DNA of 44,170 nucleotides, taken from the IMG/VR virus record IMGVR_UViG_3300010883_000080, positions 1-44,170 of that record; one strand, given 5' to 3'. A program made the translations under genes and the position numbers. Under the pieces are notes generated by a model. It was not told the DNA's origin and ran no database searches. It saw only the letters and a program-made list of their open reading frames with translations. Of this stretch, positions 1 to 44,170 are shown in pieces; position 1 is the stretch's first letter, and each line of letters opens with the position of its first letter. Origin of the DNA: a virus.

Positions 1-35
1 AAACCAAATTTTGTCAAAATTTTCCCCCAATTTTT

Positions 36-359
36 TCACTTCCAGTATCTTCTTTCAGAATTGCGCGTTTTTGACTTCATTTGTCTATTGCTATGTTTAT
101 CAAACAAAACACTATTATAATGCTTACTTAAATAACTTCTTAATTCCCCTCTTGTTGGTATGAGTTCGTCTCCGCTGGCGGAACGGGATTTCCTTTTCCT
201 TTCTACTTCTTCCCACATTAAATCTAATATTTCATTTAATGACCTCGGCTCTGAATCCAATACTTCTTCAGCAAGTTTTTTAGCCTTTTCTGACATTGAC
301 TTTTTTAGTGTATCTTCCCACATTGTAAAAACCCCATTTTTTGAAAATTGGCCTGACAT
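36..359 (-). CDS. Small putative DNA-binding protein (winged-helix-like)
   Basis: 107-residue basic protein with no family I can name securely. Its middle carries a helical stretch (LNEILDLMWEEVERKRKSRS) followed by IPTRGELRSYLSKH. The latter resembles IPTKDEISWYLRKN in the protein at 10717-10980, so the two may be distant paralogs with a helix-turn-helix role. The ATG at 359 follows a GTGGTAAAAAA stretch; an alternative ATG lies 12 codons in. It is the leftmost of a leftward gene set, and an A/T-only stretch just upstream (about 376-395) could hold its promoter. Function is inferred from similarity inside the window only. Confidence 0.6.
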   Translation of the reverse strand: MSGQFSKNGVFTMWEDTLKKSMSEKAKKLAEEVLDSEPRSLNEILDLMWEEVERKRKSRSASGDELIPTRGELRSYLSKHYNSVLFDKHSNRQMKSKTRNSERRYWK

Positions 360-505
360 TTTTTTACCACTAGCAAAAATTTTTTAATTTTTCTATCTCT
401 ATTTCCAGAATAAGAATAGGTATCTCTATTAAATTGCAAGCATTTTAAATTAAGTCAGACAATCCTCCCTTTGTTTGTTTGTATTGGGGTGGCAAAGTAG
501 GCATA

Positions 506-799
506 TTAAAATACTTCATTGTATTTAGATATGTCCTGTAGGGCTTCCCAACTAGATAAGTCTACTATTGCCTTATTATATAACTCTTTACATCTCAATT
601 GTTGCGAAATTAGCAATATGATTAATTGGTGGATTTCACCCTCATTACTCATAGGTGGTGGGCATGAGGACTTGTATGTTAGCCATAATTGGTCCCAAAG
701 CCACATTAAATGTTCTGATTCTTGAATAAATGCTCTACCAGCAGGCATCCAATTTGTATTTGACATCCAGTATTTTGCCCATTTGGTATACTTTGACAT
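506..799 (-). CDS. Hypothetical protein, 97 aa
   Basis: A tryptophan-rich protein (eight Trp, most in the first half: KWAKYW, NW, WLWDQLW) with a helical C-terminal half. I recognise no family. It is leftward, upstream of the 36-359 gene, and starts at an ATG with no clear Shine-Dalgarno site just before it, so it may be translated from a short leader. No signal peptide and no clear membrane helix are seen. Confidence 0.55.
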   Translation of the reverse strand: MSKYTKWAKYWMSNTNWMPAGRAFIQESEHLMWLWDQLWLTYKSSCPPPMSNEGEIHQLIILLISQQLRCKELYNKAIVDLSSWEALQDISKYNEVF

Positions 800-891
800 G
801 GAGGTTAATTTGCCTGCTTTTGTTATAGCCTTTGGGGTATTTTGCCTTAGATTAAGTAAGAATGTTTAAAAAAATTTAATTCCCAAAGTGA

Positions 892-930
892 ACCATATGG
901 TTGTATAATTTGTATAACTGCCTCATATAT
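892..930 (+). promoter_or_regulatory. Operator/promoter module for the 950 gene
   Basis: The perfect palindrome ACCATATGGT (892-901, extended by A/T to 891-902) is followed 19 nt later by CCTCATATAT (921-930), a TATA-like element. The same pair, with 18 or 19 nt between, lies in front of the leftward genes that start at 2133 and 3024. TATA-to-ATG distance here is only about 25 nt, so the transcript may be leaderless. The palindrome is probably the binding site of a dimeric regulator; that part is inference. Confidence 0.6.
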
Positions 931-949
931 AAGAATATATCGAAAGGGT

Positions 950-1126
950 ATGTTCTTCAAACGAAAGGAACCGCAATTTGTATTGAAAGTGAAGCAGAAC
1001 CGTAATGAGGTATTCATTATAGACGAACTTAGAATAGAGGCAGGGGACATTGAAACTCTTGTAATGCAATTAGAACAGGCATTAATTAGCATTGATTCTA
1101 AATTGAAAGATATGAATGGGGCTTAA
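950..1126 (+). CDS. Hypothetical protein, 58 aa
   Basis: Reads from the ATG at 950 to TAA at 1124-1126. It begins MFFKRKEPQFVLKV, a basic start, followed by a predicted beta-rich part and a C-terminal amphipathic helix (TLVMQLEQALISID). No known family recognised. It is the first gene of a short rightward set (950, 1129, 1287) and sits about 25 nt after the TATA-like element, consistent with a leaderless or near-leaderless message. Confidence 0.55.
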   Translation: MFFKRKEPQFVLKVKQNRNEVFIIDELRIEAGDIETLVMQLEQALISIDSKLKDMNGA

Positions 1127-1128
1127 TC

Positions 1129-1272
1129 ATGAAGACACGATGCCCCAATTGTAGTAAAACATATACTACTGATTACCCCACAAGGGGAGAATCTAAAACA
1201 CCCATTCAAAGAGAGCAACACCAAACTGGCATATGTTCAGATGAATGTTATGACGCTTTTTTAGGGATTTAA
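1129..1272 (+). CDS. Zinc-binding microprotein, 47 aa
   Basis: Starts MKTRCPNCSKTY and ends GICSDECYDAFLGI, giving two pairs of cysteines (CPNC near residue 5 and CSDEC near residue 36) that can form a zinc ribbon. It starts three bases after the stop of the preceding gene and is followed by another small gene after a good GGAGG site, so it belongs to the same short rightward operon. One of about thirteen such tiny zinc proteins in this window. Role unknown; nucleic-acid or protein binding is the usual job of such folds. Confidence 0.6.
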   Translation: MKTRCPNCSKTYTTDYPTRGESKTPIQREQHQTGICSDECYDAFLGI

Positions 1273-1286
1273 ATGGAGGAAATGAA

Positions 1287-1475
1287 ATGGTATTAACTAG
1301 AAAAGATTATATCAGGCTGGCTAATATATGGGTTCACATTTTGAGTGAATTAGATGAAGAAGAATCAACATATATAATACATGATAAGTTTGTTGAGTTT
1401 ATAAATATTGAATATGCTAACTTTGATATAGAAAAGTGGTCGGCGTATATAGCACATAACGCTAATCAAATATAG
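1287..1475 (+). CDS. Hypothetical acidic protein, 62 aa
   Basis: Good start: ATGGAGGAA lies just before the ATG at 1287. Helical, acidic, with aromatic residues throughout (KDYIRLANIW, FINIEYANFDIEKW). No family recognised. Last gene of the rightward trio; it converges on the leftward gene that ends at 1774, leaving about 300 bases of non-coding DNA between. Confidence 0.6.
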   Translation: MVLTRKDYIRLANIWVHILSELDEEESTYIIHDKFVEFINIEYANFDIEKWSAYIAHNANQI

Positions 1476-1773
1476 ACTCTTATTTCACTGGCAGGTGGAT
1501 TGTTCCTAAGCATGAACTAAAAAGGCTTACTTCTTCTAAGTGGGGTGAACTACAAATTATTACAACCATATGGTTCTTTAATCTTCATCTTCATCAACTC
1601 CTTTATGGAGATAAGGTTCTTTTTTTAATCATCTTCTTTTACAACCATATGGTCCTAATTTAAATTTGTGGTATTGCCGTACCTCAAAGGTGCTATATTT
1701 TGATTCCCAGATATAGCAAACTGGGCGAGCCAATGAATTAAATCAATCGCTGTCTTCATCAAATTGGCTCAAA
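1476..1773. other. Non-coding convergent region with two operator palindromes
   Basis: About 300 bases without a gene between a rightward and a leftward gene that point at each other. It holds two copies of the palindrome (AACCATATGGTT at 1564-1575 and ACCATATGGT at 1644-1653), 80 bases apart, a small hairpin (CTCC/GGAG near 1600) and the pseudoknot listed at 1691-1725. The palindromes here are not at a promoter-like spacing, although the sequence beside the first (TTGTAATAATTTGTA on the minus strand) echoes the one beside the 892 copy. Confidence 0.6.
1691..1725 (-). other. 3'-UTR H-type pseudoknot, copy D
   Basis: On the minus strand the order is CCCAG, TT, TGCTATAT, CTGGG, AATCAAA, ATATAGCA. 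Stem 1 (CCCAG/CTGGG, 5 bp) and stem 2 (TGCTATAT/ATATAGCA, 8 bp) interleave with no base between them, the geometry of an H-type pseudoknot with a short loop 1 and a longer A-rich loop 3. It lies about 50 bases downstream of the stop codon of the leftward gene 1774-2133, in the sense direction of that gene. Stem sequences differ completely from the other copies, but the layout is the same. Confidence 0.6.
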
Positions 1774-2133
1774 CTATACATTGTTTTCACCCTTAGCCTT
1801 CTTTACAGCCTTGATAACAGACTTTTCAATATTCTCTCGGTTCTTTTCTCTCGGTATTGATAGATGGGGCAATGCTTCAAAACATTCTTCTAATTTATCA
1901 ACTATTACGATTACACCCTTCATTTCCTGTTGTGTTAGGGTTATGGTGTTCCTTGCACCCTTAACTAAGGTATGAAGCATGGTTGCGGCCCTTTCTGTGT
2001 ACTTATCATGTAGTCGGTCCACATATTGCTTTACATCCTCAATATGGTATTCGTCGCAATCAGCAGGTGGGTTTTCTAACCATTTGTTTGCCTTTTCAAT
2101 CAATGCTGCTCTATTTTCTTCATCATTACTCAT
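1774..2133 (-). CDS. Hypothetical helical protein, 119 aa
   Basis: The start is set at the ATG at 2133 because CCAAGGAGG stands 7 bases upstream; longer reading frames would begin inside the promoter module. The protein starts MSNDEENRAALIEKANKWL, is almost all helical and has a Lys-rich C-terminus. I recognise no family. It has its own promoter module (TATA-like CCTCATATAG and the palindrome at 2201-2210) and a 3' pseudoknot (1691-1725), the same layout as its upstream neighbour at 2437-3024, so it is probably an individually regulated transcript. Confidence 0.7.
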   Translation of the reverse strand: MSNDEENRAALIEKANKWLENPPADCDEYHIEDVKQYVDRLHDKYTERAATMLHTLVKGARNTITLTQQEMKGVIVIVDKLEECFEALPHLSIPREKNRENIEKSVIKAVKKAKGENNV

Positions 2134-2168
2134 TTTTATTGCCTCCTTGGCACTATTTAGAAAATACC

Positions 2169-2210
2169 CGACTATATGAGGACTTTCCACAAAGTTCCAT
2201 ACCATATGGT
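2169..2210 (-). promoter_or_regulatory. Operator/promoter module for the 2133 gene
   Basis: Read on the minus strand: ACCATATGGT (2210-2201), 19 nt, then CCTCATATAGTC (2181-2170) as TATA-like box, then about 37 nt to the ATG. The predicted start of transcription, about 25 nt past the TATA-like box, falls near 2150, leaving a short leader with the GGAGG site. Layout matches the 892 and 3098 modules. Confidence 0.65.
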
Positions 2211-2248
2211 TGTAATATAATTTGTATATTTGACCTCACTCAAAAAGT

Positions 2249-2285
2249 GACTTTTTTTATTAAAGTGAGAAAGTCTTAACTCACT
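2249..2285 (-). other. 3'-UTR H-type pseudoknot, copy A
   Basis: Minus-strand order: AGTGAG, TTAA, GACTTT, CTCACT, TTAATAAAA, AAAGTC. Stem 1 AGTGAG/CTCACT (2285-2280 with 2269-2264), stem 2 GACTTT/AAAGTC (2275-2270 with 2254-2249), no base at the junction, 4-nt loop 1, 9-nt A-rich loop 3. It lies downstream of gene 2437-3024 in the sense direction, after copy B. A second small hairpin (CACT, TTTTG, AGTG) follows it. Confidence 0.7.
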
Positions 2286-2341
2286 ATGGGCCCAATCGAG
2301 CATTATCAATCAATCAATTTGTAGATACTTGAAAGGGTGGG

Positions 2342-2375
2342 GACTTTTTTGTTTAATTGAGAAGTCTAACTCAAT
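2342..2375 (-). other. 3'-UTR H-type pseudoknot, copy B
   Basis: Minus-strand order: ATTGAG, TTA, GACTT, CTCAAT, TAAACAAAA, AAGTC. Same layout as copy A (junction 0 nt, loop 3 of 9 nt), with stem 1 changed from AGTGAG/CTCACT to ATTGAG/CTCAAT. That is a compensatory G-C to T-A swap that keeps the pairing. It lies about 60 bases downstream of the stop of gene 2437-3024, in the sense direction. Confidence 0.7.
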
Positions 2376-2418
2376 ACCTTGATTCAAGGTGGGTGGCTAT
2401 TCTGATTTTAGTCAGAAT
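2376..2418 (-). terminator. Two 3' hairpins after the 2437-3024 gene
   Basis: ATTCTGA/TCAGAAT (2399-2405 with 2412-2418, 6-nt loop) and the near-perfect palindrome ACCTTGATTCAAGGT (2376-2390) lie between the stop codon at 2437 and pseudoknot B. No long T-run follows, so these look like RNA-stabilising or processing structures more than a classic terminator. Confidence 0.45.
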
Positions 2419-2436
2419 CTTCATCGAGAAAAGACA

Positions 2437-3024
2437 TCAAGCCTCATCCTCGGAAGTATTATCTTCATCCTTTGCGATGTAAGGTCGCAATAGGGGGTCT
2501 GAAACATCTAAACCAGTCCATAGACCATTATTATAGTCACGAGTTAGGCTTTGGTTTTCACTGTTATTCTTAGCCTTAACATATGCTTCGGCACTTCCAA
2601 ATGGCATTCCATCAGTACCGCCATTCTTCTTAGATGCTCTTTGCATTTCATAGTGTGCAAGTCCTAATTCTTCAAGTGTATTATAAAATGCTGCATTTGC
2701 TTGGTCGTAACCTGCTAATACTATTGTCTTTATTGCTTGGACTTCATCGGGAAGTGAAGAAGCAATTCCTCTAACTTTAGGCCATCCAGCAAGGATATTC
2801 CCTGCCTTTTGAATGTAGTCTTTGTTGACTATTCGGCGTGTTGCTCTCTTATCACCACGAGCAAGATACTTTTCAATATCATCAACACAGTCCATCACTA
2901 CATCTTCATCAAGTCCAGCACTAATTGAATTAGCGGCGTGGGTATCTATATCTTGATACCAAGTCCTAATCTCTTCAGTCCATTTATTCCAATCATCGTC
3001 ATTCATACTTTGGTCTTTAGCCAT
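2437..3024 (-). CDS. Hypothetical acidic protein, 195 aa
   Basis: ATG at 3024 preceded by GTAGGAGATTATGAT. An acidic N-terminus (MAKDQSMNDDDWNKWTEEI) is followed by a helical, mixed-charge core (KRATRRIVNKDYIQKAGNI) and a very acidic tail (KDEDNTSEDEA). No family recognised. It is leftward from the divergent control region and has its own promoter module (3069-3107) and an elaborate 3' region with two hairpins and two pseudoknots. That suggests an abundant or tightly controlled early product, perhaps a host take-over protein; this last point is a guess from context only. Confidence 0.7.
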   Translation of the reverse strand: MAKDQSMNDDDWNKWTEEIRTWYQDIDTHAANSISAGLDEDVVMDCVDDIEKYLARGDKRATRRIVNKDYIQKAGNILAGWPKVRGIASSLPDEVQAIKTIVLAGYDQANAAFYNTLEELGLAHYEMQRASKKNGGTDGMPFGSAEAYVKAKNNSENQSLTRDYNNGLWTGLDVSDPLLRPYIAKDEDNTSEDEA

Positions 3025-3067
3025 ATCATAATCTCCTACCCTTCAGGGCATAGTAAATAAAATATCT

Positions 3068-3107
3068 GACTATATGAGGCACCCTACAAATTAGGCAACC
3101 ATATGGT
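3068..3107 (-). promoter_or_regulatory. Operator/promoter module for the 3024 gene
   Basis: On the minus strand ACCATATGGT (3107-3098), 18 nt, then CCTCATATAGTC (3079-3068). The core AATTTGTA between them is shared with the module at 892. TATA-like box to ATG is about 45 nt, with the GGAGAT ribosome site in the leader. Confidence 0.65.
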
Positions 3108-3218
3108 AGTAGATCTGTTGAGATACAGACGGGTAATCAAAACAATAGAGTTAGAAAAAACACCTATATAACCCTTCCGGTCCTGTGTTGGCCTTATATA
3201 CTGACCCTCCCATAATAG

Positions 3219-3261
3219 AGTGTTGAGAAGCCTTTTACTTTACCGTTTCTCAGCAAACACT
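3219..3261. repeat. Imperfect inverted repeat
   Basis: AGTGTTGAGAA (3219-3229) can pair with TTCTC (3247-3251) plus AACACT (3256-3261), an 11-bp stem broken by a 4-base bulge. It is in the gene-free stretch between the leftward 3024 gene and the rightward 3735 gene. TATA-like sequences (CTTATATAC) lie close by. Confidence 0.4.
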
Positions 3262-3307
3262 TACTTATGTGTAAATGCAACCAAAGTTTCTATTGGTTCA
3301 ATCAAAG

Positions 3308-3357
3308 AAATGCCCTAAAAAATACTTAATATCTTTCTCTTTTCTTTTTAGGCATTT
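3308..3357. repeat. Inverted repeat AAATGCCTAAAAA
   Basis: AAATGCCCTAAAAA at 3308-3321 and TTTTTAGGCATTT at 3345-3357 are inverted copies (one extra C in the first arm) around a pyrimidine-rich loop. As RNA this would be a 13-bp hairpin. It lies at the left edge of the iteron-like region. Confidence 0.5.
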
Positions 3358-3364
3358 AGAGATT

Positions 3365-3734
3365 GCATTATCTCAGACATTCTGTTAGAGTTTCTCACAT
3401 GGGAAACTCGTGGGAATACAGTTTGTAGGAGATAATGGCATTTATACATAACACTTTGTTAGTTATTCTCATATTCCCATTATTCTCATATACCTATATC
3501 TATATCTATTATAATATATATATCATTATGTATAAGATAGTATATATGTGAGTGTATATGAGTAGGAAGTCAAAATGGGAAACATGGGAAAATGGGAATA
3601 GTCCTCATTTCGTAAAAGATAATAGGCATTATCTCATACAGTTTGTTTTTCCCACGCATTTTGACGATGGGAAACATGAGAATCTCTGACAGTTTGTAAG
3701 AGATAATATATTTATAGATTGGTAGGCGGGGAAT
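3365..3734. other. Iteron-like, AT-rich region: putative replication origin or divergent control region
   Basis: No gene. At least eight RTGGGAA-type boxes occur: 3399, 3410, the tandem trio 3575, 3584 and 3592, and 3667, plus inverted ones at 3474-3480 and about 3649-3655. Four copies of a GAGATAAT-centred unit also occur: direct at 3411-3446 and 3689-3716, inverted at 3365-3407 and 3625-3655. In the middle, 3481-3563 is nearly pure A/T, rich in TATAT steps, with CTCATATAC-like arms at both ends. Iterons flanking an easily melted tract between divergent gene sets is a typical origin layout, but a divergent promoter array is equally possible. TTTATA at 3711-3716 may be the TATA box for the 3735 gene. 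Confidence 0.5.
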
Positions 3735-3971
3735 ATGAAATTTAAACAGTGGCGTAATGCAGTAGTAAAACATTTATTTGAGCATGGTCCTGCGGGAATA
3801 GAAACCCTACATAGTGATTTGCGAAACAGGGAAGGTATGAAGTGGGGGGCTCACCCCACTGTCAGTCAATCTAAAAGAGCCCTAAAGTTAGATAAAAGAA
3901 TTATATGTGTGGATGAGGAATACGGAGTAGATCTTATAGTATTAAAAGAAATAAAATGGGAGAGATGGTAA
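3735..3971 (+). CDS. Winged-helix-like protein, 78 aa (paralog family)
   Basis: Starts MKFKQWRNAVVKHLFEHGPAG after a GGCGGGG-type site. The pattern (N-terminal helix, HGP turn, a second helix IETLHSDL, recognition-like helix TVSQSKRALK, then beta hairpin ending near W) is shared with the proteins at 6332-6586 and 8491-8790, so I call a paralogous winged-helix family. Such proteins usually bind DNA. It is the first gene of the long rightward block, just after the iteron-like region, and could act there. Confidence 0.6.
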   Translation: MKFKQWRNAVVKHLFEHGPAGIETLHSDLRNREGMKWGAHPTVSQSKRALKLDKRIICVDEEYGVDLIVLKEIKWERW

Positions 3972-4228
3972 TGAATTGGAGAGAAGAGATAGAAAAGAAA
4001 TGCGATGAAATGAAAGAATTTCTGATTGAAAAGAATGAAAGTTACGGTAATAGTGCATTCGAACCTGTGGGTATTTTCTCAACAGGTAGTGCTGTTGAAA
4101 ATCTATGTGTCCGAATTGATGATAAATTAAGTAGGCTAATGGGTGGTGAGGAATTTGCAGGCGATGATACGATAAAAGATTTGTGTGGCTATCTTATCCT
4201 ACTAATGGTTGCGGAGGGTGCAAAATGA
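3971..4228 (+). CDS. DUF1599/NMAD1-type MazG-like protein, 85 aa
   Basis: Core EKNESYGNSAFEP near residue 19, then IDDKLSRLMGG and DDTIKDLCGYLILL, matches the short domain known as DUF1599 or nucleotide-modification-associated domain 1, which is common in phages. Related all-alpha folds (MazG, dUTPase) hydrolyse nucleoside triphosphates. Acidic residues E19, D47, E57 and D61 would be candidates for metal binding. The start is the ATG at 3971 with GGGAGAG upstream; it overlaps the last codon of the gene before. A role in nucleotide-pool control fits the class II ribonucleotide reductase downstream. Confidence 0.7.
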   Translation: MNWREEIEKKCDEMKEFLIEKNESYGNSAFEPVGIFSTGSAVENLCVRIDDKLSRLMGGEEFAGDDTIKDLCGYLILLMVAEGAK

Positions 4229-4292
4229 TAATGAGATTGTATGGTCAGTTTATACAATGGTTAGTATTTGTAGTTATAAGGAGAGGAATGTA

Positions 4293-4436
4293 GTGGAGTG
4301 GTGTGTGGCAATACAAAGCAATCAGAAGGCAATATCATTTTCTAAACTTTTATGTGATAAATTTCCATATAAAAGTAGGGCAGAATGGTATTGTATTTTA
4401 ACACAAATTGAATATACAAGGAGAGAAAAATTATGA
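4293..4436 (+). CDS. Hypothetical protein, 47 aa (start uncertain)
   Basis: The GTG at 4293 is preferred because AAGGAGAGG ends 6 bases before it; an in-frame ATG at 4257 would give 59 residues. The product reads MEWCVAIQSNQKAISFSKLL and ends in a basic helix. No family recognised. A 20-codon frame (4231-4293, hydrophobic, MRLYGQFIQWLVFVVI start) precedes it and stops exactly at the GTG, so translation could be coupled. Confidence 0.4.
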   Translation: MEWCVAIQSNQKAISFSKLLCDKFPYKSRAEWYCILTQIEYTRREKL

Positions 4437-4684
4437 ACAGAGAAGAATGGATAAGAAAAGCAGACGCAGTAGGTAGATTTGGTTCAGGTGCAGCGACATC
4501 TGAAAAGGGTGCTTATGAAGGAATACCGTTATTATACCAAGCATTAAATTGCTTTAGTAATTTCGACGATGGTAATAGACAAGGCATATTAGACATTATA
4601 ACTGAATGGGCTAACAGACAATCACGCTTACCAAGTTTAGTACATGATATGCGTATAGCACATGACAAAGCAAAGGAGGAATAA
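4433..4684 (+). CDS. Hypothetical protein, 83 aa
   Basis: Clear AAGGAGAG site before the ATG at 4433; start overlaps the stop of the previous gene. Begins MNREEWIRKADAVGRFGSG, then a helix-rich body with many charged residues. No conserved motif recognised. Sits in the run of small early genes. Confidence 0.65.
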   Translation: MNREEWIRKADAVGRFGSGAATSEKGAYEGIPLLYQALNCFSNFDDGNRQGILDIITEWANRQSRLPSLVHDMRIAHDKAKEE

Positions 4685-4686
4685 AC

Positions 4687-4926
4687 ATGAATAATCAAGA
4701 GATAGTAGAATGGTGTGGCTATCAATCTACCTTTGATATGCTAAAAGATAATATGAGTACAGAAGAATTACTTGATTTATTGGAAGTCTTCGTTAGTGAT
4801 GATTATGAATTAATAGAAGAACATATTGTAGATATAGCAAGGAATCAGTTTAACTGGGTAGACCATGAAGGTGCGAAAGCAGATGCAGATGAAGCAGCAT
4901 ATCAAACATACAAGGATGGTGACTAA
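4687..4926 (+). CDS. Hypothetical acidic protein, 79 aa
   Basis: Strong AAAGGAGGAA site. The protein is very acidic (STEELLDLLEVFVSDDYELI, then KADADEAAYQTYKDGD), helical, and of unknown family. Small acidic early viral proteins often act as DNA mimics or partner-binding inhibitors; that is only a possibility here. Confidence 0.65.
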   Translation: MNNQEIVEWCGYQSTFDMLKDNMSTEELLDLLEVFVSDDYELIEEHIVDIARNQFNWVDHEGAKADADEAAYQTYKDGD

Positions 4927-5079
4927 ATGAAGGTTAAAATAGACCCGTTAGAGTTTTATGACTGGCTGAAGTCGTCTTATCCATCTTTGTTTGAGGCTAT
5001 TTCAAATGAATATTGTGGGTTTGAAGGTATTAATTTAGATGTCTTAAACTCATATGCTGAAGAAATGGAAGTGATTTGA
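4927..5079 (+). CDS. Hypothetical protein, 50 aa
   Basis: ATG follows the previous stop directly. Reads MKVKIDPLEFYDWLKSSYPS and ends NSYAEEMEVI. Helical, no family recognised. Same strand, spacing and codon use as its neighbours. Confidence 0.5.
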   Translation: MKVKIDPLEFYDWLKSSYPSLFEAISNEYCGFEGINLDVLNSYAEEMEVI

Positions 5080-5081
5080 AA

Positions 5082-5195
5082 ATGATTTGTAAAAATAAAA
5101 ATTGTACTCATCGGACAAACAATGGGTTCAGAACATGTAGATTATGTTTGATGGGGTTTACTCCCAATGTTAGAATAAAGGAGGAAGAAGAATGA
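5082..5195 (+). CDS. Zinc-binding microprotein, 37 aa
   Basis: Four cysteines in two pairs (MICKNKNCTH and TCRLCLMGF) make a minimal zinc knuckle. Its stop overlaps the start of the 5192 gene, and its last codons (AAGGAGGAAGAAGA) double as the ribosome site for that gene. Confidence 0.5.
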   Translation: MICKNKNCTHRTNNGFRTCRLCLMGFTPNVRIKEEEE

Positions 5196-5707
5196 ATATA
5201 TTTTATTTACATACTAACCCTAAGATTGCTGCTAGAATGCATAATGACAAACATTGTGTTAAAATGATTCTAGAAAGTGGTCAAATGTTATCTACTGCTT
5301 ATAGAATGACCCACCAATATACCAAAGAAGATGGCTTGATAAAGTTCATACCAATGGGCGAAAAGTACAACAATGTGTATAAGATAGCATATGCAAACCA
5401 CCCTTCAACTAAGTGGGTTAGACAATCATTAGAGAATTATGTTTGGTTATACAATTTATTTACCTCATTATGTGATGAATATACTCATCGCTATGACAAA
5501 ATACACATGACCGATACTAAACTTAGGGAGTTACTTAAACAGCCCCCTCAATTTTTAGAAAGTAAGGGGTTTACACCACCCCCACAATGTATGCCTGATG
5601 AATATAAAAATCTGGATACAGTGAAAGCGTATAGGCAGTATTACCTTGGAGAGAAGAAAGATTTCCTAAATTATACAAAAAGAGAGAAACCGGAGTGGAT
5701 AGAATGA
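5192..5707 (+). CDS. Conserved phage protein of the MNIFYLD-type family, 171 aa
   Basis: The start MNIFYLHTNPKIAARMHNDK, the KHCVKMILESGQMLSTA segment, NHPSTKWVRQSLENYVWLY, TPPPQCMPDEYK and the AYRQYYLGEK ending match from memory a widespread family seen in many tailed phages, nearly always left as hypothetical. Conserved His, Lys, Trp and Pro residues suggest an enzyme, perhaps a nucleic-acid-modifying one. Length is typical of the family. A strong AAAGGAGG site precedes the ATG. I do not assign a reaction. Confidence 0.7.
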   Translation: MNIFYLHTNPKIAARMHNDKHCVKMILESGQMLSTAYRMTHQYTKEDGLIKFIPMGEKYNNVYKIAYANHPSTKWVRQSLENYVWLYNLFTSLCDEYTHRYDKIHMTDTKLRELLKQPPQFLESKGFTPPPQCMPDEYKNLDTVKAYRQYYLGEKKDFLNYTKREKPEWIE

Positions 5708-5844
5708 TGGGAAATATAGAATATTTATTGAGCGAATACACATTAGAAGAAGCAGCGTATTTATTAGAAGGTGCAAGGGGTTATAATTGGAAATGGTGGT
5801 ACGAAACCCTACAGTTACTGGTGCTAAACTCACAGGAGGTGTAG
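5707..5844 (+). CDS. Hypothetical protein, 45 aa
   Basis: ATG at 5704 or 5707 (adjacent, same frame) overlapping the previous stop. Reads GNIEYLLSEYTLEEAAYLLE, then a Trp cluster (YNWKWWYE) and a hydrophobic end. Its 3' end contains the CAGGAGGTG ribosome site of the next gene. No family recognised. Confidence 0.45.
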   Translation: MGNIEYLLSEYTLEEAAYLLEGARGYNWKWWYETLQLLVLNSQEV

Positions 5845-5849
5845 AACTA

Positions 5850-6017
5850 GTGTCTCAAGAAGAATACATAGAAAAACAAATGACAGTAATAAATGCTAAA
5901 TTAGAAGAAAATTTAGATGAAGTAGACAGATATTTCTGGGAAGGAATGCAGTTATATTATCATCAAATTATTTGGCAAATATCTTTTAGGGGTGAGCAAA
6001 TTGGGAGTAATAAATAA
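5850..6017 (+). CDS. Hypothetical protein, 55 aa (GTG start)
   Basis: The reading frame is open further upstream, but AGGAGGTG at 5834-5841 followed by GTG at 5850 marks the likely start (MSQEEYIEKQMTVINAKLEE). The first half looks like a coiled coil, then YFWEGMQLYYHQIIWQIS, an aromatic stretch. Overlaps the next gene by 17 bases. No known family. Confidence 0.5.
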   Translation: MSQEEYIEKQMTVINAKLEENLDEVDRYFWEGMQLYYHQIIWQISFRGEQIGSNK

Positions 6018-6213
6018 TGTTAAACCGGGGTTAACTTGTCACATATGTACAGTACCAGCAAGTTTTATTGTAAGATTAGGACATCGAGAAATTAAGGCTG
6101 TATACACTAACAAAGGTGAGATGGTAGACGATTTATCAGAAGGATATGGAGAAGACTTCCCTTATTGTAGGGCTTGTTTTAATTCAGTTAAGGAGGCTGT
6201 ATACCGTGGTTAG
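6001..6213 (+). CDS. Zinc-ribbon protein, 70 aa (TTG start)
   Basis: GGGGTGA sits 5 bases before TTG at 6001. Product MGVINNVKPGLTCHICTVPA with a second pair at YCRACFNSVK: CxxC and CxxC about 45 residues apart, a zinc ribbon. Start overlaps the previous gene. Likely nucleic-acid or protein binding; no specific family recognised. Confidence 0.55.
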   Translation: MGVINNVKPGLTCHICTVPASFIVRLGHREIKAVYTNKGEMVDDLSEGYGEDFPYCRACFNSVKEAVYRG

Positions 6214-6322
6214 TAATAATACTAATTGTGACATATGTGGTGGTTCTTTAATGCATCCTGAAGAAATTAAAGAAGGTGTACACGAGACATGCTTCAAGGA
6301 ATGGAAGAAGAAAAATTATTGA
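6206..6322 (+). CDS. Zinc-binding microprotein, 38 aa (GTG start)
   Basis: AAGGAGG at 6190-6196, then GTG at 6206. Reads MVSNNTNCDICGGSLMHPEE and ends HETCFKEWKKKNY: CDIC plus H and C give four possible zinc ligands. The stop is 9 bases before the winged-helix gene at 6332. Confidence 0.45.
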   Translation: MVSNNTNCDICGGSLMHPEEIKEGVHETCFKEWKKKNY

Positions 6323-6331
6323 GGTGAGAAA

Positions 6332-6586
6332 ATGGCTAAAGTAAGAATTAGAAAATGGGCGAAGAAGTATTTGGATGATAACGGTCCAAGTACAACTGAA
6401 CAGATAGCATATCATATTGAGCAAAATAGTACCATTGGTGTTAAATCAATGAGATCTTTGGGCAGTATATTAAATTCCACACTAGAAATAGAAAAATGTG
6501 GAAGGATATTAACTAAAAATACTGGCGGAGCCTATTATATAAACCAGTGGAGAATACGACAGAAAACAGAGAATGGAGATGAATAA
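6332..6586 (+). CDS. Winged-helix-like protein, 84 aa (paralog family)
   Basis: Good GAGGTGAGAA site. MAKVRIRKWAKKYLDDNGPS, helix TTEQIAYHIEQN, then RSLGSILNSTLEI and a beta hairpin ending AYYINQW. The same order of elements is seen at 3735-3971 and 8491-8790. Probably DNA binding; the repeats upstream of 3735 or the ACCATATGGT palindromes are possible targets. Confidence 0.6.
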   Translation: MAKVRIRKWAKKYLDDNGPSTTEQIAYHIEQNSTIGVKSMRSLGSILNSTLEIEKCGRILTKNTGGAYYINQWRIRQKTENGDE

Positions 6587-6587
6587 A

Positions 6588-6890
6588 ATGAATATAGAAG
6601 AAATGGAAGAAACATTAAATAAGCAAGTAGAACTAGGTATAATTACCGAGGCAGAAAGACTAAGGTTCCTGAAAAGGGCCAGTGGTGGAGTATATCTAAC
6701 TGAGACAGATAAGGCATTGTTTGAAGCAATAAACGAAACTTACATGACTTGGATAGATAATCTAAACACACTTGGCGTGATTTCAGATTCCCGTCTATCA
6801 AGTACTAAAACTAAAACTCGAACAGCAATTGCTAAGGCGATTTCTGAAGGTAAAATGACAGAAAATGGAGATATAGGAGAGGAAGAATAA
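6588..6890 (+). CDS. Hypothetical helical protein, 100 aa
   Basis: Start chosen at the ATG at 6588 because GGAGATG lies 7 bases upstream; two other ATGs occur just before. MNIEEMEETLNKQVELGIIT opens a helical protein with a C-terminal Thr/Lys-rich stretch (RLSSTKTKTRTAIAKA). Its last codons (GGAGAGGAAGAATAATGG) carry the ribosome site for the ubiquitin-like gene, with stop and start overlapping, so the two are translationally linked. Confidence 0.6.
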   Translation: MNIEEMEETLNKQVELGIITEAERLRFLKRASGGVYLTETDKALFEAINETYMTWIDNLNTLGVISDSRLSSTKTKTRTAIAKAISEGKMTENGDIGEEE

Positions 6891-7096
6891 TGGTAAAAGT
6901 AACAATATTAAACCAAACGGGGCATACAGAACTGGAACTTAGTGCAAGTGAGGCAATAGAGCAAATCTATAACCATCCGACCCACTGGGCATACATTAAT
7001 GGTGAATTAGTGGCACATGAAAACATCGGCAATATCAATTTAGAAGATATTGAAGATGTTACATTGGCACAGGCAATTGTTGGAGGAAACCTTTGA
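6890..7096 (+). CDS. Ubiquitin-like (ThiS/MoaD-type) beta-grasp protein with GG-NL C-terminus, 68 aa
   Basis: The order of elements fits a beta-grasp: strand KVTILNQTG, strand HTELELSAS, helix EAIEQIYNH, strand WAYINGELVAHENI, then LEDIEDVTLAQAIVGG. The NGE-V turn, the LxDxxxV segment and the final AxxGG match ThiS and MoaD-like proteins closely. The chain continues two residues (Asn-Leu) past the diglycine, so a peptidase would have to expose GG before E1 activation. Such a peptidase (JAMM, 14263) and an E1-like enzyme (13379) are encoded downstream. The GG codons are not part of a neighbour's ribosome site. A sulfur-carrier role is the alternative. Confidence 0.7.
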   Translation: MVKVTILNQTGHTELELSASEAIEQIYNHPTHWAYINGELVAHENIGNINLEDIEDVTLAQAIVGGNL

Positions 7097-7145
7097 TTAG
7101 GTTCCTCTAATTCTGTCGTTACTGGGTTAGGCAGTATATCCTAAC
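7083..7145 (+). other. Two hairpins at the end of the Ubl gene
   Basis: GAGGAAACC (7083-7091) pairs with GGTTCCTC (7100-7107) with one bulged A, across the stop codon. GTTAGG (7126-7131) pairs with CCTAAC (7140-7145). With the pseudoknot that follows they fill most of the 122-base gap before the next gene, making it a compact structured RNA. Confidence 0.5.
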
Positions 7146-7149
7146 ATAT

Positions 7150-7197
7150 AGTGAGTTAAGGGATTCTCACTTTAATAAAAAATTCCCTTTTTTTAAT
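7150..7197 (+). terminator. 3'-UTR H-type pseudoknot, copy C, ending in a T-run
   Basis: Plus-strand order: AGTGAG (7150-7155), TT, AAGGGA (7158-7163), TT, CTCACT (7166-7171), 12-nt A-rich loop, TCCCTT (7184-7189), then more T. It aligns without gaps to copy A read on its own sense strand. Stem 2 has changed from GACT/AGTC to GGGA/TCCC, three compensatory pairs. The T-run suggests transcripts may also end here. It follows the ubiquitin-like gene and precedes 7219. Confidence 0.65.
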
Positions 7198-7218
7198 TTT
7201 AAAATTGAGGAATTAAAA

Positions 7219-7584
7219 ATGGCATGGCAAGATGAATATTTAGTAAAGTGTTTTCACACTTATTGTAAAACTAGAACAGAAAATCAAAATGATTATTGGG
7301 AATACTACTATGGTTATTATATGGGTGATTTAGCCAACTTAGTTGCTCTTGGTGGGCAAACGGCGTATGGCCGCAGAATACATATAACGAGAGAAAATGT
7401 TGTAAAGGTAGTAGATTATCTTATAGATACTGGGCCTAATAATACCAATGTAAACAAAATACTAAAAATATTTAGGACAGCAATGAAACCTTATTTATTC
7501 AAGGTAATATACAATTCAAGGAAGGTGAAATATAATGAAATGGTTCTTCAAATGGATAATGGCTCTACCGAAAGCAACTCTTGA
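7219..7584 (+). CDS. Hypothetical protein, 121 aa
   Basis: TTGAGGAATTAAAA precedes the ATG. Begins MAWQDEYLVKCFHTYCKTRT, with a Tyr-rich segment (YWEYYYGYYMGDLANL) and a helical C-terminal half. No family recognised. It is the first gene after the structured gap, so it may start a new transcript. Confidence 0.65.
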   Translation: MAWQDEYLVKCFHTYCKTRTENQNDYWEYYYGYYMGDLANLVALGGQTAYGRRIHITRENVVKVVDYLIDTGPNNTNVNKILKIFRTAMKPYLFKVIYNSRKVKYNEMVLQMDNGSTESNS

Positions 7585-7876
7585 TTTTAGGAGAGATTAT
7601 AATTTATCTCGTAGATGTCAAAAGATTGAAAATAAATTGGGTTGTATTGCTGGGGCAATATACATGTATGACAAGATAGTAGATACTGTTAAGCCTATGC
7701 TTATTAGTGATTTACTAAATCATGTTCGTGATACAGATTATGTAGACCCTAATCCTCTTTTTAATGAATGGTTGATTGCTAAAGGTATAAAATATGGTTT
7801 TATTATACTTAATGAGCCTGATGAAGAAGTTCCAGTTGAAGAAGAGGCTTGGAAGATATGGGAAATGCAAGAATAA
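7535..7876 (+). CDS. Hypothetical protein, 113 aa
   Basis: GGAAGGTGAAATATA before the ATG at 7535; overlaps the previous gene by 50 bases. MKWFFKWIMALPKATLDFRR gives a short hydrophobic/basic start (too weak for a sure membrane helix), then a helical body and an acidic tail (EPDEEVPVEEEAWKIWEMQE). Unknown family. Confidence 0.6.
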   Translation: MKWFFKWIMALPKATLDFRRDYNLSRRCQKIENKLGCIAGAIYMYDKIVDTVKPMLISDLLNHVRDTDYVDPNPLFNEWLIAKGIKYGFIILNEPDEEVPVEEEAWKIWEMQE

Positions 7877-8055
7877 TTAGATTCTTATGTCTTACCTGTA
7901 AAAAAGAAATTAAAGGTAGTTTAAGGAGAACAGATATGGTTTCCTGTATATGTGGTAACATACACATAGGCAATCCCGACACTTTGATAGTACTAGATTG
8001 GGAAAAGGTAAGAATAAGACATAGTAAAAAATGGTGGAATGTTAATGAATTGTGA
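7858..8055 (+). CDS. Zinc-ribbon protein, 65 aa
   Basis: ATG at 7858 (a TTG 9 bases upstream is in frame). Contains FLCLTCKKEIKG and SCICGNIHIG: CxxC and CxC pairs about 20 residues apart, the pattern of a small zinc ribbon like those in transcription-related proteins. C-terminus is Trp/basic (HSKKWWNVNEL). Overlaps both neighbours. Confidence 0.55.
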   Translation: MGNARIIRFLCLTCKKEIKGSLRRTDMVSCICGNIHIGNPDTLIVLDWEKVRIRHSKKWWNVNEL

Positions 8056-8203
8056 TATAGCAGCAATATGGAAAATGATGAGTTATACAGGTGTTAAACT
8101 TGATAATGTGGAAGAAATGAACTATAATAGTCAAGAAAATGCTGTATATATTTTTGATGGAGACAAATGGTTTAAAATATTTATTATGGCGGAATTACCA
8201 TGA
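8045..8203 (+). CDS. Hypothetical protein, 52 aa
   Basis: ATG at 8045 overlaps the end of the zinc-ribbon gene. Reads MNCDIAAIWKMMSYTGVKLD and ends VYIFDGDKWFKIFIMAELP, a mixed alpha/beta small domain of unknown type. Confidence 0.4.
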   Translation: MNCDIAAIWKMMSYTGVKLDNVEEMNYNSQENAVYIFDGDKWFKIFIMAELP

Positions 8204-8240
8204 TTAATATGAAACTTGAAGAAAGGAAGGAGGAATAAAT

Positions 8241-8504
8241 ATGAATACTAGAATAAATATAAACGATATATACGACACATGTACAAAGCAGAAATGTAGT
8301 TGCTCTAAAAAGGAAGACCCTCACTATAAATATAGACATAATGAATGTAAAGGTTCATGTGATAAATGTAATTGTCCAGAATTTAACAAGTCTGATTTTG
8401 GTTGCTGGAGATTTGCAGTAGGTAAAAAGCCAGTTAAACTATGTTTAGATGAATGTGAATGTGTATGTCACGAAAAGATAGGTGAATTAAATGCAAAGAA
8501 ATAA
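8241..8504 (+). CDS. Cysteine-rich zinc-binding protein, 87 aa
   Basis: Thirteen cysteines in 87 residues: CTKQKCSCSKKEDPH, CKGSCDKCNCPEF, then CLDECECVCHEK. The spacing suggests two or three zinc sites. I cannot match it to a named family. Strong AAGGAGGAATAAAT site before the ATG. The last codons include GGTGAATTAA, the ribosome site of the next gene. Confidence 0.6.
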   Translation: MNTRININDIYDTCTKQKCSCSKKEDPHYKYRHNECKGSCDKCNCPEFNKSDFGCWRFAVGKKPVKLCLDECECVCHEKIGELNAKK

Positions 8505-8790
8505 TAGAAATGTGGAATTTAAAGAAAGGCCAAAACCAGCAGTAGGTAATAATAAACACTTAAGAAATATTGGTTATATTACTGAATGTATTATACAGAA
8601 AGGGGGTAGAGCCTCTACAAGTGAAATATACGATTGGATGAATAGCAATACTAGAAATGGTATTGGAATGAGACAATTACCTCAAGTTTTATACATGGGT
8701 CCGTTTGTACAATGCGGCCAAGTAAGAGTTAAAAATGCTCTTGCAAGTAGTAGTTACGAAGTCTTTGTTTGGGGTATTAAAGAAGAGTAA
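8491..8790 (+). CDS. Winged-helix-like protein, 99 aa (paralog family)
   Basis: After a basic N-terminus, the core LRNIGYITECIIQKGGRAST, helix SEIYDWMN, then RQLPQVLYMGPFVQCGQVRV and a final strand ending VFVWGI follows the same order as the proteins at 3735 and 6332. Basic start and fold suggest DNA binding. It lies directly before the hairpin in front of nrdJ and might control that gene; this is inference. Confidence 0.6.
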   Translation: MQRNNRNVEFKERPKPAVGNNKHLRNIGYITECIIQKGGRASTSEIYDWMNSNTRNGIGMRQLPQVLYMGPFVQCGQVRVKNALASSSYEVFVWGIKEE

Positions 8791-8792
8791 TG

Positions 8793-8813
8793 GTAACTCT
8801 TATTAAGAGTTAC
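8793..8813 (+). promoter_or_regulatory. Perfect hairpin in the nrdJ leader
   Basis: GTAACTCTT / AAGAGTTAC, a 9-bp perfect stem with a 3-base loop, 25 bases before the nrdJ start. An A-rich run and the AAGGTGAAC site follow. Could protect or separate the nrdJ message. The small size argues against a cobalamin riboswitch. Confidence 0.5.
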
Positions 8814-8837
8814 TAAATAAGAAAAAAGGTGAACAAT

Positions 8838-10727
8838 ATGAATAGTGAAAAATTATCAAAAGATATATTATCCGATATTACAATACATATGAAATACGCT
8901 AAGTATTCTCCTACTAAAAATCGTAGGGAAACTTGGGTTGAATTATGTTTAAGAAATATGACCATGCATATAGATAAGTATCCAAAATTGGAAAGTGAAA
9001 TTAAAAATATTTATCATGGTTTTATTATGACTAAGAAGGTTTTACCTTCTATGAGATCAATGCAATTTGCAGGCAAACCAATTCAAATTAGCCCTAATAG
9101 AGTTTATAATTGTGCATACATGCCAATAAATTCTATGGAATGTTTTGGTGAATCTATGTTTTTACTCCTTGGAGGCACTGGGGTAGGTTATTCTGTACAA
9201 CGGCACCATGTTATACAATTGCCAGAAATTCGTAAACCAAATCCTAAGAAAACTCGTAGGTTTTTGATAGCAGATTCTATTGAGGGTTGGGGTGATGCAA
9301 TTAAAATATTAATGAAGACATATTTTGGTGGAAATATTTCAACTCCTGTATTTGACTACACCGACATTAGACCTAAAGGTTCACCATTAATTACTTCAGG
9401 TGGTAAATCACCCGGACCTGCACCTTTAAGAGAATGTTTAGTTAAGATTGAAAATATGTTAAAGGAAAAAGAAGATGGCCTACAACTAAGTCCAATAGAA
9501 GTCCATGATATTATGTGTTATATTGCAGAAGCAGTATTGGCTGGTGGTATTAGAAGGGCAGCCTTGATTAGTTTATTCTCGGCAGATGATATGGAAATGA
9601 TTACTTGTAAGACAGGTACTTGGTGGGAAAATAACCCGCAGAGAGGTCGAGCAAATAATTCAGCAGTATTAATCCGTAATAGAGTCTCTAAGGACTTCTT
9701 TATGTCTCTATGGGATAGAATTAGGGCATCAGGTAGTGGTGAGCCGGGAATATATTTCTCTAATGACAAAGATTGGGGTACTAACCCATGTTGTGAGATT
9801 GCCCTACGACCATATCAATTCTGTAACCTAACAGAAATCAATGCAAGTAGTATAGTAGATGAAACAGATTTTTACGATAGATGTAGGGCGGCTGCTTTTA
9901 TTGGTACTCTACAGGCAGGATATACAGATTTCCATTATTTGCGTGAAGTGTGGAAGAAAACTACAGAAAGAGATGCACTTTTAGGTGTAAGTATGACTGG
10001 TATTGCAAGCAATGTATTATCTAGTTTTGAAATAAACATGGATGATTTACTAAAAAATGGTACTAAAATTGTACTTGGTGAAAATAAAAGAGTTGCTCAC
10101 GAGATAGGAATTAAACCGTCTAGCAGACTTACTTGTGTAAAACCTGCGGGAACTACTAGTTTAACATTGGGAACTTCTTCAGGTATTCATGCGTGGCATT
10201 CAGATTATTACATTAGAAGAGTTAGGGTAAATAAGAATGAATCAATCTATAATTATTTGATTGAAAATCACCCCAGTTTAATTGAGGATGAATACTTTTC
10301 CCCTCATGATACTGCTGTAATTTCAGTGCCTCAAAAAGCACCTGAGATTGGCACTACAAGACTTACAGAAACTGCTCTTAGTTTGTTAGAAAGGGTTCGA
10401 ACCTTTTCCCGTAAATGGGTAAGGAATGGACACACGGATGGAATTAATACACACAATGTTTCTGCTACTATTTCTGTTAAAGAAGATGAATGGGATATAG
10501 TAGGAGAATGGCTATGGACTAACCGTGAATATTATAACGGTTTATCTGTATTGCCTTATGATGGTGGAACATATAAGCAAGCACCATTTGAATCAATTAC
10601 CAAAGAAAAATATGAAGAAATGATTCTAGATTTAAAATCGGTAGACTTAACCAAGGTTGTAGAGTTAGAAGATAACACAAACCTTCAGGGAGAAATAGCA
10701 TGTGCTGGTGGTGCATGTGAAATCTAA
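8838..10727 (+). CDS. nrdJ: Class II (adenosylcobalamin-dependent) ribonucleotide reductase, 629 aa
   Basis: Reduces ribonucleotides to deoxyribonucleotides for viral DNA synthesis, using an adenosylcobalamin-made thiyl radical without oxygen. Visible motifs: C92 in VYNCAYMPI, N316-P-C318-C-E320 (the N-x-C-x-E radical site), C329 in FCNLTEIN as redox partner, KPAGTTSLTLGTSSGIHAWH with the phosphate-binding PAGT, and the C-terminal shuttle pair C622/C627 (CAGGAC). The similarity is to the monomeric Lactobacillus RTPR-like branch (PSMRSMQFAGKPI); length is a little under that enzyme. Start at ATG 8838, 8 bases after AAGGTG; an in-frame GTG lies at 8829. Only one subunit gene is needed for this class. 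Adenosylcobalamin must come from the host or the environment. Confidence 0.92.
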   Translation: MNSEKLSKDILSDITIHMKYAKYSPTKNRRETWVELCLRNMTMHIDKYPKLESEIKNIYHGFIMTKKVLPSMRSMQFAGKPIQISPNRVYNCAYMPINSMECFGESMFLLLGGTGVGYSVQRHHVIQLPEIRKPNPKKTRRFLIADSIEGWGDAIKILMKTYFGGNISTPVFDYTDIRPKGSPLITSGGKSPGPAPLRECLVKIENMLKEKEDGLQLSPIEVHDIMCYIAEAVLAGGIRRAALISLFSADDMEMITCKTGTWWENNPQRGRANNSAVLIRNRVSKDFFMSLWDRIRASGSGEPGIYFSNDKDWGTNPCCEIALRPYQFCNLTEINASSIVDETDFYDRCRAAAFIGTLQAGYTDFHYLREVWKKTTERDALLGVSMTGIASNVLSSFEINMDDLLKNGTKIVLGENKRVAHEIGIKPSSRLTCVKPAGTTSLTLGTSSGIHAWHSDYYIRRVRVNKNESIYNYLIENHPSLIEDEYFSPHDTAVISVPQKAPEIGTTRLTETALSLLERVRTFSRKWVRNGHTDGINTHNVSATISVKEDEWDIVGEWLWTNREYYNGLSVLPYDGGTYKQAPFESITKEKYEEMILDLKSVDLTKVVELEDNTNLQGEIACAGGACEI

Positions 10728-10980
10728 ACGATATATTAAAACAATTGATAGGTTAATGTCTGATGGTGAATGGCGTACTAGAGATAAAATAGTGTGTCAA
10801 TTAATAGATTTACCTGTCATAACAAAAAAACAAGGGCTTCACGAAAGTCAAAGAAGTATAAGACGAATGATACCAACCAAAGACGAAATAAGTTGGTATT
10901 TAAGAAAGAATAACAAATATGAAACGAGAAAACAGATGGTGAGAGAATGGAGAATGAAGGACATACAGTATATCGAGTGA
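10717..10980 (+). CDS. Basic putative DNA-binding protein, 87 aa (GTG start)
   Basis: GTG at 10717 overlaps the end of nrdJ and follows GGTGGTG. Reads MKSKRYIKTIDRLMSDGEWR, TRDKIVCQLIDLP, then IPTKDEISWYLRKNNKYETR. The first half fits a winged helix; the IPT...YL part resembles the 36-359 protein. Strongly basic. Translation is probably coupled to nrdJ. Confidence 0.55.
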   Translation: MKSKRYIKTIDRLMSDGEWRTRDKIVCQLIDLPVITKKQGLHESQRSIRRMIPTKDEISWYLRKNNKYETRKQMVREWRMKDIQYIE

Positions 10981-11156
10981 CTAGTCTAAAGGCTAATGGT
11001 TCGGTATGGACAAAAAATTATGATACACTGGTGGATTTATTAGAAGTATTACCAATACTAATTAATAAATTCCCACATGTAATAATGAGCAAGCAGACTC
11101 TAAAAGTGAGTCCCTTAGAATATTTAGTCGGGATGAGTGACGGAAATGAAAATTGA
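10947..11156 (+). CDS. Hypothetical protein, 69 aa
   Basis: GATGGTGAGAGA precedes the ATG. MENEGHTVYRVTSLKANGSV, then a hydrophobic helix (LVDLLEVLPILINKFP). Mixed alpha/beta, unknown. Overlaps both neighbours. Confidence 0.5.
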   Translation: MENEGHTVYRVTSLKANGSVWTKNYDTLVDLLEVLPILINKFPHVIMSKQTLKVSPLEYLVGMSDGNEN

Positions 11157-11364
11157 ATATAAATTAATAGATAATGAAGAAGATGTGCCCTTAAAGGTTG
11201 AATACAATGATGAACTTATGCCTATTATTACAATTAATTTGCATTATAAGATTTGGTTATCTTTAATGAGAACAGTAATACCGGGAATTAGCGAAAGTCT
11301 TAGAGATAAATTATCAGAAATTTGTGATTCGTACCTAAAAGAAATGATATATCTAGAGGAATAA
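11146..11364 (+). CDS. Hypothetical protein, 72 aa
   Basis: ATG at 11146 (a GTG 9 bases upstream is in frame). MKIEYKLIDNEEDVPLKVEY, then strands ITINLHYKIW and helix EICDSYLKEMIYLEE. The first strands could suggest a beta-grasp, but there is no diglycine end, so I do not call it ubiquitin-like. Unknown. Confidence 0.5.
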   Translation: MKIEYKLIDNEEDVPLKVEYNDELMPIITINLHYKIWLSLMRTVIPGISESLRDKLSEICDSYLKEMIYLEE

Positions 11365-11366
11365 AT

Positions 11367-12641
11367 ATGCTTAATTATAACTTACAATTATCTAGACAGA
11401 GGGGACATAACCAAAATCATGTTCATGTAAGAACTAGTGTTTCGTTAGATACTTCAAATTATTATCACCAATATACTAGAAATATATCTATATATAGGTA
11501 TCATACTTTACAACAAAAAAACCCTCTTCTAACTGGTGTTAGGTCTTGTATTAATAATGGTTTAAGACATGGATTAAACATTCTTACAATTAAGTTTGAT
11601 AATGATTGGTGCTTTACCATCTATAAAAACAAGGGGATTTGGATTAACGGGTTTAAAATGACTAAATCTAGTGCTGATATGATATTTTGTTATATGTTGT
11701 CTAGACATCTTAGACCTTTAACCTATGGAGAATCAGAAAAAATATTTATGGATATTAAAGATACTGATTTGATAATAGCCGAAACTTTGATTAATAAACT
11801 TAAGTATAGTTTTTATAATGATGAAGGATTGCTGGTGGAAACTTTACTAAATATAGAAAAAACTGGTAGAGAAGAGGTATCCATAGAATTAAACGAAGGA
11901 TTATGGGTTTCAATTAAAGATGCACCTTTTAAAAGTTTTATGAGAGCGTGTGGTAATAGTAAAAATAAATGGTATGGTATTAGTCCAGAAGAATTATATT
12001 ATGAGTGTAGTGGTAATGTAATAAGTAATTCAAATAGAAAACTTATACATGCTTTTTTGGAGCAGAACAGACATTCAACTTTGGTAGAACAGAAATCAAT
12101 GGAATTAATTGAGGGACTGGCAAGTAAATTCCCAACAAGAATTAAAAATGTCGATGTGTATACAAAGTCTCAGGTAGCAAATCAATTGAAGGACATCGAA
12201 TCTGTAGAAATACCCCATAAAGGTATGCTAATCAAGGGTTCTAAATTTGATTGGTTAGTTTATGGTGCGACTCATAGAGGACATCAAGGCGGGACACAGG
12301 ATGTTTCAACTTATCTTCTGTTTAGTAATAAAAATTATGAACAGGTGTATGATGATGATGGTGATGATGTAGTGTTAATTAGAGCGATTGAAGGTTGTAA
12401 TGTGCCTAGTAAATATAATGAGGGGGTCTTAGATTTGGAAGGATTAACTTTTGTAGGTCCTATTTGTATAGACCAAACACAAACAGATGTATCTTTGGGA
12501 GATCAATATGCAGCAAGAGCGTTAGCATTATTAAATGATAAAACAACTATTGACCTAGTATCTACTCTGTCAACTTATAGTCAATACAGTGTAAAACATA
12601 GGATTGATTTTGATGCCATGTCTGAATTGTCAATCAAATAA
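11367..12641 (+). CDS. Unknown protein, 424 aa
   Basis: Starts at ATG 11367 after AGAGGAATAAAT. No domain recognised. N-terminal half is strand-rich (HVHVRTSVSL, TIKFDNDWCFTIYKNKGIWI); the centre is helical; a C-terminal part has DDDGDDVVLIRAIEGCN. No Walker motif, zinc cluster or membrane helix. It lies between the nrdJ group and TFB, overlapping the TFB gene by 29 bases, so it is probably co-expressed with transcription and Ubl/E1/JAMM genes. It is one of the largest unknowns here and a candidate for a new partner of one of those systems. Confidence 0.7.
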   Translation: MLNYNLQLSRQRGHNQNHVHVRTSVSLDTSNYYHQYTRNISIYRYHTLQQKNPLLTGVRSCINNGLRHGLNILTIKFDNDWCFTIYKNKGIWINGFKMTKSSADMIFCYMLSRHLRPLTYGESEKIFMDIKDTDLIIAETLINKLKYSFYNDEGLLVETLLNIEKTGREEVSIELNEGLWVSIKDAPFKSFMRACGNSKNKWYGISPEELYYECSGNVISNSNRKLIHAFLEQNRHSTLVEQKSMELIEGLASKFPTRIKNVDVYTKSQVANQLKDIESVEIPHKGMLIKGSKFDWLVYGATHRGHQGGTQDVSTYLLFSNKNYEQVYDDDGDDVVLIRAIEGCNVPSKYNEGVLDLEGLTFVGPICIDQTQTDVSLGDQYAARALALLNDKTTIDLVSTLSTYSQYSVKHRIDFDAMSELSIK

Positions 12642-13233
12642 AACTAAAATGAACATACCCCTACAATTATTTGTATGTGAAGAGTGCAAGTTAATACAAG
12701 TATCACGCATCTTTGAACATCAAGATAATAAGCCCGTCAATAGGGAAATGATGGACCTAACTTTATTATGTTCCGAATTTGGAATAAAAGAGGTTGATGA
12801 AGTGAAAAAAATACTTCGTACATCATATGTTCATTTAATGTATAGTAGGTATACAATGGCAGAATTGGCTGCTGCATCGTTATATCTTTTCCAAAGACTA
12901 AGGAAAAGACATGCTAATTTGCTAAGATATTGTAGGTTCTTCGGCATAAAACAACGAAGAGTTAAACGAATCGTACAGCGATTAGAAAGTCATTTTGAAG
13001 TGAGTACAATGTACACACTTGATGAGGCAAAAGAAATGTGTGAAAAACAACAGTTCGATTGCTACGAATTAATTAAAACAACTGCGGAAGTAATGACGCT
13101 TGATAAACATACTATCGCAGGTTGTATCTATAATGGTACTAATTTATCTTTGGCTAAAGTAGCCAGATTTTTTAATGTAAGTACTGAGACAGTTTATCGA
13201 GCAAACAATAAAATAAAGGAGATGATTGAATGA
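12613..13233 (+). CDS. tfb: Divergent TFIIB-like transcription factor (TFB), 206 aa
   Basis: Recruits RNA polymerase to TATA promoters in archaea. N-terminal zinc ribbon with C3, C6, C22, C25 (MPCLNCQ and VCEECKLIQ). First cyclin repeat at about 78-118: TMAELAAASLYLFQRLRKRH, with RVKRIVQRLE as its last helix. Second repeat around 150-206: TIAGCIYNGTNLSLAKVARF and VSTETVYRANNKIKEM, close to the AxxIxxG/TVRNRYKEL ending of TFB. At 206 residues it is shorter than cellular TFB (about 300); the B-reader/linker between ribbon and core is reduced. The ATG at 12613 is preferred because it places the ribbon at the N-terminus. It may steer host polymerase to viral promoters. Confidence 0.7.
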   Translation: MPCLNCQSNKTKMNIPLQLFVCEECKLIQVSRIFEHQDNKPVNREMMDLTLLCSEFGIKEVDEVKKILRTSYVHLMYSRYTMAELAAASLYLFQRLRKRHANLLRYCRFFGIKQRRVKRIVQRLESHFEVSTMYTLDEAKEMCEKQQFDCYELIKTTAEVMTLDKHTIAGCIYNGTNLSLAKVARFFNVSTETVYRANNKIKEMIE

Positions 13234-13382
13234 ATGAAGGTGAATTAGAAGGAATAGATTGCTACTATTGTGGTACAATTAAAGTACAGTTGTATTTGAA
13301 TCATGAAGTAAATAACTATGCGTATAGACAGGTTACTTGTATGCCTTGCTATAAAAAATGGCTGAAGGAGAGGATTGAATGA
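13230..13382 (+). CDS. Zinc-ribbon microprotein, 50 aa
   Basis: DCYYCGTIKVQ and VTCMPCYKKWLKERIE: two CxxC pairs 26 residues apart, a classic ribbon. It overlaps TFB upstream and E1 downstream by four-base ATGA junctions, so all three are made together. Possibly a partner of one of them. Confidence 0.6.
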   Translation: MNEGELEGIDCYYCGTIKVQLYLNHEVNNYAYRQVTCMPCYKKWLKERIE

Positions 13383-13939
13383 AGAAAATAATGATAATTG
13401 GAGCAGGTGGAATTGGAAGTTTTTTAATCCCACTATTGGATAAAGTAGGGAAGGGAAGATATGCAGTAACTGTATATGACCCCGACACAGTAGAGACTAA
13501 AAATCTAACTTATCAAAATTTTGATGAGACCGATGTTGGTAAAAATAAAGCAGTAATCATGGAAAGTAGATATAAAATTGTTGAAGCACAGCCATACAAA
13601 GTTTTATCAGAACAACAAATTAGAGGTTATGATTTAGTTGTATGTTGTGCAGATAATTTAGATATTAGGCGCACCATGTATACATCTAAAGTTGGTTGGT
13701 TAGATTTGAGAGCGCAAGGTAGGAATGGTTTGCTTATTTCAAGTGATGAAGATTCTAAAATGTACCCAACATTAACAAGTGGACCTGAAGGAAACTTTTC
13801 TTGTCAAGGAGATCATTGGGATAAAAGTACAAAAGGTGTACATTTTACTCATGTGGCAGTTGCTGGTTATGGTGCTGAATGGATTCAAAGGCATTTCAAT
13901 GACGAAGATACACACAAACATATTCATGTGAGGGCTTAA
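13379..13939 (+). CDS. Minimal E1-like (ThiF/MoeB/UbaA superfamily) activating enzyme, 186 aa
   Basis: Adenylates the C-terminal glycine of a ubiquitin-like protein. The Rossmann start KKIMIIGAGGIGSFLIPLL (GxGxxG at 8-13) is followed by YDPDTVETKNLTYQNF with D34 and N42 (E1 signature D-x-D-x-V-x-x-x-N), VGKNKA (K55, K57) and the conserved ADNLDIRR (D92) for Mg-ATP. C142 in GNFSCQGD is in the place of a possible catalytic cysteine; the CxxC zinc pairs of MoeB/ThiF are missing. At 186 residues it is about 60 shorter than cellular homologs, so it may be adenylation plus a bare cysteine loop. Encoded next to TFB and just upstream of the JAMM protease; its likely substrate is the protein at 6890. 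Confidence 0.85.
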   Translation: MKKIMIIGAGGIGSFLIPLLDKVGKGRYAVTVYDPDTVETKNLTYQNFDETDVGKNKAVIMESRYKIVEAQPYKVLSEQQIRGYDLVVCCADNLDIRRTMYTSKVGWLDLRAQGRNGLLISSDEDSKMYPTLTSGPEGNFSCQGDHWDKSTKGVHFTHVAVAGYGAEWIQRHFNDEDTHKHIHVRA

Positions 13940-13940
13940 G

Positions 13941-14063
13941 ATGGATAATAAAAAAATTGATAGAATAATTAAAAATTTGAAACAATTAAAGAAAGATTAT
14001 CCTTATAAATTTAAAGGGAAAGAAGAAGAATCATCAGACGATGATTGCGGTGGTGACAACTAA
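13941..14063 (+). CDS. Small charged protein, 40 aa
   Basis: MDNKKIDRIIKNLKQLKKDY, then a Lys/Glu stretch and an acidic end DDDCGGDN. Probably disordered after the first helix. The stop overlaps the next start, and the GGTGGTGAC codons that give CGG also serve as ribosome site for 14063, so the diglycine may be accidental. Located between E1 and JAMM. Confidence 0.45.
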   Translation: MDNKKIDRIIKNLKQLKKDYPYKFKGKEEESSDDDCGGDN

Positions 14064-14266
14064 TGAATAAAGTTGTATCAACTCTAACTACTAATGTAAC
14101 CGATTGGTGTGGATTATGTAGCCGATTTACAGTGTGGTTGCCAGTACCAATCTACCACGGTGGGGATGAATCAAGATGTAAAGATTGTGGTAATAATTTA
14201 GATTGGCAAAGTTATGTAGAGCAAATAGACCTAAAAATATATGAGTACAGGAGAGATAAACAATGA
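14063..14266 (+). CDS. Zinc-ribbon protein, 67 aa
   Basis: DWCGLCSRFTVWLPVPIYHG and RCKDCGNNLDWQSY: two CxxC pairs with an aromatic strand between, a rubredoxin-like or zinc-ribbon layout. Overlaps 13941 and JAMM genes at ATGA-type junctions, so it is co-translated with the E1/JAMM set. Confidence 0.6.
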   Translation: MNKVVSTLTTNVTDWCGLCSRFTVWLPVPIYHGGDESRCKDCGNNLDWQSYVEQIDLKIYEYRRDKQ

Positions 14267-15021
14267 GATTAGAAACAATAAAAAATAGTAAAAGCCCCGA
14301 AGACCGACATGCAGAAAATTATTTAGATACCTTCATAGGAAATGGTGAAGAATATGTATATGATATTTATTACGATAATGATATGGCTTGTGTAGTGGCG
14401 GAAATCTGGAATGAACAAGATGATGATGAGGCTGATTTTATTATAGAAGCGTCTGGTGTAGAAAGTGCCTATCTACAAAGACAATTAATTGAACCTAAAA
14501 GTGGTGAATTAAGTTCATTTTTTAAAGGAAATGAAATGAAATTTGCTGAAGTAGATAACTTAAATGAAAGATTTTGTGACATCGCCCCTGAAATTTGGCA
14601 AAAAGAAATCAGGGAGATTTGGCGTAGTTTGTGCTTTAGTGGTAATGAAGACCCTAGAAATAGCCGTTTTCTGGAAGCAATTTGGCATGCATCTACCGTA
14701 ATCCTACCAAAACTAGAAGTTTCTATTATAGTAGATAGAGATGGTAAATTGTTTATGAATCGTGGTTCGCCCGGATTTGTAGATTATAAGGGTGTGGATT
14801 TAGTAGGTATGAAAATACCTTTACAAAGTTGGATACACACTCATCCATTTGGCTTGGCTTTTTGGTCAGGTACGGATAGAAATACATTATCAAACTGGAA
14901 GTTTATGCTTGAAGAAGCAACTGTTTTAGGTAATCAGGAGAGGTTAACATGGATAAAAGACAAATCAGGAAAAGAAACAATGATAAAGACAGTGGAAAAG
15001 GAGGAAGGGTTCGATTTATAA
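14263..15021 (+). CDS. JAMM/MPN+ metalloprotease (deubiquitinase-like), 252 aa
   Basis: The zinc motif is exact: H192-x-H194-x7-S202-x2-D205 (WIHTHPFGLAFWSGTD), with E152 in LEVSIIVD as the likely upstream catalytic glutamate. JAMM enzymes cut after the diglycine of ubiquitin-like proteins, either to mature the precursor or to remove the modifier. The first 140 residues are acidic and have no recognised domain, so the MPN part is C-terminal. The partner genes would be the Ubl with its extra Asn-Leu tail (6890) and the E1 (13379). A tail-assembly JAB as in lambda gpK is the alternative, but those carry NlpC/P60 and sit in tail operons; this gene does neither. The following gene starts inside it. 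Confidence 0.82.
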   Translation: MRLETIKNSKSPEDRHAENYLDTFIGNGEEYVYDIYYDNDMACVVAEIWNEQDDDEADFIIEASGVESAYLQRQLIEPKSGELSSFFKGNEMKFAEVDNLNERFCDIAPEIWQKEIREIWRSLCFSGNEDPRNSRFLEAIWHASTVILPKLEVSIIVDRDGKLFMNRGSPGFVDYKGVDLVGMKIPLQSWIHTHPFGLAFWSGTDRNTLSNWKFMLEEATVLGNQERLTWIKDKSGKETMIKTVEKEEGFDL

Positions 15022-15389
15022 GATTCCCTACTTTTTGCTCAAGAGAAATAATTTGTCCTATTTGTGATGGTAGTGGTTGTAAAATATGTAACAATACGGG
15101 TCACTATGAAATAACTCAAGAAGTGTGGGCTAATATCCAACACCCTCATGTTATACAATACATACATGATAACTTTAACACCGTTAGTAAGGAATATAAT
15201 ACCCTGTATGGTAGTAAATTAAAACTATCTACTAATGGCATGTATAAGATCAATAAAATTAAATGGGAAATATTGGAAATTAATTCTTTGGCAGGTACAA
15301 TGTGGATATGTATTTGTCAAGAGCATAATGAAGTAAAACATTTTTACGGTGAAAAGGAGATGAAAAAATGGTTAGTATCAGGAAAATAA
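14949..15389 (+). CDS. DnaJ-type zinc-finger-like protein, 146 aa
   Basis: ATG at 14949 has AGGAGAGG 6 bases upstream, although it overlaps the JAMM gene by 73 bases in another frame. After a basic start, IICPICDGSGCKICNNTGHY gives CxxCxGxGCxxCxxxG, one half-site of the DnaJ cysteine-rich domain. The rest (about 55-146) is of unknown fold with a C-terminal strand-rich part. In DnaJ this zinc centre binds unfolded clients. May work with the chaperonin or with TFB; unknown. Confidence 0.6.
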   Translation: MDKRQIRKRNNDKDSGKGGRVRFIRFPTFCSREIICPICDGSGCKICNNTGHYEITQEVWANIQHPHVIQYIHDNFNTVSKEYNTLYGSKLKLSTNGMYKINKIKWEILEINSLAGTMWICICQEHNEVKHFYGEKEMKKWLVSGK

Positions 15390-15634
15390 GAGAATATTTT
15401 AAGAAAGAGCATAAACAAATTCAAGATTTGGCTACGGTTGAAGTTCAGAGAAGGGCTGATTTATTATTAGATAAATTAATTACTTTGTCAATTTATAATG
15501 CAAATAAACGAGGACTAAATAGCAGAGTAAGCGTAGATGATATACGGCTTTCCTATATGTCTATGATAGACATAGAAGTAGTAAGTGAAACAATAATAAA
15601 TGAAGAAGGTGAAGATTTTGGTAATTGGAATTAA
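15368..15634 (+). CDS. Hypothetical helical protein, 88 aa
   Basis: GAAAAGGAGATGAAAAA before the ATG. Basic N-terminus MVSIRKIREYFKKEHKQIQD, then long helices and an acidic end. No family recognised. Overlaps both neighbours. Confidence 0.55.
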   Translation: MVSIRKIREYFKKEHKQIQDLATVEVQRRADLLLDKLITLSIYNANKRGLNSRVSVDDIRLSYMSMIDIEVVSETIINEEGEDFGNWN

Positions 15635-15938
15635 TAGTGAAGAGTGGAAATGGGTAGAAAAAACACATGTTAGTATGGAAAACTCCTTTGGGACAGTTAA
15701 AAAAACATATACTGAAATGGAATTTATCCTTAGATTAAAAAAGAATGATTACGGGGCATACACAAGTGGTTCTTTTGAAGTATATGATACTGAAACTGTT
15801 GGTGATGAATATTACGGTGAAGGTGGTCTTTGGTTTGAAAGTAATATACTTGTAGACTACGATGGTGTATATGCTTTAATGCCTCAAATAGTTAAAAAAC
15901 TAAAAGAATTAGGATTAGGAACAGGTGAGGAAGAATGA
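15618..15938 (+). CDS. Hypothetical protein, 106 aa (TTG start likely)
   Basis: The frame is open from ATG 15600, but AGAAGGTGA at 15603-15611 would serve the TTG at 15618, giving MVIGINSEEWKWVEK. Beta-rich (FILRLKKNDYGAYTSGSFEV, GLWFESNILVDYDGVYAL) with a C-terminal helix. Unknown. Confidence 0.5.
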   Translation: MVIGINSEEWKWVEKTHVSMENSFGTVKKTYTEMEFILRLKKNDYGAYTSGSFEVYDTETVGDEYYGEGGLWFESNILVDYDGVYALMPQIVKKLKELGLGTGEEE

Positions 15939-16114
15939 ATGAAGTAATAGAAGAATTGAAAATAGCAATTGAAATGGCCGAGAAAGCGAGACATAATAAA
16001 ATGATTTCCCAATTGGAAAAAGTCTTAAACTATATGAAAGGATATGAATTGGGAATGCAAAACTTTGCCTCCCAGTTAGATAATTGTAGGAGGTATGTAG
16101 ATGGCAAGGATTAA
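15935..16114 (+). CDS. Coiled-coil microprotein, 59 aa
   Basis: ATGA overlap with the previous gene. MNEVIEELKIAIEMAEKARH followed by ISQLEKVLNYMKGYELGM: heptad-like helices, ending RRYVDGKD. Its end holds the GTAGGAGGTATG ribosome site for the next gene. Confidence 0.5.
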   Translation: MNEVIEELKIAIEMAEKARHNKMISQLEKVLNYMKGYELGMQNFASQLDNCRRYVDGKD

Positions 16115-16340
16115 AACTGTATCGCAGGGGGAGTATGAAGTAATTCAATGCTTACTAGATTCATTAGTCGTGGCAGAGAACCTTGCAGAGTTAAAGTATA
16201 ATCTTGTGCCTGCTAACGATGAAGTGGCAGAAAAAAGGTTTGACTCTTCTGTTAATTCAATTGCTACATTATTAAGTAATATGGCTGAAAGGAGGCTTCA
16301 TCGCCTACCTCTTAACCATCCTAAATACAAGGTGAAATAA
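16101..16340 (+). CDS. Hypothetical protein, 79 aa
   Basis: Strong AGGAGGT site 8 bases before the ATG. MARIKTVSQGEYEVIQCLLD, helical, ends RRLHRLPLNHPKYKVK (basic). Could be nucleic-acid binding; no family recognised. Confidence 0.55.
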   Translation: MARIKTVSQGEYEVIQCLLDSLVVAENLAELKYNLVPANDEVAEKRFDSSVNSIATLLSNMAERRLHRLPLNHPKYKVK

Positions 16341-16553
16341 ATGCCAATACCCGTAAGAGATGCTAAGGAAATTTTAGATATGTTAGAAGAAACTATAGAA
16401 AGAAAAAAACTATGGTATAGTCATTTTCGTAGTGGTGAAATGTCTATTACTGATAATGCCGAAGCAATAAGAAATTATACTGCCCTTCGAGGTGTTGAAA
16501 AAACACTTAGATGGGTATTAAAACAAGTTGGTGCTAAGGAGCCGTTAAGATGA
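16341..16553 (+). CDS. Hypothetical protein, 70 aa
   Basis: AAGGTGAAATAA precedes the ATG. MPIPVRDAKEILDMLEETIE then a helical hairpin ending EKTLRWVLKQVGAKEPLR. Unknown small all-alpha protein. Confidence 0.55.
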   Translation: MPIPVRDAKEILDMLEETIERKKLWYSHFRSGEMSITDNAEAIRNYTALRGVEKTLRWVLKQVGAKEPLR

Positions 16554-16843
16554 TTAATTATGATTCAGACGAACCTCCCTCTACTTTAGAAGAGGCTATA
16601 TCAAGACTTAAACAATCTATTGTGTGGGAATTTTTAGAATCTGGCATGTATAAAGAAATGCCTTGTTCTACTTTCCAAAATTGGAATATTGCTGGTCAGA
16701 AAAGATACACTAAGGCCGCAGACAACCTTAAAAGATTTTTGGATAGTAGTTTAAACGAAAAACCTAAGAAAACTATTAATGAATCATCACACGAAAGTAT
16801 TAATAAAGATGTAAAAACCTTAAGAGATTATCTAAGGGGTTAA
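16550..16843 (+). CDS. Hypothetical protein, 97 aa
   Basis: ATGA overlap with the previous gene. The acidic start MINYDSDEPPSTLEEAISRL leads into helices; the last third (NEKPKKTINESSHESINKDV) looks disordered before a final helix TLRDYLRG. No family recognised. Confidence 0.55.
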   Translation: MINYDSDEPPSTLEEAISRLKQSIVWEFLESGMYKEMPCSTFQNWNIAGQKRYTKAADNLKRFLDSSLNEKPKKTINESSHESINKDVKTLRDYLRG

Positions 16844-16844
16844 T

Positions 16845-17069
16845 ATGGATTGGGAAGACCATAATGAAGAAGCATTTGAGGAAGGAAACATAGTTGATAT
16901 GATTTCTAACGAAGGTATAAGGAAACTAGCCGAGATAGTTACTGTACATTGTTTTGTATGCTGCGAAACTTTTGTAGGCCCTAAAGATAAAGCGGGATTA
17001 TTCATTAAAGGTCACAAAGAATTTCATATATGGGAGATAGAGTTAAGTGAAATTTTAGGTGGGGCGTAA
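16845..17069 (+). CDS. Zinc-finger protein, 74 aa
   Basis: Acidic start MDWEDHNEEAFEEGNIVDMI, then VHCFVCCETFVGPKDKAGLF and KGHKEFH: C-x2-C followed by H-x3-H, a C2H2-like finger. The C-terminal LGGA coincides with the AGGTGGGG ribosome site of the next gene, so I do not read it as a ubiquitin-type end. Confidence 0.55.
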   Translation: MDWEDHNEEAFEEGNIVDMISNEGIRKLAEIVTVHCFVCCETFVGPKDKAGLFIKGHKEFHIWEIELSEILGGA

Positions 17070-17477
17070 TTGTATACAGAAGGACAAGTAGAAGGCATAT
17101 TAATTTTTTTAGCGAGACCTACATTTAAAATTGCTATCAGGAAAGATAATAAATATGGTTGGGTTCCTCGTTATTTTATAGTAATAAGAGTTACTGAAAA
17201 GTTTATCGAGCCTATCAGACAGTCGTTATCTTATTTAGATATAGAAAGTAGGCGTATGCGTGAGAAATCCCGCCATACTGATACTATATTTATAACTAAG
17301 CGTCACTCTATAAGAAAAGTAATTTCAATGATCCCTATAAACGCAGTTAATAAAAGTAACGACTGGGAAAAATTTGATAAATTAATGTCGTTAGTTGAAG
17401 AAAAAATACATTTAAACGAAGATGGAAAATATGAATTTGAGGTGGTAATGAATGAAGAACAGAACACACAAACCTAA
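17070..17477 (+). CDS. LAGLIDADG-fold-like protein, 135 aa (TTG start)
   Basis: The order of segments resembles one LAGLIDADG repeat: an N-terminal helix (EGQVEGILIFLARPTFKIAI), strands with RYFIVIRVTEKFIEPIRQSL, a second strand pair, then NKSNDWEKFDKLMSLVEEKI ending HLNEDGKY, much like the DFxxFxxxxxxxxxHLTxEG end of these proteins. The catalytic acidic residue of the first motif (GxxD/E) is not obvious, so it may be a domesticated DNA-binding form or a decayed homing endonuclease. Start TTG with GGTGGGG upstream. It is followed by a P-loop ATPase. Confidence 0.5.
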   Translation: MYTEGQVEGILIFLARPTFKIAIRKDNKYGWVPRYFIVIRVTEKFIEPIRQSLSYLDIESRRMREKSRHTDTIFITKRHSIRKVISMIPINAVNKSNDWEKFDKLMSLVEEKIHLNEDGKYEFEVVMNEEQNTQT

Positions 17478-18288
17478 GATATTTATTGGTAGGCCGGGGA
17501 CAGGTAAAACTTTTAATTCTAAAATAGAAATGGGTAAAAGAGAATATATTATTTGTCACGGTAACGATATACCTATAGACGACATATATTCTTTCCCTAA
17601 AGACATGGGGATTATTATAGAAGATTTACATGAAACTAAATTAGAAAAGGATAAAATATTAGATTTAATATTGTCTGGTAGGCATGTGGCTTTAACATCT
17701 AATAATAAAAAAGATGTACCCAAGTCTATAATTAATGTTTGTCAAGTTAAATATCCGGGTAAGTACGATAGACGGCAGGTTAAGATAAAACTAATGGCTA
17801 AGAATGCAGAAGAAGTAGTATCATTTGATAGTGGTATTTATGATATTTCACATCAATATATCAAGGCCAAGAATAGGAATGATTATTATAAACTATTAGA
17901 ATATAATAAGCCACCTCCTATGCAACTTATATCTTGGCTTATTGCTTCCGAACCTAAGAATGAAAAGTTAGCCTTTGCAGCATCTGTAATGTATAGATGG
18001 CCTGTAAAGTATTTGTATGCTCTAATAGCATATTCTATGGATAGTAAGCATGGAAGGGTGATACCTCCTAAAAGAAGTACCAGCAATCCTTTAAACTACA
18101 TCTGTAAAAGGTTAGGTTTAAAGGACACTGATGTGTATCTTTTGAGACATTTATTAAAAAAAGAAGAATACCGGATTTTTGCCCGGAAAATTTTAACGAG
18201 AGAAGAGTGTAAAGTATTAGGATTAAAAAAACCTACAAGACGAAAAGTAAAAGTTAAACAAATGGTAAAACCATTGGGGGAATTTTAA
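17452..18288 (+). CDS. AAA+-like P-loop ATPase, 278 aa
   Basis: Walker A KIFIGRPGTGKTF near residue 10-20, Walker B-like GIIIEDLHE near 60, and a sensor-1-like HVALTSNNKKDVP. The second half (YRWPVKYLYALIAYSMDSKH onwards) is helical and ends very basic (RRKVKVKQMVKPLG). Layout and place in the genome would suit a diverged clamp-loader large-subunit-like protein to partner the RFC small subunit at 20455, or another DNA-linked ATPase. The usual RFC arginine-finger SRC motif is not seen. GGTGGT precedes the ATG. Confidence 0.6.
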   Translation: MKNRTHKPKIFIGRPGTGKTFNSKIEMGKREYIICHGNDIPIDDIYSFPKDMGIIIEDLHETKLEKDKILDLILSGRHVALTSNNKKDVPKSIINVCQVKYPGKYDRRQVKIKLMAKNAEEVVSFDSGIYDISHQYIKAKNRNDYYKLLEYNKPPPMQLISWLIASEPKNEKLAFAASVMYRWPVKYLYALIAYSMDSKHGRVIPPKRSTSNPLNYICKRLGLKDTDVYLLRHLLKKEEYRIFARKILTREECKVLGLKKPTRRKVKVKQMVKPLGEF

Positions 18289-18434
18289 TGAGAAAGGGGA
18301 CAGGAATTTGTTTTAGTGTTTGGCTTGCCGATGTGAATAGAAAGAAATATTCTATTAGTAAGTTAAGAAAATGTTGGGACTTAAACATGAATATAAAAGA
18401 GGCGGAGGCCGCTATAAATGAAGAAAGAGTTTGA
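18288..18434 (+). CDS. Hypothetical basic protein, 48 aa
   Basis: Overlaps the ATPase stop by one base. MRKGTGICFSVWLADVNRKK then a basic/acidic helix ending AEAAINEERV. Unknown. Its 3' end overlaps the next small gene. Confidence 0.4.
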   Translation: MRKGTGICFSVWLADVNRKKYSISKLRKCWDLNMNIKEAEAAINEERV

Positions 18435-18552
18435 AAAAATGCATGAGTTATTAGGAAGTATTAATAGCCAACTCAAGGTGACAAATTATATTGCTATAAC
18501 AGTTAGTGTTGTAAATGTAATAACCTTATTAGTTATATGGAGAATGATTTAA
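18418..18552 (+). CDS. Small membrane protein, 44 aa
   Basis: A charged N-terminal helix (MKKEFEKMHELLGSINSQLK) followed by one transmembrane segment (YIAITVSVVNVITLLVIW). One-pass tail-anchored layout. The ATG is preceded by a GGCGGAGG stretch. Directly before groES. Could be a holin-like or host-membrane factor; unknown. Confidence 0.5.
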   Translation: MKKEFEKMHELLGSINSQLKVTNYIAITVSVVNVITLLVIWRMI

Positions 18553-20492
<1,940 letters not shown>

Positions 20493-21386
20493 TGAAATTA
20501 TAGGACAGCATAAATTTGTAGAAGATGCTAGGACTTGGTTTGATAAAGGCGACATGCCTAATCTATTAATATATGGAATGCCGGGGTTAGGAAAGACAAC
20601 CGTAGCACATGTATTAGGTAATCAGTTTTTAGGTGAAGATAAGCCTACCAGTTTCTTAGAAATTAATGCAAGCCAAGACCGAAAATTAGATGTAATTAGG
20701 CAGACAGTTACTTCCTTTACAACTCATAAATCTATGGATAATTGTAAGTTTAAAATTATTCTTTTAGATGAGTTAGATGGAATGACAAAGGATGCACAAA
20801 GAGCATTGAAAAGGACTATGGAAAGGGCAACTAATGTAAGATTTATTATTACATGTAATGACCCATATGGTGTAGATTTACCTATCCGTAGTAGGTGTGC
20901 AAACTATTTCTTTCAGCCAATTGATACTAATCTACAATCTTTGGCATTGAGAGAAATTATTACTAAGGAAAACGGAAAGTTTTCTGATGATGAATTAGAT
21001 ATATTATTACAAATATGTGAGGGTGATATGCGAAGGGCAATTAATGAATTACAGGCATGTATTTTTTCTGGGAAAGGCCCTCAAAGTATTCATCAAGAAC
21101 ATATGTTACCGTATAATAATTGTATTAAAAGTTTAGTAGGAGGCGATGGCGGATGGGCCTTAGACTTCTTGTTAAAGTTAGTTTATAATGGACATACTGT
21201 AAAAGAAATTTGTGGAAAACTCCTACAATCTGTATTAGATAATGACGAAATCCCAACAGGAAAAAGGTTTAAGTTAGTAGCAGTTATAGGAGAGAGTGAG
21301 TGGAGGGGTAGGAGTGTTACCCCGAAAGTGTTGGTGTCATGGTTAGTGGCCCAATTTGTAAAAGAGTAAAATAGGAGATGGAAAGA

Positions 21387-22628
21387 ATGAATAAAAAAAT
21401 AAGCAAAGAACTAAAAAACCTTGCAGGTAGATTGAGCATAGATGAAAAAGAAATGACTACTAAGTACAATGAAATTGCTACAACCAATGGAATTGACTTA
21501 GGGGAAGAAAGGCAACAATTAATTTGTCTAACCCTAACTCGTAATTATGTTAGGGGACGAATTAATGCTAATAAAAACACTGGAGGTAATTCTGGTTTTG
21601 GTAATAATGCAGTTGGTTTCTTCTTTGCAGTAGAACCTGCTCGTGATGTAATGGAATGGAAGCGTAGAGATGTTACAAATAAGTATCGTACCGACTCTTC
21701 TCAAGCATTAACTGACGAAATAGTAGCCGAAGTTAGTTTAACTGAAGGTAAATATGAAAAGACACAGGTAATAAACGGTGATTGGAATACTAAAGAATTG
21801 CCCCAACTACCTTCTTCAGCAATTGAAGTTAGTGAGGGTAAGTGGATTGTACCAATTGACCCTGTTAAATCTTGGGCTAGTGGTGATGTAAATAAGAGAT
21901 ACGGCAAGCCCCTCCCTGCTGAAGAATGGAGACTAAGAGCGCATTTTATTGGTAGTAAAGAAAGTGGAGATTGGCAATATTGGTCTGTTCAATTGAAGGG
22001 AGATGCAGCACATAAGTTTAGTGCAGAAACTTTCCGCTTGATACATTTATATGGTATCTTTAATGAAGAAAGAAGTGCTGTATATGGTATTAAGAATAAG
22101 ACTATTGCAAGTCTAACTTACAATGATCTACTAGATGAAGAAGATGAAAGGTTCTATGCTAACGATGTAGATATGGAAGATATACTAGGTAGTAATATGT
22201 CTGAATATGTGTCTGACCTTATGGAACTAGAATCATACCATGAAACTATTAGCACTGTACAAGGACTTCGCTTAGTAGTTACTGACGGTATTGTATCAAG
22301 TATGAACCTACAAGTTAATGAAAAGACAGGCAACCGTGTAATGTGGATAGAACCTGTTGATGCTAACTATGGATTTGAAGATGAGGATATTCCTGAATCA
22401 ACTCCAGTATGGGTTCCTTCACATATTAATATTGACTTTGGTGTAGGCTCTGATGTTATTATCATTGGTCGTACTAACCAAACTTATAAGAAAGATGCTG
22501 ATGGAGTTCCAACTGAAGAATTAAATCCAGTTACAATTAATCTATACGGGGTATTCCCTCGTATTGCTACAGGTGCTGTTGCAGAAAGTGTTGTACTAGA
22601 CAATGATGAGGATATTGAATTTTGGTGA
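21387..22628 (+). CDS. Probable single-stranded-DNA-binding protein (RPA-like), 413 aa
   Basis: The N-terminal KELKNLAGRLSIDEKEMTTK looks helical, then a long beta-rich region (GFFFAVEPARDV, RLRAHFIGSK, QYWSVQLKGD, FRLIHLYGIF, TVQGLRLVVTDG, NVIIIGRTNQ-like strands) compatible with two or more OB folds. The acidic tail ends DNDEDIEFW, like the C-terminal tip of SSB proteins. No zinc finger is seen. Place between the clamp loader and RadA-like genes supports the role. GGAG lies 9 bases before ATG 21387; an earlier ATG (21378) is too close to it. Assigned from context and strand pattern, not a sharp motif. Confidence 0.6.
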   Translation: MNKKISKELKNLAGRLSIDEKEMTTKYNEIATTNGIDLGEERQQLICLTLTRNYVRGRINANKNTGGNSGFGNNAVGFFFAVEPARDVMEWKRRDVTNKYRTDSSQALTDEIVAEVSLTEGKYEKTQVINGDWNTKELPQLPSSAIEVSEGKWIVPIDPVKSWASGDVNKRYGKPLPAEEWRLRAHFIGSKESGDWQYWSVQLKGDAAHKFSAETFRLIHLYGIFNEERSAVYGIKNKTIASLTYNDLLDEEDERFYANDVDMEDILGSNMSEYVSDLMELESYHETISTVQGLRLVVTDGIVSSMNLQVNEKTGNRVMWIEPVDANYGFEDEDIPESTPVWVPSHINIDFGVGSDVIIIGRTNQTYKKDADGVPTEELNPVTINLYGVFPRIATGAVAESVVLDNDEDIEFW

Positions 22629-22679
22629 TATTTAAATAATTGCCCCTGTGTGTAAATGTTGGCGCATTAAATGACATTC

Positions 22680-22702
22680 AAGTAGGTGCGAAGCCTATAC
22701 TT
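22680..22702 (+). promoter_or_regulatory. Hairpin in the gap before 22719
   Basis: AAGTAGG pairs with CCTATACTT (2-base bulge) around TGCGAAG. It lies in the 90-base gap after the SSB-like gene, which also holds AATGT/ACATT (22656-22678 area). The GGAGATAAAACA ribosome site follows. Confidence 0.35.
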
Positions 22703-22718
22703 TTTAGGAGATAAAACA

Positions 22719-22910
22719 ATGGGAACAATTAGAATGAATAAATTAGTGATTGATATGATAGAAGTCGAAGCATTAGAATGGGAATTAGAAGAATCTACTG
22801 AAGCCTATACAGTAAGGTTCCACACTAAAAGCGGTAAGATGTATACCCGTAAGTTAGATAAAACTAACTTTAAAGAAACAGTAGGCGTATTTAAAGAAAG
22901 AGATGATTGA
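22719..22910 (+). CDS. Hypothetical protein, 63 aa
   Basis: TTAGGAGATAAAACA sets the ATG at 22719. MGTIRMNKLVIDMIEVEALE, then strands YTVRFHTKSGKMYTRKLD and an acidic end. A small beta-sheet protein of unknown function, linked to the RadA-like gene. Confidence 0.6.
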   Translation: MGTIRMNKLVIDMIEVEALEWELEESTEAYTVRFHTKSGKMYTRKLDKTNFKETVGVFKERDD

Positions 22911-22911
22911 C

Positions 22912-23823
22912 ATGGGAATAGGAAATAAAAAAGGAACAGCAAGTAATTTAACAACGGTAGCCAAAGTAGAAGATGATAAGAATGCTTTTACAGCGGCAAA
23001 GGAACGGGCTAGAAGTCAAAGAAAGAAACTTTTAGAACACCAACACACTTGGCTTATTTGTGGAATTAGTGGCGACCCCGGAACGGGTAAAACAGGTACA
23101 GCATTAGATTGTAGAACAGAAAAAGAAAAAGAAACCCATTGGGTTTTTATTCTAGATTTTGACGAAGGTGCAGAACCAACATGGAGACAACATTGGAGTG
23201 AAGATGAGAAAGTATTTATCTTTAATCCTCATGTGTATACTGCTGACATGGAAGTAGATTATTTAAAAACTGCTGACATGGCAAGGTTCTTTATGGGTAT
23301 GGTTAAAGAAGCAATTGATACGCAGAAGATAGTATTTGAAGATGATGAAGTAGAGGTATTAAATGTTAAGGCTTTAATCTTTGATGGATTAGATAGTTGG
23401 CTTGACACTACAAATATGATTGCAAGGCAAAATCACATTAAAGGAGGAAATCCTAGACAGGCTGATAAAGTCAAGATGGTTCCTACACAGTGGTTTGCTA
23501 GAACACAGGAATACCAAAGATTGTTTAAGGCATCTTGTCAACTAGAATGTCATAAGTTTTTCATTACACATATGAAAGATACCTACGACGGGTTTGATAT
23601 TTCAGGTTCAAAACCTGATTGGGAAAAATCTACAACAGCAAAATTGTTTCAACATATCCACACTTATAGAGAGGAAAGAGGAAACAATACTAAGTTGTAT
23701 GCTAAGGTTTTAAAATCTAAAACCAATGCAAATAATGAAGGACAGTCCTTCTTATTGTTTGAAAATAATAAAGGTAATGTCTCGTGGCATGGCTTAGAGG
23801 GATTCAAAGAAAACAACCTTTGA
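22912..23823 (+). CDS. RecA/RadA-like ATPase (Sak4/AAA_24 type), 303 aa
   Basis: Walker A GDPGTGKT (54-61), a following strand THWVFILDFDEGAEPTW, and Walker B-like KALIFDGLDSWLD. The end SFLLFENNKGNVSWHGLEGF has the strand pattern of the RecA core. This is the short RecA-like form used by many phages for single-strand annealing (Sak4) and by archaeal viruses near SSB. It lacks the N-terminal HhH domain of true RadA. Start: ATG 22912 (AAAGAGATG upstream); one at 22903 is in frame. Sits between the SSB-like and PCNA genes. Confidence 0.72.
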   Translation: MGIGNKKGTASNLTTVAKVEDDKNAFTAAKERARSQRKKLLEHQHTWLICGISGDPGTGKTGTALDCRTEKEKETHWVFILDFDEGAEPTWRQHWSEDEKVFIFNPHVYTADMEVDYLKTADMARFFMGMVKEAIDTQKIVFEDDEVEVLNVKALIFDGLDSWLDTTNMIARQNHIKGGNPRQADKVKMVPTQWFARTQEYQRLFKASCQLECHKFFITHMKDTYDGFDISGSKPDWEKSTTAKLFQHIHTYREERGNNTKLYAKVLKSKTNANNEGQSFLLFENNKGNVSWHGLEGFKENNL

Positions 23824-23829
23824 TGTAAA

Positions 23830-23881
23830 ACACCAAATGATATTATGTAGGGTGTGTTAAGATTATGATATATTAATTTAT
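23830..23881 (+). promoter_or_regulatory. Hairpin and TATA-like element before PCNA
   Basis: ACACC (23830-23834) pairs with GGTGT (23851-23855), after the stop of the RadA-like gene. GATATATTAATTTAT follows at about 23867-23881 and could be a promoter for PCNA, just before the GGAGGAATAG ribosome site. Confidence 0.4.
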
Positions 23882-23893
23882 GGAGGAATAGAG

Positions 23894-24673
23894 ATGAGAT
23901 TTACAATAAATGGAAAAGAATTAAAAGAAGCAATTAGAATATGTAGACTTAAAGGTAAGTACAATGAAGGAGTTAGTAATTCTTTGGCGGTACTATGCGA
24001 CGATATAGTATTAGAAGTAAAGGATGGAATAGTATATGTACAGAATGCTGATAACTATACTTATATTGTATACAGACTAGAATGTAGGGAATCTACTAAT
24101 GGTAGTATTTCTATTAGTGGTGGTACTGTAGATAAATATTTAGTGGATACAGATATAACTTTAGATAGTAAAGATAGTACAGTAGAATTAATATTAAACA
24201 ATTCCGTTGTTACCATACCATTATTAGAAAGACATACTAATGCTGGTGTAATTACAAGACTGAAGGAATATCTTATAAACCTAAATAAAGTTAGGGCTAG
24301 TAAGATAATAAGAAGCGGTGAGAAAATACAAGTTACTTCTAAATTACATTTAAGTACGATTCTTAAAATAGAATCAGAAGAGTTTGTAGAGGCGATGAGT
24401 TTAGCAGAAAATGTAGGTAATTCTATTTACAATTTAAATTGGTCTTATGATGATAGTCGTTTGTATATTTCTTCTGATAGAGGCTATGAAAAGGTAGTTA
24501 CAGAAATAGAACCTATTTCGACTACTGGTTATAATGCTACAGTAGAAATATCATTACCAATAGGTAGTATTGCTAAGACAGAAGATATATTAATAATAGC
24601 ATTTGGTGATGATGTACCAGTGGTATTTATTAATGATAAAGTAACGGTCTTAAGAGGACCAAGGGATAGATGA
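23894..24673 (+). CDS. pcn: DNA sliding clamp PCNA, diverged, 259 aa
   Basis: Trimeric clamp that holds DNA polymerase. MRFTINGKELKEAIRICRLK is the start of the first clamp domain; the middle has a helix VITRLKEYLINLNK in place of the interdomain loop; the second domain ends with EDILIIAFGDDVPVVFINDK and VTVLRGPR, matching the PVxxxFxxxxxxxFLLAPR end of PCNA. Length (about 250) and the strong GGAGG site fit. Position between RadA-like and PolB genes supports the call; sequence identity is low. Confidence 0.75.
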   Translation: MRFTINGKELKEAIRICRLKGKYNEGVSNSLAVLCDDIVLEVKDGIVYVQNADNYTYIVYRLECRESTNGSISISGGTVDKYLVDTDITLDSKDSTVELILNNSVVTIPLLERHTNAGVITRLKEYLINLNKVRASKIIRSGEKIQVTSKLHLSTILKIESEEFVEAMSLAENVGNSIYNLNWSYDDSRLYISSDRGYEKVVTEIEPISTTGYNATVEISLPIGSIAKTEDILIIAFGDDVPVVFINDKVTVLRGPRDR

Positions 24674-24679
24674 TTTAAA

Positions 24680-24895
24680 ATGAACATGGTACAATATATG
24701 GATTTAATTATTCAAAAGATAGCAGAGAAGATGGAAACAGAAGGCTACGAAAACGAGCAACAGTTTCTTGATATGATACAGGAAAACCCTAAAGCCGAGA
24801 TTGGTTATTTAATGGGTCAAAGAAGTATTATTGGTTTAGTTGCTCAAATAGCACCTATGATATTAGAAGTGGGATTAATGGAGGAAGAAGAATGA
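24680..24895 (+). CDS. Hypothetical protein, 71 aa
   Basis: MNMVQYMDLIIQKIAEKMET, helical, acidic, with a hydrophobic C-terminal half (IIGLVAQIAPMILEVGLM). Another ATG lies two codons in. Unknown. Overlaps the next gene by four bases. Confidence 0.55.
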   Translation: MNMVQYMDLIIQKIAEKMETEGYENEQQFLDMIQENPKAEIGYLMGQRSIIGLVAQIAPMILEVGLMEEEE

Positions 24896-25071
24896 ATAAA
24901 TATTTTAACCCACATTGGAGTGATTTACATAGTAATTTAGCATATCTAGGTTATTACTTAGTAGAAACCTATGGTCTAACTGGTGAAGAAGTTCTTTATA
25001 TGGTTGAGAAACCTTGGAAATATGAAGAAGAATGGAAAGAATATAGAAAATCTTTAGAGGAAGAAGAATGA
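24892..25071 (+). CDS. Hypothetical protein, 59 aa
   Basis: Strong TGGAGGAAGAAGA site. MNKYFNPHWSDLHSNLAYLG then helices ending KPWKYEEEWKEYRKSLEEEE. Rich in Trp and Tyr. Unknown. Confidence 0.5.
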   Translation: MNKYFNPHWSDLHSNLAYLGYYLVETYGLTGEEVLYMVEKPWKYEEEWKEYRKSLEEEE

Positions 25072-25358
25072 ATTATACAAAGCAAGTCTATTGTTGGGGT
25101 TGTAATGAACTAGCATGGTATAGACCTGAGTTACCTCAGTGTTTTAATTGTGGTGATGTCATATTAGAATCAGACGAAGCCGTAAGATTTACTACTAACA
25201 TAGAAATAACTGCTTTGGTAGAACATTGGGGCGAAGACATAGAATATATTAAAGAGCAACTAGGTTGGTTGCTAGATGAATTAACAAGAGAAAACCTTGA
25301 GAATATCGAGATTAAGATTAAAGGTGAAGAGAATGATAATAGATCACATAGAAAATAG
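25068..25358 (+). CDS. Zinc-ribbon protein, 96 aa
   Basis: QVYCWGCNELAWYRPELPQC with FNCGDVILES: CxxC and CxxC 13 residues apart, then an all-helical part (EDIEYIKEQLGWLLDELTRE). It overlaps the start of PolB by 26 bases, so the two are made together. Confidence 0.6.
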   Translation: MNYTKQVYCWGCNELAWYRPELPQCFNCGDVILESDEAVRFTTNIEITALVEHWGEDIEYIKEQLGWLLDELTRENLENIEIKIKGEENDNRSHRK

Positions 25359-27798
25359 TGTACATTTAAGATATAGAGATGCTGAGAATGAAAGAGTGGA
25401 AGAAGTAGTTACAGACTACAAGCCATACTTTTATATTAAAGCCTGGGTTTGGTTTAATGAATTTAAACAAGTGGCTGCTAAGTTCATTCATCATACTAAT
25501 AAATGGAAAAAGACTAATAAATATAGATTAGACTTTGAAGAAGGTGAGTGGACTAATCTACAAAAACAACCTTTAGTTAAAGTGTATTACGGTACACCTA
25601 AAGATAGATGGCCCGTCATGGAATATTTAGAACACCAAGGAATAGAAATATTTCAAGGTGATGTAGATATTAAAAGAATCTATACTGTGGACAGAATGGA
25701 TGAAATTAAAAAATACAATCTACGCAAGTGGCATTTAGATATTGAAACACAAGTTGGTGGTGAACATGATAAGTGCATTACAGTAATCAGTTTGTATGAT
25801 AATTATACAGACCAACATACTGTTATGACTTGGTTTCCTGACCCGATAAGAAATTATACACCTAAAGATTGGATAGAAGTATATCACGATGAAAAGGAAT
25901 TACTTTGTGCTTTGATTAGTAAAATGGATAAACAAGACCCTGATATGATTATAGGGTGGTATGTACTTGGGTATGATATACCACACATTATTAAAAGGAT
26001 GTGTGCATTAAGTATTAATCCAAATCTTATGTCCCCACTAAATGAAGTTAAAAGAGTGTCAAGAGTATTTGATGCTGACCGAGAACCTGTAGGTTGGAAA
26101 CTAAATGTAGAAAAGTTTTACAATAGTGACCAGCCAATTAAAGGTCGTCTTACTTTTTGTTTAATGGACCGTTTTGAAAGACTATGGACTGATTCTCAAA
26201 TGGGTACTTTACCTAGTTTGAAGTTAGATGATTGTGCTAAACTTGTTTTAGAAGGTGATGGTAAAGTAGTGTCTTCTAAGTTTGAAGATGTTGAGTTTTA
26301 CGAAAGGTCTTGGCTTGAAGATACAGATGTATACCTAGAGTATGCTTATGTTGATGTAGAGTTAACAAAAAGGATAGATGAAAAGATGAACATAAGTGAA
26401 AATAGTCTCGCTCTACAACAACTAATGATTTGTCCTTTTGAGTGTACTTATCACAATAGTCAAATGGGTGGTATCTACTTTATGCGTAATGCTGATTGGA
26501 TTCCACCAACAGGTAAAAAAGGTAGTAAAGAAAAGTTTGAAGCGGCTTTCGTAATTAATCCTAAACTGGAAGGTACTAACGGGTTGTATGAAAATATTGC
26601 TGTATTCGATTTTAAATCTTTATACCCAAGTATGATGGCAAGTGTAAATATCTCATGGGAAACTAAAAGAGAAACCGGCTATCCAGTATGGTATGATATG
26701 CCTAAAACATTAAAAGACTTTGAAGGTGAACCTGACATATATTATCAAACAGATTCATATGGTTTATTACCAAAAGCAGTTATGGATATGATGAAACTTC
26801 GTGATGAATATAAGGTTAAAAGAAAAGAGGCTAAAACAGATGAAGATTATCGTAAGTGGGATTCAGCACAAATGGCTACTAAGAGAGCAGTTAACGCCTT
26901 CTATGGTATTCTTGCTAAGGATGGTTATGCTTGGGGAGACATGGAAATGGCTAAATCAATTACTGCTTCTGCTCGATTTGCTATGAGATGTGTAGCATTT
27001 AAAGCACAAGAGATGGGCTACAAAGTTATTTACGGACATACAGATTCTATATTTGTACAAGTTAAAGATGTAGATGATGCAAAGAACCTTAAACATATTC
27101 TTGATATGTATATTAGTAATGAAGTATTCCGTAAGCCAGTAGAGTTAGAATTTGAAAAGTTTGCTTCTAAGTTTTTCCTTGCAGCCAAAAAGAATAGATA
27201 TTGTGGATGGTTATCTTGGAAAGATGGGGAGTATTTAGATGAGGAAAAGTTTATGGTAATGGGATTCGAAATGAAAAAATCAAATGAAACTAAATTAGCA
27301 AAGAACTTCCAAGAAACTTTGTTGAAAATGGTATCTAAAGGTAAAAATCATAAAGAAATTATAGAATATTGTAATAAAACATATGCGAAAGTGATAAAAG
27401 GTGAGGTAGAGGTTAAAGAAATAACAAAAAGGTCTAGACTAAGGAGAAATTTAGAAGATTATGAAATGATTGCTGGCGGTACTGCCGGTATTGTGTATTA
27501 TAATCAGCAAAAAGTAGGCGAAGTTAGAATAGAAAAGGGAGATAGTTATTATTTCTTTAAAATGAATAACGATAATTTAAACGAAAGGGCCTATTTAATA
27601 AATGGTAAAAGTAAAAGTGCAGAATATATTGCCTTTAGGAAATTTAAAGAAGTAGAGAATAAATTTAATCCAGATTGGAAGTTTATTGCAGAAGCAGAAG
27701 TGATTAAAAAATCATCTTTGATTCTAGAAAGCATGGGCTGGTCAATTACAGAATACAAAAGAGATGTTAATCAAACAACATTAGATAGTTGGTGGTAA
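25333..27798 (+). CDS. polB: Family B DNA polymerase, 821 aa
   Basis: Replicative polymerase with 3'-5' proofreading. Exo I: WHLDIETQ (D136, E138); exo II: IIGWYVLGYDIPH (D215; the usual Asn is replaced); exo III: YAYVDVELT (D341). Polymerase motif A: FDFKSLYPSMMA (D426), motif B: KRAVNAFYG (K517), motif C: YGHTDSIFV (H569-T-D571), where the first Asp of DTD is His. The C-terminus ends TTLDSWW, close to a PIP-box (Q/TxxLxxWW), which would bind the PCNA at 23894. Start at ATG 25333 with GGTGAAGAGA upstream. The length is normal for archaeal PolB. Confidence 0.96.
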   Translation: MIIDHIENSVHLRYRDAENERVEEVVTDYKPYFYIKAWVWFNEFKQVAAKFIHHTNKWKKTNKYRLDFEEGEWTNLQKQPLVKVYYGTPKDRWPVMEYLEHQGIEIFQGDVDIKRIYTVDRMDEIKKYNLRKWHLDIETQVGGEHDKCITVISLYDNYTDQHTVMTWFPDPIRNYTPKDWIEVYHDEKELLCALISKMDKQDPDMIIGWYVLGYDIPHIIKRMCALSINPNLMSPLNEVKRVSRVFDADREPVGWKLNVEKFYNSDQPIKGRLTFCLMDRFERLWTDSQMGTLPSLKLDDCAKLVLEGDGKVVSSKFEDVEFYERSWLEDTDVYLEYAYVDVELTKRIDEKMNISENSLALQQLMICPFECTYHNSQMGGIYFMRNADWIPPTGKKGSKEKFEAAFVINPKLEGTNGLYENIAVFDFKSLYPSMMASVNISWETKRETGYPVWYDMPKTLKDFEGEPDIYYQTDSYGLLPKAVMDMMKLRDEYKVKRKEAKTDEDYRKWDSAQMATKRAVNAFYGILAKDGYAWGDMEMAKSITASARFAMRCVAFKAQEMGYKVIYGHTDSIFVQVKDVDDAKNLKHILDMYISNEVFRKPVELEFEKFASKFFLAAKKNRYCGWLSWKDGEYLDEEKFMVMGFEMKKSNETKLAKNFQETLLKMVSKGKNHKEIIEYCNKTYAKVIKGEVEVKEITKRSRLRRNLEDYEMIAGGTAGIVYYNQQKVGEVRIEKGDSYYFFKMNNDNLNERAYLINGKSKSAEYIAFRKFKEVENKFNPDWKFIAEAEVIKKSSLILESMGWSITEYKRDVNQTTLDSWW

Positions 27799-27799
27799 A

Positions 27800-28282
27800 A
27801 TGGGTAAACTAGAAGGGACTTATATTAAGTCTATGAAAAAGTTACAAGATGCAATGAAAAAGAAAGATGAAGAGAAAAGTAAAATCCGTGATACATTCAT
27901 GGAAGTTGTAAAGAAAGAAAGACAATTTTGGGAGAAAGAAGGTTTCTGTCGAATATGTCTTGAAGAAGGAAAAACTGAATGGCATCATATTATAAGTCAA
28001 AATAGATGTAAAGAAATAGGTAAAGAATATTTAGTTCATAGTAGAACTAATGTTGTAGAAGTTTGTCGAGCATGTCATGATGAAACTACTGCTTCTTTGC
28101 GTAGAAAACATATAGATACAGGTGGGGATAAAACTGTAAAGAACCCTATGGGTCCTGTTACTATTAGACAAACTGACTATATTAAAAAGTTAGGAGGCAT
28201 TGAAAGGGTAACTCCTGAAATGACTCGTGGTGAAGCATCAACCTTAATTGATGAATTAAAAGCAGCAGGTGAAAAACAATGA
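27800..28282 (+). CDS. HNH endonuclease, 160 aa
   Basis: FCRICLEEGKTEWHHIISQN, then NVVEVCRACHDETT: the CxxC/CxxC zinc pairs and the H-H...N...H metal site of HNH nucleases. The N-terminal 50 residues are a charged helix; the C-terminal part (DYIKKLGGIERVTPEMTRGE) is a small helix-turn-helix-like domain. Located between PolB and the Cas4-like gene. May be a free-standing nicking enzyme or part of recombination. One base separates it from the polB stop. Confidence 0.8.
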   Translation: MGKLEGTYIKSMKKLQDAMKKKDEEKSKIRDTFMEVVKKERQFWEKEGFCRICLEEGKTEWHHIISQNRCKEIGKEYLVHSRTNVVEVCRACHDETTASLRRKHIDTGGDKTVKNPMGPVTIRQTDYIKKLGGIERVTPEMTRGEASTLIDELKAAGEKQ

Positions 28283-29154
28283 GAGATTTTACATACCAAT
28301 GGAACCCCGACGATACAAAAGGACCTATATTAAAGATTACTAAATCATCTTTAGGTACATTTGGTTTTTGTCAAGCATCATATAAATATTCGTATGACCC
28401 ATTCAGTGAAGGTAAGATAGCACAAGCAACTAGCGAAGCGATGTTGAGAGGTACAATTGTACATAATGCACAAGAAGACTTTTGGAAAATGGTTAAGACC
28501 GAAACATCCATGCAATACATTGATGATCCTAATGCTTTAGTTAAATATTACCGAGGTTTATATCCACAATCTAATTGTGAGATTACTCAAGATATTTACC
28601 GTTCAATGAGTGCTTGGTCTGCTGAAAGGTTTTTGGAATGTGTAGAAGAAGGTGCAATTAATAATTTTATACCAGTAGGTAATGAGATAATGTTAGATGC
28701 AAATTTCACTCTTGATATGCTAGACGGTACTAATGTGAGAATACATTTACAAGGTATTGTTGATAGATTATTTGAAGATAATAATGGATATATATTACTT
28801 GAATTAAAAACAGGGCCTTGGAAGGATACAAAGAAAACTAACATGCGTAAAGAAATGGCTTTCTATCAATTGTTATTTGAAGAATCAACCGTGGAAACTT
28901 TAGAAAAGGTTGGTTTAAATCCTGAAATTGGTCTAACACATTGGGGGTGGTTTTTCCCTGCTAGTAATTATTTATATGTAGAAGAAACAAAGTCTAGGTC
29001 AATGACTTCTGTTTATAATGCTATGAGGAAATTAGTCACAGCATATAGAGAAGCGGATTTTAAGTTTGAATTTTTCTATAAGAAGTGTATTCATTGTGGC
29101 CATTACGACCATTGTGAAGCAGCAGGTGGTGGTGAAAACTATGATTGGTTCTAA
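28279..29154 (+). CDS. Cas4/RecB-like PD-(D/E)xK exonuclease with Fe-S cysteines, 291 aa
   Basis: LKITKSSLGTFGFCQASYKY is the start with C31. RGTIVHNAQED has the first conserved His; QGIVDRLFEDNNGYILLELK carries the D-x(n)-ExK catalytic residues; EMAFYQLLFEE the QxxxY-like helix. CIHCGHYDHCEA gives C270, C273, C279, which with C31 make the four-cysteine Fe-S site of Cas4/AddB-type nucleases. Probable role is 5'-3' end resection in viral recombination or replication, with the RadA-like ATPase. ATGA-overlaps the HNH gene. Confidence 0.85.
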   Translation: MRDFTYQWNPDDTKGPILKITKSSLGTFGFCQASYKYSYDPFSEGKIAQATSEAMLRGTIVHNAQEDFWKMVKTETSMQYIDDPNALVKYYRGLYPQSNCEITQDIYRSMSAWSAERFLECVEEGAINNFIPVGNEIMLDANFTLDMLDGTNVRIHLQGIVDRLFEDNNGYILLELKTGPWKDTKKTNMRKEMAFYQLLFEESTVETLEKVGLNPEIGLTHWGWFFPASNYLYVEETKSRSMTSVYNAMRKLVTAYREADFKFEFFYKKCIHCGHYDHCEAAGGGENYDWF

Positions 29155-29479
29155 GATTAGAAACACAATAATAAATCATAAGTGGTCTTTTAAAGCACTA
29201 ATGAATATGGATGATGCTATTCGTGTATTAATTAATGATATGAATATAAGTTCTGATGATATGGTTTCTTACTTAGGTGTAGAATGGGAAGAAAAAATTA
29301 AAGATGCTTTTCAATCTTTAGTAATACCTGAAATGAAAACATATCTTATAGATATTCTTGATGATGCTTCGGTTAATTTGCCTAAACAGATAAACCCCAA
29401 AGCCCCAGCCCCCTTACCTGAAACCGATAAAATAAGTCAATTAAAAGACGAAATAAGAAACAATACCAAGCAGGTGTAA
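29141..29479 (+). CDS. Hypothetical protein, 112 aa
   Basis: Start chosen at ATG 29141 with GGTGGTGAAAAC upstream; the frame extends upstream inside the nuclease gene. MIGSKIRNTIINHKWSFKAL, helical, then a Pro-rich stretch (KAPAPLPETDK) and a final charged helix. No family recognised. Confidence 0.55.
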   Translation: MIGSKIRNTIINHKWSFKALMNMDDAIRVLINDMNISSDDMVSYLGVEWEEKIKDAFQSLVIPEMKTYLIDILDDASVNLPKQINPKAPAPLPETDKISQLKDEIRNNTKQV

Positions 29480-29481
29480 GC

Positions 29482-29616
29482 ATGGTAAAAGTTAGATGCA
29501 AGTATCAGGGTTGTAAGTCTGAATTAACTAATCCTGATAATATATATTGCTCAAGACATAAATATAAAAAAGGTGATGATGATGATGTATTTTCCGAGAG
29601 AAATGTGGGCAGGTAG
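29482..29616 (+). CDS. Zinc-binding microprotein, 44 aa
   Basis: VRCKYQGCKSELTNPDNIYC followed by SRHK: C-x4-C...C-x2-H, a small zinc finger. Its end overlaps the primase start in another frame; the run of Asp codons is the same DNA as the primase start codons. Confidence 0.45.
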   Translation: MVKVRCKYQGCKSELTNPDNIYCSRHKYKKGDDDDVFSERNVGR

Positions 29617-30616
29617 TCCTATTAATAACGCAGTACAGTTGCGTAGAGTAGTTGTAAATAATGCTGAAGAATATAAAACATTTGTTAAAGCCTATAATGG
29701 TAAAATGAATGTGTACACTTCCGTGTATGATTATGAAGATTTTACTGATAACCGAGGTATAGAATATACTGTAATTATTGACAGGTTGTTTTTAGATTTT
29801 GATGCCCACGGAGATGAACCGTTATGGAAAGCATTCGAAGATTTCAAAACAGTTAGAAGGTGGTTAGTAGAAAAGGGTCTAAAACATACAATGGCTTTTA
29901 GCGGTAGGGGATTTTATATATTTGTATGGGGGGAAAGAACATTCGATATTAGAAAGGTGAAGGCTGGCTTTGATCTTATACACGATATTATAGGTAAGTC
30001 TCCCCGACTTGATAAATTAGTTATTAATCCCGCCAGACTAAGAAGGGTGCAAAATACATATCATATGGGTGCGAAAAAGTTTTCTATTAATTTAGTGGAA
30101 GAAGATTTAGATAAAAAGTTAGAACATATAATTGAACTAACCAAGAGTCCTCGTAAAATTAAACCTATATATTATGGTGATACTTTAATGGAATGGCCCA
30201 AGATAGAAACAATGCAAAAGACACAAATAGAAATACAAAGTGTGGAGAGTCCGGGTATTCTCCCTATATTGCCTTGTTTAAAAACAGCAGTAATGGTTCA
30301 AAACCCTTTACATAGGTCAAGACATTTACTGGTACAATGGTATAATGAAATATTATCTGAGTTAACTGTGATTGAAAAGGACTTACAATGCTCACCAAGA
30401 GATATTTCTGGTGATGCTTTAGATGATATTACATCTATTGTGTGTAAAGAAATAGAAACCATTGCTTCTAATGATGAAGTATGGTTAGATTATAACGAAT
30501 CCACTACAAGAAAAGCCGTGGATTATGTAGTTAAAAAAAGATACATGGCCCCGTCATGTCATACATTAATTAATGAAGGTATGTGTGTGGGTAAATGTTG
30601 GAGATACCCTAATTAA
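29585..30616 (+). CDS. Archaeo-eukaryotic primase (AEP) small-subunit-like, 343 aa
   Basis: Makes primers for DNA synthesis. Motif I RLFLDFDAHG (D71, D73) binds metal; motif II is AFSGRGFYIFVWG, with Tyr where most AEPs have His; motif III INPARLRRVQNTYHMG. The C-terminus SCHTLINEGMCVGKCWRYP has three clustered cysteines, like the Fe-S or zinc end of PriCT-type proteins. Four ATGs in a row (29576-29587) could start it; GGTGAT fits the last one best. No large subunit is near. Confidence 0.8.
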   Translation: MYFPREMWAGSPINNAVQLRRVVVNNAEEYKTFVKAYNGKMNVYTSVYDYEDFTDNRGIEYTVIIDRLFLDFDAHGDEPLWKAFEDFKTVRRWLVEKGLKHTMAFSGRGFYIFVWGERTFDIRKVKAGFDLIHDIIGKSPRLDKLVINPARLRRVQNTYHMGAKKFSINLVEEDLDKKLEHIIELTKSPRKIKPIYYGDTLMEWPKIETMQKTQIEIQSVESPGILPILPCLKTAVMVQNPLHRSRHLLVQWYNEILSELTVIEKDLQCSPRDISGDALDDITSIVCKEIETIASNDEVWLDYNESTTRKAVDYVVKKRYMAPSCHTLINEGMCVGKCWRYPN

Positions 30617-30630
30617 ATGGAGGAATAGAA

Positions 30631-30951
30631 ATGGGAAAAAAAGGAACATTGGTAGAATTTGCAAACTTAAGAAAGGCCGTATACAAATACATAGAAGATA
30701 AAAAAGAATTTTATCTATCTGATAAAATGGTAGAGGATATATTTAAAAAGTATCAAGGAGAAGTGCTTTCTAGGCCCATGCTTCAAACCATGAAAGCCGG
30801 TCAACATAGTAAATTTAAAGCAATTACAAATAGAGGGCCTCTTTATTTAAGAATACAGATAGCCAAAATAATAAACTACACTAAAGATTTTTATGTCCAA
30901 AAGAGTAGAGATGGAGGGGTGCCGCACTATGAAAGAATACTTATTAATTGA
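30631..30951 (+). CDS. Hypothetical protein, 106 aa
   Basis: TGGAGGAATAGAA precedes the ATG. MGKKGTLVEFANLRKAVYKY, helices, then LSRPMLQTMKAGQHSKFKAI, a helix-turn-helix-like part, and a basic end. May be DNA binding; no family recognised. Overlaps the ERCC4 gene. Confidence 0.55.
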   Translation: MGKKGTLVEFANLRKAVYKYIEDKKEFYLSDKMVEDIFKKYQGEVLSRPMLQTMKAGQHSKFKAITNRGPLYLRIQIAKIINYTKDFYVQKSRDGGVPHYERILIN

Positions 30952-31615
30952 TAGTAGAGAAGACTCCACTCTTAGTGAGTCTGTTGAACATTTAGCAAAT
31001 ATTATTAATATTAAATGTAAAAAACAATTTTTAGAAATAGGTGATTATGTTATTAATGACATTTGTATAGAGGCTAAATCAGCAGCAGATTTCTTAGCCT
31101 CGGTTAGAAATAAAAGAATATTTAATCAAATAGATAACATGGATAGAGAATATGAAAGAAATTTTATAATAATATACGGGACTCTAGATGAGGCTGTTAG
31201 TTATTTGAATTACTCAAAGTATAATACTAGACAATGGAAATCAAAATTAAAGAAAATGTTTATAGGTGCTATTAGTAGCATTGCACTAAACACAGATATT
31301 AAACCCATTTGGGTTACTAATGTTAATACTGCGGCTCATTTTATAGTGAGTTGTCACGCACATGCAGACAAAGACCTTGTATTACATAAAATGCTACCAA
31401 AAAAAATCCGCACTGATGATGTTAGGATAGATATTCTTTGTAGTATTAAAGGTATTACATTAGAGAAGGCTCAAACTTTGTTAGAGGAATTTGGTTCAAT
31501 AGCCGAAATTTCTTTACAAAACCCTTCCGACATTATGAAGATAAAGGGCTTAGGTAAAGTTACATCAACTAATATTATCAAAGCCCTAAACGCAGAACAA
31601 GAGGTGCAATATTAA
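30929..31615 (+). CDS. ERCC4/XPF-Hef-type nuclease with HhH domain, 228 aa
   Basis: Structure-specific nuclease that cuts forks and flaps. LLIDSRED (D8, E11), FLEIGDYVIND (D39) and CIEAKSAADFLASV (E48-A-K50, D54; the usual ERKxxxD with Arg replaced by Ala). The end DILCSIKGITLEKAQTLLEE and IMKIKGLGKVTSTNIIKAL form a tandem helix-hairpin-helix, needed for dimer and DNA binding. Matches the nuclease half of archaeal Hef; no helicase part. GGAGGGGTG precedes ATG 30929. Confidence 0.88.
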   Translation: MKEYLLIDSREDSTLSESVEHLANIINIKCKKQFLEIGDYVINDICIEAKSAADFLASVRNKRIFNQIDNMDREYERNFIIIYGTLDEAVSYLNYSKYNTRQWKSKLKKMFIGAISSIALNTDIKPIWVTNVNTAAHFIVSCHAHADKDLVLHKMLPKKIRTDDVRIDILCSIKGITLEKAQTLLEEFGSIAEISLQNPSDIMKIKGLGKVTSTNIIKALNAEQEVQY

Positions 31616-33150
31616 TGGCTGAAGATATAGAAGTGGATGCATGGGAACTATACGATGCATTGGAAACTTTAAAAACAGAAGAGATAGAAGAAGAGAAAAT
31701 AAACAAAGTAGATATGCCTAAGTGTGTACAAAGGTGGAAAGAGGTAGTAGGTCAGTTTTCATTACATAATGATTACCCCGCCGTTATGTCTTACTATGTA
31801 ACGCTTGGTCAAATTGTAAAAGATGTAGTTAGAATACCTGTTGGTAGGCTATCTTTAGACCCAAGAATACAATACTGTTGGATTCAAACAGCAAGAAGTG
31901 GGAAGACAACTATGTTTGATTTCCTTTCTCCTGTATGGGATAAAACTTTTGAATTAGTTAATCAACATCCGACAACATTGAAAAAACCTAAAGGGCCTTT
32001 GTATGGGGTAAACGAATTTAATCTACAAAATCCTGATGCCTTTACAGATCAAGCATTGTTAGGTACAATAAAGAAAAACCAACCTAACCCTGATTGGGAA
32101 AGAGGTGAAGATAACTTAGATGTAAATGATGATTTAATACCAGAGTTTATAGACATTACAGTTAATGGTGCGCTATTTGGTTCTGGCATTATTGCCTTCG
32201 ACGAGTTTGAACATTCAGGTATTTTCAAAGATACACAGCATAAACAAGATACAGTAATGATGTTTCAGAAGTTTATGAATCGTTTAGATTCAGACACACA
32301 TTTAATTAAAAAACGCCTTACTGATTGGGGTATTGATTTAGTAGTAGACTCACAAAGAAGTCTTTGGGCCACTACTCTACCCCCACAAGGTCTTGAGAAT
32401 GTTATCTTAACTAAAGGTGTATTCCAGCGAATGTGGTTGTATGTTAGAGAAGTACCTGAATCCCTTAAAAAGAAAATGGAAGAAGATTATTTAGATTTGA
32501 TGGGTACAATTGTGGAAGATGGTGATGGCGCAGAAAAGTTTCAAGACGAGTTTGCTGAAATGATATACACTAATTATAAATGGTGTTTAAAAAGATTGGA
32601 AAAGACTGGTGATAGAAGAAAAATTGTAGAGTTTACACCTGACGCTAAACAAAGATTAAAAGTTATTTGGCGTGGTATGCGTAAATATATGGATGGTTTC
32701 CCAGACCATATTTACCATGCCCTTAATACATTCTTAATGAATATTATTAATAATATGTGTGTGTCTGCTGCTCTATGTGCTATATCAGAACAAAGTCCTA
32801 AAATTACACCAAGACATATTGAACAGGCAAGACAACTTACAGATAGTAGTTTTGATTCTATCACTACTTGGTTTAGTGACAGGCTTGCGAAATCACCAAG
32901 AAGATTGGTGGAAAAGAATAGAGAGAAAATTGTAATTGTTTCTTACAAAGAATGTCCCTTGTCTAACGGGTGGACATCTAAAACAAATGTTATCAGTACT
33001 TATATGAAAAAGACTAAGAAAAGTAGAAACACTTTTTATAGATTATGGCATGATGTAGAACATATGTTTGAAACAAAAAGGTCGCCTAATAATAAAGTAT
33101 TAATTAGATTAAAGGTGAAGGAAAATGAAAGCGAAAGTAATGAGGATTAG
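31615..33150 (+). CDS. MCM/AAA+-like replicative helicase, diverged, 511 aa
   Basis: Walker A IQTARSGKTTMF (Q91-T99), Walker B GIIAFDEFEH (D196, E197), sensor-1-like SLWATTLPP and a late VFQRMWLYVREV with Arg as possible finger. An acidic N-terminus and a helix-rich C-terminal part (KTNVISTYMKKTKKSRNTFY, winged-helix-like) complete it. The order is like an MCM core without its N-terminal OB/zinc domain. Place after primase and nuclease fits a replicative helicase. An SF3-like or DUF3987-like ATPase is the alternative; the P-loop (ARSGKTT) is not a standard MCM one. ATG overlaps the previous stop. Confidence 0.65.
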   Translation: MAEDIEVDAWELYDALETLKTEEIEEEKINKVDMPKCVQRWKEVVGQFSLHNDYPAVMSYYVTLGQIVKDVVRIPVGRLSLDPRIQYCWIQTARSGKTTMFDFLSPVWDKTFELVNQHPTTLKKPKGPLYGVNEFNLQNPDAFTDQALLGTIKKNQPNPDWERGEDNLDVNDDLIPEFIDITVNGALFGSGIIAFDEFEHSGIFKDTQHKQDTVMMFQKFMNRLDSDTHLIKKRLTDWGIDLVVDSQRSLWATTLPPQGLENVILTKGVFQRMWLYVREVPESLKKKMEEDYLDLMGTIVEDGDGAEKFQDEFAEMIYTNYKWCLKRLEKTGDRRKIVEFTPDAKQRLKVIWRGMRKYMDGFPDHIYHALNTFLMNIINNMCVSAALCAISEQSPKITPRHIEQARQLTDSSFDSITTWFSDRLAKSPRRLVEKNREKIVIVSYKECPLSNGWTSKTNVISTYMKKTKKSRNTFYRLWHDVEHMFETKRSPNNKVLIRLKVKENESESNED

Positions 33151-33331
33151 AAAAAATTTAGATTTATGTGACAGGCTGGAACTTACAGACTTAATCATAA
33201 AGTTTTTAAGTGAGAAACAGATAATAGTAATTAGTCAAATGATAGAGGGTGGGTTCGACCTGCATGATTTTTTATCAAATGACATAACTTTAGAACAGGT
33301 AATAGAAAGTATAGGTGGATTAAATGAGTGA
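33125..33331 (+). CDS. Hypothetical protein, 68 aa
   Basis: AAAGGTGAAGGAAA precedes the ATG at 33125, inside the end of the helicase gene. MKAKVMRIRKNLDLCDRLEL, all-helical, ends VIESIGGLNE; the GG coincides with the ribosome site (AGGTGG) of the next gene. Unknown. Confidence 0.5.
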   Translation: MKAKVMRIRKNLDLCDRLELTDLIIKFLSEKQIIVISQMIEGGFDLHDFLSNDITLEQVIESIGGLNE

Positions 33332-33920
33332 TGTATTGTCAATAGATATTGAAACGGGGAACACGGCAGCGGATATTGGTGGGTGGAATAATACCCACAT
33401 GTGGAAAGTAACATGTGTTACTACATGGGATGGAAATAAAGGCGTTGTTTATATGGATAATGATATAGAAATGAAAGAAGACATTGAAGTTAAAACTTTA
33501 AGAGATCTTAAATATGATTTAGACGACCACTTTCAAAAGGGTGGGAAGTTATTAGGTCATAATATTATAGCCTTTGACTTACCAGCACTAAGGGATTCAA
33601 TGGATATTTATATTACTAGGAAGTATCTAGAGGATAAAGAAAATAGGTGTATAGACACTAGTGCATTAGTAATGAAAGAAAGTGGTAAGCGTGTACATTT
33701 AGATAATTTAGTTAAGTGTACTTTAGGTAAAGGTAAATCTGCTAATGGGTTGCAAGCGGTTGAGTGGTGGCATGAAGGTAAGCATACAGAAATAGCAAAG
33801 TATTGCTTGGTGGATTCACAGTTAACATATGACTTGTGGAAATATGGTTGTGAAAATGGTAATGTGGATTATTTCGATGCTGATAATAATCTTATGAATA
33901 AATTAGATATAAAATGGTAA
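33324..33920 (+). CDS. DEDDy 3'-5' exonuclease (RNase H fold), 198 aa
   Basis: Exo I VLSIDIETGN (D8, E10), exo II LLGHNIIAFDLPAL (D of FD), exo III AKYCLVDSQLT (Y-x3-D). Alone, without a polymerase part, like the free DnaQ/exonuclease proteins of many phages. It may proofread or trim DNA ends. It is the last rightward gene and ends just before the strong terminator. Confidence 0.85.
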   Translation: MSDVLSIDIETGNTAADIGGWNNTHMWKVTCVTTWDGNKGVVYMDNDIEMKEDIEVKTLRDLKYDLDDHFQKGGKLLGHNIIAFDLPALRDSMDIYITRKYLEDKENRCIDTSALVMKESGKRVHLDNLVKCTLGKGKSANGLQAVEWWHEGKHTEIAKYCLVDSQLTYDLWKYGCENGNVDYFDADNNLMNKLDIKW

Positions 33921-33945
33921 TAGAGTATTGAGTAGTTAAAAATTT

Positions 33946-33981
33946 GGGTCGGGGTCTTTTTAGACCTTGGCCCTTTTTTTT
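33946..33981 (+). terminator. Strong intrinsic terminator, converging operons
   Basis: A 12-bp stem (GGGTCGG+GGTCT with AGACC+TTGGCCC, three G-T pairs) with a TTTT loop is followed by eight T (33974-33981). On the minus strand the same stem is followed by AAATTTTT, so it may also stop the leftward tail operon. It sits in the 88-base gap between the two converging gene blocks. Confidence 0.8.
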
Positions 33982-34008
33982 ACGCTTTTTATGCCTTACC
34001 AAGCCAAC

Positions 34009-34263
34009 CTAATTTTTTATGTTAATTTCGTAATGTACTTTTCTATGACAATTTGCACATAGAACTTGACATTTATTTATCTCTTTTATAATATCTTTTT
34101 TCCCATAACCTTTAGCAACCATAATTGAAACTGCCTTTTCTTTATTGGGATTCGGATGGTGAAATTCTAAACAATAATAATGGGTTTCCCCACAAGTTTC
34201 ACAAGATTGTTTCATTTTATATTCTTTAAACCACTTGCGTATTTCTTGTTTAATGTTAGCCAA
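34009..34263 (-). CDS. HNH endonuclease, small, 84 aa (TTG start)
   Basis: MANIKQEIRKWFKEYKMKQS is followed by CETCGETHYYCLEFHHPNPN and QVLCANCHRKVHYE: CxxC, HH, N, CxxCH and a late His, the full HNH/zinc set of the smallest phage HNH proteins. Phages often carry one near packaging genes, where it nicks DNA with terminase; here it closes the tail operon. Start TTG with AAGGGTGAT just upstream. Confidence 0.75.
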   Translation of the reverse strand: MANIKQEIRKWFKEYKMKQSCETCGETHYYCLEFHHPNPNKEKAVSIMVAKGYGKKDIIKEINKCQVLCANCHRKVHYEINIKN

Positions 34264-34434
34264 TTAATCACCCTTTTTCCTTTTCCTCCATTCTCGTTTA
34301 ATCCAATTTAAAGCCGTGTGTCCAAAAACAAAAACCGAAAAGTAAAATATTAACTCTATTACTATTGCTATTATTAACCATTCTCCTTCCATACATTGCT
34401 CGTAGTCACCTAAAGTTGAGCATATCTCCGCCAT
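34264..34434 (-). CDS. Small one-pass membrane protein, 56 aa
   Basis: MAEICSTLGDYEQCMEGEW, then the membrane helix LIIAIVIELIFYFSVFVFGH and a strongly basic tail (KREWRKRKKGD). N-out, C-in topology by the positive-inside rule. Near the end of the tail operon, next to another small membrane protein, as lysis genes often are. The stop abuts the HNH start. No clear ribosome site: it may use a leaderless transcript from the promoter at 34463. Confidence 0.55.
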   Translation of the reverse strand: MAEICSTLGDYEQCMEGEWLIIAIVIELIFYFSVFVFGHTALNWIKREWRKRKKGD

Positions 34435-34462
34435 CGCTATCAATAGTTAATATTGCTATCCC

Positions 34463-34477
34463 TTATTTAAATATATA
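34463..34477 (-). promoter_or_regulatory. TATA-like promoter for the 34434 gene
   Basis: TATATATTTAAATAA on the minus strand, about 30 bases before ATG 34434, the right distance for a leaderless archaeal transcript. It lies between two genes of the same strand. Confidence 0.45.
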
Positions 34478-34488
34478 CTATGGGGGTA

Positions 34489-34698
34489 TCACATAAAGTT
34501 AATACCTGTTAGGACAGTTACTAAAATAGTCATAGCACTAATACCTACACGCTTAATCATAAGTATGTCCTTTTCTATATGGGCAAGGTGATTACCTTCT
34601 ATAATAGAAACTCTATAATGAATGTTACTAACATTAGATACAAGCCAGTTAATCTTCCCTTCAATGTCTCGGTTTAATACTTCATCTAAATCTTCCAT
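34489..34698 (-). CDS. Tail-anchored small membrane protein, 69 aa (holin/XhlA-like layout)
   Basis: Charged N-terminal coiled-coil-like helix (MEDLDEVLNRDIEGKINWLV, then VSIIEGNHLAHIEKDILMIK) and one C-terminal membrane helix (VGISAMTILVTVLTGINFM). The same plan as XhlA-type phage membrane proteins that help lysis. No enzyme partner is seen. The gene follows the tail-fibre genes with a GGTGATTAA site. Confidence 0.5.
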   Translation of the reverse strand: MEDLDEVLNRDIEGKINWLVSNVSNIHYRVSIIEGNHLAHIEKDILMIKRVGISAMTILVTVLTGINFM

Positions 34699-34707
34699 TT
34701 AATCACC

Positions 34708-35157
34708 TCATAGAGCAATTGCATTCAGCAGCACAGTTACATTTACTTCTATATCAGTCGCTACACCATCTGAAACTGTACAAGTTAAAGTCCATCCACC
34801 CGGATTAACTTGTCCTTGACCACCTGGAGTTGCACCTAAAATTCCTATTGTGTTATATTGTGCGGCATTTGTTGTTCCAGCCGTTGCAATAGAATATACA
34901 GTAGCATCATCTCTTATTTCTAGATTAGTCCAAGCATAAGTATAACTTCCACTTCCACCACTAGCCACCACACTAACATCAAATGTAGGAACTGGTGGTA
35001 TGCCTGCATTAGTAGTAAAAGCCCCTGCCCCTGCTGCTGCTGGATAGTCTATTAAGACCAATAAAGGCGCACTTCCATCTTCAACTAATATAGCATCGAA
35101 AGGTATACTGCTATTTGCAGCAGCCCCAAATCCCATAACAGTATAACCAAAACTCAT
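34708..35157 (-). CDS. Ig/PKD-like tail or adhesion protein, 149 aa
   Basis: Low-complexity, Ala/Gly/Thr-rich start (MSFGYTVMGFGAAANSS), then FDVSVVASGGSGSYTYAWTN and GGWTLTCTVSDGVATDIEVN, the sGGsgsYtYaW...TvsD pattern of PKD/Ig-like beta-sandwiches. Such domains decorate phage tails and capsids and bind cell surfaces. Directly after the fibre gene, with four-base overlap. Likely a receptor-binding tip or decoration. Confidence 0.65.
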   Translation of the reverse strand: MSFGYTVMGFGAAANSSIPFDAILVEDGSAPLLVLIDYPAAAGAGAFTTNAGIPPVPTFDVSVVASGGSGSYTYAWTNLEIRDDATVYSIATAGTTNAAQYNTIGILGATPGGQGQVNPGGWTLTCTVSDGVATDIEVNVTVLLNAIAL

Positions 35158-36692
35158 GGTGCATCATTCACTCCATCAATTGTGTAAAGGATTTTAATTC
35201 CTATTAATCTAGCAACCCCCGTTTGTCGGTCTGCTGCTTCAGCAGAATAATCTCTAGCAATCATAAAATATGTAACCGAATCAGCCGCAGCATTTAGCAC
35301 TGTTACATTTCCACTTGCAGCAGAAACCATTAAATCATTACTTGTACCGCTATGTGCTAATGGTGTATTAGTAGTTAATGCAGAGAAACCTGTATTAGTT
35401 ACTCCAGAATTTACAACGCTTTGTGCAGTTAATCCCCAAGCAACTAAACCTGTATCTGTTCCTGTAACAGTCCAAAATGATTGAAATTGTATAACTCCTT
35501 CATTCCAATTTTTAGGCATAGCAATAGAAAATTGAGCATGGTCGTCAGCATCAGCAGCAAAATCTAATACTTTTAATTCAGGTCTTAATGCAGTTTGCTC
35601 TACTTGAGTTAATGCAGAACAGCCAGTAGTAGTAGTTGCATACATAGCAGTAGCCGGAACCCAAATAGTATGTAGTCCTGTTTGTAGTTTAGTATTTAAT
35701 TGAGTTTGTACTGCGCTTGTCAAGCCGTTTACATATCCCAACTCTGTACTTGTTGTTGCTGAAACTGCTATCTTTTGTGACCCGTTAGATATTACAGCCC
35801 TGCTTGCGGTTAATGATTCAGTATCAATTGTTGTAGCAGAACCCGTGATAGTTGCTTGTTTAGCATTGAGTTGAGTTTGTATGTCGCTTGTCACACTACC
35901 TACATAAGTTAATTCTGCTGCTGTAACGCCAGTTACCCCGTCTAAAATATTAAGTTCTGTTGTAGATAAGGTAGCCCCATCTAATATCTCCAATTCAGTT
36001 TCAGTTATAGCAGCACTACCAATAGTAAATCCTGTAGCAGTAACTGTTGAATTAAATGCTGCTGCCCCTGCTGCTGACATATCAAGAGTAAGGGCAGTAA
36101 TAGTTGAACCACCATCATTTCCTTTAAAAATAATATCTTTATCTGATGTTACATTTTGTATAATACCATCCCCGCTAGAACTGGTATGGGAAATTGCTTT
36201 TTCACTATCTGCGGCTGTATACATTTGTATTGGTCTTGTAGCAAGTTGATTAGCGGTTCCCGCCACTACTCTAATTAAAGCCATAGGTACATCTCCATCT
36301 GTAAGCACACCTACTGTTGGAGCGGCAGCAGCCACCCCAGTTCTAATATCTAATGTATTATTTGCGATTATAACCAATAGATCATATCTATCATAACTAG
36401 CGTGAGGTGCTGTATCAATATCTGTAAATAAGTTTGTACCTGTAATTACAAATCTTTCACCATTACGATAAAATACAATATCATTATCTACTGTAAATCT
36501 TGTATAGGTTGAACCTGAACCTTGTGATATACCATTACTATCCAATGAATAAACATAGTTACCCGTAGACGCAGCAAACAAAGCCTTGAGGATACCTGAA
36601 TGCATCTTATCTGTACCATCAACTAAGCCTGCTAAATTAGCATCTACACCAAATGTAGTAATTTGTCCTGTGGTATTAGTTGTATTGCCCAT
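35154..36692 (-). CDS. Tail fibre protein with ILDG repeats, 512 aa
   Basis: N-terminal part (FTVDNDIVFYRNGERFVITG onwards) resembles the structured head of a fibre; about residues 230-350 hold repeats of the ETELEILDGATLSTTELNIL kind (TELNILDGVT, AELTYVG, TELGYVNGLT), which are common in marine phage fibres as beta-helix or coiled repeats. The last 170 residues (VWPATAMYA-like start, FSIAMPKNWNEG, ending IKILYTIDG) look like a receptor-binding head. Likely decides host range with the neighbours at 34708 and 36692. Confidence 0.82.
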   Translation of the reverse strand: MGNTTNTTGQITTFGVDANLAGLVDGTDKMHSGILKALFAASTGNYVYSLDSNGISQGSGSTYTRFTVDNDIVFYRNGERFVITGTNLFTDIDTAPHASYDRYDLLVIIANNTLDIRTGVAAAAPTVGVLTDGDVPMALIRVVAGTANQLATRPIQMYTAADSEKAISHTSSSGDGIIQNVTSDKDIIFKGNDGGSTITALTLDMSAAGAAAFNSTVTATGFTIGSAAITETELEILDGATLSTTELNILDGVTGVTAAELTYVGSVTSDIQTQLNAKQATITGSATTIDTESLTASRAVISNGSQKIAVSATTSTELGYVNGLTSAVQTQLNTKLQTGLHTIWVPATAMYATTTTGCSALTQVEQTALRPELKVLDFAADADDHAQFSIAMPKNWNEGVIQFQSFWTVTGTDTGLVAWGLTAQSVVNSGVTNTGFSALTTNTPLAHSGTSNDLMVSAASGNVTVLNAAADSVTYFMIARDYSAEAADRQTGVARLIGIKILYTIDGVNDAP

Positions 36693-37054
36693 CAGTCTAC
36701 CTCCAGCGTAATTATTACTTCTATTTCATCAGTACTAACTAGCGGTCCAATTGCTGCTAGTGGTACTCTGCATATTAAAGTATCTATAGTTCCATCATCA
36801 TTTCCGTCTACATATAAACCTATTTCTTTTATTGTGCGCCCTACATAAGCACTACCAGAAATATCTATTTTATAATCAACTGTAGTTTCCCCTGAAGATG
36901 AAATAGTTATACCCGATTCTTGTATTGCACTAGTAATAGGCGAATCTAAAGTAGTAGCGTTAGGGTTAGTACTATCCCCACCACTACCTATTTGCCAACC
37001 AATACCTGTATTAACTTTATTTCTTAAAAATTGTCTTCCACCTGTTGTTATCAT
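36692..37054 (-). CDS. Tail protein, 120 aa
   Basis: MITTGGRQFLRNKVNTGIGW, then GTIDTLICRVPLAAIGPLVS and an all-beta ending EIEVIITLEVD. The GRTIKEIGLYVDGN segment is like the tail-fibre assembly or baseplate-linked proteins that sit between hub and fibre genes. It overlaps both neighbours, so it is co-translated. Confidence 0.6.
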   Translation of the reverse strand: MITTGGRQFLRNKVNTGIGWQIGSGGDSTNPNATTLDSPITSAIQESGITISSSGETTVDYKIDISGSAYVGRTIKEIGLYVDGNDDGTIDTLICRVPLAAIGPLVSTDEIEVIITLEVD

Positions 37055-40000
37055 AGTTCAATCACCCTGTCAAATCCTATTGTATATCCAAATCCTGTTG
37101 TGTATGTACCTGTATTCGTTGTGACCTTTGCTTGTACAAATTTAAGTTTTGTTTTTTGTATATTTATATTTGGTACATAAGCAGATACATAGGTTTTCCT
37201 TTTAGTATTTCCTAGTAAATCTTTAGTTATCGAAAGTATGCCCGCAAGCGTATTACTTAAATCTTTATTATACTGACCTAATAAAAGTTTCGTTGGCATG
37301 CCTAATGATTTAATAATTTCTATCACTGTGTAGGGTTGCCTTGTTATTCCTTCGGAGGGGTAGTACATGCTAATAATATTGCCTGGTTCTAATAAAGGTA
37401 AGTCATTAGCAATAGTTAATTCTATTGCGTCGCTAGTTTCATTATATAGTTTAAGTAATTTTATAGCCTGTCTGTCTACTTCTGCTTGTGTAATAATAGA
37501 GTAGTCAAATATTTCCTTACTACGCTTTTTACCTATCTTTTTTATATTAGAATAATTTCTTGCTTGTCCTTTAAACCCATCCCCGTATACTATAATTTCG
37601 TTAAAGTTATCTAATAGTGATTTGTCTTTTTTAATCTGTACTACCTTGATTAAACTATCTTCCTCGCTAATTTCTATTGATCTAAAATCTTTGTCTTCTT
37701 CATTGGAAACTACTTTAATCGTGTCCCCTAATATATGTAATTTTAAATCTTTATGTTGTAATAATTTATTAGCAGCGTTATATGAATCTTCCCCTGTAAA
37801 ATTATTACCAGCATAATATTTATTAGTGTCGCTACTAACTGTATAGGGTATATCATTTTCACCTAATATTTGGTCTACAGCCTGTTCAACTTCAGGTGCT
37901 ATATTAAACGGTGTGACAATTTTAACATACTCTACATCTTTTTTAATACTACCCTGAACTGTAAGATTAAAAATATCTCCAATAGAAGGTGAGCCTTTAA
38001 AATTTTTCATTCCTGTAAATTCTAAAACAACCTTATTAGATGATTCGTTAAATGATTTATAAAATCTAGGAGTCATAGTAGTTTTTAATTTTTCTTCACC
38101 ATCAGTCATATAAATAGTAGTAGCAATTTCATGTTTAAACTTAGGATTAGTTTCTGTAGCATGGAATAAATAAGTATCATTTTTATGTATAAGGCTAGGA
38201 GAACCCACTCCATCCAATTCTGCTACTACATACATTCCTTTTAAAATACCGTTATGAGGTGTTCCTGTACTTGCTAGTTGGTCTGTATCATCATACAACC
38301 AACCTTTATTGCTTATATGGTTAATATCACTTGTAAAAAATTTATTTGTATGTGGGTTAATTATATTAGTTTGAGAAAGATTATATAGAGGATATATAAG
38401 TTTATCTTCTGTTGTAACTGTAGATGCAAATTCATATAAGTTGTAACTTGTAGCATCGTCACCTGTATTTAAATCCCAACCACTATAATTATCAATATGT
38501 AAATAATGTACAGTTTTAGCACCATTAGTACCCACACCTGTTTCATTTTTAGAAATAGTATGTCTTAAAATATTATGCATAACTGTACCTAATTTATTTA
38601 CTAATACTTTTCCTCCTAAATTGGGGACAAAATCAATCCACTTAGTTCTAGTACTAGCCCATTGACTATCTTTATGGTCTAAATCTACATCTATTTCTAT
38701 TCTAACAAATCCTTCGTCTGTATATTTACTAAGTACACCTTGATATAAATCAGTGTTATATATTTTAGAATTTAATTTAATTTCAGGTCTGAATAAAAAC
38801 ATTAGGTCTTCTTTATCTTCGGCTGTAGTCGCACCTCCAAATATTTCAAATGGGAAATCTATTAAATCATAATACCCTCTTTGATGAGTAGAATCACTAG
38901 TTACTTTATACTTTAAATATTCATTATTAACCATTTCTACTTTAATTCCTCCACCTACAGTAACACTAGTAGAAGATAAAGCGGTAACTGTACCAACTTC
39001 AGTATCTGTACCGGAAATATCTGCCCAAATAGTATCTCCTATTGCAAAAGTATCTTCGGGGTTTCCAGTATCAACAACCATAGCACTTGTATGTCCGACA
39101 GAATAAGTTGCCCCAGTATTAATCCTAGCACTTGAAGAAGTACAATCCTGTTGGTGTTTCCCCATATTAATAAAACTATCAGAATTTAATAAATCTCTTC
39201 TAGAACTTCTTTTATCTCTATCTCCTTCTTGATTTTCTTTTTTAGTACCTTTGCCAGAAATTATAACTGCTTCCATTTGAGCAAAGATACCAGATGCTGT
39301 TTTATAAGCACTGTAATTCCCTGTAGCACCTGCCCTTGATTCATTAGTAAATACACCCTTGTATACAATTAAATCTTTAGTGGGCCTACAAAGATTATGT
39401 ATAAATCTATTAGGGTGGCAATTGGTATTAATTTTCATGCGTGATTTATTTACTATTATTACAGTTGATTCATAACTACTTGTATCGCCTACTGCTAAAG
39501 TGTCGCTAGTAGGTCTAAGTTGAACTCTATTTGAAGCCTCGTCAGCATCTACTACAACATATGTAGTGTTATTAACATGAGAACTACCTCCATCTACTCC
39601 ATCTACATCTATTGTATCTCCATCTTGAAAATGATTAGTCAAATCAATGGTTACTCCACTAAGGGCTTCAAATTCAATATCAATTGTATCATAAACATCT
39701 CCATCTACAGTAATATTATTAGATACTCGGTTAACAAACTTTACATTACCTTTATGTTTATATTGTAGACCTCCTCTAAATAAATTCTGTTGCCTATAAT
39801 TTAACATTAAGTCGCTATTATTATAATCAAAAATAGCCGCTTTATTTCCTGTTACAGAACCACCTGTATTAGCATTGGCACTTGTATCAAATCTAATATA
39901 AGCATCGGATTCACTTTCAACGGTAAATTTAGCAGTTCCCACTGTTCCTCCAGAAGTCATAAAGTTAGTAGGTACATCGGCACAATCTACATCTGATGTA

Positions 40001-43000
40001 GAAACAACTTTAGGTGCATCTTCATTACTAACATCTACTTGGTCGGCTCCTGATGTAATACCAACAGTAGCGGCAAAATTTAACCCATTTACAGAATGAA
40101 TGTTATGGTTATTAGGTTTTGCTGGATCTACAATAATAGGATATTTAAATTCATTATTATTTTTTAGAATATTTGCCCCCGCATTAAAACTAGTAAATTC
40201 TACATCTGTTTCGACAGTTAATATTTCGCCAGAATATCCTATTATTTTAGAAGTAGGGAAACTACTCAAATAAATTCTAGTAGCCGTATTACTAGCATGT
40301 GTAGTATTTACTGTTCCTATATATCTAGAATACCCTAAAGCATCCGAGGCTGGGTCTGTAAATAAATATATATTTACTGAATGAGTAGTTACGCCATCGA
40401 GGTTTCCACCATCTGTACCATCTGTTCCCCAAGTCGTATCTGATGAGTTATCAAAAGTTTGTAATAGGGGCACAGTTGTAGTAATATCAATATAAATATT
40501 ATCAGTCGTAGCAGTAGTCGTAGCCACTTTATAAACAGAATAACCCGTGACCGGAACAGTTTGTGCCACTGGTTTTCCCCTTGAAGCAGGTATAGAAACA
40601 TCTGTTACTTCGGGAGTTCCGTAATTATTATTATTAATAATAGTTTCAAAATCTACTTCATTCCAATAAGAATCATAAGTTACGGGTTTAAGTCTTAGTA
40701 AGTTAAATCTTCTTGGTGCAGTTATATTATTATTAATTGGTAGTAAATCATAATTATTATCACTAAGGTTTGTTAATTTAGTATTACCTGTATAATCATC
40801 GTGTAATATTCCTGTTTCGCTATAAGTATCTTTATATTTAACCAATAAGAAATAATCAGATGTATTTCTAGTTAGACTATCAGAGCCGTTAAAGAAAATA
40901 TTATCAGGTCTTTTTTGACTATCAGGAAGCATATCTCCGGGGGCAAATAAAAACAATGGGTTACACATTGGGTCGTCTAATTCAAACAACATTTTATCTT
41001 GTTTAGTATTAGTTAAAGCATTAGTTAAATCCGCAATCCTATTACTAAAGTTATATGATTTATTATGATGAGTATGGTCGTATATTAGTATGTCTTGATG
41101 TAGACTTCCACTAGTAGGGTAACGCCAAGTTCTTTCTATAGAATTTTCTTTTTGGTGAGAATTAGTATAATCTTTGTATCTAGTTTTAGATACTGCTTCA
41201 TTACCCATAGCCCTAAGTGCAGTAGCGTAAGCAGAAAATTGTGAAGGTTTATCAAAATAATAAGTATTAAAAACTCTCCCAGTGGAAATTTTATTACTAT
41301 TACTTCTATTATCTATTTTACTTCTTAAACCTTTTAATTTAGTATCTGAAAAATTAGTAAATCTAAAAATAGGACTACCAAATCTAAATGCATAATTATT
41401 TACAGTAGGGCTAGAAGTACTAGCAGTTTTTCTATCATCTACACATAATCTTCTCCAAGTAGAACCTTTATTTTCTGTATCATTAGTATGGTCTAATAAA
41501 TGTATAAAACCCCCTCTGTCGATACCTTGTTTATTTAAAAAGTATAAACCTATACCATTTGTATAAAATGTATCTTGTACATCATTTAAATCCATTCTTG
41601 CTAAAACGATTGGTGAAATATTACCTATTTCCAAATCCATAATATTATCTTCAATATCAATAGGATTACCTATTATATGCATATTTGCTAAACTACCTAC
41701 TATACGATAATCAAAATCTAATCCATAGGGGGAATCTTTAGGGGAATCTGATGAACCTTCTAAAGCGGCAATTCCTGTAATATCCATTCCATGATTTTTA
41801 TCTGTGCCATTTAATGAAAGTATATCAGCACTATTCGTTTTTTCAGTAAAAATTAATGTTTGACTACTAGCCCCAGTACCTGTAAAATCGGCACTTAATT
41901 CAAAAGATGTAACGCTACTCCCTTCTATACCAGTATTAATACTTGCAACGCTACCTAATCCGTTATTACCATGTGTTACCATCATTCCTATTTTAATAGC
42001 ACTACCACTACAAGTTACGGTTGCATCACCATTAGTTACAACACAACTGTCTACCGATAAAGTTTGAGTAGTTATTGTATTTGCTGTTCCATAAAATATC
42101 ATTCCTTTATCTGCTGAACCATATAATGAAACATGGGGGGTAGTACGATAATGATTATGTAAAGATTTACCAGCAAGTAATTTATTTTTACCAACATATA
42201 AGTCTGTAGTATCTAAAGCATCATTACCATTAAAATAACTATACAAATCTATTAAACAATCATTTAATAGATTAATTTGTAGGGGGGCCGTACCTGAATT
42301 ATATTTTTGTGCGGCTACTCCTATTGGGGTATATTTACTATCATATGAAACATATAATACATCTCCAAAATCTAAATTAGTTGTTAAAGTACTACTAGAT
42401 ATTTCTACTACATTTGCGTTTATAGAACCTGTGGAACCTGTGGAAACATTTAAACCTGTATTTATAAATGAATCAGTAACGGGTGATATAGTAGAAGCAA
42501 CCCATTCTTTTGAATATAAGAAATTTTTGTTAATAGGGTAAGATAACAAGGTTGCTATTTCATCTCTACCTGATATTGTTAAAGAAAACACACCCCCTTC
42601 TGTATCGGTTTCTATATATTCAACTTTACCCTTAAAGACCTTTTTATTAACTATCACATCTCCTTTAATTGAATTTAATAAACTAACATTGTTTAAATAA
42701 CTGGAATCTATTGTATCATTTAATTCTACATAATTATTTCTGTTATCACCTTTTTTAGCAGTAAAGGTTATCCCACCTACAGCCGAACCCACAAAAATAT
42801 ATTCTAATCCGTTAATATCAGATTCGGTATCTTCTGTTAGTGTAAGGCCGTTTCTTTTTAATGTCCCACTGTCGATAATGGTGTCTATGTCGTGTCTAAC
42901 TATTAAATTATTAACTTTAGAAGACCATATATTTCTATAAGCCCTTTCGTCTGTCATTGTAGCAACAGTACTTGAACCTTCAAATTTAAAAGCAGTAGAT

Positions 43001-44166
43001 AATCTTCTATCTGATACAGTCAAAGTTTGGGTACTCCCCACTACATTTCCTATTGCGCTTAATTTATAATAATAATCTCCTATGTATATTAATTCAAATG
43101 CTGCTGCTGAACCTAATAATAATTTTAAGTCTTGCCCTTCAGTTAAATTAGTAACAGTTATTGTACTAGATGAACCATTGTAAGTTCCGGGTAATGAAGC
43201 AATCGGTTTGTGGCCTGTTCTTTCTTTACCTATTACTTCTTTAATATTAAAATTTTCATATTCGTGAATTTTTCTTTCTAACATTCTTTCAGGGTCTATA
43301 AATTTAACTTCTGCCATATTACCTTTATTGGTAATAGATCTATTCAAATTTACATTCATTAAATTACCTATGTATTGATTTTTATTCGGTGAAGTTATAG
43401 GACTAATGTATGAACTTTTGTTCACCATTTTAAAATCATAATTTTTACAACTGCCACCCCATGTAGTAACATCTAATGTATAGTTACCTGTTGTACCATC
43501 GTATTGAGCGTAGTTAACTTTAGTTGCTGCTTCGTCGCCAATTTTATTATTATCTACTATGTAGGCATTTTGTGTGTAGAAACTTTTATCTACAATAAAA
43601 TTAGAAGTAACAGGTGCAGTTTTAAATACACTTCTTTGTACGCCAATTATATTAGTTTGTTTTAATGCTACATATTTTGTATCGGGTTCTAAATCTTTAT
43701 AGAAATAAAATGTAGGCGCACTTACTTCTACATAATTACCATTCCTATCTATTGAATCTGAACCTAATAACCCATATCCTACTGCTACTAATGTACTTAC
43801 ATTTGCACCTGCACCTGCAATATCAGCCCCTTTGTAAATAGTAACTTTAGTGCCATAGGCTATATTTTCTTTTAATGCTGGTGTAAAATCAATGTTTAAT
43901 TTATCACCGTCATATACAGATACATCTGTAATTTTACCGACATGATGCATTTTAGCATTATCAGCATTAATAACTACAAAATAATCATCTGATTCTAAAG
44001 TAGTATTAGTTAAAACAAGTGAGGAACTTTCATATCCTTCTATACTTAAATCTATTACAATTCTATGACCGGGGGTTTCTAATAAATTAGTTCCATAATC
44101 TGCCACTGTTGTACTTTTTGGATACAATCTATTTAATAAAGAACTCCCGACACTAGAATACGCCAT
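37051..44166 (-). CDS. Giant tail hub/baseplate protein, 2371 aa
   Basis: Complete start (MAYSSVGSSLLNRLYPKST) four bases from the right end of the window. The first 600 residues include hub-like strands (KNQYIGNLMNVNLNRSITNK, AEVKFIDPERMLERK); the middle 1500 are long beta-rich and Ser/Thr/Asn-rich inserts (e.g. IEGSSVTSFELSADFTGTGA). The end (about 2130-2330) has DNFNEIIVYGDGFKGQARNY, ITQAEVDRQAIKLLKL and LLEPGNIISMYYPSEG, then PYTVIEI, which matches the gp27/gpD-type tail hub. Length is far above normal hubs (about 400), so it is probably a fusion of hub with adhesion domains. Likely part of a tailed (caudovirus) particle. Confidence 0.8.
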   Translation of the reverse strand: MAYSSVGSSLLNRLYPKSTTVADYGTNLLETPGHRIVIDLSIEGYESSSLVLTNTTLESDDYFVVINADNAKMHHVGKITDVSVYDGDKLNIDFTPALKENIAYGTKVTIYKGADIAGAGANVSTLVAVGYGLLGSDSIDRNGNYVEVSAPTFYFYKDLEPDTKYVALKQTNIIGVQRSVFKTAPVTSNFIVDKSFYTQNAYIVDNNKIGDEAATKVNYAQYDGTTGNYTLDVTTWGGSCKNYDFKMVNKSSYISPITSPNKNQYIGNLMNVNLNRSITNKGNMAEVKFIDPERMLERKIHEYENFNIKEVIGKERTGHKPIASLPGTYNGSSSTITVTNLTEGQDLKLLLGSAAAFELIYIGDYYYKLSAIGNVVGSTQTLTVSDRRLSTAFKFEGSSTVATMTDERAYRNIWSSKVNNLIVRHDIDTIIDSGTLKRNGLTLTEDTESDINGLEYIFVGSAVGGITFTAKKGDNRNNYVELNDTIDSSYLNNVSLLNSIKGDVIVNKKVFKGKVEYIETDTEGGVFSLTISGRDEIATLLSYPINKNFLYSKEWVASTISPVTDSFINTGLNVSTGSTGSINANVVEISSSTLTTNLDFGDVLYVSYDSKYTPIGVAAQKYNSGTAPLQINLLNDCLIDLYSYFNGNDALDTTDLYVGKNKLLAGKSLHNHYRTTPHVSLYGSADKGMIFYGTANTITTQTLSVDSCVVTNGDATVTCSGSAIKIGMMVTHGNNGLGSVASINTGIEGSSVTSFELSADFTGTGASSQTLIFTEKTNSADILSLNGTDKNHGMDITGIAALEGSSDSPKDSPYGLDFDYRIVGSLANMHIIGNPIDIEDNIMDLEIGNISPIVLARMDLNDVQDTFYTNGIGLYFLNKQGIDRGGFIHLLDHTNDTENKGSTWRRLCVDDRKTASTSSPTVNNYAFRFGSPIFRFTNFSDTKLKGLRSKIDNRSNSNKISTGRVFNTYYFDKPSQFSAYATALRAMGNEAVSKTRYKDYTNSHQKENSIERTWRYPTSGSLHQDILIYDHTHHNKSYNFSNRIADLTNALTNTKQDKMLFELDDPMCNPLFLFAPGDMLPDSQKRPDNIFFNGSDSLTRNTSDYFLLVKYKDTYSETGILHDDYTGNTKLTNLSDNNYDLLPINNNITAPRRFNLLRLKPVTYDSYWNEVDFETIINNNNYGTPEVTDVSIPASRGKPVAQTVPVTGYSVYKVATTTATTDNIYIDITTTVPLLQTFDNSSDTTWGTDGTDGGNLDGVTTHSVNIYLFTDPASDALGYSRYIGTVNTTHASNTATRIYLSSFPTSKIIGYSGEILTVETDVEFTSFNAGANILKNNNEFKYPIIVDPAKPNNHNIHSVNGLNFAATVGITSGADQVDVSNEDAPKVVSTSDVDCADVPTNFMTSGGTVGTAKFTVESESDAYIRFDTSANANTGGSVTGNKAAIFDYNNSDLMLNYRQQNLFRGGLQYKHKGNVKFVNRVSNNITVDGDVYDTIDIEFEALSGVTIDLTNHFQDGDTIDVDGVDGGSSHVNNTTYVVVDADEASNRVQLRPTSDTLAVGDTSSYESTVIIVNKSRMKINTNCHPNRFIHNLCRPTKDLIVYKGVFTNESRAGATGNYSAYKTASGIFAQMEAVIISGKGTKKENQEGDRDKRSSRRDLLNSDSFINMGKHQQDCTSSSARINTGATYSVGHTSAMVVDTGNPEDTFAIGDTIWADISGTDTEVGTVTALSSTSVTVGGGIKVEMVNNEYLKYKVTSDSTHQRGYYDLIDFPFEIFGGATTAEDKEDLMFLFRPEIKLNSKIYNTDLYQGVLSKYTDEGFVRIEIDVDLDHKDSQWASTRTKWIDFVPNLGGKVLVNKLGTVMHNILRHTISKNETGVGTNGAKTVHYLHIDNYSGWDLNTGDDATSYNLYEFASTVTTEDKLIYPLYNLSQTNIINPHTNKFFTSDINHISNKGWLYDDTDQLASTGTPHNGILKGMYVVAELDGVGSPSLIHKNDTYLFHATETNPKFKHEIATTIYMTDGEEKLKTTMTPRFYKSFNESSNKVVLEFTGMKNFKGSPSIGDIFNLTVQGSIKKDVEYVKIVTPFNIAPEVEQAVDQILGENDIPYTVSSDTNKYYAGNNFTGEDSYNAANKLLQHKDLKLHILGDTIKVVSNEEDKDFRSIEISEEDSLIKVVQIKKDKSLLDNFNEIIVYGDGFKGQARNYSNIKKIGKKRSKEIFDYSIITQAEVDRQAIKLLKLYNETSDAIELTIANDLPLLEPGNIISMYYPSEGITRQPYTVIEIIKSLGMPTKLLLGQYNKDLSNTLAGILSITKDLLGNTKRKTYVSAYVPNINIQKTKLKFVQAKVTTNTGTYTTGFGYTIGFDRVIEL

Positions 44167-44170
44167 TAAT

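Follow-up and report, generated by a model that had tools for sequence, protein, structure and literature searches.

The window analysed here is the whole 44,170 nt stretch of the virus record IMGVR_UViG_3300010883_000080. Genes for a small ubiquitin-like (Ubl) protein, a minimal E1 and a JAMM metalloprotease are all found on its plus strand, with the positions and orientation that an initial annotation of the sequence had given them. These genes and the conserved features around them are as follows.

6890..7096, plus strand: Ubl gene, a 68 aa ThiS-like beta-grasp protein ending in AIVGG-NL (open reading frame, profile search, predicted structure)
7082..7087, plus strand: codons of Gly65-Gly66, the presumed activation/cleavage site, followed by the Asn-Leu tail (invariance)
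11367..12641, plus strand: 424 aa orphan of the same conserved block, 49/49 loci, with an invariant Cys367 in a GPIC-I-D motif
12604..13233, plus strand: TFIIB-like transcription factor (TFB), the next conserved gene upstream of the E1, 49/49 loci
13379..13939, plus strand: minimal E1 / ThiF-family adenylyltransferase, 186 aa (motifs, Pfam ThiF, profile matches)
14263..15021, plus strand: JAMM metalloprotease, 252 aa (motif, profile and structure matches)
14949..15389, plus strand: 146 aa four-Cys protein that overlaps the 3′ end of the JAMM gene, 47/49 loci

The TFB gene marks the virus as archaeal. The trio adjoins this gene and lies upstream of GroES/GroEL, RFC and PolB, on the strand opposite to the presumed structural module. 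Compared with the published description of the Magrovirales (PMC10768690), the gene content (PolB, RFC, TFB, GroEL/GroES and two opposed gene clusters) points to this group, viruses of marine Poseidoniales. They are tailed viruses, and their hosts are probably abundant marine archaea.

The Ubl, E1 and JAMM sequences

The VGG end is invariant in 60/60 Ubls, and G65 and G66 are both invariant in an alignment of 38 Ubls. The segment after GG ranges from 0 to 9 aa across relatives and is thus not always present; Cys often occurs in it (CY, SC, C, HC), and in 11 relatives GG forms the exact C-terminus. An AF2 model of the window Ubl (pLDDT 83) gives E2-8, E11-17, H19-27, E33-36, E39-42, H43-48 and E56-59, which is the beta-beta-alpha-beta-beta-(helix)-beta order of a beta-grasp, followed by a flexible tail (residues 65–68 disordered). 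Structural neighbours are mostly Ubl/ThiS/MoaD/SAMP2 proteins, with TtuB, MoaD and ThiS among them, at weak values (Foldseek E 0.06, Z < 5). The initial annotation had staked the Ubl assignment on this fold, and the model bears it out in its order of elements and, weakly, in its neighbours.

By sequence, E. coli ThiS is the closest of the three sequences tested against the Ubl (score 21.3 vs a maximum of 18.6 in 300 shuffles). Against PDB sequences the Ubl profile yields chance matches only, and Pfam and NCBIfam, searched with the Ubl members one by one, yield no Ubl family. A weak match to Inhibitor_I24 in 8 members was taken as chance and rejected as an identity. The window Ubl has a single Lys, K3. 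Among 38 Ubl cores, 7 have no Lys, 30 have one and 1 has two, vs a median of 6 in the 60–80 aa open reading frames of the same loci. Such a shortage of lysines would be in keeping with a tag to which no further copies of itself should be attached.

The window E1 shows GAGGIG, a DPDTVETKN signature and CADN, and matches Pfam ThiF with an E-value = 1.1e-14. Across the relatives GxGGIG is conserved in 91/93 E1s, the D/N signature (D-x-D-x2-E-x-KN) in 92/93 and C-x-DN in 93/93, and Cys142 in S-C-Q is invariant (93/93). The Arg of NLxRQ is found in 0/93, with Tyr instead in 90/93, and zinc CxxC pairs are found in 0/93. Because both are absent, the predicted E1 activity is not assured. To judge from sequence, the protein appears less like canonical MoeB/ThiF, and its membership in the superfamily is unaffected. 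Some other E1-like families may likewise be without this Arg and the CxxC pairs. Profile matches include UBA5, Cap2, NEDD8 E1, Uba4, MoeB and MccB. With the UbaA model the E1 gives 29.6 bits (cut-off 450) and so falls below the UbaA equivalog; the best NCBIfam match is PRTRC ThiF (4.4e-14; 52.4 bits vs a cut-off of 144.75). PADLOC E1-E2 models are matched only through the E1 part.

The window JAMM contains HTHPFGLAFWSGTD, which is H-x-H-x7-S-x2-D, and HTH-x7-S-x2-D is intact in 93/93 distinct JAMMs. E152 (counted in 67 sequences), H192, H194, S202 and D205 are invariant, a JAMM-type catalytic centre, and an extra N-terminal domain is situated at about residues 1–63. Profile sequence matches are AMSH-LP, STAMBP and Sst2 (E 1e-4), then RPN11. 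The JAMM also matches Cap3 and BubCD. The model displays a JAB fold, with PfJAMM1, with and without SAMP2, and AMSH as top structural matches at Z 8.0–8.7 (PfJAMM1 8.7, AMSH 8.5).

A role in virion or tail assembly, comparable to that of the Ubl and the JAB domain of lambda TAPI/TAPK in building the tail, appears very improbable. Caudate phage tail gene clusters with a Ubl plus a JAB do exist, and the lambda pair is similar in combining a virus-encoded Ubl that has a C-terminal Gly with a JAB (PMC1779556). However, no E1 is described there, whereas the E1 is universal here and the trio lies outside the tail module, in the company of the TFB gene and of genes for replication and chaperonins. 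An NlpC/P60 domain was not detected, and the JAMM is without any match in PHROGs, thus without one to tail-assembly JAB proteins. Grouping with such proteins had been named beforehand as counter-evidence; AMSH and PfJAMM1 are matched instead, and a tail-assembly JAB identity is rejected on gene location and matches.

The non-terminal GG had been offered as the explanation of the need for a JAMM. This does not hold, as each of the 11 loci with a GG-terminal Ubl still has an intact JAMM motif, which rules out tail trimming as the sole role. Kept intact where there is no tail, the JAMM must therefore have a substrate besides the tail.

Order and co-occurrence of the three genes

About 95 distinct relatives were found in marine viral contigs. 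HMMs seeded with the window's own three proteins were searched against 98 sources (97 viral loci and the window) and gave relatives of the Ubl in 59, the E1 in 83 and the JAMM in 94. Where all three are present, the order and strand Ubl-E1-JAMM are identical (111/111 loci, representing 63 distinct E1 proteins). The Ubl is found in every locus with at least 9.5 kb of sequence upstream of the E1. Thirty larger records carry E1 in 30/30, JAMM in 30/30 and Ubl in 27/30; in the other 3 the contig ends less than about 6 kb upstream of the E1. Loss of the Ubl from relatives that keep E1 and JAMM, which the initial annotation had regarded as fatal, is seen in none of those with enough upstream sequence. 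The trio consists of real genes that belong together, and chance is ruled out.

INPHARED shows no Ubl or JAMM relative at the thresholds used. A scan of genome contigs matched only three MAG contigs, labelled bacteria, which carry the same gene block; these are read as mis-binned virus, and a cellular origin of the block is rejected.

The distribution also bears on counter-defence, i.e. that the trio acts on a SAMP-, Bil- or CBASS-like defence of the host, e.g. with the JAMM stripping host tags and the Ubl serving as a decoy. The AMSH-like structure of the JAMM would fit, and the numerous predicted deSAMPylases of archaeal Borg elements have been interpreted as possibly serving counter-defence (PMC12660748). 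Such a role is nevertheless improbable, since a patchy distribution would be expected, yet throughout the group the trio is present and syntenic, and a decoy would need no dedicated E1.

Relation to known systems

The trio resembles archaeal SAMP/UbaA with HvJAMM1 or PfJAMM1 in having a small GG-ended beta-grasp protein, one E1 and a JAMM isopeptidase with no E2 found, and the structure that the viral JAMM matches best is PfJAMM1. Of the original proposal of a virus-borne Ubl, E1 and JAMM system, this likeness survives and the GG tail as the reason for the JAMM is lost. Unlike the archaeal systems, the viral trio is encoded in one gene region of a virus, the E1 is short, without the CxxC pairs and NLxRQ Arg and far from the UbaA cut-off, and the Ubl is Lys-poor, without a Pfam or NCBIfam match.

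The plasmid PRTRC cassette supplies the best NCBIfam match of the E1, but the magroviral E1 reaches only 52 of the 145 bits required, and a search for E2_D gave none. PRTRC-like cassettes are found in Bacillus phage KLEB27-3 and Vibrio phage D69, where the E1 also adjoins a JAMM with the same motif spacing; however, these have an E2 (Prok-E2_D) and SRQN E1s, and the D69 cassette has a tandem protein ending in GTKG. What sets the viral trio apart from such phage E1/E2/JAMM cassettes is its presence throughout its virus group, its reduced make-up and its low Lys content. Bil and type II CBASS (Cap2/Cap3) share E1 and JAMM-family parts with the virus, as the matches to Cap2, Cap3 and BubCD show, but have E2 domains or subunits, and no CD-NTase or E2 was recognised in the virus. 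Pfam models found no E2, with a PF00179 control that gave no signal anywhere; PF14460/PF14461 (Prok-E2_B/D) found none either, and Prok-E2_D specifically was found in 0/21 records, with controls for these two models positive only below cut-off.

Proposed protein tagging and the sulfur-carrier alternative

The main rival to conjugation is a sulfur carrier, which we consider possible but rather unlikely. The E1-activated Ubl would acquire a C-terminal thiocarboxylate and donate sulfur for virus-directed tRNA or metabolite modification (cf. ThiS, TtuB, QbsE, CysO), with the JAMM trimming the tail (QbsE/QbsD-like) or releasing the product (CysO/Mec+-like). The sulfur-transfer partners could come from the host. 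Among the known sulfur-carrier pairs ThiS/ThiF, MoaD/MoeB and QbsE/QbsD, the last combines a Ubl tail with a JAMM, which the viral tail and JAMM resemble. ThiS as best sequence relative, the TtuB, MoaD and ThiS neighbours and the common Cys-bearing tails all agree with a carrier, and trios of E1, Ubl and JAMM alongside sulfur-metabolism genes are already known (PMC1779556). However, rhodanese and cysteine desulfurase are found in 0/21 records (the controls gave signals in 13 and 14 of 14 genomes) and in none of the conserved neighbourhood, and no thiazole, molybdopterin or sulfurtransferase gene was recognised nearby. The retention of the JAMM in tail-less loci, and isopeptidases as its nearest relatives, also argue against a carrier.

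We favour, with moderate confidence, an E2-less, SAMP-like, reversible protein-modification system, of a lineage separate from archaeal SAMPylation. Fixed synteny, an isopeptidase-like JAMM, tail-less loci, a Lys-poor Ubl and no sulfur-transfer genes speak for conjugation; no E2, a reduced E1, a ThiS-like Ubl and a weak Ubl fold match speak against it. The Ubl would be made with 0–9 residues after VGG, and the JAMM would trim the tail where one exists. The minimal E1 would adenylate Gly66 and the Ubl would probably be held as a thioester on Cys142, then passed to lysines of viral or host targets, directly or via an unrecognised partner, without an E2. The JAMM would cut it back off the target. 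Thus a reversible protein tag is probably both produced and regulated by the viruses themselves.

If true, a complete Ubl set that activates and removes would be universal in a marine archaeal virus group, Ubl tagging would be a core function of viruses of archaea, and a minimal E2-less system would be testable in a setting that owes its tag, its enzyme and its eraser alike to the virus. In the literature searched, only a ThiF-like enzyme has been noted so far in archaeal viruses (PMC8276007), and no magrovirus-ubiquitin link was found in this literature, which lay mostly outside subscription journals and did not take in the first magrovirus paper.

Marking of host proteins for destruction is unsupported. 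Only the adjoining TFB hints at a possible use, namely the changing or removal of host factors, e.g. transcription machinery, during takeover. The 424 aa orphan shows no known fold and no PDB or Pfam match. Its GPICID/GxICLD motif was compared with a classical E2, and hhalign gave a probability of 0.5% over 14 columns, like an unrelated-profile control; E2 homology is rejected, and by analogy the protein is possibly a candidate partner only. It is doubtful, though conceivable, that an entire order of archaeal viruses relies on a Ubl pathway of its own, with this orphan as a new non-homologous transferase that replaces E2/E3 and a tag by which proteins of the host, those of transcription among them, are redirected or removed.

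Gene arrangement and virus assignment

The Ubl, the minimal E1 and the JAMM protease proposed in the initial annotation are all confirmed, and all lie on the + strand:

6890-7096, +, Ubl, 68 aa, C-terminal end AIVGG followed by Asn-Leu
13379-13939, +, E1, 186 aa, with GAGGIG, DPDTVETKN and CADN (Pfam ThiF, 1.1e-14)
14263-15021, +, JAMM, 252 aa, containing HTHPFGLAFWSGTD

A 424-aa orphan protein is encoded at 11367-12641, with an invariant Cys in GPIC-I-D and also a GDQ-A-R...LND motif.

Overlaps of a few bases join the TFB open reading frame (12604-13233) to a 50-aa open reading frame and this to E1, and likewise a 67-aa open reading frame to JAMM and JAMM to a 146-aa gene, as in an operon.

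The window, a virus record of 44,170 bases, encodes a TFIIB-like factor (profile match to TFIIB, E = 1.5e-13), Cpn60 and Cpn10, an RFC-like clamp loader, PolB and a B12-type ribonucleotide reductase, with the genes laid out in two opposed clusters. By gene content, this fits the published description of the Aoguangviridae/Magrovirales (PMC10768690; PMC12999244), which are associated with marine Poseidoniales. The Cpn10 and Cpn60 genes adjoin each other (18553-20383) and are of group I type by a phage GroEL family match, in an archaeal virus. The reductase, of class II, is situated between Ubl and E1 (8829-10727) and is found in 29 of 49 loci.

Co-occurrence in related viruses

Relatives were gathered from IMG/VR by separate scans with each of the three proteins, and HMMs were then run over all loci. 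The metagenomic records are mostly fragments. Several contigs contribute more than one locus, for which reason counts of distinct proteins are quoted as well. E1 and JAMM are found together in 164 of 180 sources (95 distinct E1 proteins). The search for viral genomes carrying all three genes, suggested initially, gave 111 of these 164, with the order Ubl-E1-JAMM on one strand without exception and a Ubl-to-E1 distance of 2.3-8.3 kb (median 6.0). Thirty larger records searched whole show E1 in 30, JAMM in 30 and Ubl in 27; in the three without it the contig breaks off 2.8-5.6 kb upstream of E1. The three proteins are correlated in their pairwise identities (Spearman 0.71-0.73), in keeping with common inheritance. 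Loss of Ubl from relatives that keep E1 and JAMM, which would have spoken against a single system, is not seen, since in every locus lacking Ubl the sequence upstream of E1 is shorter than 9.5 kb.

The block consisting of the 424-aa protein, TFB, E1 and JAMM is conserved in 49/49 loci examined, and the 146-aa protein, which has four Cys, in 47/49. The contig behind L055 (IMGVR 3300021958_000021, 184,733 bases) is about twice as long as usual and has the whole trio twice, in differing copies; it is either chimeric or made up of two viruses joined together. The same gene block also appears in MAGs assigned to Altibacter and Maricaulis, on contigs (L099, L100, L101) that probably belong to archaeal viruses and were mis-binned.

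Predicted structure and function motifs

The AlphaFold2 model of the Ubl (pLDDT 83) shows strand-strand-helix-strand-strand-short helix-strand with a disordered GG tail. This is the beta-grasp order initially expected, with numerically weak fold matches (Foldseek E = 0.06, Z under 5). The match lists are mostly beta-grasp proteins: ThiS, MoaD, TtuB, SAMP2, SUMO, ubiquitin and immunoglobulin-binding protein L. In a comparison with three reference sequences, E. coli ThiS aligns with the Ubl over the full length, the C-termini coinciding, and its score exceeds those of all 300 shuffles, 150 of which retained the last five residues. An alignment of 38 distinct sequences over 66 positions shows N8, G11, H12, H29-P30-T31, W33 and V64-G65-G66 invariant. 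From 0 to 9 residues follow the GG (none in 7/38), tails such as C, CY, SC and HC being frequent. The Ubl has strikingly few lysines (none in seven sequences, one in 30, nearly always K3, and two in one), and the core net charge is about -10. Open reading frames of 60-80 aa from the same loci have a median of 6 lysines, and only 10 that are not Ubl have one or fewer.

E1 has 36 invariant positions in 57 sequences, including C142, the natural candidate for the site of a putative thioester. Among 93 distinct proteins, C-x-DN and SCQ are present in 93 and GxGGIG in 91; the CxxC motif pair and NLxRQ are found in none, the Arg of the latter being replaced by Tyr in 90. Profile matches are to MccB, UBA5, Cap2, NEDD8 E1, Uba4 and MoeB. 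The top NCBIfam model is PRTRC ThiF, with a score far under its cut-off.

E152, H192, H194, S202 and D205 of JAMM do not vary in the alignment. The closest sequence-profile neighbours are AMSH-type deubiquitinases, and the closest structures to the model are PfJAMM1 with or without SAMP2, and AMSH (Z 8.0-8.7, about 110 aligned residues, rmsd 3.8-4.4). Foldseek alone ranks an archaeal Rpn11 homologue first (E = 0.0097) and also lists cytidine deaminases, which share a common deaminase/JAB-like fold with JAMM. An extra N-terminal strand-helix-strand-strand-helix domain (about residues 1-63; 14263-14450) is limited to the longer JAMMs (about 230-264 aa), closer relatives of that of the window.

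The trio is predicted, with some preference, to carry out reversible protein tagging without an E2. A sulfur-carrier role, to which the ThiS-like Ubl could point and for which the host might provide partners, is less likely. Tagging is favoured mainly because an intact isopeptidase-like JAMM is kept in each of the 11 loci where the Ubl has no tail to trim, because the tag is depleted in lysine, and because the virus shows no recognisable sulfur chemistry. Searches of 21 records gave no rhodanese or cysteine desulfurase, with good sulfur-family controls, and no E2, but with poor E2-family controls. GPIC-I-D of the 424-aa protein is reminiscent of G-x-ICLD in E2 enzymes, but homology to E2 finds no support in profile comparison, and sequence searches of this protein gave no known fold. 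One report describes breakdown of a Ubl-tagged TATA-binding protein by proteasomes in Haloferax (PMC4895103); since, in addition, E1 adjoins the viral TFB gene, a guess by analogy is that the virus might tag host transcription factors.

Cassettes in other viruses

A 2006 study described prokaryotic gene neighbourhoods with Ubl, E1 and JAB, and tail clusters of phages with Ubl and JAB (PMC1779556). A viral host-prediction study lists a ThiF/MoeB-like gene among the most prevalent archaeal-virus auxiliary genes and mentions ubiquitination (PMC8276007), and Borgs have many predicted deSAMPylases (PMC12660748). In Bacillus phage KLEB27-3 and in Vibrio phage D69, genes for E2 (Prok-E2_D), JAMM and E1 follow one another, so cassettes of this general type do occur in viruses. 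Compared with these, the magroviral system is apparently without an E2, its E1 is reduced and its Ubl is ThiS-like and lysine-poor; the chief difference is that the magroviral trio is universal in its virus group.

In vB_BauM_KLEB27-3 (OM634661, 217 kb; positions 660-3708 of locus L180) the genes are Prok-E2_D-like gp196, PRTRC_A/JAMM gp195 (HSHHTMNAFWSSTD) and ThiF gp194, and no Ubl is recognised in this cassette. D69 (OZ195729; positions 340-4897 of locus L181) encodes a protein of 263 aa whose three repeats all have a TGTKG end; it reads like a putative tandem Ubl precursor of PRTRC_C type. After it come Prok-E2_D, a JAMM (HSHx7SxxD) and an E1 that is annotated as starting too late, since GCGGTG and SRQN are encoded in frame upstream. 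This viral Ubl cassette is likely complete. The JAMM of D69 is also present in D181 and D148. Salmonella phage Arash (OQ632216, 176824-178526) likely carries another such cassette, because tblastn matches to phage E1 and to the D69-type JAMM are situated about 1 kb apart.
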